DNA from: an uncultured Butyrivibrio sp.
Lineage (GTDB): Bacteria; Bacillota; Clostridia; Lachnospirales; Lachnospiraceae
Direction: 5' to 3'
Length of the DNA stretch: 36,791 nucleotides
Assembly: GCA_946546925.1 (NCBI GenBank)
Contig: CAMNOS010000012.1
Span: 1-36,791 of the forward strand
Part shown: piece after piece, positions 1 through 36,791 of the stretch
Numbering within the stretch: position 1 is the first letter of the stretch
Layout of the letters: the number at the start of each line of letters is the position of its first letter
The notes under the pieces: generated by a model
Told to the model about the DNA's origin: nothing
Databases searched by the model: none
What the model saw: only the letters and a program-made list of their open reading frames with translations
Made by a program: the position numbers and the translations under genes

Positions 1-1967
1 GTATCACATTCATCAAAGAACAGTACGACGTTACACTTCTTGGCCTCTCTGAATATCATGGAGAGAGATTTCTCTGTTTCACCCACGTACTTATCAACAA
101 CCTTGGAGATATCTACACGGTACAGCTCCAGGTTGAGCTCATGAGCAATAACCTGCGCCATCATGGACTTACCGGTACCGGGAGCACCAAACAGAAGAAC
201 CGTAAGGCCTCGGCCGTAAGGATACTTTCTAGTGTAATTCCAGGACTCGTAGACCTGTTTCCTGTAGGTCATCTGCTCAATGGCATGGGTTATGGTCTCC
301 CTCTGGTCCTTGTTCATAACGATGTCATCAAAACCGAACTTGGCATCTACTCGCGTTGCCTTCTGTGAAAGCTCTGAGCTCATCTGGGCATTGCATCCCT
401 TAAACAGGCTCGCCCTTGATATCTTCTCCTCATTGGCCATATTGGAAAGGGACTTGGCCTTGACAAGAGCGTCATGGATCTTGCCCGCAGTAAAGAGGAA
501 CTTGGTCGACATCTCAAGAAGGTCAATGTCCTCGGCAAGGTCAAAGTTCCTGGCGAAGTACTCCCAACAGGTAACTCTTTCGCCCGTATCGGGTGCGGGA
601 AGTTCAAGGTCAGTAAATTCGCTCTTTGTAACCTCTCTGAAGTCGATAAAGAGCTTACTCATGGCAAATACCAGGATTCCCTTCTCTGTAAGCTTGGAGA
701 AAGCAAGGTCCATGTATCCAAAGAACTTCTCCTTCTCCTCTTCTCTGTAGGTCAGCTCTGTCAGACAGCAGCAGGCCTTGGCAAGGATACACTCCCTTGT
801 AACTGACCAGAGCGCCCTTTCAACGAACTGGAAATCATAGTTAAAGAGCTTTTTACAGTTGATGGTGATGGCCTTAAGCCCGTTCTCCTTGCAGAAATGC
901 TTAACAAAGAATCTCCTGCCGCTGCCGTCATCGCCGTAGTAGTAAAAGATCCTCACGCCGTCGCCATAGGATATCTTCATGGCATCCAGCCTGCTCTTGT
1001 TGGCCATGACCGGATCCAGCTCCTTGTCATCTGTGAGCATGCCGATAAAGCGGCTGTAATTCTCATCAAGAAGAAGAGGATTACGTCCAAACAAAAAGTC
1101 AATTATTCTCTTGTCGGGGGAAACAACGGTTGAAAACGGCATGCTGCCCTGTACCTGAAGAGGAAGCACCGGAAGGAGCTGCTCCAGGCACGCACTCATG
1201 TCACCGTAGGCACCTGTGATCGAGTACTCAGATCCGTAAAAAACCTTGGCTGCAGACTCAATTGTAGGTGCTGAGAGCATACTGTTCTCATTTATGATAT
1301 GGAATACGCCGGCGTAATCTGTCTGTGTGGAAGACAGAATACCGCAGGCAAAACAGAACTTGGTAAACGGTTCGAAATTAAGACGCTTGCACAGCTCATA
1401 GAAGGGAAGCTCTATTCCCTTTTTGAGGGTGAGCTCCGCTCTCTCATCTATTATGGCAAGTCTTTCTACGACAGGTATCTTCTTATCTTCGTCGATGCGG
1501 TCCCAGACCTGTGTCTCAGTCTCCTCAGTCTCATCAACGGGATTGTCAGCTGCAAAGTTACCTAACAGCTTCATCAGGTCGTCATCCATTTCATCATCGG
1601 AGTCGTCTGAATCATCCGAGTCATCGCTTCCAAAGAGCCCTCCGAAGATATCATCTCCGAAAGCATCCTCGTCCTCATCATCGGAATCTCTCCCTGCCTC
1701 ATCTTCCTCATCCTTGGAAGAATCGTCACCACCGCCTCCGAATCTCTCCTCATAGGAAGCCTGAAGTCTGTTTTTACATGCATCACCTGCCAGCTCAATG
1801 TCCGGATAAAGAACGTTCTTGTATCCGCCCTCGCCGTTGGCAAATGTAATCTTCATCTTGGAAATATAAGAATCAAGACAGCCGTTGACACAGTCGAATA
1901 CATACTGCATGTATTCGTTGTAGTCCCTGAACGGCTTGCTGTTAGAATCTTTCTCGAAACTTCCCAT
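1..1967 (-). CDS. AAA+ ATPase of the contractile injection system (Afp15/PVC15-like), 3' end outside window
   Basis: The reading frame is open from the ATG at 1967 (preceded by GAGGGTGGG) through the left edge, giving 655 codons; the C-terminus is outside the window. A classical AAA+ domain lies at the left end: Walker A GAPGTGKS at residues 594-601 and Walker B ending FFDEC at about 650-654. An upstream segment, YYYGDDGSGRR at about 342-352, looks like a degenerate P-loop (Lys replaced by Arg), suggesting a second, inactive N-terminal AAA module. Residues 81-130 are an acidic Asp/Ser-rich insert containing four SDD units. Large two-module AAA+ ATPases are a core gene of eCIS loci, where they are thought to act in assembly or maturation; the exact role is not settled. 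It is the last gene seen of the operon. Identification as AAA+ is certain; the Afp15 equivalence rests on context and architecture. Confidence 0.88.
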   Translation of the reverse strand, partial: MGSFEKDSNSKPFRDYNEYMQYVFDCVNGCLDSYISKMKITFANGEGGYKNVLYPDIELAGDACKNRLQASYEERFGGGGDDSSKDEEDEAGRDSDDEDEDAFGDDIFGGLFGSDDSDDSDDSDDEMDDDLMKLLGNFAADNPVDETEETETQVWDRIDEDKKIPVVERLAIIDERAELTLKKGIELPFYELCKRLNFEPFTKFCFACGILSSTQTDYAGVFHIINENSMLSAPTIESAAKVFYGSEYSITGAYGDMSACLEQLLPVLPLQVQGSMPFSTVVSPDKRIIDFLFGRNPLLLDENYSRFIGMLTDDKELDPVMANKSRLDAMKISYGDGVRIFYYYGDDGSGRRFFVKHFCKENGLKAITINCKKLFNYDFQFVERALWSVTRECILAKACCCLTELTYREEEKEKFFGYMDLAFSKLTEKGILVFAMSKLFIDFREVTKSEFTDLELPAPDTGERVTCWEYFARNFDLAEDIDLLEMSTKFLFTAGKIHDALVKAKSLSNMANEEKISRASLFKGCNAQMSSELSQKATRVDAKFGFDDIVMNKDQRETITHAIEQMTYRKQVYESWNYTRKYPYGRGLTVLLFGAPGTGKSMMAQVIAHELNLELYRVDISKVVDKYVGETEKSLSMIFREAKKCNVVLFFDECD

Positions 1968-2015
1968 ATATACCCACCCTCATAGATACAAATGTGAAAA
2001 AGAAATTACGGCGTT

Positions 2016-2252
2016 CTAGATGTTTGTCTTAAACACCGATTTTTGATCAAACACGCTCTGCGCAGTGTTGATCCCGGTCTGTTTAGTTATGTCAAAGACC
2101 CCGTTTTTGCCCTCATTGATAAACTCCATAGGCTTCCTGACATCGTACATATAAGTCTCTTCCTCTTCGTCGTCATTGAAGGAGGGAGTCTTTTTTCTTT
2201 TCTCTTCCTGCTCAAGCCTTTTGGCGAGCTTGACATCCAGTGATTCACTCAT
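2016..2252 (-). CDS. Small charged protein of unknown function, 78 aa
   Basis: I do not recognise this protein. The frame is open upstream to 2360, but that part overlaps the SH3 gene; the ATG at 2252 is chosen because AGAGGAAC lies at the right distance before it and it starts after the previous stop. The product begins MSESLDVKLAKRLEQEEKRK, a short basic/acidic helix, followed by an EEEE-rich stretch and a Gly/Asn/Gln-containing tail with no Cys and no membrane segment. It sits between the SH3 membrane protein and the AAA+ ATPase with gaps of 34 and 48 bases, so it is co-transcribed with them and may be an adaptor of the ATPase; that is a guess from position only. Confidence 0.7.
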   Translation of the reverse strand: MSESLDVKLAKRLEQEEKRKKTPSFNDDEEEETYMYDVRKPMEFINEGKNGVFDITKQTGINTAQSVFDQKSVFKTNI

Positions 2253-2286
2253 ATATCGGTTCCTCTCATGATCATCCCCAAAAGGA

Positions 2287-2901
2287 TCAGTTTCCGAATT
2301 TCTCCGAGAGCTCTTCGTCGGGAGCTTCAACTTTTTCCTGATACTCTGAAGGGAACTCATCTCTTGTCACCTCAGTCAGGATCAGATACTGTGTCGAACA
2401 GTACCCTGAGGTCCCGGCTTCTGTTGTAACCCTGCACCAGTTGTTGCCGGGCTTTAATACATAGCCAAAGGTATACTTCTTGAGACTTGTGATGATCTGT
2501 CCGGACTCAGACGGTTCTGTGCGCATGCGAAGATTGTCTTTCTGAGTATCCGTAACGAATGTGAAGTACCTGACCTCGTAGGTTACGGGCTCCTCAACCT
2601 GTTCCTCAACAGGCTCCTGCGCAGAAACTTCAGGCTCCGCAGCCGGCTCCTCTTTGGTCCCAGGCTCAGTATTCTCATTCTCCACAACGGTCTCCACAAC
2701 GTCAGAAGGCGCCTGTTCTACTGCTTTTTCGCTTCCCTTAAGTCCCGTTATCATCTGCGACAGAACAGCAGTCGCCGAGCCTTGCGAATCCCTGCTCTTA
2801 TCAAAAGCGGAGCCTTTTCCGCCCAGGAAAAACAGCGATCCCAGTGCAACTACAATGAAAAAAGTAAAAAGAAATATGAATATCCTCTGATTGTTTCTCA
2901 T
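2287..2901 (-). CDS. Membrane-anchored protein with bacterial SH3 domain
   Basis: The ATG at 2901 has GGGGGAT upstream; the frame extends further upstream but that part overlaps the preceding gene. The 204-residue product has a short cytoplasmic N-terminus (MRNNQR), one hydrophobic segment at about residues 7-28 (FIFLFTFFIVVALGSLFFLG), a Glu/Pro-rich spacer at about 65-105 and a bacterial SH3 domain at about 120-175 (NLRMRTEPS...GYVLKPGNNWCRV...GYCSTQYL). Such domains usually bind peptidoglycan or other wall polymers, so the likely topology is membrane-anchored with the SH3 domain outside. The spacer is long enough to reach into the wall. Its place between the kinase-like ATPase and the AAA+ gene suggests it connects the injection machine or its control complex to the cell wall. 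Domain call is firm; the function in the machine is inferred. Confidence 0.82.
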   Translation of the reverse strand: MRNNQRIFIFLFTFFIVVALGSLFFLGGKGSAFDKSRDSQGSATAVLSQMITGLKGSEKAVEQAPSDVVETVVENENTEPGTKEEPAAEPEVSAQEPVEEQVEEPVTYEVRYFTFVTDTQKDNLRMRTEPSESGQIITSLKKYTFGYVLKPGNNWCRVTTEAGTSGYCSTQYLILTEVTRDEFPSEYQEKVEAPDEELSEKFGN

Positions 2902-2926
2902 TTTATCCCCCCTGATACAGGTCCTC

Positions 2927-3805
2927 TCATGATGTAGGAAGCTGGATATAAATGCCCATTCCGTTGCCGCCGGGGCTCCTTGCGTAGATGGTTCCGCCGT
3001 AGTGCTCAACGATTGCCTTGGCCTGCGTAAGTCCGAGACCATTGCCGCTTATGCGGTTCGACCCCTGATAGTTGAGCTCAAAAATGTGTTTGGTCTCATT
3101 CTCGGGAAGCCCCTTACCGGTATCCTTAAGGACGATAAATATGTCGTCCTCTATTGACGAAATGGTAACAACCAGTGTACCTGCCTGCTGCATGTACTTG
3201 ATCGAGTTGTCGATGATATTCCTGAACATTATGAGAAGTCTCCTGGCAGAGGCATGTACCATCAGCCTCTCGGAGGCGCTGGATATCGTCACCCTAAGTC
3301 CCACTCTTGCTGCGTCCGCCTCAAGCTCCCTGATCGCCTTCCTGGCAACTTCGATGATATCCACATTGGATGCGTCATCATCGTCGTCCGGAGGAAGAAG
3401 CGACTCATAAATGTTCTGATCTGCCCCATCCTTGTGAGGTACGTTCTCAAGTTCCTGCCTTGCCTTTTCAAGCTCAGACTCTGCACTCCCAAGCTTTTCT
3501 TTCAGATCATCTATTGTATTTAACCTGTTCTCAAGCTCCTGGTCCTTTTCCTTGACCAGAACTTCGTAGTCGTTCATGATCTGCGTCTTTTCCGCATTTA
3601 AAAGACCTATCTCCTGCTGAAGGTGCTCAGCTCCGGTGTAGTCATTGGGCCTTTTCTGGGACTTGTAGGCAAAATACGTTATGGACAGTGTAAATCCCAG
3701 GAAAACAAGGATTATCAGTGTCACACTGAAAAAGAAAAAGCCGACTACAGTAAGAACATAAAAGATACAAGCTGAAATTAGTGAGATTTTCTGATCTCTT
3801 GTCAT
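2927..3805 (-). CDS. Two-TM histidine-kinase-type ATPase lacking a recognisable HisKA domain
   Basis: The product is 292 residues, from an ATG preceded by GGGGGAGAG. It has two hydrophobic segments (about 7-26 and 28-46), a coiled coil (about 58-122), an Asp run (139-144) and a C-terminal HATPase_c domain: N box FRNIIDNSIKY (194-204), G1 box DTGKGLP (228-234), G2 box SGNGLGLTQAKAIVEHYGG (253-271). What is missing is the dimerisation/phospho-acceptor domain: no H-E/D-L-x-x-P-type H box precedes the ATPase; only a coiled coil does. There is no response regulator gene nearby. It could therefore work as an ATP-dependent kinase of a protein partner, in the manner of RsbW/SpoIIAB acting on the STAS protein encoded two genes upstream, or as a conformational switch. 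The family is clear; the partner is inference. Confidence 0.85.
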   Translation of the reverse strand: MTRDQKISLISACIFYVLTVVGFFFFSVTLIILVFLGFTLSITYFAYKSQKRPNDYTGAEHLQQEIGLLNAEKTQIMNDYEVLVKEKDQELENRLNTIDDLKEKLGSAESELEKARQELENVPHKDGADQNIYESLLPPDDDDDASNVDIIEVARKAIRELEADAARVGLRVTISSASERLMVHASARRLLIMFRNIIDNSIKYMQQAGTLVVTISSIEDDIFIVLKDTGKGLPENETKHIFELNYQGSNRISGNGLGLTQAKAIVEHYGGTIYARSPGGNGMGIYIQLPTS

Positions 3806-3834
3806 TGTGCTCTCCCCCTCAACAGGTTTTTGTA

Positions 3835-4488
3835 TTATTTTAATCTGTCCAGATCTATTCTGCGCCTTCCGGCCTTGTCTGCTGCTGCGATGTCATGAGT
3901 TGCCATGAGGACCGTTATCCCCTGCGCATTGACCACATCAAGAAGCCGCATTATCTCTGCAGATGATGCGGGATCAAGATTGCCTGTGGGCTCATCCACT
4001 AAAAGTATCTTGGGATTATTGATGATGGCCCTGGCGAGGCACACCTTCTGCTGCTCTCCACCGGACATCTCCCTGGGATATCTCTTGTGGAGAGAATCTA
4101 TTCCAAGCATCGTAAGAACGTTCACAATCTTCTGTTCGGCTTCCCTGTGGGATCCTCCCGTTGCAAGTATGGCTGACACAAGATTGTCATAGACACTCTC
4201 ATTCTGAATAAGTCTGAAGTCCTGAAAGATAACTCCTATACTTCTTCTGTAATATGGAACGTCCCTGCGTTTTATTTCCGCAATGTTTTTGCCGTCAACA
4301 AAGATCTGCCCGCTCTCAGGCTCTGTTTCTTTGAGCAGCATTTTAAGGAGAGTAGTCTTACCCGATCCGCTCTCCCCCGTTATTATCACAAATTCCCCGT
4401 CTGCTATCTCCTCCGAAAAGTCCCTATAGACCGAGGTCCTTGCGTCTTCAGTTTCGTATTCTTTGGTCACGTGGGAAAAAGAAATCAT
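3835..4488 (-). CDS. FtsE-like ABC transporter ATPase
   Basis: This is a complete ABC ATPase of 217 residues with Walker A GESGSGKTT (38-46), Q-loop FQDFRLI (88-94), signature MSGGEQQK (141-148), Walker B ILLVDEPTGNLD (161-172) and switch His in ATHD (197-200). Length and the QDFRLI Q-loop are typical of FtsE. FtsE normally pairs with the membrane protein FtsX to activate cell wall hydrolases from inside the cell, but no FtsX or other ABC permease is encoded in the window. Its start overlaps the stop of the STAS gene by four bases (ATGA), so translation is coupled. A role in opening the wall or signalling across the membrane for the injection system is possible but unproven; it might instead use the chromosomal FtsX or one of the membrane proteins of this operon. 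Confidence 0.93.
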   Translation of the reverse strand: MISFSHVTKEYETEDARTSVYRDFSEEIADGEFVIITGESGSGKTTLLKMLLKETEPESGQIFVDGKNIAEIKRRDVPYYRRSIGVIFQDFRLIQNESVYDNLVSAILATGGSHREAEQKIVNVLTMLGIDSLHKRYPREMSGGEQQKVCLARAIINNPKILLVDEPTGNLDPASSAEIMRLLDVVNAQGITVLMATHDIAAADKAGRRRIDLDRLK

Positions 4489-4784
4489 TGTACATTAAGC
4501 ACTTTCTGAAGTCCCGTCACACGAAGTACCTCCATAACAGCATCATTAACATTGATTATCAAAAACTTTCCACCCTTGGAGTCGGCGGTCTTCTGTCCTA
4601 TGAGAAGGGCCCTGAGTCCTGCACTTGAGATGTAGCTTACATCCTGAAAATTAAGGATTACGTGCGGGCTCTTCTGAAAGGCCTTCAAGACCTCATTCTG
4701 AAGTTCGGGTGAAGTTGTTGCATCAATTTTCCCGTGAATATTGAGCTGGAGCTTATTATCGCTTCTACTCTCGTCAATTGTCAT
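4485..4784 (-). CDS. STAS-domain protein, anti-sigma-factor-antagonist type (SpoIIAA/RsbV-like)
   Basis: The 99-residue product is a single STAS domain. The conserved phosphorylation loop is present (DVSYISSAGLRALL), with two adjacent serines at the place where SpoIIAA and RsbV are phosphorylated. The ATG at 4784 has AAGGAG nine bases upstream. STAS proteins of this kind are switched by a HATPase-type Ser kinase and a PP2C phosphatase; a HATPase protein is encoded two genes downstream, but no PP2C gene is seen here. Alternatively it may be a constitutive scaffold. The stop codon overlaps the start of the FtsE-like gene (ATGA). The gene follows directly after the baseplate genes and opens the control end of the operon. 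Confidence 0.93.
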   Translation of the reverse strand: MTIDESRSDNKLQLNIHGKIDATTSPELQNEVLKAFQKSPHVILNFQDVSYISSAGLRALLIGQKTADSKGGKFLIINVNDAVMEVLRVTGLQKVLNVQ

Positions 4785-4804
4785 CTGATCATTCTCCTTA
4801 GTAC

Positions 4805-5863
4805 TTACAAAAGTGTTATAGCACCGTCATACAGTGACTCTTCGTCCAGCACAACATGCTTCTCCGAAGGGATAGTTGCGTTCATGTCAAGATAGCTGTT
4901 GCCATCCATAACTGCTTCCTTCTCCATCTGAAGAAGTCGGATTCTGGTCCTGATGGGTTTGAACTGGTCAAGGAGAAAAGTAAGCTGGTGACGCAGCTGC
5001 TCAGTGAGCTTTTTGTTGATCAGGATCGTCACGTCGTAGATTCCGCCTTCCTGAAGTCTGTTCTCCAGAAGAACTGCATCATCTCCCAGCATAATCTCAA
5101 GGATTCTCTCAAGAACCTTCCTTGTTCCCTTCATCCTGTTGAGCTGATACGCCTCTTTGACAATGGTCCTTAGTATATCTTCGGGAAGAAATCCTCCCCG
5201 CAGGTCAATACCAAACCACGAGCCGTACATCTCCAGAAGTTCGGGACTGCATTTATCAAGATCCAGCATCTCGTAGAGCTTGTCATTCTGTTCGCTTATA
5301 TCGTTGTAGATACTCGAAAAGATCGACAGGTATCTGTGGAAAAAGCTGTTCCTCTCTCTGTATATCTCGGGGAAAGCACCCATAAAGTTGTCTCCCCTTA
5401 CTCCCACACGGATATTGCCGATGGACGCCCTGCCGTTGCCAAGCATCTCTATGGCTATGAGCAGGTACCTCCCCTTAAGCTCGTAAAGGAGCATGTCAGA
5501 GGTATTTACAAATCTCCTGGCACCGAGATTCTGAAGGAGTGATACCTTGGAATAGGTATCAATGTCATCACCAAAGAGCACATCATCAAGTCCTATGCTC
5601 CTGCCCTCGTCAACAATAATATCCAGTGTGTTTGATGCTATAACATAAATATAACACACTATTTCTTCCGGCAAAAGAAGGTTGCATGAGAGTCTGCCCC
5701 ACTCGGCGTCGTCTGACACTCCGTCTATCGGTTTTAAAAAGACGAAATGATCTCTTTTGTTCTCATCCAAAACAAGAGTATTCTCATCGTCAATTTCAAA
5801 ACCCTCAACGAATCCCTGTTTTATTCTGTTCTTTCTGATCGTATACCAGATATCATTTGCCAT
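4805..5863 (-). CDS. Baseplate/tail protein, phage tail protein I-like (TIGR02242-type domain)
   Basis: The product is 352 residues. The ATG at 5863 is chosen over an upstream TTG because GAGG lies 10 bases before the ATG but only 4 before the TTG. The segment at about residues 160-300 matches the phage tail protein I/TIGR02242 pattern: aromatic-rich helix (FFHRYLSIFSSIYNDI), then LLEMYGSWFGIDLRGG and an RTIVKEAYQLNRMKGTRK helix. In phage these proteins join baseplate wedges to fibres. The N-terminal 160 residues are an extra beta-rich domain I cannot place. It follows the two J-like baseplate genes, the expected order. It is the last structural gene; no tail fibre gene follows it. Confidence 0.85.
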   Translation of the reverse strand: MANDIWYTIRKNRIKQGFVEGFEIDDENTLVLDENKRDHFVFLKPIDGVSDDAEWGRLSCNLLLPEEIVCYIYVIASNTLDIIVDEGRSIGLDDVLFGDDIDTYSKVSLLQNLGARRFVNTSDMLLYELKGRYLLIAIEMLGNGRASIGNIRVGVRGDNFMGAFPEIYRERNSFFHRYLSIFSSIYNDISEQNDKLYEMLDLDKCSPELLEMYGSWFGIDLRGGFLPEDILRTIVKEAYQLNRMKGTRKVLERILEIMLGDDAVLLENRLQEGGIYDVTILINKKLTEQLRHQLTFLLDQFKPIRTRIRLLQMEKEAVMDGNSYLDMNATIPSEKHVVLDEESLYDGAITLL

Positions 5864-5885
5864 CTGCAAACTACCTCTAATCTAA

Positions 5886-7979
5886 TTATTTATCCGATGT
5901 GACAAGCTCAAGATCTATCACGCCGGGGTAACACAGGCAGTCAAACCTCGGATATATATCGTATTCCTTCATCTGGGCCAGTTTGTTGTTCTCTGAGTGA
6001 AGTGAGAGGTCATATACGTACTCCACACAGGGCAGATCTTCTATGGAGTGGAATACATCCTCAAACATGAGCTTCTCTCCAAAGTTGCGGTCGGAATCAA
6101 TATAATCCACCTTCGCTCTTATCCTGTCCTCGATCTGTTTTTTGCAGTCTGTGTAATGTCTTTTCACATATACCGTACACTTGACGCCTATGGCTGCAAA
6201 ACTTGGCCTTATGACCTCAAACTGTGAGGTTATCAGGCGCCTTTCCTTGAGTCTCTCCTCAATCTTTTCCGCATAGATCCTTGAAAGCTTGGGGAATTTC
6301 TCGTCGGAATCCGGAAGAACAGCGATACGGACCGTGTTCTTGTTCTCATCCATCATGGCCCTGGCCTTTCGGATGCACAGTCCCGGCGTCGTCTTTACCA
6401 GATATTCATAGTCGCCTGCGGTAACGGCCCGGTACGGGGTCCTCATATCCTGGATGAATCTCTCCCTGACTTCTTCAAGCTTTTCCCTGAAGCACCCGCC
6501 GGTGCCAACGCCGGGATTGTAAAATCCGTCGGGGATATGGGTGTTGTCGATGGAAAGAAGATTGCCCGCGCTGATATTTCCTCTTTTTCCGTCTGTTACC
6601 GCGACGCTCCCCATAAAGAGATCGGCGTCTATGAAGTCGCCCGCATCCTCAATTATTATCTTGCCCTCTCCCTCGAGAAGATGATAATAGAGCGCTCCGT
6701 CGACTTTTTTCTCAGGTCTTACAAAATCATAGATGTATCCGTCATCAGTGTTTCTCCTTGCGATGAGAAAGAAGGTCTCATGTACGATATTCCTACAGGG
6801 AATGCTCAGCTCCTGATCATCATAGCCTATTACCTTTCCCACACTGTACTGGCGCATGATCTCTTCGCTGTAGAGGATCACGCGGACGCACTCCTTGCAT
6901 TTAACGGGAGCATATCCAAAGCTCTCCTCACTGAAGGAAAAGCTCACGCTGCCGTCCGGATTCTCCTCATAGATGCAGAAGCGCCCTTTTTGTCCCATAG
7001 AACTTACAAGCTCATATCTTCTGTAGGAGGAGCCTTTCTTTTCCTTGCCAAAGATCAGATAGTATACTTCCTTACCTATCGGGGAAGTGATCGTGACCTT
7101 GTCATTTCTGTTGTATATCTGACTGAAAGCCCTTGTGTCCTTCTGCCAGACCTCAAACAGGAAGCCGTACACATTGGTGATCTTGGGCACGATGTCATAT
7201 TCTGCCCTCTTAAGAACTGCCCTGAGACAATATCCCTCGATTGGCGTCTCTTTATACACCGCCATTTTATCTTCCGGAAGGGTAACTCTTACCTCTCCGC
7301 TGTTGACAAAGGCCGAGGTGTAGTCCCTTACATTTATCTTTTTAAAGCCTTCTGCGGTAAAGCACTCCCACTCAATGTCCGCAAATATGTGCTCAGTCCT
7401 GTCCAGAGTGCTGTTCCTGCTACTGCTAGAAAGCGCCTTGAAATAAAAGATGAATTCCTTGAGATCCGTTGGATCGCCGCTCATCATAAAGTAGACACAG
7501 TTCCCTGCCTTTGGGGCATCGCCGAATATCCTTGCCGGAACGCTGATCTCCTTGTCAAGAATGTAGCTTACATCCCTGAGCTCATCGTCCTCACCTGCAA
7601 ATACTCCGGTCAGCTTAAGGCCTCCAACTTTCGTGTCCCTGTTGGTCTCAAAAGTGAGGTCTCCAAGATGGAATCTGTCTCCGGCCTTCAGTGTCACCGG
7701 GCTGCCTAAGTGATCCGCAGACAGAAGGACTCTTGCGCACTTCCCTCTCTGAGGCACAAAGCCTGCCATCTTAAGCAGAGCCATCCTCGCCCTGTAGCTT
7801 AGAGATACAATCTCTGCGCCCTGGAGAGCGGAAAAAGCCGTCATATTCTCCAGAATGGTGATTCCCGGGTCAGACGCATTGTAGTTGGTCCACTCCGATG
7901 ACCTTATGGGGAGTTCCCGGTAGACATCCTCCATTCTCTCTTCATATGTTCTTGCACGTAATTCGCCTACACTGAGCAT
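5886..7979 (-). CDS. Baseplate J-like protein (gp6/Afp12-like)
   Basis: The product is 697 residues. The N-terminus (SSEWTNYNASDPGITILENM followed by AEIVSLSYRARMALLKMAGF) is the characteristic start of the putative baseplate assembly protein family of eCIS and T4-like baseplates, in which the D-P-G-x-T-x-x-E motif is conserved. The C-terminal third (RYRAVTAGDYEYLVKTTPGL-like stretch, then IEDRIRAKVDYIDSDRNFGEKLMFEDVFHSI split across the wedge domain) fits the J-type wedge fold. It is preceded by a J-like gene (13-base gap) and followed by the tail protein I-like gene, the order seen in Afp11-Afp12-type loci. It should form the baseplate wedge around the spike. Confidence 0.9.
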   Translation of the reverse strand: MLSVGELRARTYEERMEDVYRELPIRSSEWTNYNASDPGITILENMTAFSALQGAEIVSLSYRARMALLKMAGFVPQRGKCARVLLSADHLGSPVTLKAGDRFHLGDLTFETNRDTKVGGLKLTGVFAGEDDELRDVSYILDKEISVPARIFGDAPKAGNCVYFMMSGDPTDLKEFIFYFKALSSSSRNSTLDRTEHIFADIEWECFTAEGFKKINVRDYTSAFVNSGEVRVTLPEDKMAVYKETPIEGYCLRAVLKRAEYDIVPKITNVYGFLFEVWQKDTRAFSQIYNRNDKVTITSPIGKEVYYLIFGKEKKGSSYRRYELVSSMGQKGRFCIYEENPDGSVSFSFSEESFGYAPVKCKECVRVILYSEEIMRQYSVGKVIGYDDQELSIPCRNIVHETFFLIARRNTDDGYIYDFVRPEKKVDGALYYHLLEGEGKIIIEDAGDFIDADLFMGSVAVTDGKRGNISAGNLLSIDNTHIPDGFYNPGVGTGGCFREKLEEVRERFIQDMRTPYRAVTAGDYEYLVKTTPGLCIRKARAMMDENKNTVRIAVLPDSDEKFPKLSRIYAEKIEERLKERRLITSQFEVIRPSFAAIGVKCTVYVKRHYTDCKKQIEDRIRAKVDYIDSDRNFGEKLMFEDVFHSIEDLPCVEYVYDLSLHSENNKLAQMKEYDIYPRFDCLCYPGVIDLELVTSDK

Positions 7980-7992
7980 AATCTTTCAGTCC

Positions 7993-10900
7993 TTATTTAT
8001 TGGTTATTATTACCTTATGTTCTCCGTTTCTGGGAACCATGAACGGAGTTATCTCTATATCCTTGGTATCGAGCTCGTGCTCGCCCTCTGCGTCCACATA
8101 GTGGCCTATCATTGTGATCCTCTGGATCACGGCCTTGCTCCTCATAACTCCCAGCTTCATCAGTATCTGGGTCTGTTTGGGAAGAGTTCCTATATCCCAG
8201 CCGTCTCCGTTTGCCTTTCCTACGGGATCGAGATAGTCAGAGAGCACGGTCTTGACTTCATTCTGCACTTCAAAGGCATCGTCCATATCCATGACCATCG
8301 CCCATACACAAACCGATATGTCGACAAATATGGGCTCCACAATGTGAAGATTGTCAGGTGAGACGGTGAGCTCACAATTGCTTAGCATGTCTTTGTATAA
8401 AGCTGCTGCGATCCTGTGGAAAGAAAAGGCTCCGTCCGCGTAGTCCTTCATCAAAAGAACTATAGAGATATCGGAAGGATTCTTTTCTCCGTCAATTGTC
8501 TGACCTATGACAATATTGGTCCTGTCTATGCTGTCTGAAAACTCCTTACAGAATCTTATGTAGTCCGTCTCAGAGACCAGTCTGTATCTGGAGTGCATAA
8601 TGCCGGCGCATCTGCTCAGAGCATGATCCAGAGTTTCAAGGTTGGATCCTCCGTGAGCCCTGATAGGATTAAATACTGTATCGATATACGGTGCTGAGCC
8701 GATAAATCCAGTGATCTCTCCCTCTGAGAGATTGCCGAATTCTCCGTCGGTTGATCTTATCTTTGCCTTGAAGGCAATGTCCTCTGTCACCCTTGGCATA
8801 TCGCATTTATAGCCGTCCGAGAAATGTATCCTTCCGGTCATCCTGTCTATGCGGTAGCACCTTCTGGTCGGTGCTCCATCAAAGCTGTCCACCTCCTGCC
8901 AGAGCACATAAAAGGCGGATATCCTTCCAAGAAAGTCATATTCTGCCCTCACCTTCTCAGGGTGGCTCTCAAGGAGCTCTTCCATCTCTTCCTTTCTGGT
9001 ATAGCCGATCTCGTTAACCCAGACCTCAGCATCCAGGATGTTATCTGCTCCGAGAGAAAGACTGTTATTGGGTATCACATCCTCTATGTAGTAGTCCCTC
9101 TCTTCGCTGGTCTGTACATTTGTTACCATTACGGCATTGAGGCACAGTCTTACGATCTTGGGAAGGAAAGCGTCCTTGGACGGGTCTTTGGCCCTCGCCC
9201 TTGTGACCTTAAGCCAGTAGAGCTTCTGCCCTTCGATGGATGTCTCCGTCATGTCTGCCGGCGGCATGAACATAATAGTTCCTGACCTTGTGAAGTCCTC
9301 GGTGAGATCGGTGAATCTCATCTCGGTAAAGCCGCCTGCTCCAAAGTATTCCAGCCTTATCTTCACTCCGTTCTGATTGTTGTTATCGGAGAGCTGGAAA
9401 TAAATACTTACAGGTCCCTCGGAGATCTTCCTGTCAAGTCCGATATAGAGGGCATCCTCATGGTAATCAATTCCCGAGAGTATGGTAAAGGGCTTACTGC
9501 GGCCCAGGTCAGATGTTATGTCCTCTTTTCTTGTTCCGGCTATTCTCTCAAGTCTGGCAGGGCTTGCAAATCTGCCCTCGTAGCTGTAGGATATCCTCAG
9601 GTTCTCAATGGTCGGATAGGTGTGGATAGCCGGGCGCATGTAGCAGTTGGCGCTCTTTACAAGCCTAATCCTTAGAGACTTTCCGCTGTAGGGCCCTGAT
9701 TCCGATTCAAGCCAGTCTTCCGGACAGATGAAAGAAAGTTTGTAATCTCCTTCCTCGCAGGCCTCAAACAGCCCTGCGTATTCCGTATCGCACTTAAGCT
9801 TCTTCCAGCCTATTCCGTTGAAGTACTCTATCGTTATCTCGTCAACCTTGCACTGGGCAGGATTGTCATACGGTGTCTTCTTAGGTTTTCTCTTGATTAT
9901 CGCAAGCTCAGCTTCCTCTTCCTCGGGGCTGATCCTGAGCTGGTTCTCGTGATAGGACACCTTGAAATCAAGGGTTATCCTGGCTCCGCTCTTTGAAAAG
10001 CAGTCGTTGTGCCCTATATAGCATTCGTTAAATACCGACAGTTCGTCTGAGAAGGGATTAAATTTGTCAGTCTCAAGTTCAAGAGTTCCGTCTCCGACAT
10101 ATTCAGGCTTCTTGGAAGATCCGCCCGCAGAAAGGCTCACCCCCGAAACCTCCAGTGAATCTGTCATTATACCGGTTTCCTCAAGGATCACGACTGCGTA
10201 ATTTCTCTCACCGATCCTTGTCTTAAGAGGCTCTGCCTTCTTCATGAGAAGGAAGGTCTTTTTGTCATCAAGGAGCTTTTTGGAGTCAAATTCCTCAAAG
10301 CCTTTCTTTGAATAGTATTTAAATACCAGTTCGCCGCTCTCGATTCTCCTTATCACCTCATCGGCATCTTCAAACCTTATGTAAACAGGTTCATCCACAC
10401 CGTCAAAGAGCCTCTCCTCATACATGATAAGTACGCTCTTTCCCAGATTGGACTTCTCGCCAAAGAGAGTAAACGGCGGGATTATTCCGGAAAGGTTCTC
10501 ATCCTCAGTGGCCTCTTCGGAAGGCTCCTCATAAAGTTCCGGCTCCTCCTCGTCAAAATTCATGTTTATCTCACCTGAGATTATCTCCGGAGCAGCAAAG
10601 TCTCCAAATACAGGCGAAAGATTCCCTCCCTCCGCATCCGTAAGAAATACCGCCGCGATTCTTGAGTCTGTCACATAGAGGTTTCTGTCCGTCTCAAAGA
10701 TGACAAATCCCGATTCCGTGTTGTCAGACTCGGCAGAGAGCCTTGTTCCCCTGGGAACCTGGCTGCCTATGGCAGTCCCGCCCTCGTAGTTGAATATGAC
10801 CATGCTGGCTGCAGGCTGTGCAGGGCGCAGGGTGGCGTCCAGCATATTGACAAACTCCATGTGATAGCGCTCAGGCATCTGACTCATGAGTCTGTTGTTT

Positions 10901-11052
10901 TCTTCTGTCTGCCTTGCGAATATCTGGGCTATGACCGTGCCCGCATCCGGATTGGCCGGATCAAACTTCCACTCGGGAGCGTAGCTCTTTCTCAGCTCTT
11001 CTATTTTCTTTTCGATGTCCCCAGCACTCTGAGGTTTAAAAGCATTACTCAT
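7993..11052 (-). CDS. Large baseplate J-like protein (Afp11-like)
   Basis: The product is 1019 residues. The N-terminus (EWKFDPANPDAGTVIAQIFA, then YHMEFVNMLDATLRPAQPA) is the large J-like baseplate family signature. A wedge-type C-terminal part follows (RCAGIMHSRYRLVSETDYIR, DRTNIVIGQT, then a PIFVDISVCVWAMV strand). An acidic low-complexity loop (EEEPELYEEPSEEATEDEN) lies at about residues 167-187. The ATG overlaps the gp25 stop codon by one base (TGATG), so the two are translationally coupled. Together with the next gene it would build the wedge that holds the sheath and spike. The size fits Afp11-class proteins, which are longer than Afp12. Confidence 0.9.
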   Translation of the reverse strand: MSNAFKPQSAGDIEKKIEELRKSYAPEWKFDPANPDAGTVIAQIFARQTEENNRLMSQMPERYHMEFVNMLDATLRPAQPAASMVIFNYEGGTAIGSQVPRGTRLSAESDNTESGFVIFETDRNLYVTDSRIAAVFLTDAEGGNLSPVFGDFAAPEIISGEINMNFDEEEPELYEEPSEEATEDENLSGIIPPFTLFGEKSNLGKSVLIMYEERLFDGVDEPVYIRFEDADEVIRRIESGELVFKYYSKKGFEEFDSKKLLDDKKTFLLMKKAEPLKTRIGERNYAVVILEETGIMTDSLEVSGVSLSAGGSSKKPEYVGDGTLELETDKFNPFSDELSVFNECYIGHNDCFSKSGARITLDFKVSYHENQLRISPEEEEAELAIIKRKPKKTPYDNPAQCKVDEITIEYFNGIGWKKLKCDTEYAGLFEACEEGDYKLSFICPEDWLESESGPYSGKSLRIRLVKSANCYMRPAIHTYPTIENLRISYSYEGRFASPARLERIAGTRKEDITSDLGRSKPFTILSGIDYHEDALYIGLDRKISEGPVSIYFQLSDNNNQNGVKIRLEYFGAGGFTEMRFTDLTEDFTRSGTIMFMPPADMTETSIEGQKLYWLKVTRARAKDPSKDAFLPKIVRLCLNAVMVTNVQTSEERDYYIEDVIPNNSLSLGADNILDAEVWVNEIGYTRKEEMEELLESHPEKVRAEYDFLGRISAFYVLWQEVDSFDGAPTRRCYRIDRMTGRIHFSDGYKCDMPRVTEDIAFKAKIRSTDGEFGNLSEGEITGFIGSAPYIDTVFNPIRAHGGSNLETLDHALSRCAGIMHSRYRLVSETDYIRFCKEFSDSIDRTNIVIGQTIDGEKNPSDISIVLLMKDYADGAFSFHRIAAALYKDMLSNCELTVSPDNLHIVEPIFVDISVCVWAMVMDMDDAFEVQNEVKTVLSDYLDPVGKANGDGWDIGTLPKQTQILMKLGVMRSKAVIQRITMIGHYVDAEGEHELDTKDIEITPFMVPRNGEHKVIITNK

Positions 11053-11507
11053 CAGAAGTCTCTTTCCGTATCAATGATTTCAGGTTCATAGTACTCTTCT
11101 TCATCCGAAGGCTCCGGCTCTGCGTTTAAGTAGAACGGGAATACCAGATTGTCTCTCTGGTTGGTCTCAGCAAGGGTATAATCGATGTTTATCAGTATGT
11201 ACCCCTGCTGTGCCTCCATGTTTGTGGAGATGTCCACATTTCTGACCCTTGGTTCCTGTGACAGTATGCTGTTGGTCAGATCTCTTCTCATGATGGTAAG
11301 TTCCGTCAGGGAGACATCCATAAACACATATGACGCTGTCTGCGTACCAAAGTTGGGCCTCGTAAGTCTTTCCGTAACCTGGGTCATCAGTATGAGATAT
11401 ATTGATTCCTTCACACTCTGAAGACCGCTGCTCATCTTAAATCTGCCGGTAGCAGGATCTATCTGTGGCGGAAAGGCCACTCCTGTGCCTAAAAAAGACT
11501 GTTCCAT
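11052..11507 (-). CDS. Baseplate protein gp25/Afp9-like
   Basis: The product is 151 residues from an ATG with AAGGGAG upstream. It has the GPW/gp25 pattern: an F-P-P-Q-I-D start, a helix (VKESIYLILMTQVTERLTRP), then NFGTQTASYVFM (the conserved R-P-x-F-G stretch) and a strand block ending in INIDYTLAETNQRDNLVFPF. gp25 is the small lysozyme-like but non-enzymatic wedge protein that nucleates sheath polymerisation in contractile tails and T6SS. The C-terminus carries an acidic extension (PSDEEEYYEPEI). It lies between the spike and J-like genes, as in other contractile systems. Confidence 0.95.
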   Translation of the reverse strand: MEQSFLGTGVAFPPQIDPATGRFKMSSGLQSVKESIYLILMTQVTERLTRPNFGTQTASYVFMDVSLTELTIMRRDLTNSILSQEPRVRNVDISTNMEAQQGYILINIDYTLAETNQRDNLVFPFYLNAEPEPSDEEEYYEPEIIDTERDF

Positions 11508-11522
11508 ATGTTCTCCCTTTCA

Positions 11523-12335
11523 TCAGCCGAGCTTAATCGGAGTTCCCTCTACGGTTACAGGGCCTCCGCTCTTTAATTTCAGCATCGAGTTGCCGCTTAC
11601 GGATACATTTCCTCCCTCGACGCTTACCCTGTTGTTGGACTTGATCTCAGCCGAATTGCTTACTTCTATTTTAAGCTTTGATGCTTCGAGCTGAACGGTT
11701 CCGTTACTGCCGTTCATTATCAGCTTTATGTTATCACCGACCTTAATTGTGAGCTTTTGCTTGGCAAAGATCTCCATCTGACCGTTCTCGGTCTTCATCT
11801 CGATCTTGTTCTCACCGTCCTTGTCGGAGATCAGGATCTTCTTTTTCTCATTGTCCAGTTCAAACTTGTGAAGAGACTTGGAGGTGGTCACCGTTATCTT
11901 GTCATTGTCACCCTCGCCCTCTTTCTTATCGATGATGTCTATGGTGTTGCCGTTTCGGGTCATTATCCGCTTTATCTGATTCTTCTCATCAAAGGCCTTG
12001 GACATGAAGCCCGAGTTCGCCTTCGGAACAGATGCGATGATGAATGCCCTCTCTATATTGCCCTGCTCGAACACCACAAGGACCTGGTCCCCAACCTCCG
12101 GGTAGAAGTATTCGCCCCACTTGTTGCCGCCGTAGGGAAGAGCCATTCGGGCCCATACAAGTCTGTTCTCTTCGTAGTCCCTGATGTTGATGTTCACCTG
12201 AACAAAGCCCTGCTTTTCCTTGTCATAGTTTTTGACAACCTGAGCAACCATGACTCCGCTTATTCTGTTGTCACCCATATCAGTCTTGATCTGCTGATGT
12301 CTGGCTACGTCATCGACGATATCAAAAAACGGCAT
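11523..12335 (-). CDS. Spike protein, gp5/baseplate V-like (VgrG C-terminal half)
   Basis: The product is 270 residues. Residues about 24-105 form a gp5-type OB fold (NRISGVMVAQVVKNYDKEKQ, ENRLVWARMALPYGGNKWGE, then YPEVGDQVLVVFEQGNIERA). From about 140 onward the chain is short alternating strands rich in I, K, G and N (such as KITVTTSKSLHKFELDN, GNVSVSGNSMLKLKSGGPV), the pattern of a trimeric beta-helix needle. In Afp8 or VgrG this is fused behind the gp27-like hub; here the hub is the preceding gene, so the spike is split. The PAAR-like gene upstream in the operon would cap the tip. Confidence 0.93.
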   Translation of the reverse strand: MPFFDIVDDVARHQQIKTDMGDNRISGVMVAQVVKNYDKEKQGFVQVNINIRDYEENRLVWARMALPYGGNKWGEYFYPEVGDQVLVVFEQGNIERAFIIASVPKANSGFMSKAFDEKNQIKRIMTRNGNTIDIIDKKEGEGDNDKITVTTSKSLHKFELDNEKKKILISDKDGENKIEMKTENGQMEIFAKQKLTIKVGDNIKLIMNGSNGTVQLEASKLKIEVSNSAEIKSNNRVSVEGGNVSVSGNSMLKLKSGGPVTVEGTPIKLG

Positions 12336-12347
12336 TGTCCCCTCCCG

Positions 12348-13505
12348 TTAGAGCGTTGCTGCCTTTCCTTCAATTATTGTGTAGTACTTGCTTCCGGCAT
12401 AGTACTCATGTACCACATCCGTGATATAGAAGGTGTTGGACACCGCTTCTCCAAAGCCCTTTAATGTCACGAATCTGCCCGGAACAAATTCCGGCATGCC
12501 TCTGAATTCCATCCTGAGTTTGCCGAATCTGTAGGACATGTCCTCAAGAATGTACCCAGCTCTCTGGTCCGCATCAGACTGGCTTTCGATCGCTGAGTCG
12601 ATATATACATAAGACTGACCGGATACGAGCGGCTTAGCCTTGGAACCCAGTGAGAATTTCCCGGAGTTCTTTTTCTTGGCCTCTATCTTGCTTCCCTTGC
12701 CTATATCCATCGTCCTGACCCTGACCTCTCCAACAACGCTTGTAAGGTCATAGGCGACATTGTAGGATACTATGCTCGGATGCGGATATATCTCAGCCAG
12801 CACCTGGTTGTTGAGCTTGGCCTTTCTAAAGACAACGTTGCCGCCGACTGAGAAGAATTCAAAGTTAAACTTCTTGGCAGCCCTGACAACAAAATCGTAG
12901 TCGCTCTCTCCAACCATTTCAATTCTTATGTCAGGCGCCTGTCCTGTGCCCGCAGCACCGGCAGCCGGCTTGTCAGGCGTATCCGAAATCGAGATGCTCT
13001 TTATTACTCCGTCGTTTTTGAGCTTCTGATACGGGCTCTGATTTAGTATTTCTTTTACCGCATCAGAGTAGTAGTTGGCTTTCAGTCTCTTGGAATAGGT
13101 GTTGGCCATCATTATGCCCTTGATGTCAAGAGCTGTGACTCTTATGGCCGAGGCCCCCGGTGTCATTGCATCGTACTGAAAATCAAGTCTTGCTATATAC
13201 CCTTTAAAAACCTCGGTGACACTGCTTGAATGTCCCATGTAGACCGTCACATCCGTGCCGAGACTTATAAGCTTTTTAAGGTCTGCGGTAAAAAAGTTGC
13301 CTGTGTAGCTGTCGTATGCATTAAGTAACGAAAATGAAGCAATGCTGGCCTTTAAGTCACTTGAGAGCTCTACGACAAAGTCAACTGCGTTTAACTTGAC
13401 TTTCTTATAGTCGTGTACATCCTGTCCGCCCAGTTCAACTCTGGCGACAGGCTCGTAGAATCCCTCATATTTCTTGTACAGGTCATCAAGGTTAATTGCT
13501 GCCAT
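12348..13505 (-). CDS. Spike hub, gp27/phage late control gpD-like
   Basis: The product is 385 residues from an ATG with AAGGAA upstream. It begins with a beta-rich half (KKVKLNAVDFVVELSSDLKA, then GTDVTVYMGHSSSVTEVFKG) and continues with the hub-like VRVTALDIKGIMMANTYSKR, KANYYSDAVKEILNQ and GESDYDFVVRAAKKFNFEFF, the last being the common gpD/VgrG motif. It ends before any OB or needle domain; those are encoded by the next gene. A short Gly/Ala-rich loop (PAAGAAGTGQAP) occurs in the middle. The product should form the trimeric base of the spike on which the tube and baseplate assemble. Confidence 0.92.
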   Translation of the reverse strand: MAAINLDDLYKKYEGFYEPVARVELGGQDVHDYKKVKLNAVDFVVELSSDLKASIASFSLLNAYDSYTGNFFTADLKKLISLGTDVTVYMGHSSSVTEVFKGYIARLDFQYDAMTPGASAIRVTALDIKGIMMANTYSKRLKANYYSDAVKEILNQSPYQKLKNDGVIKSISISDTPDKPAAGAAGTGQAPDIRIEMVGESDYDFVVRAAKKFNFEFFSVGGNVVFRKAKLNNQVLAEIYPHPSIVSYNVAYDLTSVVGEVRVRTMDIGKGSKIEAKKKNSGKFSLGSKAKPLVSGQSYVYIDSAIESQSDADQRAGYILEDMSYRFGKLRMEFRGMPEFVPGRFVTLKGFGEAVSNTFYITDVVHEYYAGSKYYTIIEGKAATL

Positions 13506-13519
13506 AAGTATGATTCCTT

Positions 13520-14446
13520 TTAAAATGCAATATTCTTGAATGAAGAGTTTGCTATCGACCCTATGTCTCTCATGTACTCTATCTGCCAGATATCAGTGTT
13601 TGCACCTGCAACATCCGCATCATAAAGTACCATATTCAGAGAAACAAATGCCCTGCAGGGCTCGCCGTTGCAGTTAAACATCACATATTCTGCATTGACG
13701 CTGTTGAGCACTCCCTCATAGGCCATATCGCCCCAGACGAATCTGGTAAGTCTCTTGTTGCCGCTTCGAACAAGAGCTGTCAGAGCTTCAACTTCTGGCT
13801 GAACGGAGTTGCTCAGCTTCCCTGCTGCCTTCATTCCTCCTCTCAGGGCACCTTTTGCAAGATTTGTCTGAGAGAGTGTAAACTTGTCGGCAAAAAAAGC
13901 GTCCTGCGGATTGGATTTATCAAAGGCGATCTTAAAACTCATGTCGATACGGGTTGTGGCTGAAGCCATTGATGTACCCTTTATGATCGAACTATGCGTC
14001 CTCCTGCCGTCCTTGTTGCCGTCCTTATCATCCTTGGACTCCTCCTGCTGGTGCGGCGGATTTCTCTTGTCGTAGTTCTGGATAGGCAGCTCCTCACCGC
14101 CGTAGCCGTTAATATATATCTCATCAGGGTTGAACTGAACCTCAAACCTGAATTTGTTAACATCACCATAGATTTCGAAGCTGTCGCTGCCTGATGACAT
14201 GTCCACACCCGCCATGGCATAGCTTTTTACAGCTTCCATATTAAACGAACCGGATGAGAGATTATTGGTACCCACTGACGGTATACCTCCCCCTGATCCC
14301 GCACTTGGTTTTTGCGCCTCAACCTTCTTAACCTCAACATTGGTCATATTGGCTATCTCAAGTACCGCTTTCTGAGTAAAACCGGCCAGTGATGACGCCG
14401 CATCACCTATAACACTTCTTTTTTCGGCTTCAGGATTATAAGGCAT
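13520..14446 (-). CDS. CIS tube-domain protein (Afp7-like, no LysM seen), copy 1
   Basis: The ATG at 14446 is preferred over a GTG six bases upstream because AAGGAGAGG lies eight bases before it. The 308-residue product has the CIS_tube pattern: KFRFEVQFNPDEIYINGYGG, an acidic/charged loop (EESKDDKDGNKDGRR), RIDMSFKIAFD, then a helix and TRFVWGDMAYEGVLNSVNAE with CNGEPCRAFVSLNM. In Afp7/PVC7 this domain is followed by LysM and sits between tube and spike; no LysM motif is visible here. The N-terminus has a Gly/Ser-rich stretch. It is a paralogue of the gene immediately upstream (14462-15379). The two may form a mixed adaptor ring, or one may be specialised. Confidence 0.85.
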   Translation of the reverse strand: MPYNPEAEKRSVIGDAASSLAGFTQKAVLEIANMTNVEVKKVEAQKPSAGSGGGIPSVGTNNLSSGSFNMEAVKSYAMAGVDMSSGSDSFEIYGDVNKFRFEVQFNPDEIYINGYGGEELPIQNYDKRNPPHQQEESKDDKDGNKDGRRTHSSIIKGTSMASATTRIDMSFKIAFDKSNPQDAFFADKFTLSQTNLAKGALRGGMKAAGKLSNSVQPEVEALTALVRSGNKRLTRFVWGDMAYEGVLNSVNAEYVMFNCNGEPCRAFVSLNMVLYDADVAGANTDIWQIEYMRDIGSIANSSFKNIAF

Positions 14447-14461
14447 GATCACCTCTCCTTT

Positions 14462-15379
14462 TTACAGATTAAGACTGATAGCATTATTGTTAAAGACTTT
14501 GCTTACAGCAGAAACTCCTCCGGCAGCACCTGCCAGACCTTCCTTAGGTTTGAAGCAGTTGTTAAAAGCATTCTCCCAGTACTTCTCTTCGTATCCAAGA
14601 TCTTCATTGGCCTTGTCCTGGGTGAGCTCAAGGTGCATCTCTCCTCTGATGGGATTGCCCTGCGGATTGAACATGGTAAACTTGTTGCCTACGTCGGTAA
14701 GAGTTCCTCGAAAGCACATGTTAGCCCAGAAGAAGATCACCTGCTGGGTCGCCGCCGTTGACAGAAGTGACAGGATCGCATCCATCTTCTTTCTCACACT
14801 GTAGTTGCTGCCACCGTGTTTGAAGGTGTTATAGCCCTTTTCAGCAAGAGATGTCAGATTGGCATTGACCGCATCATTAAGGCCAAAGGCATTCATGTTG
14901 TCACAATCATCAAATATGAGGTCAAAAGACAATTTGCTCTTTCCGGTGAAGTTGTACACATTCAGTTTGTCAATTCCCTCTTCACCTTTTCTGGACTGTA
15001 CTTTACCGTGAACGGAATAAAGTCTTATGGTCGCCGGATTGTACTGCACCTTGAATTTTATAAATTTGGCATCAGAGCCCACAGGCTGATAAATCTCACC
15101 GATATCGTTGTCGGTGCTCAGCGTCTTGTCTTTGATGCTCTTTACGCTGTTCTTGATCGAATCCATGCTGATCCGGCTCTTTACGGACCCAAGAAGGTCA
15201 TTCTGAAGATAGTTGAGCGCTGCGCCCTCTTCACTGATAAACTTCTTGGCCTCTTGCTTTGACATTTTCTTCAGTTCATTCAGGTCAGTAAGAAAAATAT
15301 ACAGAATGGCTTTTTCACCGGCGCCGTCGGTCAGCATTCCCGCAGCACTGGATGCGACATTATCTAACATTCCACCCAT
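14462..15379 (-). CDS. CIS tube-domain protein (Afp7-like), copy 2
   Basis: The product is 305 residues from an ATG with AAGGAG eight bases upstream. The same signature as the neighbouring gene is seen: FIKFKVQYNPATIRLYSVHG, KLSFDLIFDDCDN, QQVIFFWANMCFRGTLTDVG, then FTMFNPQGNPIRGEMHLELT. The first 95 residues are different and helical. No LysM domain is visible. The protein should act as the adaptor between tube and spike hub in the tail, in the Afp7 role. The pair most likely arose by tandem duplication followed by considerable divergence, since only the core motifs match. Confidence 0.85.
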   Translation of the reverse strand: MGGMLDNVASSAAGMLTDGAGEKAILYIFLTDLNELKKMSKQEAKKFISEEGAALNYLQNDLLGSVKSRISMDSIKNSVKSIKDKTLSTDNDIGEIYQPVGSDAKFIKFKVQYNPATIRLYSVHGKVQSRKGEEGIDKLNVYNFTGKSKLSFDLIFDDCDNMNAFGLNDAVNANLTSLAEKGYNTFKHGGSNYSVRKKMDAILSLLSTAATQQVIFFWANMCFRGTLTDVGNKFTMFNPQGNPIRGEMHLELTQDKANEDLGYEEKYWENAFNNCFKPKEGLAGAAGGVSAVSKVFNNNAISLNL

Positions 15380-15411
15380 TTTTTCTTCTCCTTCCTATCT
15401 GATGCGCTCTT

Positions 15412-17508
15412 TTAATAGCCGCGTCTCATCTTCTCGTTTCGCATCTGCCTCTCAAGCTTATTAAGTACCTGATTGCTGATGCTGTTCATTCTGCTCTGAA
15501 CTCCGTTCTCAACCAGCTGCTCCACATCTCTTGCGGAAAGATGTCTGACCTGTGTGTCGTTTGTGCGGACCTCCGTCTGATGTGTCACGTGGTTCTCTGT
15601 CACCACCTGGGTGTCTACGTCTTTTTTGATCTGCTTCTGGATATTGGTCTCCATCATGCTCAGTTGCTCATTGAGTTCCTCCGAAGTGAGCGTCTCATTG
15701 ACCCTGTGCACGGTTTCCACCGGACCCTTCCGGGCTTTTACGCTGCCCCGGCTCTTTTCCTCTTTTCTTCTGGCCTCTCTGACCTTTTTGAGGAATTCCT
15801 CCGTATCGGCATCCCTCTTTTTGGCAGAAGCTCCCTGGGCCTCTCCGGGTTGTTCCGTCCCGGAAATATCGTATATCAGCTCATCCAGCTGCGTATTTCT
15901 GAGCAGGTTGTTGTTTATTACACTTAAGTCACCCTCGAAATACTTCTGAAGAAGGTTGTGGACTTCCTGCGACTGCTGCGGCAGGACCTCCCTGAGCTCT
16001 GTGATTATCTCATCCCTTCTTTTGGCCTTCTTTTCACTGTCCTCGTCAAGTCTGTCAAGGAGCTGACCTGCCTCGGAATCATATATGAGCTCGCCCACAT
16101 CGGCTCTTCTCATAATATTGTTGACCACATCAGTGTTGCCCTGATAGTACTGCTCCAGAATCTGGTATATTCTGAGGGACTCATCCGGGATTATTCCCTT
16201 TAGTTCGGTGAGTATCTCACTCTCTTTCTTAACCGCCTTCTCCCCCCTCTCAGAGAGCTCCTCCATGAGCTTTTGGGGATTGGTGAGTGCAAGGGTTGCA
16301 TCCTTTCTCGTTTTGGCCATCCTGTCAGGCTGCTTTGCAGCAGGAGTCTTCTTCCTTATCTTCTCGAGTGTCCTTACATACTCCCTGCGCCTTTTCTCAT
16401 TCTGGATGTTTATTGCATTTACTGTCTCGGTGAGTCTTTGTATCTCCTCCTCACTCATCTCCCCATCGGGCTTAGACTCCAAAAGCTCGATCTCGCTCTT
16501 TGTGAGGGCGTTGTTCTCTGTATAGAAGTTCTCTGCGTTGTTCTCCTCTGTGAAGTACATCTCCTGCGGTCCGCCTATGAGGCGAAGGAAGGTCTGGTCA
16601 GAGGATTTGAAAAAAGTATCCTCAAAGCTGTAAAATGTATCGTTGTTGTTATAGAACCTGTCAAAGCCCGTGTGGTAGATGTTCTTTACCATGTCCATAA
16701 GGACTGCTGCCGTCAGCTCATTTTTGACAGTGCTTGTGAGGTTCTCCTGATTCTCAATTGTCTCCTCGTAGGTGTTGCCGTTTAAAAACACCAGGTTTTC
16801 TTCTCCTACACCGGCTCTCTGTCTTAAGACTGAAAGAAGAATATGCTGGGCTGTATAGCTCTGGTTGGCTATGGAGAATTCCCTTGCATCTATCTCATTG
16901 TCAAGAGTAGTCCTGTTGAAGTTTGATACTATCTGATAGATTGCACCGGTCTTAAGCCTGTCCATCACTCTTGTGTAGAGGAAGTTCTCCCTCTCTTTTT
17001 CGATGACTTCGCTTTCGGCTTTCGAAAGCTCTTTTTCCCTGGTCTCAATGCTCTCTATGAGGTCTCTGAGTTCTCCGCCTCTCTCAAGATATAAGTTGAT
17101 GAGGGTGTTGGTGTTTCTGGTCTCCTCAGCCATCTGATAGAAGGCTTTCATGAACCGCTTCTCATCCCGTATCCCGAGCTTATAGAGTGCGTCAGTGATA
17201 AATACCCTGTCCTGATAGGTCAGGTCCATGTCGGCGGATACCACGATCCTGTTGATCACGTTGTTGAGAATGTCCACCTTATTGAGGTTGGTCTCATTTC
17301 TCTCGTTGTGAGCAAGGATGCTTGTCATCCCCTCACCTTCCTGAACGTATATCTCAGGCGGTGTGGCGGTTATGTGGAGGAGATCCTCCTCAGTGACCTG
17401 CGTCTCCATGAGGGAATAATTGCCGATTATTCTGTGGTAAAAACTCTCCGGATCCCTGATATATGTACTTTTTGCCTTAATTTCTATGGGAGCGGAAATT
17501 GTCAGCAT
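15412..17508 (-). CDS. Large coiled-coil protein of unknown function with two internal repeats
   Basis: I do not recognise a family. The product is 698 residues, almost entirely helical and highly charged, with no membrane segment and no Cys. Two copies of a roughly 53-residue unit lie at 429-481 and 498-550 (EILTELKGIIPDESLRIYQI and EIITELREVLPQQSQEVHNL are their starts; both end in ELIYD). The last 100 residues contain a Lys/Arg-rich then Gln/Asn-rich helix. The gene lies between the repeat-tailed tube gene and the CIS-tube genes. No other gene in the window looks like a tape measure, so this protein could be the tape measure or a helical scaffold that sets tail length; that is a guess from position, length and helicity. 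Start: ATG with GAGG 11 bases upstream. Confidence 0.75.
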   Translation of the reverse strand: MLTISAPIEIKAKSTYIRDPESFYHRIIGNYSLMETQVTEEDLLHITATPPEIYVQEGEGMTSILAHNERNETNLNKVDILNNVINRIVVSADMDLTYQDRVFITDALYKLGIRDEKRFMKAFYQMAEETRNTNTLINLYLERGGELRDLIESIETREKELSKAESEVIEKERENFLYTRVMDRLKTGAIYQIVSNFNRTTLDNEIDAREFSIANQSYTAQHILLSVLRQRAGVGEENLVFLNGNTYEETIENQENLTSTVKNELTAAVLMDMVKNIYHTGFDRFYNNNDTFYSFEDTFFKSSDQTFLRLIGGPQEMYFTEENNAENFYTENNALTKSEIELLESKPDGEMSEEEIQRLTETVNAINIQNEKRRREYVRTLEKIRKKTPAAKQPDRMAKTRKDATLALTNPQKLMEELSERGEKAVKKESEILTELKGIIPDESLRIYQILEQYYQGNTDVVNNIMRRADVGELIYDSEAGQLLDRLDEDSEKKAKRRDEIITELREVLPQQSQEVHNLLQKYFEGDLSVINNNLLRNTQLDELIYDISGTEQPGEAQGASAKKRDADTEEFLKKVREARRKEEKSRGSVKARKGPVETVHRVNETLTSEELNEQLSMMETNIQKQIKKDVDTQVVTENHVTHQTEVRTNDTQVRHLSARDVEQLVENGVQSRMNSISNQVLNKLERQMRNEKMRRGY
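15859..16224 (-). repeat. Two diverged protein repeats within the coiled-coil gene
   Basis: Codons for residues 429-481 (16066-16224) and 498-550 (15859-16017) encode units that align without gaps over about 53 residues, sharing E-I-x-T-E-L, P, S, Q-x-Y-x-x-G, I-N/N-N and E-L-I-Y-D. They are clearly diverged, so this is an old duplication rather than a recent DNA repeat. Confidence 0.7.
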
Positions 17509-17521
17509 CTATTTAACATCC

Positions 17522-19267
17522 TCATTTCTTAAGGTTTTCAGCCATGAGTGCCCTTCTTGTGGGCGGCCAGGTCACCGGTGTGGCAAGGGGCTTGTCAAGA
17601 GGTGAAGTCTGGGCGTACTTGGGAACAGTGGTAACGCCGTCATAGTAGCCCGGCGCTTTTGCAACCGGTTTGGCTTCGGTCTCATCATTGGCAGCCTGCT
17701 TTGCCCATCTTGGCTTTGTTGTGGTCCCGTCATAGTAGCCCGGCGCTTTTACTTCGGGTTCAATACCACTCTCGTCATTTACTGCCTGTGCAGCCCACCT
17801 GGGCGTTGTGGTATCGCCGTCGTAATATCCCGGCTCCTTTACTTCAGGTTTTTCACCGCTCTCATCATTCGGAGCCTGCTTTGCCCACTTGACATTCTCT
17901 CCGTCCTTCTTGTAATCATAAGGAGCTTTGTTCATCTGGGCATCATCGTTTCTGGTTATCCTGTCCTTTTTATCCTTCTTGTAGATAGGTGCTCCCGCAT
18001 TTTTATCAACGGTAGCCTCCTGAGCTCTCTTAAGTTTCGTCTTGTCTGTAGCAAAGTCGTAGGCACCGGCGTTGTACTGGGAGTTGTCTATTCTTGTCAC
18101 CGTCTGAACGCCGTCTTTGGTGGTCACCTTGTAGGTGGTATCTGCCTTGTCGGGACCGCTCGGACTTGCCCAGGATACCTTGTAGCCCTTGCTTCCGTCC
18201 CAGGATGGCTTGTTTATCTGAGCGTGATCGATTCTCTGTACATTTCTCTGGCCATCCGGCATCTCCTTGGTGTCGTATATCCTCTCGCCCTCGTTGGTAT
18301 CTATCGGGGACTCCTTGGCATATTTGGCCTTGGCCTTATCAGTCTTGATCTCATACGGCGCTCTGTTGTAGTCTGACTTGTCCTTTCTCGTCACAGTGGA
18401 TACGCCGTCAACAGTCTCAACATTGTAGGTCGCGTCGAGCTCATCCGGAGTGCTCTTCTTGGCCCAGGTCTCTCCATCCTTGGTTCCGTCCCAGGCGGGC
18501 TTATAGAAGCTGTAAGGACTTCCCTCCTTGACTTTCTGCCTGGTAACACCGTTTTCCGTAACCCATTCGTATACATAAGTTGCCTTGCTCTTGTCATCGT
18601 CAGGCTGAAATGCCGCATACTTGGTTGTAAGTCCCGGACCATCCTTGTCCTTCTGCTTGCCGGGTTCCCACTCCTCATCCTCCGACTTGGACTGCCAGCC
18701 GTTGGTGAGTACCACAAGCTCCCTGTAGGCTATGGTCGTGGTCTCTGTGATTATTCCTGACTTCTCGGCGTTCAATTCGCCGTATTCCTTGCTCATTACA
18801 GTACAGCCTGTAAAAGTATATACCCTCGCAGGCCAGGCGGGAGCCGAAGCTGTCAGACCCTGCCTGGATCTGTGTCTGTATACATAAAGAATAAGCGGAA
18901 GTATGAGCTCTGTGCCGTTTGCAAGTGGATCAAGAAATCTCTCTGTTCCCACATATCTCTCTATCTGGAAGGTAAAGGGCTTACTGATTGGCTTCCTCTT
19001 CATGTGTACATAATCATTGACGCCGCCTTCTCTGATGTACTCGAATTCGTTCTCCTTGGTGAATGCCCGGACAGTCTTAACAGGCAGAAAGTATATACCT
19101 TCTACCTCAAGTACGAAATTAAATGCAGTTATCGGATTATAGATGGCATCAAAATCGGTGTTGCCAAGTGCATAGGCCTCTCCGACTCCCGCGCCGCCTG
19201 TGTACTCTTTCCAGTCCGCATTTATATTATTGGTATTGTCGTTCCTTATAATATAGCTTCTGGGCAT
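17522..19267 (-). CDS. gp19-like tail tube protein with long repeat-rich C-terminal extension
   Basis: The product is 581 residues. Residues about 45-190 are a gp19-type tail tube domain: FNFVLEVEGIYFLPVKTVRA, then FTKENEFEYIREGG, KPFTFQIERYVGTERFLDPL, VYTFTGCTVMSKEYGELNAE and ITETTTIAYRELVVL. After a charged linker, residues 254-567 consist of about eight repeat units: four of about 48 residues in alternating A and B forms (starting KPAWDG, APYEIKTDK, KPSWDG, GAYDFATDK) and four of 30 residues (APYDYKK, EPGYYDG, APGYYDG, APGYYDG). Standard tube proteins are about 150-170 residues, like the second tube gene at 19926-20426. The extension is rich in W, Y, D, K and T and lacks Cys. Whether it sits inside the lumen, outside, or caps the tube is not known. 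Confidence 0.88.
   Translation of the reverse strand: MPRSYIIRNDNTNNINADWKEYTGGAGVGEAYALGNTDFDAIYNPITAFNFVLEVEGIYFLPVKTVRAFTKENEFEYIREGGVNDYVHMKRKPISKPFTFQIERYVGTERFLDPLANGTELILPLILYVYRHRSRQGLTASAPAWPARVYTFTGCTVMSKEYGELNAEKSGIITETTTIAYRELVVLTNGWQSKSEDEEWEPGKQKDKDGPGLTTKYAAFQPDDDKSKATYVYEWVTENGVTRQKVKEGSPYSFYKPAWDGTKDGETWAKKSTPDELDATYNVETVDGVSTVTRKDKSDYNRAPYEIKTDKAKAKYAKESPIDTNEGERIYDTKEMPDGQRNVQRIDHAQINKPSWDGSKGYKVSWASPSGPDKADTTYKVTTKDGVQTVTRIDNSQYNAGAYDFATDKTKLKRAQEATVDKNAGAPIYKKDKKDRITRNDDAQMNKAPYDYKKDGENVKWAKQAPNDESGEKPEVKEPGYYDGDTTTPRWAAQAVNDESGIEPEVKAPGYYDGTTTKPRWAKQAANDETEAKPVAKAPGYYDGVTTVPKYAQTSPLDKPLATPVTWPPTRRALMAENLKK
17567..18508 (-). repeat. Coding repeat array in the tube-protein extension
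   Basis: The DNA encodes about eight related protein units. The last units keep nucleotide identity (a 20-base stretch with catagtagcccggcgctttt occurs on the + strand near 17641 and near 17731), which suggests recent duplication, while the 48-residue units are more diverged. All changes are in frame. Confidence 0.75.
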
Positions 19268-19272
19268 CTAGC

Positions 19273-19440
19273 TCACCTCGTTGGCTTCATATCAAAAATG
19301 CTCTTTTCCTTGCTCTTCTTGGAGGGATTAAGACTCTTGTTGATACTGGATATCTCGCTGCACCATCTGCGCCTTTCGGCGTGCTCTAGGGCCATTACTT
19401 CGTCCTGTCCCCAGTGGAAGTAGTAGGAGATAAAAGACAT
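19273..19440 (-). CDS. Small DUF6760-like protein, likely expressed by -1 frameshift from the chaperone gene
   Basis: The frame from the stop at 19275-19273 is open upstream to 19509 without any ATG, GTG or TTG before the ATG at 19440. The segment from 19473 to 19273 reads RLYPKDDLYREM, then SFISYYFHWGQDEVMALEHA, then ERRRWCSEISSIN. The FHW...EVMALEH...RRRW core resembles the small DUF6760 family found in eCIS loci near tube genes. Because family-like residues (RLYPKDDLYREM) lie upstream of the first ATG, translation from 19440 (55 aa) would lose them. The only ways to include them are a CTG at 19476 or a -1 frameshift in the upstream gene at 19494-19488. The coordinates given are the ATG-only version. 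It is probably a tail-assembly chaperone part. Confidence 0.75.
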   Translation of the reverse strand: MSFISYYFHWGQDEVMALEHAERRRWCSEISSINKSLNPSKKSKEKSIFDMKPTR

Positions 19441-19472
19441 CTCCCTGTAGAGATCATCCTTGGGATAGAGCC

Positions 19473-19835
19473 TCAGCCCTCCTGTGTAAAATTTATCGGC
19501 ACCTCAAAGGACCTTCCGCAGTCAGGGCAGACGCACTGCATTACGGGTGGCTCCACGTCGTTGATCCTCTGGTACATGTCCTGCAGAAATGCAAGATCGG
19601 CAGTAAAGAGCTGCTCTATCGTGGTCGCCGTAACGGCATCCATTCCTTCAAGCTCTGTCACTACCTTACTGAGGATAACTATTGTCAGATATGAGGGATT
19701 TGCAAGGACTCTCGGATCCCTTGTCGCCGAGATCTCATCGCCCGCAGTCGCAAGCCTCATCCTGCCTCTTTTGTGCACATTACCTGCCCCATCGATATAC
19801 CCCTTTGGAAGAGTAAAATCATAAATCGTTTCCAT
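19473..19835 (-). CDS. Tail-assembly-chaperone-like protein with C-terminal zinc-type cysteines
   Basis: The product is 120 residues from an ATG with AGGAGG upstream. It begins ETIYDFTLPKGYIDGAGNVH, KRGRMRLATAGDEI, and continues with a helical core; it resembles the short proteins encoded next to tail tube genes that act as tail assembly chaperones (phage P2 E/Mu gp41-type). The C-terminus has CVCPDC, a possible zinc site. The frame ends at 19473, while the -1 frame stays open for 72 codons and encodes a DUF6760-like protein. A slippery heptamer, A AAT TTT, occurs in the correct phase at 19494-19488. The frameshifted product would be 187 residues. The gene lies between the two tube genes, as expected for the chaperone. 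Confidence 0.8.
   Translation of the reverse strand: METIYDFTLPKGYIDGAGNVHKRGRMRLATAGDEISATRDPRVLANPSYLTIVILSKVVTELEGMDAVTATTIEQLFTADLAFLQDMYQRINDVEPPVMQCVCPDCGRSFEVPINFTQEG
19488..19494 (-). promoter_or_regulatory. Probable -1 programmed ribosomal frameshift site
   Basis: On the minus strand the bases at 19494-19488 are A AAT TTT in zero-frame phase (ATA AAT TTT ACA), which fits the X XXY YYZ slippery rule. A slip by one base backwards would continue as TAC ACA GGA GGG CTG AGG into the DUF6760-like frame. The zero-frame TGA follows four codons later. Only a weak hairpin (ATCC-CAA-GGAT) is visible downstream, and a GGAGG lies between. Phage P2, lambda and other tail chaperone pairs use the same arrangement. 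Confidence 0.65.
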
Positions 19836-19878
19836 ACAATCCTCCTGTTAAGATCCCTTATTTATTTGCTTTATGGGA

Positions 19879-19899
19879 CGCAGGAGACATGCTCCTGCG
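19879..19899 (-). other. Perfect 8-bp hairpin after the tube gene
   Basis: The arms CGCAGGAG and CTCCTGCG (19879-19886 and 19892-19899) are separated by five bases. It lies in a 90-base gap, the largest inside the operon, between the tube gene and the chaperone gene. No run of T follows in the minus-strand direction, so it is not a standard intrinsic terminator; it may stabilise or process the tube and sheath mRNA, or reduce read-through, and so raise tube and sheath levels. Confidence 0.6.
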
Positions 19900-19925
19900 C
19901 CTTTAAAACAAGTAAATACTTTAGT

Positions 19926-20426
19926 TTAGTTAGGAATTACAAGCTCCTCGTATGCTATCTCAACAGACTCAATAGCAACATCACTGTTCTTGGCATCCAT
20001 ATCAGGTGCTGTGTACTTTGTTACCCAGGCATTGGTCAGTGTCCACTGCCTTGCACCCTGTGAAGATGTAACCACAGATGTGGGTGCGCCGGAATTGATA
20101 TCGATGAGCTCGATAGTTACATTCTGACGAGGGATCTGTCCACGCATCTCGCTGACACACTCCATAACCCATGTCTTGAAGGGGCTGGATACGATGTACC
20201 CCATCTTCAATGTAACATTTCCGTGCTTTACAAGTCCGGGGATCTTAACCGGTGCAAGAGATCCGGAATTGCCCTGACGGAACTCGATAACATCAACAGT
20301 TGCCTCTATGCCCGTAACCTCTGAAAACGCTGCAGTACCTGCAATGGAATCCACGGTTACGAGGAAATTCATTTTTGTTAACGGATAGGCTGAACCTTTA
20401 CCGTTATCATATGCTCCAGTAGCCAT
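19926..20426 (-). CDS. Tail tube protein, gp19-like (Afp1/Afp5-like)
   Basis: The product is 166 residues from an ATG with AAAGGAG upstream. The typical tube signature is clear: AYPLTKMNFLVTVDSIAGTA, then FSEVTGIEATVDVIEFRQGN, LVKHGNVTLKMGYI, FKTWVMECV, and a C-terminal WVTKYTAPDMDAKNSDVAIE, SVEIAYEELVIPN. This is the standard length for a tube subunit. It follows the sheath gene by 23 bases and would form the main inner tube of the contractile system. It is the short counterpart of the extended tube protein encoded four genes further on. Confidence 0.95.
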   Translation of the reverse strand: MATGAYDNGKGSAYPLTKMNFLVTVDSIAGTAAFSEVTGIEATVDVIEFRQGNSGSLAPVKIPGLVKHGNVTLKMGYIVSSPFKTWVMECVSEMRGQIPRQNVTIELIDINSGAPTSVVTSSQGARQWTLTNAWVTKYTAPDMDAKNSDVAIESVEIAYEELVIPN

Positions 20427-20449
20427 ACTCTATGACTCCTTTCTGTTTA

Positions 20450-22153
20450 TTATTCTTCTGATCCTTCGCCGCCAGCCTCAGAGGTATGCTGTGTTACTCT
20501 GAAGATTACGAACTCTGCAGGACGGGATGGTGCAATACCGATGTTGCAGATAAGTCTGCCATTCATGATGTCGTCTCTTGTCATTGTGGAAGGTCCGATC
20601 TCTACGAAATAGCTCTCTGCTGCAGAATCGCCTGCGAGCATTCCGTTTCTCCAAAGTCCGTCAAGGAAGTTGGAAATTGTGAGATTAACTCTCTGCCAGA
20701 GAGTAGGATCATTGGGCTCGAATACAACCCAGTTGGTGTTGGCCTTGATACTCTCCTCAACAAAGATGAAGAGCCTTCTGACATTGACATACTTAAATGC
20801 GCTGTTGCTGGAAGCTGTTCTTGCGCCCCAGATGCGGATACCCTGTCCGGGAAGTGTCCTGATGAGGTTGATTCCCTCGGGATTGAGGATATCCTGCTCG
20901 TCCTTGGTATAGTTAACAGAAAGTCCGGTACAGAATACAACTTCATTGGCAGGTGCCTTGTGTACACCGCGGTCAATATCTGTTCTGGAGTAAACACCCA
21001 TTACTGCTCCTGAAGGAGGAACAAAATCAGCCTTGTTGGAGGATCTGTCGAATACCTGGATCCATGGATGATACATAGCACAGTATGTGGAATCAACCAT
21101 CTGTCTGTATCCGATAAGATCAGCTGTCTTATACATCTCCTTAGGCATATCAAGTACTGCAAAGCGGCTTCTGAGTCTCTCGCAGTGAGCTACGAGAGCA
21201 ACTACTGCCTCGGGAATTGTGATTCCCGGCATAGCCATCATGCTGACTGTGTTGTTCTCCATGAATGCCTGAAGACCTGTTCTCTTTCCGGGGCCGTTGT
21301 CCTCACCGATATAGGTGGAGGCATCAACCTTGGAAACCGATCCGTCTGTTCCGCCGTCAAGGAAGAACACGCCGTCTGTCACATCATCACCAAGGATATC
21401 TGCCACAGGGTTTCCTGCGGTCTTCTGCTGAGCAACGTCAACCTTGATGATATCGCTGCCTGCAAGTCTTGAGCCGATGTATCTTGGTGACTGGGTGTTG
21501 AATGAGAGCTCTGTGTAGTTCTCAACGTCATCGCCGAAGCGAACTGACATGTCTACAGTCACAAGATAAAGGAGAGCCTTGGGAATGATATCAGCATCAA
21601 CTGCTGAATCGGGAAGATCATCCTCAAAGGTAACAGTCCTATCAAAGATTGTCTTGATCCTGGTGTAAGTTCCTTCAAACTCAACAAGATCTCCCTCTCT
21701 GAATCCATCAAGAGTCTTTGCTGTAAATCCTGCATCTGTCTTCTCAACAAGCTGTAACTTACGCTTCTTGTTGGTTGAGAGCATAATCTGGATCTTGTTT
21801 CCCCATGTTCCGGGGCTTGATGCTGTTACGGATAAAAGTCCTTTTTTTGCTGTCGCAGGCTTTGCATCTCTTGGAGCAACACGCATTACGTAGCATCTTG
21901 TTCCTCCGTTGTCAAAGAACTGCTCAACGCTGTTAGCCAGGTAGCGGTACTCGCCATAGCCAAACTCTGAGAGGAAGCCGCCAAACTGCTGCTTGAAGCT
22001 TCTCATGCTGGTTACAAGAAGGGGTGCGCCCTCAAGGGGACCTTTCTCTGCCAGTCCGATAAAGCCTGCTGTACTTGTACCTACGCCTTCGATACTCCGT
22101 GGAGAGTTATCATATTCTTCAACGTATACGCCTGGTGATAAATACTCTGCCAT
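20450..22153 (-). CDS. Contractile tail sheath protein
   Basis: The product is 567 residues. The start AEYLSPGVYVEEYDNSPRSI followed by GTSTAGFIGLAEKGP is the usual sheath N-terminus, and the C-terminal sheath core shows VVFEPNDPTLWQRVNLTISN, FLDGLWRNGMLAG, then SRPAEFVIFRVTQ. The middle region (residues about 110-250) is an extra surface domain. Only one sheath gene is found in the window, unlike Afp, which has three. The ATG has AGAGGTAAAG upstream. The protein should polymerise around the tube and contract to drive it. Confidence 0.97.
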   Translation of the reverse strand: MAEYLSPGVYVEEYDNSPRSIEGVGTSTAGFIGLAEKGPLEGAPLLVTSMRSFKQQFGGFLSEFGYGEYRYLANSVEQFFDNGGTRCYVMRVAPRDAKPATAKKGLLSVTASSPGTWGNKIQIMLSTNKKRKLQLVEKTDAGFTAKTLDGFREGDLVEFEGTYTRIKTIFDRTVTFEDDLPDSAVDADIIPKALLYLVTVDMSVRFGDDVENYTELSFNTQSPRYIGSRLAGSDIIKVDVAQQKTAGNPVADILGDDVTDGVFFLDGGTDGSVSKVDASTYIGEDNGPGKRTGLQAFMENNTVSMMAMPGITIPEAVVALVAHCERLRSRFAVLDMPKEMYKTADLIGYRQMVDSTYCAMYHPWIQVFDRSSNKADFVPPSGAVMGVYSRTDIDRGVHKAPANEVVFCTGLSVNYTKDEQDILNPEGINLIRTLPGQGIRIWGARTASSNSAFKYVNVRRLFIFVEESIKANTNWVVFEPNDPTLWQRVNLTISNFLDGLWRNGMLAGDSAAESYFVEIGPSTMTRDDIMNGRLICNIGIAPSRPAEFVIFRVTQHTSEAGGEGSEE

Positions 22154-22177
22154 ATACTTTACCTCTTTTCTTTGATT

Positions 22178-22567
22178 TTACTGTGCTGTTGCCTTGACCT
22201 GTCCGGGATTGGTAATTGATATCTGTCCCGCGTATGCGCAGACCAGTTTGCAATCATTTGTAAGACAGGGTTTGCCGCCGATAAGAACCTTTGGTTTTGT
22301 CGGTATCCAGGTACCTGCAGGAGCCGGGATACAGGGCTGTGGAGTAAGAACTCCAAGTGCCGCTGCGGTAGCTGCCGCAACCTGGGGATTGGCCAGTGAC
22401 GTGCACATTCCGAATGGTCCTACATTGGCAAGACTCTGAGAATCCTGAATGGATCCGCAGGGCTTACCGCCTGCGAGAACCTTGGCCTGGCTGGTAACCT
22501 TAATCGGTGCCGGCGCAGTTCCCATTGTACACACTGCCGTTCCTGTCGCTGTTACAAGATTACTCAT
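22178..22567 (-). CDS. PAAR-like spike tip protein (DUF4280-type)
   Basis: The product is 129 residues, rich in Gly, Ala and Pro, with eight Cys. Two similar halves are visible: ATGTAVCTMGTAPAPIKVTS with AKVLAGGKPCGSIQD, and later TKPKVLIGGKPCLTND with CKLVCAYAGQISI. This duplicated G-G-K-P-C pattern is that of PAAR-like/DUF4280 proteins which sharpen the spike tip and can carry effectors. No C-terminal toxin domain follows. The start overlaps the stop of the preceding gene by eight bases (ATGAGTAA), so the two are translationally coupled. Confidence 0.87.
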   Translation of the reverse strand: MSNLVTATGTAVCTMGTAPAPIKVTSQAKVLAGGKPCGSIQDSQSLANVGPFGMCTSLANPQVAAATAAALGVLTPQPCIPAPAGTWIPTKPKVLIGGKPCLTNDCKLVCAYAGQISITNPGQVKATAQ

Positions 22568-23369
22568 CCTTACTTTCTTCCTTTCCGGTCTCTGGCTCTT
22601 GTTTTACTGCATCCTTTAAAAGATCGATCTCTCCTTTCTCCTCAGAAAAATCAATTTTTCTGAAGTATTCGTCCTCACCCGCTTTGAAATGAAGCAGATA
22701 AGGTAACAATGAGGAGTCGTCTCTGACCTTAAGGACAAACTGCCCATCCGGGCCTGCCCTTCCGTAAACGATACGGAAGATCTTGTCATTGAGCTTGTGC
22801 TCTTTTTCAAGAGGCTCCTTTAAAATGACACTTAGTGGTGCATTCTGCTGTCTGACTTCAAAGACATCGTAGCGCTCACATGTCTCAGAGGCCACTGCAT
22901 AGCTGATAGCATCCAGCATGCATCCACCGCCCGCGCGCACAGGCAAAAGATTCATTGTACAGGTTCCTTTTTTCTCCTGCGCACTTTGGAATAGGGCTAT
23001 CGGGCTGTTCAGATTAACAGCTTCGATATATTCGAGCTTTGAAAGGGTTCCGTAAACTTTCAGTACCGTTCCTCCCAATCGGTTTTTCTCTGACGGCATC
23101 AGGAAAATATCGATCATGGGAAGCCTTGGATCCAGCGCATCAAAATCAACTTCGAGGTCATATGGGTCATATCCGTAAGCATTTATCTGCATGGGAAACT
23201 CTTCCCTGCTTGTGTTTACGAAGACGTAAAGCCCATTTCCTTTTCTGATGGGATGTAAGAATCTTCCATCCTTCAGAAACCTGACGTCGTTTTCAGCAAG
23301 TTCTCTTCCTGTGGTAGTATCCACAAGTCTTACTGCAAGTGATAACTTCGCTGTAATCACTACTGTCAC
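22560..23369 (-). CDS. Unrecognised protein with N-terminal beta-sandwich-like domain
   Basis: I do not recognise a family. The product is 269 residues with a GTG start (GTG ACA GTA GTG) three bases after the upstream stop; the GGGGG in the upstream gene lies about 13 bases before it. The N-terminal 95 residues look like a carboxypeptidase-regulatory/transthyretin-type beta sandwich (LSLAVRLVDTTTGRELAEND, then NGLYVFVNTSREEFPMQINA, YGYDPYDLEV). A second beta-rich half ends in an acidic helical tail. No signal peptide or membrane segment is present. It lies between the terminator-like gene and the PAAR-like gene, whose start it overlaps, so it may assist loading of the spike tip or bind an effector; this is inference. 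Confidence 0.75.
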   Translation of the reverse strand: MTVVITAKLSLAVRLVDTTTGRELAENDVRFLKDGRFLHPIRKGNGLYVFVNTSREEFPMQINAYGYDPYDLEVDFDALDPRLPMIDIFLMPSEKNRLGGTVLKVYGTLSKLEYIEAVNLNSPIALFQSAQEKKGTCTMNLLPVRAGGGCMLDAISYAVASETCERYDVFEVRQQNAPLSVILKEPLEKEHKLNDKIFRIVYGRAGPDGQFVLKVRDDSSLLPYLLHFKAGEDEYFRKIDFSEEKGEIDLLKDAVKQEPETGKEESKDE

Positions 23370-23372
23370 TTT

Positions 23373-23978
23373 TTAGCTGTGCCCCCTTTCTTCGCCTGTT
23401 ACTCCAATCTCAAAGCTGGCATCGGTTACGCGAGGAGTCAAGATAGATTCTGCACTTGACAGGTAAACGGGAGCCGCCCTGTAGAACAGGCTCATCTGAT
23501 AGGGCTTATTGATGGCCTGCCATACCCGCACCTTTTCCTCCAGACTTATCTTCGCCTGAGACAGTACTATCGGAGGTTCCTGCGTTTCCAGCCATGACTG
23601 GAGCTCATTGGGTGATATTGAACTGTTGTCGTTCACTATCTGCGCTATTTTTCCAATGATTTTCTGCATATCGGGATCCTTAAGGCCCATCTGGCCGGAT
23701 CCGTTTATAAAGACCATATAATAAAGAGAATACGGTCTTGGCGGTTTTGTTATCTGTGCCCTTCCCTTCTGAATATATCTGGGTGTGGTAACTTCCACAT
23801 CCTCCCTCATGTCGTAGAGGTACACCCCAACCAGATAGTCCACATCCTGGGAAAGAGGTGAGGAAATCTCGATATTATTGGGGGATGGGATAGGCTCAGG
23901 GCACATCTTGTCCCTCAGGGTTTTTACAATAAATTGGCTTACGTCTGAAATAATAGGATAATCAGCCATATCGACCAT
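23373..23978 (-). CDS. Pvc16/DUF4255-type tail terminator protein
   Basis: The product is 201 residues. It shows the N-terminal pattern of the Pvc16 family: an ADYPIISDVSQFIVKTLRDK helix, NNIEISSPLSQ, VDYLVGVYLYDMREDVE and PPRPYSLYYMVFI. In PVC and AFP the corresponding protein caps the distal end of the tail. The start is either ATG at 23978 or ATG at 23969; neither has a well-spaced ribosome binding site, and the second would begin directly with MADYP. It lies first in the structural part of the operon, 11 bases after the SG-linker membrane protein. Confidence 0.85.
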   Translation of the reverse strand: MVDMADYPIISDVSQFIVKTLRDKMCPEPIPSPNNIEISSPLSQDVDYLVGVYLYDMREDVEVTTPRYIQKGRAQITKPPRPYSLYYMVFINGSGQMGLKDPDMQKIIGKIAQIVNDNSSISPNELQSWLETQEPPIVLSQAKISLEEKVRVWQAINKPYQMSLFYRAAPVYLSSAESILTPRVTDASFEIGVTGEERGHS

Positions 23979-23989
23979 TACCTTTCTGT

Positions 23990-26827
23990 TTATTCCTTGA
24001 AATACTCCTGAAGCTCTTTTACATAATTATCAACTGCTGCCTGCTTGGCGGGAGGAAGACAGATCGCGTACTCTGTTCCGTATGCATATTCTGCGTCACA
24101 CCCGAAGTAGTTCAGCGAATCTTTTTCTGCCAGATATACAACTCCGCTGTATGCAACCTTCTCAGTGAGTGTTTCTCCCTCGGAGTCTGTGCTCTCTTTG
24201 TACATCACATCAGATCCCCGTTTGAATATATATACGAGCGACCCCCTTGTCATGGTAGCGGTTGCCTTGGAATCATCATAAAAATATCTGAAATCGGTGC
24301 AGTTGGATATGGTATTCATATCAACATACTCAGTTGCTTTATTGAGCGGATACTGCCCAAACAGGAACCTGTTGTTCTTGTCGCGCATCATGTTTATCGT
24401 CCGCTTTGTAAGGCTCTCAGCCGCTGAAACTCCCATTCTGGAGAGCTTTGAGAGTGTGGCTGCCGCAACTGCAAGTTCGTCCTCGCTCATCTCATCCAGG
24501 CTCTTTCCGAAAAGAGCTTCCAGCTGTGCAAGAAGTGCTGCCGAGTCAGGTCCCGTCTTCGATGCGTTCAGGGAATCCTGCGCGTTTTTGATACCTGCAA
24601 GGGTATCTGCTGACGCTCCGCTGGCTGCTGCCTTATCGGCCAGATCTTTGAGCTTATCCTCTTCTCCGAGTCCCGCAAGAGCATCTGCTATACCGGAAAG
24701 ATCCGCTCCCGCATCATCCGCCAGCTTTGACATAGCCTTGTCAAGAAGTGAGTCTGCCATCTTGCCCTGACCGGAACCTGATCCTGAGCCCGATCCGCTT
24801 CCGGATCCTGAGCCTGATCCTGATCCTGATCCTGAACCGTCTCCGGATCCGCTTCCCGAACCCGATCCGTCTCCCGATCCGTCGCCTCCGGCTCCGTTTC
24901 CGCCGGATTCTCTGTTGATATCATTGTCAACAGCTGCGATCAGCGCGTCATATTTTTTGGCGCCCGCAAGATCGTTGTTGTCGAGGCAGTTGTCTCTCTT
25001 TCCCTGAAGCTCTGCCTTTTTGGCAAGGAGCTCATCAAGCTTGCTGCGAAGCGACTCGTCAGAATCGATTATCTTCTGTGCCTCTTCTCTGAGCCATGCA
25101 AGATGTGCCTCAACCGAGGAGGTTGAGTAGGGTTTGAACTCATCATCCGGAATCTCCTTTAAGAGCTCTTCCGTTATGCTTATCCTCTGATTGACATATT
25201 CAAGAGCATTAGGAGCGGTGTCCCTCTGCCTCATTGCTTCTATCAGGAACTGGAGCATTGTCCTGTGCGTCTCTTCTGTGACCTTCTGTCCCTCAAGGGC
25301 CGTCTTCTTGGCTCCTTCCGAGGAAGCAGCCCGGTAGTCGCTTCCTGCACCGGCTGTTGCAGCGCTGCTGTATCTTCCGGCTGCCATAGAAAGAAGGCTT
25401 GTCTGAAGAAGTGAGAGCTCGCCGTCCTTGTCGCTTATGTTGTTCTCCTGGATATTGGTGGCGTGCTTCAAAAATGCTATAGGTCCGCCTACTGTTGCTC
25501 CTGATGTCTGCTCTATTATCTCTTTGCTGTAATCGTAGATAACATGAGCAAGAAGATCATCGGAATCTATGAGAGCTTTGGCTCTGTAGGTGTTGTAGCT
25601 GTCGTTACAGTTGCCCATTGATGTTCCGATGGCTTCTACAATAGCTGAGTCCTCGCTGAAAGGATACTCGCTTGGAGCATTGTCCGGAACATAATCATCG
25701 TTTTCACTGTTGGCTTCCTCAGCTCTTTGTCTCTTATCGACTTCATAATCTTCAAGAACTGTCCACCATCCGCTTGAAGAACCAAGTATACCGAGTCTCT
25801 TGAACATTTCACGGATGATCGGATCCATAACTGTAGGTGATGAACTGAAGTCGTGCTTATTGGCATCCTCGAGCTTTAAATTGTAATCGGGCTGGGAAGC
25901 CTTGTCCTTGTCCTCACTTGAATCCTTGAAGTTGCCGTAAGGCGTGTAGTAAGTGCCAGTTGCAAGTTCGTTGAGCTTGGAGAGAAGGTTGTTGTCGATC
26001 TCTGAGAGCCTCTCCATGATGAGAAGCCTTCTTGTGGCATCCACCTTGCTCATGAGGTCATATACAAGCTCTGCCTCCTCATCTGAACCTGCCGCCTTGA
26101 GCGCGATATAGGATTCATTGAGGGCTGCAAGCTGTTGGTCACACTTATCAGTCTGAGCATCACGAAGATCCAGTGAAAAGAAAGTCGAGAGCAGCTGATA
26201 ATAGTAAACATCGCTTCGAAGGTTGCCTGAGTCATTGGAATTCTTGTTGCTCAGAAAATCTTCCTGCGAGATCGTGGTCTTGGACTCCGACATGGTGTAC
26301 TGCGTTCTTATGGGGTCAAGCTCAGGCAGTGACGACAGATCATATGGATCGGGAACGTCAAAGGGATTCATTGAAGCAAGAGTCTTGGCATCCTTCATGA
26401 TTCCGTCGGATCCAATATAAAAAGTTACATAGAGAGGATTTATGGTATCTATACTCTCCGGATTACCTGCAGTTGAGATGCCCTGGATACCGTTGTCTAT
26501 TATCCCGGTCTCAAACCACTGCCCGTCGGATAATTCCGACTTGTAGTAGACATTGCTCTGGCCCGATTCTGAAGCAGAATCAACTGCCTTCTCATAGATA
26601 TCGTCTGTGAGGGCATCCTTGTGAACAATGTAGGTACCGATAAAGAGTACCGAGTCCTCAATCGTAGTCCTGGCGCTGAGCTGCTCATAGGTCACAGCCT
26701 TGTCCGGGTCAAATATGGCCCTGGTCACAACGCCTTTGCCAAACACAACTGAAAGGACTGCCGCCGCAAGAACAACAGCGATACCTCTTTTTATGAACTT
26801 TTCAGAAAAGAGCTTTGAAAGTTTCAT
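23990..26827 (-). CDS. Large membrane-anchored extracytoplasmic protein with Ser-Gly linker
   Basis: I do not recognise a family. The product is 945 residues. Residues 12-34 form one hydrophobic segment near the N-terminus (RGIAVVLAAAVLSVVFG), followed by a long, mostly helical region (residues about 200-640) with many Tyr, Asp and Ser. Residues 641-688 are a Gly-Ser-(Asp) linker. After it comes an Ala-rich helical part (690-800) and a beta-rich end (845-925: GSLVYIFKRGSDVMYKEST, GVVYLAEKDSLNYFGCDAEY) that weakly resembles the small copper-amine-oxidase-N-type domains seen in clostridial surface proteins. It starts next to the stop of the TolC-like gene (TAAATG). It probably extends outside the membrane as part of the envelope assembly of this operon. 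Confidence 0.78.
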   Translation of the reverse strand: MKLSKLFSEKFIKRGIAVVLAAAVLSVVFGKGVVTRAIFDPDKAVTYEQLSARTTIEDSVLFIGTYIVHKDALTDDIYEKAVDSASESGQSNVYYKSELSDGQWFETGIIDNGIQGISTAGNPESIDTINPLYVTFYIGSDGIMKDAKTLASMNPFDVPDPYDLSSLPELDPIRTQYTMSESKTTISQEDFLSNKNSNDSGNLRSDVYYYQLLSTFFSLDLRDAQTDKCDQQLAALNESYIALKAAGSDEEAELVYDLMSKVDATRRLLIMERLSEIDNNLLSKLNELATGTYYTPYGNFKDSSEDKDKASQPDYNLKLEDANKHDFSSSPTVMDPIIREMFKRLGILGSSSGWWTVLEDYEVDKRQRAEEANSENDDYVPDNAPSEYPFSEDSAIVEAIGTSMGNCNDSYNTYRAKALIDSDDLLAHVIYDYSKEIIEQTSGATVGGPIAFLKHATNIQENNISDKDGELSLLQTSLLSMAAGRYSSAATAGAGSDYRAASSEGAKKTALEGQKVTEETHRTMLQFLIEAMRQRDTAPNALEYVNQRISITEELLKEIPDDEFKPYSTSSVEAHLAWLREEAQKIIDSDESLRSKLDELLAKKAELQGKRDNCLDNNDLAGAKKYDALIAAVDNDINRESGGNGAGGDGSGDGSGSGSGSGDGSGSGSGSGSGSGSGSGSGSGSGQGKMADSLLDKAMSKLADDAGADLSGIADALAGLGEEDKLKDLADKAAASGASADTLAGIKNAQDSLNASKTGPDSAALLAQLEALFGKSLDEMSEDELAVAAATLSKLSRMGVSAAESLTKRTINMMRDKNNRFLFGQYPLNKATEYVDMNTISNCTDFRYFYDDSKATATMTRGSLVYIFKRGSDVMYKESTDSEGETLTEKVAYSGVVYLAEKDSLNYFGCDAEYAYGTEYAICLPPAKQAAVDNYVKELQEYFKE
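24764..24907 (-). repeat. In-frame Ser-Gly hexamer repeat region (GATC-rich)
   Basis: The codons for residues 641-688 are a run of GGA/GGC TCA/TCC/AGC pairs. On the + strand the region shows many repeats of a six-base unit such as gatcct, and about ten GATC sites fall within roughly 120 bases. Length changes by slippage would stay in frame and would alter only the linker. Confidence 0.8.
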
Positions 26828-28912
26828 TTAGTAATCTTCCTTTCGGAGTACTGCTGAGTTTGCAGAATCAAATCTTGCAGTTTCCACAAGTGCCTCTGAG
26901 TCGTCATAGAACTCGACAGTCAGATCGTCTAGCGACTGGTTCAGAAGTTCCACATATTTAAGAGGCTTGTCTATATCGGTAAACTCATCTTTTCCAAGAG
27001 TCTTACCCTCTTCATTCTTGACCTTATACTTTGTCACGGTTGCTGCCTCTGTGTTCATTGTAAAGGTCAGTTCCACAAGGCCTGTTGTCATATTTCTCTC
27101 TATGAGGAAGGTTCCGATCTGTCCCGGCAGGTCTCTCTTTATCTCATAGCCGCTTCTTACGATCAGAGGTCCGGATTCTACAGTCGGGTCGATGGCCACG
27201 TCGTCAACGAATTCGTCGCCGTTATAGAGCCTTATGATCGCCTCCGACACCATATCAAATGACAGAGCCAGGTGCCGCAGCTTCTTATCACTCCTGGTCC
27301 TTGTTCCAACCTGTACGTTGTTCACCCACAACTCATAATCGGTAAGATCAATCTCAAAATCGTCCGGAATATGAAGTGTAAGTTCAAACTCAGTGCCCTG
27401 GACTATGGATTCCAGTGTATAGTAGGCTCCGTCAGCAGTGTTCTCTTCGATGTAGCTCTCGCCCACAACGGCCGTGTGCATATCTGCATCAGTACCGGAA
27501 AGAAGTGCACTTATTCCGCCGCAGGTCAGCCTGTCGAAGGAATTGAGTGTGGTAGTGTAGAGCTTCATGGCATCCAGCATACTGTTCTGAAGTTCCTCGT
27601 AGCTGTCCATCTGTGAGTCGTACTCCTCAAAGGTAAGCTCGCCCTTCCTGTTGAGAAGTGATGCCTTTCTGAGATCCTCCTGTGCATCATCCACATCTTT
27701 TATATACTGTTTATACGAATTACGGACGGAAATGTAATTGTTAAATGTATCCGTAACGCTCTGATCAAGCTCCTCTTTGGCTGCTATCTTGTCATTGAGT
27801 GCCTGTGCGTAGTCTAAAACGTTCTGCTGCAGGACTGTGGGGTCGTCCTCAATGTATCTGGTTCCGTCGAGATCTCCCTTGAACCAGATCTTCGGGAGCT
27901 TCAAAAACCAGAATATCTTTTTCTTGCCCTTCCAGTGGCTGTCAATCTGAGTGAGGAAATCCTTGTAATCCTTGCTGAAAGCCTTCTTGTTGACCGGGCT
28001 TCCGTTGAGAGCTGCGCTGACATAGGAGGAGATCATTCCGTACTCACTTCCGTAGTGCTGCTTCATGAGACCCGAGTTGGTGGTGAGCTCAGACCTTGAA
28101 GTAAACTCAGTGATGCAGGCCTCATAGTATGTCTGATCTCTGTCACTTGTATACTTCATAAGTCCGTCAAGATGCGATCTCTCAAGAGTTGCCTCTACAA
28201 AGGGCTTCTCAAAAGTGTACTGGGTAGTAACGTCAAAACCCACCATGCCTGACATCTTCTTAAGGTCAGCTTCAAGGCTCCTTCTGTCAGTGGCAATCTT
28301 GTTGGTAAGGGTGGTTACCTTCTTCTCAAGCTTGTCCACATCGCTCTTGTTGGCGGTTCCAAGCCTTAGCCTTGCCTCATTCTTGGCAAGTCCTTCCTGT
28401 GTGGCTTCAAGGCGGCTCTCATTAAAAGCAATTGTCTCCTGAAGTACCACTATATCGCAGTAGAGGTTATTGACCTTTTCATTGATTGCAAAGATCATGT
28501 CGGCGTACTTGTGCTCGGCAACATTTATCTCATACTGCTTGGCTATCGGCTTGAATTTAAATTCTGAAGCCTCTGCAAGATTAGGTTCCTGAGGGAACTT
28601 GAAACTAAGAAGCGGTGACCATCTGAACTGCTTCATGCTGGTCTCCTTGAGCTTAACGGCCTTGACCGCACTCTCGTAGGAGGCCTTCTTGCTCTCAACC
28701 GAGATCTCTGCACTCTCATACTCAGTGGAGTTCTGCACCGCAAGCGCCCTTGCTGCTGCAAGCGTAAGCTTCTGCGGCATCGGTGGCGCAGCCAGAGCTT
28801 CTATAGAAAAAACAGAACCTGACATGACCGACATTGCACATACGGCCGCCATTATGCCGGCAAAGAGGCGCTTACCCATATTCGGTTTGCAAAAAGAATC
28901 AAGCACTCTCAT
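26828..28912 (-). CDS. Exported TolC/outer-membrane-efflux-like coiled-coil protein
   Basis: The product is 694 residues from the ATG at 28912. GGAG directly abuts this ATG; a GTG at 28906 would have better spacing (six bases), so the true start may be there. A signal-peptide-like N-terminus runs to about residue 42 (GKRLFAGIMAAVCAMSVMSG ... EALAA). Two TolC-type helical halves follow: LTLAAARALAVQNSTEYESA at about 49 onwards with GTANKSDVDKLEKKVTTLTN at about 185, and a second half around 370-470 (LLNRKGELTFEEYDSQMDSY). The last 200 residues are beta-rich and unlike TolC. In a Gram-positive cell it cannot be a classical outer-membrane channel; it may be a coiled-coil scaffold reaching across the wall. 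The gene overlaps the MORN gene end. Confidence 0.8.
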   Translation of the reverse strand: MRVLDSFCKPNMGKRLFAGIMAAVCAMSVMSGSVFSIEALAAPPMPQKLTLAAARALAVQNSTEYESAEISVESKKASYESAVKAVKLKETSMKQFRWSPLLSFKFPQEPNLAEASEFKFKPIAKQYEINVAEHKYADMIFAINEKVNNLYCDIVVLQETIAFNESRLEATQEGLAKNEARLRLGTANKSDVDKLEKKVTTLTNKIATDRRSLEADLKKMSGMVGFDVTTQYTFEKPFVEATLERSHLDGLMKYTSDRDQTYYEACITEFTSRSELTTNSGLMKQHYGSEYGMISSYVSAALNGSPVNKKAFSKDYKDFLTQIDSHWKGKKKIFWFLKLPKIWFKGDLDGTRYIEDDPTVLQQNVLDYAQALNDKIAAKEELDQSVTDTFNNYISVRNSYKQYIKDVDDAQEDLRKASLLNRKGELTFEEYDSQMDSYEELQNSMLDAMKLYTTTLNSFDRLTCGGISALLSGTDADMHTAVVGESYIEENTADGAYYTLESIVQGTEFELTLHIPDDFEIDLTDYELWVNNVQVGTRTRSDKKLRHLALSFDMVSEAIIRLYNGDEFVDDVAIDPTVESGPLIVRSGYEIKRDLPGQIGTFLIERNMTTGLVELTFTMNTEAATVTKYKVKNEEGKTLGKDEFTDIDKPLKYVELLNQSLDDLTVEFYDDSEALVETARFDSANSAVLRKEDY

Positions 28913-30137
28913 CTCCTGCACCTGTCAGATAATAAAATTCAAAGTTATCGCTCTTTTCCCTGCAGACAAAGTTGTACATCACATCGCCTCTTCTGTAGGA
29001 ATAGATATAAACAACATAATCTCTGTCAAAGCTGTTGACCTCGGCCACATCAGAAAACTCCTGATTAAGATCCATCTCAACCCTGTCAAGATATGTGGTC
29101 TTTGTACTCTTTATCGTATTGATAGCTATGGCCTCGGGGAGGATTACGTTGGAGTTGCCCTCGTAGCAAGGTTCCCCCAGAACCTCCGTGATCTCTGATA
29201 CCGTATCAAGGAGCTCGCCGCCTATATTACATTCATCAGAGAGAACGTATACGCTGTCCACTGTCTCCTCGTCGTCAAGAGCCTCCTGATCACTTACCGC
29301 GTGATAAATGGCATTTATGCCGTCCATGTAGGCAACCGACTCGGTCTCTGTGGTAAACAGATCCCTGTGTCCCTTGTAGCACTCAGAAACCTGAGACACG
29401 CTCTTACCTAAAAGCTCGGAGTAAACGATGTACCCCATCGCAAATGAACCGGTGTAGATCTCATTTTCGCCTGTGTCATACAAAGTTCCAAGGCCATGGA
29501 AAACTCCCCTTGAGAAAGCCCCCGAATAAGCTCTGCTGCCGTCCTGTCTGTACAGGGTTCCGTCTCCCTCAAAAAGATTCTCGTGGAAGTTTCCTTTGTA
29601 CTTGGGATTGCCATCCTCATAATTGAGATTGCCAAGCCCCTCATACTTGTTCTGGTCGAAGGTTCCGGTGTAGACTACATTTCCCTCCTTGTTGTAGAGG
29701 GTGCCATCACCTGTAACATACCCGTTTTCAACATTCCCGTCGTAGGCGACATAGCCGCTCTTGCCCGTGATCTTCACGTGCCCCTTGGCGGTTCTTAACC
29801 TGAATGCATTGTATTTGTAGGTCCTTATGCCGTCTTCCGAGAAATTTCTGAACAGACTGGTCTCAGTTGTTATGTACCAGATGCTCACAACGCCCACTAT
29901 GATAACAAGGGCATAGAGAAGACGCTTTGAAAACATCCATCTTCCGATGGTATAGTAGTCGTCTTTATTCCTCGGCTTGACACCCAGAAGACTTGCAAAG
30001 AAATCACGTATCCTTGCAACGATCTTGGTCCTAATGAAGTTCCAGTTTGTATAAAGCTTAAACTTGGTAACAAGTCCGGTCATCCTGGACTTGATGGTCT
30101 GGATCAGAATACCAAGCAGGCCGTTACCACCACCCAT
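28899..30137 (-). CDS. Membrane protein with MORN repeats
   Basis: The product is 412 residues. One hydrophobic segment lies at about 72-91 (LLYALVIIVGVVSIWYITTE). After it, residues about 125-235 contain at least four MORN repeats (YDGNVENGYVTGDGTLYNKE, YTGTFDQNKYEGLGNLNYED, YKGNFHENLFEGDGTLYRQD, YSGAFSRGVFHGLGTLYD). The C-terminal 160 residues have a mixed fold with VLPEAIAINTIKS-like strands. MORN repeats in bacteria typically act as structural beta-strand scaffolds and may contact membrane or wall. The N-terminal 70 residues are basic and cytoplasmic. It lies between the pseudo-cyclase and TolC-like genes and is translated with them; it probably belongs to one envelope complex. Confidence 0.88.
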   Translation of the reverse strand: MGGGNGLLGILIQTIKSRMTGLVTKFKLYTNWNFIRTKIVARIRDFFASLLGVKPRNKDDYYTIGRWMFSKRLLYALVIIVGVVSIWYITTETSLFRNFSEDGIRTYKYNAFRLRTAKGHVKITGKSGYVAYDGNVENGYVTGDGTLYNKEGNVVYTGTFDQNKYEGLGNLNYEDGNPKYKGNFHENLFEGDGTLYRQDGSRAYSGAFSRGVFHGLGTLYDTGENEIYTGSFAMGYIVYSELLGKSVSQVSECYKGHRDLFTTETESVAYMDGINAIYHAVSDQEALDDEETVDSVYVLSDECNIGGELLDTVSEITEVLGEPCYEGNSNVILPEAIAINTIKSTKTTYLDRVEMDLNQEFSDVAEVNSFDRDYVVYIYSYRRGDVMYNFVCREKSDNFEFYYLTGAGDESA

Positions 30138-30150
30138 TTATAAGCCCCCT

Positions 30151-32595
30151 TCATCCAAAGTTGATGATCTTGTGCGCATCACCCTCAGCACTCTCATTGA
30201 GATATCTGTCACTTTCAAACACGTAGAACTTAATGAGAGTATCGTCCGGAGTTTCTTTTAAAAGCTCTGAGAACTTGGTTCTGGCTATGTAGAAGTCCTT
30301 CTCATAGAAGAGGCGAAGTGCCTCCTCATATCTTGCAAGTGTGGAGATCCTGTCAGCCCTCACCTTGGCGGGATGGGCATCGAGTACCTCATAGAGTCTT
30401 ACCATGTTGCCGTCTGAATCTCTTCCCGCATAGCCCATTAAACGAAGCGGAAGCTGTATGTTCTCCCTGTCCCTTACCGTGTCGGTTATCACAAGTCCAA
30501 GCCTGTGCTCGGTGATGAAGCTGCTTATCCTGTAGATAAGCCCCTGGTTGTCTGAATGCATATAGGTCGTCGATTCCTCATCGCTGCCTATAACCCCGAA
30601 CTTCATCCTGTCATAAAACAGTACTGTCGAGAAATTCTCCTGATCTCCGTTCTTGACCAGATTATTGAACAGCTCGATGAAAAATCTGGTACTGCCCTTC
30701 TCGGTCTGGGTAAAGAGAAGCTGAAGTCCAGACATGTCTGAGGCCTTGCCTATTACAATTGCCTCGTGTTCCTTCTGGAACTTGCCGATGGCACCGACGA
30801 TGCTGTCCACCTTCTTCTGTCTTCTTCCGCCTCTTACATCGATTCCGATCATTCCTATGGTTCCGGAAATAGCTGCGCTGTCCCCGTTTACCACTTCCAT
30901 GATGGACTTCTTTCCAAGTACTTTTTCTACGTTCTTGGGTGCAAATCTGTAATATGCTTCCAGAATCCTTACCTTGGTATATTCAATCTCATCAATCCTC
31001 TTGTTGATCTCAACAACCGAATCCCACATATCCTTGACATCACGTCCAATGGTCAAGGGTCTGTCCGGAAGCTTGGTCCCAAGCGCTGCGGCTGAAAGAG
31101 CTCCCTCAAGCGCCGTAAGATCCCTCATGTGGAGCCACCAGATAAGCACAACCAGTGCGCTGGCAGTGGCAAAGATTAAAAGGAACGATATGAATACTGC
31201 CTTGTTGTCAACAAATACCGAAGCGTCCGTGGAGGTGTCATTTATAATACCCACGAGAGCATAGTCCGGTGAAAAGTTCTGTGTCGCAACTCCGATAGCC
31301 CTGTAGTCCTGGCCCTCACATACAAAGTCAACAGCTCCGAACCTCTCGCCAACTGTCAGGGCCCTTGTAAGTGAAGACATATCCAGTCCGTAGATCTCTT
31401 CGATCCTCTGAAGATTTCTTCCGCTGGCACTTGCATATACTACCGAATCTCTAAGTCTATATACGAATACATCATAGAAAATGTCAGCATTTCCTTCTCT
31501 TTTAATAAACTCAGAGATATTCTCCCTGATCACCTTGTATCTCTCAGAATCGTAAAAAGAGCTGTCGGAAAAATTGCTGTTTTCATCAATTCCAGCCGCA
31601 TCAGAAAGAGCCACAAGAGATGATGCCGCAAATCTTGAGTGCTCTACCTCTCTTGCATTGGAATAGCCCCTGGCAACAGCGTAGGTGCCGATTCCAACGA
31701 TCATAAACAGCACCACTTCAGCCAGCAGGATGTAGTAGAAAGTCCTGTTCCTGTTCTCAAATGTTCTGATAAGCAGATTAAGGATCACTGCCCAGATGAT
31801 GAGCGCCGCAACATACCAGATAATATAGGTTGAGTACAGTGTAAAGAGCTGTCCGATGCTCAGCTTCATATTAGACACGGCACTGGCGATATAAGAGTCG
31901 ATCTCGAATACACCCTGAGGAACATCACTGTCTGTCCTTACATAAAGATCTCCGTTTCTGTAAACAGCATCTGCAAAAAAGCGTCCGCTGCTGCTTCTCT
32001 TGGATCTTAATGACTCAACCTTGATGTCATCATTTACAACTTCCTTGGGATCGCGCAGCTGCGATGCATCAATTCCGTAGACCTTAACATATGAGCCGTC
32101 GCTGCTTAATGTGGTGACAAAGAGTCCGCTTCCTTCTGCAGAAAATCCGCATACAACCTCATCATCATCAATAGCGAACCTTGGAGTTTTGGTCTGAAGA
32201 TCAAGCTTCTTATCAAGGCACACCAGTGTGTATGTTGGTGTGCTGCTAAGAGCATCATCATCTCCCTCATCGGGTGTCTCCAGAAAGCCGGAAAGGACAG
32301 CATACACGTTGCCGTCATAGACTGAAACTCCAAGAACCCTTGTGTCACCCAGGCTCTTTGAAAGGAACAGATTAGACACCCTGCCTTTTCCGTTCATCTT
32401 AAAGATCACACCGCTTCCCTTGATGTTCTGAGCATAATAGATGTCGCTTCCGCTTGATGCGTAGTCAGAAAAAGCGGTGTACTCAACACTTATCGATACT
32501 CTGCTCATCACATAGGAAAAGATAAAAAGTGAAAGAGTAAAGCTGATTATATAAAGGACAATTATTATTCTGTTTCGGAAGCTCGTTGATGCCAT
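30151..32595 (-). CDS. Four-TM sensor with degenerate class III cyclase domain and TPR-like tail
   Basis: The product is 814 residues. A TM segment at about 9-30 is followed by an extracellular beta-propeller-like part (about 45-235, repeated YDGN/VYAV/RNGDLYVR-type strands), TMs at about 257-277 and 285-308, a second outer domain (about 310-460), a fourth TM at about 465-487 and a HAMP-like linker. Residues 548-740 match the adenylate-cyclase class III outline (YYRFAPKNVEKVLGKKS, GMIGIDVRGG, GVIGSDEES, GLIYRISSFITEHRLGLVIT, RLMGYAGRD, VRLYEVLDA), but the second metal Asp (GD motif) and the catalytic Asn in the VNxAxRLE motif are replaced, so it is probably a pseudo-cyclase. A TPR-like helix pair follows (YEEALRLFYEKDFYIARTKF). 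It may sense and signal to the machine. Confidence 0.85.
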   Translation of the reverse strand: MASTSFRNRIIIVLYIISFTLSLFIFSYVMSRVSISVEYTAFSDYASSGSDIYYAQNIKGSGVIFKMNGKGRVSNLFLSKSLGDTRVLGVSVYDGNVYAVLSGFLETPDEGDDDALSSTPTYTLVCLDKKLDLQTKTPRFAIDDDEVVCGFSAEGSGLFVTTLSSDGSYVKVYGIDASQLRDPKEVVNDDIKVESLRSKRSSSGRFFADAVYRNGDLYVRTDSDVPQGVFEIDSYIASAVSNMKLSIGQLFTLYSTYIIWYVAALIIWAVILNLLIRTFENRNRTFYYILLAEVVLFMIVGIGTYAVARGYSNAREVEHSRFAASSLVALSDAAGIDENSNFSDSSFYDSERYKVIRENISEFIKREGNADIFYDVFVYRLRDSVVYASASGRNLQRIEEIYGLDMSSLTRALTVGERFGAVDFVCEGQDYRAIGVATQNFSPDYALVGIINDTSTDASVFVDNKAVFISFLLIFATASALVVLIWWLHMRDLTALEGALSAAALGTKLPDRPLTIGRDVKDMWDSVVEINKRIDEIEYTKVRILEAYYRFAPKNVEKVLGKKSIMEVVNGDSAAISGTIGMIGIDVRGGRRQKKVDSIVGAIGKFQKEHEAIVIGKASDMSGLQLLFTQTEKGSTRFFIELFNNLVKNGDQENFSTVLFYDRMKFGVIGSDEESTTYMHSDNQGLIYRISSFITEHRLGLVITDTVRDRENIQLPLRLMGYAGRDSDGNMVRLYEVLDAHPAKVRADRISTLARYEEALRLFYEKDFYIARTKFSELLKETPDDTLIKFYVFESDRYLNESAEGDAHKIINFG

Positions 32596-32609
32596 CTGCA
32601 GTTTCTCCC

Positions 32610-33455
32610 TTACTGAAGCAAACTCTCCGTACCTATCTTCTTGAATGTATTAAAAAGAAGTCTAAACCAGGAATTGCCGCCCAGGAAAAATCTTGAAGCA
32701 ATTATGCTCAGGGCAAATATTCCCAGGATCAGGCTTATCCAGAACAGGACACCTATTATGGTGTCTGCATTTCTCTTTATCCAGAGCTTTATTAAAAACC
32801 ATGGCGTTATCTTCTTTTTGGAAACTGCCGCAATGGTTATATCCCTGTAGAGATCGGTAAACCTGTGGTAACTTCCGTTGGCCACCTTCTTCTCAAGCAA
32901 GTAAAAACTCGTAGCTTTCTGCCCCGACTTTGGCTGCAGCAGCAAAAGGAGTGTCCTGGCACATACATCCGTGCACTCCTTCTCACCTATAGCCGGATCC
33001 ATATTGGCAAGGTCCATTTCGTACCCCAAATAGACCGAACCGTCACTGGATAAGTTCAGCATTCCGCCAGTAAGTAAAAGATATAAAATTGGATATGGGA
33101 GATCTGACGTAATACAGGCCAGAATCGTGCTGATACAGATATCTTCGCACTGAGCCAGTGTCAATGACTCCCCCTCATAGAAGTCAAATAACGGTCTCTC
33201 CTTGTGGTAAGGAAAAACAAGCACATGCTTGTCCCCAACAGCAAAATCGTCAATAAGTACCTGCTCACCTGTCCTTCCCGAGAACTTGAAGAGCTCAAGG
33301 ACCTTTCTGACGGTGTCATGCTGGTGTATCACCACAGTGGTATACAGGATACCCCCGGAAGAAGCCAGGTCTCTGCATATGTAGCAGTCATTGACTTCTC
33401 CCCTACTCTTTGTGGCAACCGGTAAGAGCCGCATTTTGCCTGATTCATAGATCAT
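32610..33455 (-). CDS. Membrane protein with degenerate kinase-like domain
   Basis: The ATG at 33455 is chosen over an upstream TTG because AGGAG lies five bases before it. The product is 281 residues. The N-terminal 210 residues look weakly like a protein kinase fold: a beta-rich N-lobe-like part, VLVFPYHKERPLFDFYEGES (hinge-like), a helical C-lobe-like region, and LNLSSDGSVYLGYEMDL at about 133-149, placed where NxxLD...DFG would stand in kinases but without the catalytic Asp pattern. One or two hydrophobic segments follow at about 233-257 and a short C-terminal tail. It is therefore a candidate pseudokinase anchored by its C-terminus. The fold call is tentative; the membrane topology is firmer. 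Its start overlaps nothing and lies 11 bases after the first gene's stop. Confidence 0.7.
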   Translation of the reverse strand: MIYESGKMRLLPVATKSRGEVNDCYICRDLASSGGILYTTVVIHQHDTVRKVLELFKFSGRTGEQVLIDDFAVGDKHVLVFPYHKERPLFDFYEGESLTLAQCEDICISTILACITSDLPYPILYLLLTGGMLNLSSDGSVYLGYEMDLANMDPAIGEKECTDVCARTLLLLLQPKSGQKATSFYLLEKKVANGSYHRFTDLYRDITIAAVSKKKITPWFLIKLWIKRNADTIIGVLFWISLILGIFALSIIASRFFLGGNSWFRLLFNTFKKIGTESLLQ

Positions 33456-33466
33456 GTGGGCTCCTC

Positions 33467-35320
33467 TCAAAGATTGATATCCGGGATCTTAACTATAGGC
33501 TCGCTCTCCTGCTCTTTAATGCTTCCGGCATCGTCCTCTGTGGCAGTGGACTTGACAATAGCATATGCATATGTGCATACCATAGGCATATCCGAACAGT
33601 AAATGCGCACTTCATATACACCCTCTTTGGCAGGTGCGGTATAAACTCCGTCAGTGGTGACTTCACCGCTTCCGGGAGCAGTAAGTTCATAGGTTATGCT
33701 GCAGGGCTCCATATTGTTGAACTGAACCCCGAAGTAGTAGTTCTCTCTGGGCCTCATGACTACAGTAGGAGTCTTGGCTGTGATAGACTTGCCATAGTAG
33801 TCTGCTGCCTCAAGCTCTTCTCCTGAAGGGAACTTAATGGCTACCCATCTGTAGGTGAGAACAAGGAAATCCACGTCATGAAGAAGTCTGGCTGCAACAA
33901 CAAAGCTTCCCTTGTCATTGAGTACCCTGACTGCAGTCTCGGCATCAACCAGCTGCTGGCTCTGTCTTGAGAACAGCTCGGGGTTGCCATAGACGGTGCT
34001 CTTGGCGCTTGCTCCGATGGTCTGATCCTGTGAAAGGTACTCGTATCCAATGGAAACATAGACGTTACCGCTTCCAAGTCCGTGAGTTATCTCACCGGAA
34101 TACCTTATATCGCCGGCCCTTGCATCCCTTCCGAGAGGAATCTCAAGGACACCTGTCGCTACGTTCTTAAGTTCATTAGCCTTAGGTTCAACTACAGGGG
34201 TATTAACAGCTGACGGTACAGCGCCCATAGCCTTCTCAGTGATATCCGCGTCTTTTACATAGTACTCCATGTAATCTGTGCGGTTTCCTGTCTGTGAAGG
34301 AAGCTCTATGTACTGGTTCTTGCTGATCTCTCTGATATTCTCGATCACATAGGCACTGTCTGTGCGCATCAGATCAATTTCGGCCAGCTTGATCGCTGAT
34401 GCGTTGACAGCCTGTCTCATCTCCAGAGAAAGCTTTCCGGTCTCCCTTCTTATGATGGAAGCAGGGGAATCCTCAGAAAGTCTTATCCTCATGGCAAAGC
34501 TGTTCTCTGCCTGAATCGCCTTATCGTTCTCAAATGCGGCAGCCGAGCCGCTTCTCAATATGACATTGGCCTCTATTCCGGCGCCGTTCTGAACATTCAT
34601 CCAGTAATCAGCACAATATACGCCGCCTTCTGAGAGCTCAATATCATTGACTTCCATATCTATCTGCTGTGAGCCATCGGGAGCAGTAAATCCGGGGATG
34701 TCCAGAGTTCCCTTGTAGGTGAACTTCACATCCTGTCCTGTAAGCTTGTGGATCTCAAGCCTTGCCTTTACATTTCTTCCCTTGCTCACGATCGTGGGCA
34801 TCGTAATAAAGCCTTCAAAGTTAGGGCCTTTGAAAAGCGTCTCCTTCTGAAGGAACTCCGATTCCATCTCGAATCCTTCATCGAATTCTTCCTTATCCAC
34901 AAGGAATATCTCAAATCCTTCACTGATGCGGTTGTACTCGTACTCCTGGTCGGATTCCTTGTGACTTACCGCATATACGGAGTGAATGTCCTTTTCCTTG
35001 AAGCGCACACACAGGCATGCTGTGTCGGACGTAAGATCATCAAAGCCGTCGATAGCAGAGAGCTTCTTGACAAGTGATGTGTCAATAATGATCTCCCTTC
35101 CGCTTCCGTCCATGACAACGCCGCTCTCAATCAGGATTGAGAGGTCGTCCAGATTGACAACGCTGCAGCCACACACAATTCCCGCGCCATACATAAGACT
35201 GTTGATAAAGCGCAGCTTATTGATGTGATAGCTCTGCTCTGCCTGGAAATCTGCTGTTGTGAGCATCTTGCCCGGATAGTAACGATTTCTTTCAAACGGA
35301 TATACTTGATTGCTGGCCAT
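33467..35320 (-). CDS. eCIS-associated protein, first gene of the operon, with C-terminal Ig-like domain
   Basis: The product is 617 residues from an ATG with GGGGG 10 bases upstream. The first 60 residues (PFERNRYYPGKMLTTADFQA, then SYHINKLRFINSLMYGAGIV, CGCSVV) form a motif that I recall from large proteins encoded in many eCIS and phage-tail-like loci; I cannot name the family with certainty. A long beta-rich middle follows. Residues about 520-590 are Ig-like/BIG-type (PCSITYELTAPGSGEVTTDG, VYTAPAKEGVYEVRIYCS). No signal peptide or membrane segment is seen. It is the first gene of the operon and may be an attachment or tail-surface protein; this is inference. Confidence 0.78.
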   Translation of the reverse strand: MASNQVYPFERNRYYPGKMLTTADFQAEQSYHINKLRFINSLMYGAGIVCGCSVVNLDDLSILIESGVVMDGSGREIIIDTSLVKKLSAIDGFDDLTSDTACLCVRFKEKDIHSVYAVSHKESDQEYEYNRISEGFEIFLVDKEEFDEGFEMESEFLQKETLFKGPNFEGFITMPTIVSKGRNVKARLEIHKLTGQDVKFTYKGTLDIPGFTAPDGSQQIDMEVNDIELSEGGVYCADYWMNVQNGAGIEANVILRSGSAAAFENDKAIQAENSFAMRIRLSEDSPASIIRRETGKLSLEMRQAVNASAIKLAEIDLMRTDSAYVIENIREISKNQYIELPSQTGNRTDYMEYYVKDADITEKAMGAVPSAVNTPVVEPKANELKNVATGVLEIPLGRDARAGDIRYSGEITHGLGSGNVYVSIGYEYLSQDQTIGASAKSTVYGNPELFSRQSQQLVDAETAVRVLNDKGSFVVAARLLHDVDFLVLTYRWVAIKFPSGEELEAADYYGKSITAKTPTVVMRPRENYYFGVQFNNMEPCSITYELTAPGSGEVTTDGVYTAPAKEGVYEVRIYCSDMPMVCTYAYAIVKSTATEDDAGSIKEQESEPIVKIPDINL

Positions 35321-35443
35321 TTATTAGATACCCCCTAATAAGACATTGGTAATTACACTAAATATAGTAGTACCTATCATATAATACCACGATTTTTTTT
35401 CTGATTGTTTACAGTGATAAAGAGTTTCTAATTTTTTTACATT

Positions 35444-35474
35444 TTTATATGTATTTTCTGAAAAAGGTATTCAA
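35444..35474 (-). promoter_or_regulatory. Possible operon promoter in AT-rich leader
   Basis: The region 35321-35494 has no gene and is AT-rich. On the minus strand TTGAAT (35474-35469) and TATAAA (35449-35444) are 19 bases apart; the overlapping CATATA (35451-35446) gives 17. TATTAT and TATGAT boxes closer to the start codon are alternatives, without good -35 partners. A promoter is expected here because the eCIS genes start immediately downstream, but which box is used cannot be decided from sequence. Confidence 0.35.
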
Positions 35475-35494
35475 TTTACATAGCTGTCCGATCA

Positions 35495-35824
35495 TCAGTC
35501 AATTCCAAAAGCAAACCGGACCTTCTCTTCCAGTTCATAGTCAGTGAGGTTGTACGCGAAGGCATCCACGTCGTCCATGATTCCAAGATGAGCATATTTC
35601 TCCTCATCCGTACAGCTGATCACAAGGTATATCTCCTCAAAATCAGGGAATTTAAGAGTTCCCGCCTTGTAATACCTGTCTCCTTTGAGGAACACTTTTC
35701 TCTGTGAATCATCACCCTGACTTATGATCTCTGTCTCCACGGCACCCAGCTTAATAAAAGTCTCCTCAAGGAACTTAAGTTTCTTTTCAATTCTGTCGTC
35801 GCCTGAGATACTAATGTTTTCCAC
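35495..35824 (-). CDS. Protein of unknown function, 109 aa, downstream of the HAD-like gene
   Basis: I do not recognise it. The start is taken as GTG at 35824, because GGAGGAAA lies nine bases upstream; it overlaps the HAD-like gene by 14 bases. The product begins VENISISGDDRIEKKLKFLE and contains the strand-rich stretch GTLKFPDFEEIYLVISCTDE and a final helix. No membrane segment or Cys-rich motif is seen. It is translated with the HAD-like gene and likely works with it. An immunity-like or small adaptor role is conceivable but not supported by any motif. Confidence 0.75.
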   Translation of the reverse strand: MENISISGDDRIEKKLKFLEETFIKLGAVETEIISQGDDSQRKVFLKGDRYYKAGTLKFPDFEEIYLVISCTDEEKYAHLGIMDDVDAFAYNLTDYELEEKVRFAFGID

Positions 35825-36302
35825 TTGCCTGTATTTCCTCCATCTTCTTAATTCTCTCTGCCTCATTCAGGACCTTTGTGGTCCAGTCCGGGTCAGGTTC
35901 CAGAACCTGAAGCACATGAAACCCCCAGGTCCTTGCGTTTTGTATAATAGCCTCTTCGTCATCTATGTGAAGAGATATCCGGTAATGGGTCGGCATCTTC
36001 TGTGGCAGCGTATCGCTTCTGTTGCCCTGAACTTCTTTTTTATGCCTGTACCCGTTTACGATCGAATCGAATTTAATGTTGTACTGTCTGAAGAGCGCGT
36101 TTATGTACACCTCGCTTCTGAATGAGGAGGTGTACACCCAGACCTCAAAGCCTCTTCTCTGAAGCTCATTGATAAGGAACACGGTTCCTTTCCTGAGCCT
36201 TTCCGGAAACATTCTGTTCAGCGGGAACCTGAGTTCAGGCTCCACTTCATAGTTGTCGGGCGAAACAAACAGCACCTCATCCAGATCAAAAGAAACTCTC
36301 AT
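35811..36302 (-). CDS. HAD-superfamily phosphatase-like protein
   Basis: The product is 163 residues. HAD motif I is SFDLDEVLF near the N-terminus (nucleophile Asp plus acid Asp two residues later), motif II is VWVYTSSFRSEV with the Thr/Ser, and motif IV is SLHIDDEEAI. The motif III Lys may be among YRHKKEV. This is a complete small HAD hydrolase of unknown substrate. It starts after an own -10 box (TATAAT at 36344-36339) and is followed by the 109-residue gene in an overlapping frame. It is not a known eCIS component and appears to be a separate transcription unit next to the operon. Confidence 0.88.
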   Translation of the reverse strand: MRVSFDLDEVLFVSPDNYEVEPELRFPLNRMFPERLRKGTVFLINELQRRGFEVWVYTSSFRSEVYINALFRQYNIKFDSIVNGYRHKKEVQGNRSDTLPQKMPTHYRISLHIDDEEAIIQNARTWGFHVLQVLEPDPDWTTKVLNEAERIKKMEEIQASGKH

Positions 36303-36338
36303 AAGCCAACAATCTCCCCTTTTACCATAGATATAACT

Positions 36339-36367
36339 ATTATAACGCTAAAGCGTGTCCGATTGTA
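36339..36367 (-). promoter_or_regulatory. Promoter of the HAD-like gene
   Basis: On the minus strand a perfect -10 box TATAAT (36344-36339) lies 37 bases before the ATG at 36302. Seventeen bases upstream is TACAAT (36367-36362), a poor -35 match. The gap 36303-36462 contains this promoter and the terminator of the upstream peptide gene. Confidence 0.55.
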
Positions 36368-36394
36368 CAGTTTTTGGGTAGGATAGTAAGTCTT

Positions 36395-36446
36395 AAAAAA
36401 GGGGATGCCGTACGGTTTTCTGAATTGAAAACAGTACACCACCCCC
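36395..36446 (-). terminator. Rho-independent terminator of the double-glycine peptide gene
   Basis: Arms 36427-36446 and 36401-36420 form a stem of 20 positions with two mismatches and two G-U pairs around a six-base loop, followed in the minus-strand direction by six T (36400-36395). It lies 17 bases after the stop of the peptide gene. Confidence 0.85.
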
Positions 36447-36462
36447 GTCCGAAAACTTTCTG

Positions 36463-36705
36463 TCAGCCATGAAATGTATTCGTGACTCCACATACCGGAC
36501 ACATGCACTCAGATTTATTAACATCTGCATAAAAGGGATTGCCGCAGTTACAGCAGGCTATCCTCATGACGTTGCTCTTTATGCTGCCGCTCTTTGTGCT
36601 GCCTCTTGTGCCCATTCTTGCGCTGCTTCTTGCACCCGCACCGCCCGATATGCCCAAAAGCTCATCTTCGGTCATTGCCTTATTCTCTTTATTAAATATA
36701 TCCAT
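36463..36705 (-). CDS. Small double-glycine-leader-like peptide with zinc-ribbon-like cysteines
   Basis: The frame is open upstream to 36759, but the ATG at 36705 is chosen because AGGAGAG lies before it. The 80-residue product has an acidic leader ending MTEDELLGISGG (residues 11-22), as in bacteriocin/ComC-type double-glycine leaders, then a Gly/Ser/Arg/Thr-rich linker and a C-terminal part with CCNCGNPF and CMCPVCG, consistent with a zinc ribbon (CxxC...CxxC). Peptides of this build are common in Lachnospiraceae and are thought to be exported through peptidase-containing ABC transporters; none is encoded here. A strong terminator follows. It could alternatively be a small zinc-binding intracellular protein. 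Confidence 0.75.
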   Translation of the reverse strand: MDIFNKENKAMTEDELLGISGGAGARSSARMGTRGSTKSGSIKSNVMRIACCNCGNPFYADVNKSECMCPVCGVTNTFHG

Positions 36706-36722
36706 TGGTACTTCACTCTCCT

Positions 36723-36750
36723 GTCTGCATATTTTCGTCTGCATATTTTC
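36723..36750 (+). repeat. Tandem 14-bp direct repeat upstream of the peptide gene
   Basis: The unit gtctgcatattttc occurs twice without gap or mismatch (36723-36736 and 36737-36750), 18-45 bases upstream of the peptide start codon on the minus strand. Its place in the leader of that gene suggests either a recent duplication or a regulator-binding repeat. Confidence 0.7.
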
Positions 36751-36791
36751 ATACTTCATATATTTATACGACTGACTTCCCTGTTCCGGCA

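Follow-up and report, generated by a model that had tools for sequence, protein, structure and literature searches.

A conserved membrane and envelope gene module accompanies a contractile injection system in Butyrivibrio and its relatives

Butyrivibrio and other Lachnospiraceae are Gram-positive, and a contractile machine anchored in such cells would have to be docked in, and fired through, a thick wall. The locus described here is a contractile injection system (CIS) of known kind with a new envelope module. The window, that is, the whole stretch of DNA analyzed, is an entire contig of 36,791 bases from a 2.98-Mb draft genome (80.6% complete), and its main genes all lie on the minus strand. 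In transcription order, six genes that we call F, E, D, C, B, and A (window positions 23990-35320), with joints of -23 to +14 bp, lead into Pvc16, a 269-aa protein, a PAAR-like DUF4280 protein, the sheath, the tube, and the remainder of a complete CIS (Table 1). This agrees with a preliminary description of the same DNA, which had noted a gene run ahead of the tail genes in one orientation and with tiny gaps. Pfam matches placed sheath, tube, spike, gp25/J baseplate, and Pvc16 in one cluster, as in a CIS of the eCIS lineage. A scan for promoters and terminators returned 15 and 13 sites versus 18.9 and 11.7 in shuffled sequences and therefore gave no signal.

Table 1. Position and description of the genes in the window
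Feature	Position	Strand	Description
F	33467..35320	-	CIS13-family-like contractile-injection protein, 617 aa, heads the run
E	32610..33470	-	Pseudokinase-like single-pass membrane protein, 286 aa, tail motif IGTESL
D	30151..32595	-	Four-TM sensor with degenerate class III cyclase domain, 814 aa
C	28899..30137	-	One-TM MORN-repeat protein, 412 aa
B	26828..28921	-	Exported protein of predicted TolC fold, very short hairpins in the model replacing the outer-membrane barrel, C-terminal beta domains, 697 aa
A	23990..26827	-	Exported protein with SG-rich linker, 945 aa; C-terminal domain matches Cu_amine_oxidN1 in relatives
Pvc16_N protein	23373..23978	-	201 aa; Pfam PF14065, 8e-26; tail terminator or cap by name
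Conserved 269-aa protein	22560..23369	-	Between Pvc16 and PAAR; 48/48 loci with room
PAAR-like DUF4280 protein	22178..22567	-	Pfam 1.1e-28
Contractile sheath	20450..22153	-	Pfam Phage_sheath_1, 5.1e-18
Tube protein (gp19-like)	19926..20426	-	Pfam 7e-31
Rest of CIS, part 1	4805..19835	-	120-aa conserved protein, second tube-like protein, 698-aa protein, two CIS_tube proteins
Rest of CIS, part 2	4805..19835	-	Hub, spike, gp25, 1019-aa baseplate protein, baseplate J, Tail_P2_I/CIS12-like
Downstream genes	3..4784	-	STAS, FtsE-like ABC ATPase, HATPase protein (hydrophobic N terminus), SH3 protein, AAA ATPase truncated by contig end

Whether the module is tied to the machine was addressed with genome censuses at three taxonomic levels. 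Among 150 genomes of the family, 16 carried a sheath gene, and B was found in 8, all within those 16. C was matched at E values of ≤1.4e-20 in 14 genomes, all with a sheath, and more weakly in six (G006, which is a sheath genome, G013, G050, G087, G136, and G146), while E and C stood together beside CIS genes in 14 of the 16 sheath genomes. D occurred in 13 genomes, 12 times at a CIS locus; the exception, G125, showed only AAA and SH3 matches over 33.8 kb, with no sheath, tube, or baseplate genes seen. In G006, B and A lie on a contig that ends there, and G046 (L032-L033) holds a lone sheath-like gene with an in-frame TAG, with no module or recognized tail neighbors in 40 kb and a 312-aa protein weakly matching the E profile (6e-4).

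In the order (246 genomes), Pvc16_N was found in 16 genomes, and the E profile matched 22 at E values of ≤0.001. The 16 strong matches (1.1e-18 or better, a line set after the values were seen) came from the same 16 genomes as Pvc16_N; the remaining six genomes matched weakly, at 5.5e-8 to 7.8e-4, and for the most part only partially, and one match has internal stops. The probability of this coincidence by chance is 1.9e-25 over genomes and 1.5e-16 by genera, figures that assume an independence that does not hold. Strong B matches (4.4e-84 or better) were confined to 9 genomes, all among the same 16, with weak ones (6.1e-8 or worse) in 16 further genomes. Twelve of the 16 were mapped (the window, G022, G177, G187, G195, G210, G225, G293, G328, G346, G361, and G384); G166, G231, G350, and G355 stand outside the mapping. 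The pairing of E with the CIS extends over several families of the order; inside the family, it includes E proteins with as little as 13% identity to that of the window.

Along similar lines, 8 of 299 genomes of the phylum had Pvc16_N, and a strong E match (5.7e-17 or better) was present in four of these eight (the window, G177, G472, and G594) and in no other genome, seven more giving matches of 1.5e-5 or worse. Thus, no strong E match was found without Pvc16 in the 246 order and 299 phylum genomes. Four of the eight Pvc16 genomes had no strong E match. The clostridial CIS of G573 and G486 lacked E, D, C, B, and A over 20 kb; G535 had a D-like gene beside Pvc16, with E and C not in the piece; and G555, a 10-kb contig, showed besides Pvc16 only an AAA match. 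The earlier statement that known eCIS operons lack such a set therefore holds for the two clostridial loci with good coverage, the D-like gene of G535 standing apart from it. Two different sheath genes stand in tandem in the module-free loci of G573 and G486 (L165 and L166).

A scan with one genome per species (GTDB 220) yielded 190 relatives of B, of which we used the best 80, a sample that consequently leans toward close relatives. Their titles name Butyrivibrio, Lachnospiraceae (mostly), Eubacterium, Acetatifactor, or less specific taxa, many from rumen samples. Among the carriers are the cultured Butyrivibrio sp. AE3009, AE2015, Su6, and FCS014 (loci L064, L080, L081, and L053). At loci with room on the contig, within limits that we set, every gene was present: F in 58/58, E in 62/62, D in 64/64, C in 72/72, A in 72/72, Pvc16 in 51/51, the 269-aa protein in 48/48, PAAR in 48/48, sheath in 47/47, and tube in 40/40. 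Not one of the 80 loci violated the order or strand, and median gaps ranged from -4 to 35.5 bp; given this conserved gene order, chance or an annotation artifact can be rejected. The co-occurrence with eCIS genes for which the preliminary description had suggested searching is thus borne out by B with the sheath and by E with Pvc16_N, and its contrary case, a module common without tail genes, failed to appear in the family and order censuses and at the 47 loci that had room for a sheath. A mobile or phage origin was also rejected: tblastn found B in none of 50,697 phage records, 51 pattern matches to B in viral contigs included no relative, and E was absent from 72,556 plasmid records.

Locus maps and a tree of 25 E proteins separate a core from optional parts. 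Loci with B mostly read F-E-D-C-B-A-Pvc16; in G085 and G104, D is absent and Pvc16 follows the tail genes, and in G187, E lies on the strand opposite D-C-B-A, and the 20-kb piece showed no F. Where B is absent, the usual order is F-E-C-Pvc16, D comes later, and the MORN proteins are longer; three such loci (G086, G210, and G293) have the order F-E-D-C. In most mapped loci, E-(D)-C falls between F and Pvc16. In G594, a short 287-aa OEP/TolC-like protein (L162:5749-6612; 7.2e-9) occupies the position of B. B was missing from 7 of the 16 CIS genomes of the order, all of which retained E, and A was not seen at those seven loci, so that a complete wall part is not universal. On the tree, the presence of B needs three changes, and the sequences would still accommodate a single origin. 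The core therefore consists of E and C next to F; D is only rarely missing, and B and A are optional parts, present in about half.

F and E adjoin on one strand in all 24 mapped pieces holding both. Residues 9 to 143 of F match NCBIfam NF053767 (5.1e-24, under the curated cutoff), and no segment of F exceeds a hydropathy of 1.7, with one weak segment at 39. In the thylakoid CIS of Anabaena, a fiber-like Cis13 meets the membrane with its own transmembrane (TM) helix, and 9 of 14 machines floated free when that helix was deleted (PMC8894136, in part). F thus resembles CIS13 over its first 143 residues and differs in lacking a TM helix, which the adjoining E possesses.

The predicted model of E has, by structure comparison, a kinase fold followed by one TM segment at 238, and about 25 residues come after it in the window protein. 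An active kinase was rejected, since HRD was found in 1 of 49 rows and DFG in none, while IGT in the tail was kept in 47 of 49. Against solved structures, the E profile gave only weak matches, the best (0.0061) to a kinase. A kinase-fold N terminus without catalytic motifs, followed by one TM segment, is also the plan of EssB/YukC, the pseudokinase of type VII secretion (T7SSb); the extracellular helical domain that follows there was not found in E, which has in its place the short outside stretch with the IGT motif. EssB, YukC, and TraF were not among the top 50 structure matches listed, and no EssB-type chain was among the sequence matches. YukC appeared to touch all other yuk products, which made this membrane pseudokinase the T7SSb interaction hub (PMC9600267, in part), and TraF of a Gram-positive type IV secretion system (T4SS) is a structural homologue of YukC/EssB (PMC13037476, in part). 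A cytoplasmic pseudokinase domain followed by one TM segment in a Gram-positive secretion machine is common to all of them, and by this analogy E may act as a hub as EssB/YukC does. In the E relative of G346 (L159:13938-15092), the IGT tail is followed by a C-terminal LysM domain, which is wall binding.

D has four hydrophobic segments (at 10, 258, 289, and 458), and its homology to cyclases rests on a chain through the intact cyclase of G125 and CIS-linked relatives. A Pfam scan of 45 aligned D rows matched 32 families, and the 25 of these that were listed did not include Guanylate_cyc; the D profile found nothing useful among solved structures. The window protein does find the G125 cyclase (3.6e-9), whose motifs are intact and which itself matches Pfam at 4.8e-14. 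Two CIS-linked relatives match both Guanylate_cyc and HAMP (1.7e-6 and 2.1e-8 in G022; 1.7e-12 and 2.2e-11 in G535); G016 also matched both, with Guanylate_cyc below the cutoff, G106, G056, and G086 matched HAMP alone, and G054 matched neither. The metal-binding Asp of class III cyclases was seen in 0 of 50 rows at the first site and 3 of 50 at the second, never at both, in an alignment that is uncertain at this point; two positions off the first site, the window protein does have an Asp. In a further 15 CIS-linked domains (including G535), the counts were 4/15 and 0/15, and three of those four have an Asp one residue off. Active cyclase signaling by D was rejected because the metal-binding Asp is lost, with least certainty where the domain occurs in tandem copies (G195, G225, and G361). 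These copies belong to loci L149-L152 (G195, G225, G361, and G384), where two D-like pseudo-cyclase sensors follow the PAAR gene in tandem. A 973-aa membrane protein of G129 (L046 region, joined coordinates 46472-49393) matches the D profile weakly (2e-7); it is encoded downstream of the CIS, behind an RsbW-like gene, and its second half is transporter-like.

C fell just short of the Pfam cutoff for MORN (6.4e-4), but its profile matched solved MORN proteins at 1e-19, as expected of a MORN-repeat protein. Its TM segment is at 68, and the N-terminal side was the more positive in 32 of 51 sequences, which weakly suggests that the MORN domain lies outside the membrane. B shows the TolC helical repeat fold, and its predicted monomer model has stretches of 17 and 34 residues, with strands of 2 to 5 residues, where a barrel is expected; measured against the strand lengths of TolC, these are not the strands of an outer-membrane beta-barrel. 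Besides these very short hairpins, B differs from TolC/OEP proteins in its extra C-terminal beta domains and in its Gram-positive host family. A begins with a signal-type segment, and Cu_amine_oxidN1 was matched in 8 of 28 rows (3.6e-17 in G187). The gene descriptions given previously proved right except for the SG linker of A, which is not conserved (runs of at least 12 [SGDN] residues in 8/28 rows). G177 has two paralogues of A in tandem (L160:10278-16424). Weak matches to the B profile fall on shorter frames of 365 to 515 aa, for example in G235, G383, and G287, whose genomes have no strong E or Pvc16 match; these are possibly other TolC-like proteins of Gram-positive bacteria.

The machine shares with the eCIS lineage its sheath, tubes, CIS_tube, hub, spike, PAAR-like tip, gp25, baseplate J, Tail_P2_I/CIS12-like and CIS13-like proteins, Pvc16, and AAA ATPase. 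It differs in having E-D-C(-B-A) between the CIS13-like gene and Pvc16 and in having no recognized fiber gene beyond the CIS13-like one. With the type VI secretion system (T6SS), which is anchored by TssJLM, it would share a membrane-docked contractile machine firing outward, as proposed here; the hosts differ, being mostly titled Lachnospiraceae or Butyrivibrio, and none of the six module proteins, searched as single sequences, matched Pfam IcmF/TssM, TssL, or TssJ at E values up to 1. The archaeal T6SS of Halogeometricum borinquense, a CIS-type machine with a linked membrane-protein gene (Hbor_38620; six TM helices predicted, cytoplasmic domain of 150 residues), is a precedent for a CIS used in the manner of a T6SS by a cell that has no outer membrane (PMC11566945, in part). 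The lack of an outer membrane and the linked membrane protein are common to both, whereas here there are several proteins of another make-up. In Streptomyces, the one membrane factor described for the CIS, CisA, is a one-pass protein with an unstructured N terminus and a substrate-binding-like C-terminal domain that is needed for firing, a precedent for a Gram-positive CIS that requires a membrane protein to contract (PMC12237407, in part). Compared by description, E is likewise a one-pass membrane protein of a Gram-positive CIS but has a kinase-like N terminus and a tail too short for a substrate-binding-like domain.

That the module travels with the machine suggests that these Gram-positive cells keep it anchored in their own envelope rather than release it. 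The CIS probably stays docked to the cytoplasmic membrane from the inside and fires outward as a T6SS does, through a membrane complex unrelated in sequence to TssJLM. E would be the hub, its cytoplasmic dead kinase domain binding the machine, most likely via F at the baseplate rim; since thylakoid Cis13 has a TM helix, F has none, and the next gene encodes one, an anchor supplied in trans is the simplest reading. The single helix of E would cross the membrane and its conserved IGT tail dock to outer parts, where C, with its MORN domain outside, and B and A, where present, would build the wall part. TolC helices are about 100 Å long, and B could form a TolC-type helical barrel or struts lacking the outer-membrane barrel, with A as a stalk protein. 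Because a CIS tube exceeds a TolC trimer in width, B probably does not serve as the conduit and would need to form a wider ring or a strut. D would pick up an outside cue through extracellular domains and relay it through the catalytically dead cyclase domain to the docked machine. The full scheme, a T6SS-like, cell-anchored monoderm machine with a trans-envelope complex independent of TssJLM, in which a pseudokinase hub acts via the CIS13-like protein, a dead cyclase is the trigger, and often a barrel-less TolC plus stalk serves as wall sleeve or strut, is put forward tentatively, as a possibility that falls a little short of probable.

The preliminary description had proposed an envelope-spanning complex that anchors the machine and receives a firing signal. 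Membrane, wall, and sensor features fit this proposal (the TM segment and tail of E, the LysM fusion, the dead cyclase of D, and HAMP in its relatives); we infer the spanning, the anchoring, the firing direction and signal, and all of the contacts. Counting against the anchored machine are the loci without B, the weak topology of C, the absence of D in G085 and G104, the layout of G187, the lone sheath of G046, and the four Pvc16 genomes of the phylum without a strong E match; F may moreover be a fiber, which would suit a released particle.

It is unlikely, though worth weighing, that the module serves instead as the membrane-side receiver of a CIS that lies in the cytoplasm and, under stress, fires at or through the membrane of its own cell, as proposed for the Streptomyces CIS with CisA or for the thylakoid CIS, and is no contact weapon. 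The STAS and HATPase proteins at the locus resemble stress or partner-switch regulators, and CisA is required for the contraction and function of a Gram-positive CIS without recognized fibers (PMC12237407, in part). CisA, however, is a single protein. In the present module, three conserved membrane proteins, joined in about half of the lineages by exported proteins and in one by the LysM fusion, extend to the outside, and a machine firing internally would have no need of this.

FtsE relatives control wall hydrolases, and the FtsE-like ATPase, the TolC-type export fold of B, and the possibility that F is a fiber would all suit an exit gate or wall opener for finished particles acting as free eCIS. 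We regard this as improbable: the Pfam matches of 30 window proteins included no holin or wall hydrolase, no FtsX-like partner for the ATPase was seen in the window, and E persists in the seven order genomes from which B is absent. Likewise of little probability is an envelope sensor or adhesion operon that has no relation to the CIS and is transcribed together with it so that both are regulated in common. Against it stand the strict company that strong E matches keep with Pvc16, their spread with the CIS over several families in spite of great divergence, and the place of E-(D)-C between F and Pvc16 in most mapped loci; in its favor are the likeness of D, C, and A to sensor, MORN, and stalk proteins of a general type and the intact D-like cyclase of G125, which stands apart from recognized CIS genes.

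If real, the anchored machine would add to T7SSb and the pIP501 T4SS a third secretion-type machine of Gram-positive bacteria that has a membrane pseudokinase, and it would have a TolC fold working without an outer membrane. Several families of the order that includes Butyrivibrio, a group from gut and rumen, have the module, which supplies concrete candidates for docking in the wall. In the open full-text literature, which covers few subscription papers or preprints, searches for contractile injection with Butyrivibrio, Lachnospiraceae, or MORN repeat returned no description. A term search of the main text of a metagenome CIS survey found no mention of Firmicutes, Bacillota, or Lachnospir- (PMC12210884, in part), and a fiber catalogue left out loci without fiber candidates (PMC12923769, in part).

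Some further genes of the locus deserve mention. The 120-aa protein (window 19473-19835), without a Pfam or NCBIfam match, has a CxxC pair near its end and is ca. 49 to 90% identical across CIS loci. The STAS protein, which is anti-sigma-antagonist-like, and the FtsE-like ATPase (window 3835-4784 with STAS; TIGR02673, 1.1e-70, 237.7 bits, under the cutoff of 264.85) come directly after the baseplate genes; they occur in G041, G080, and G129 as well. The tube-like protein at 17522-19267 bears a long repetitive C-terminal extension.
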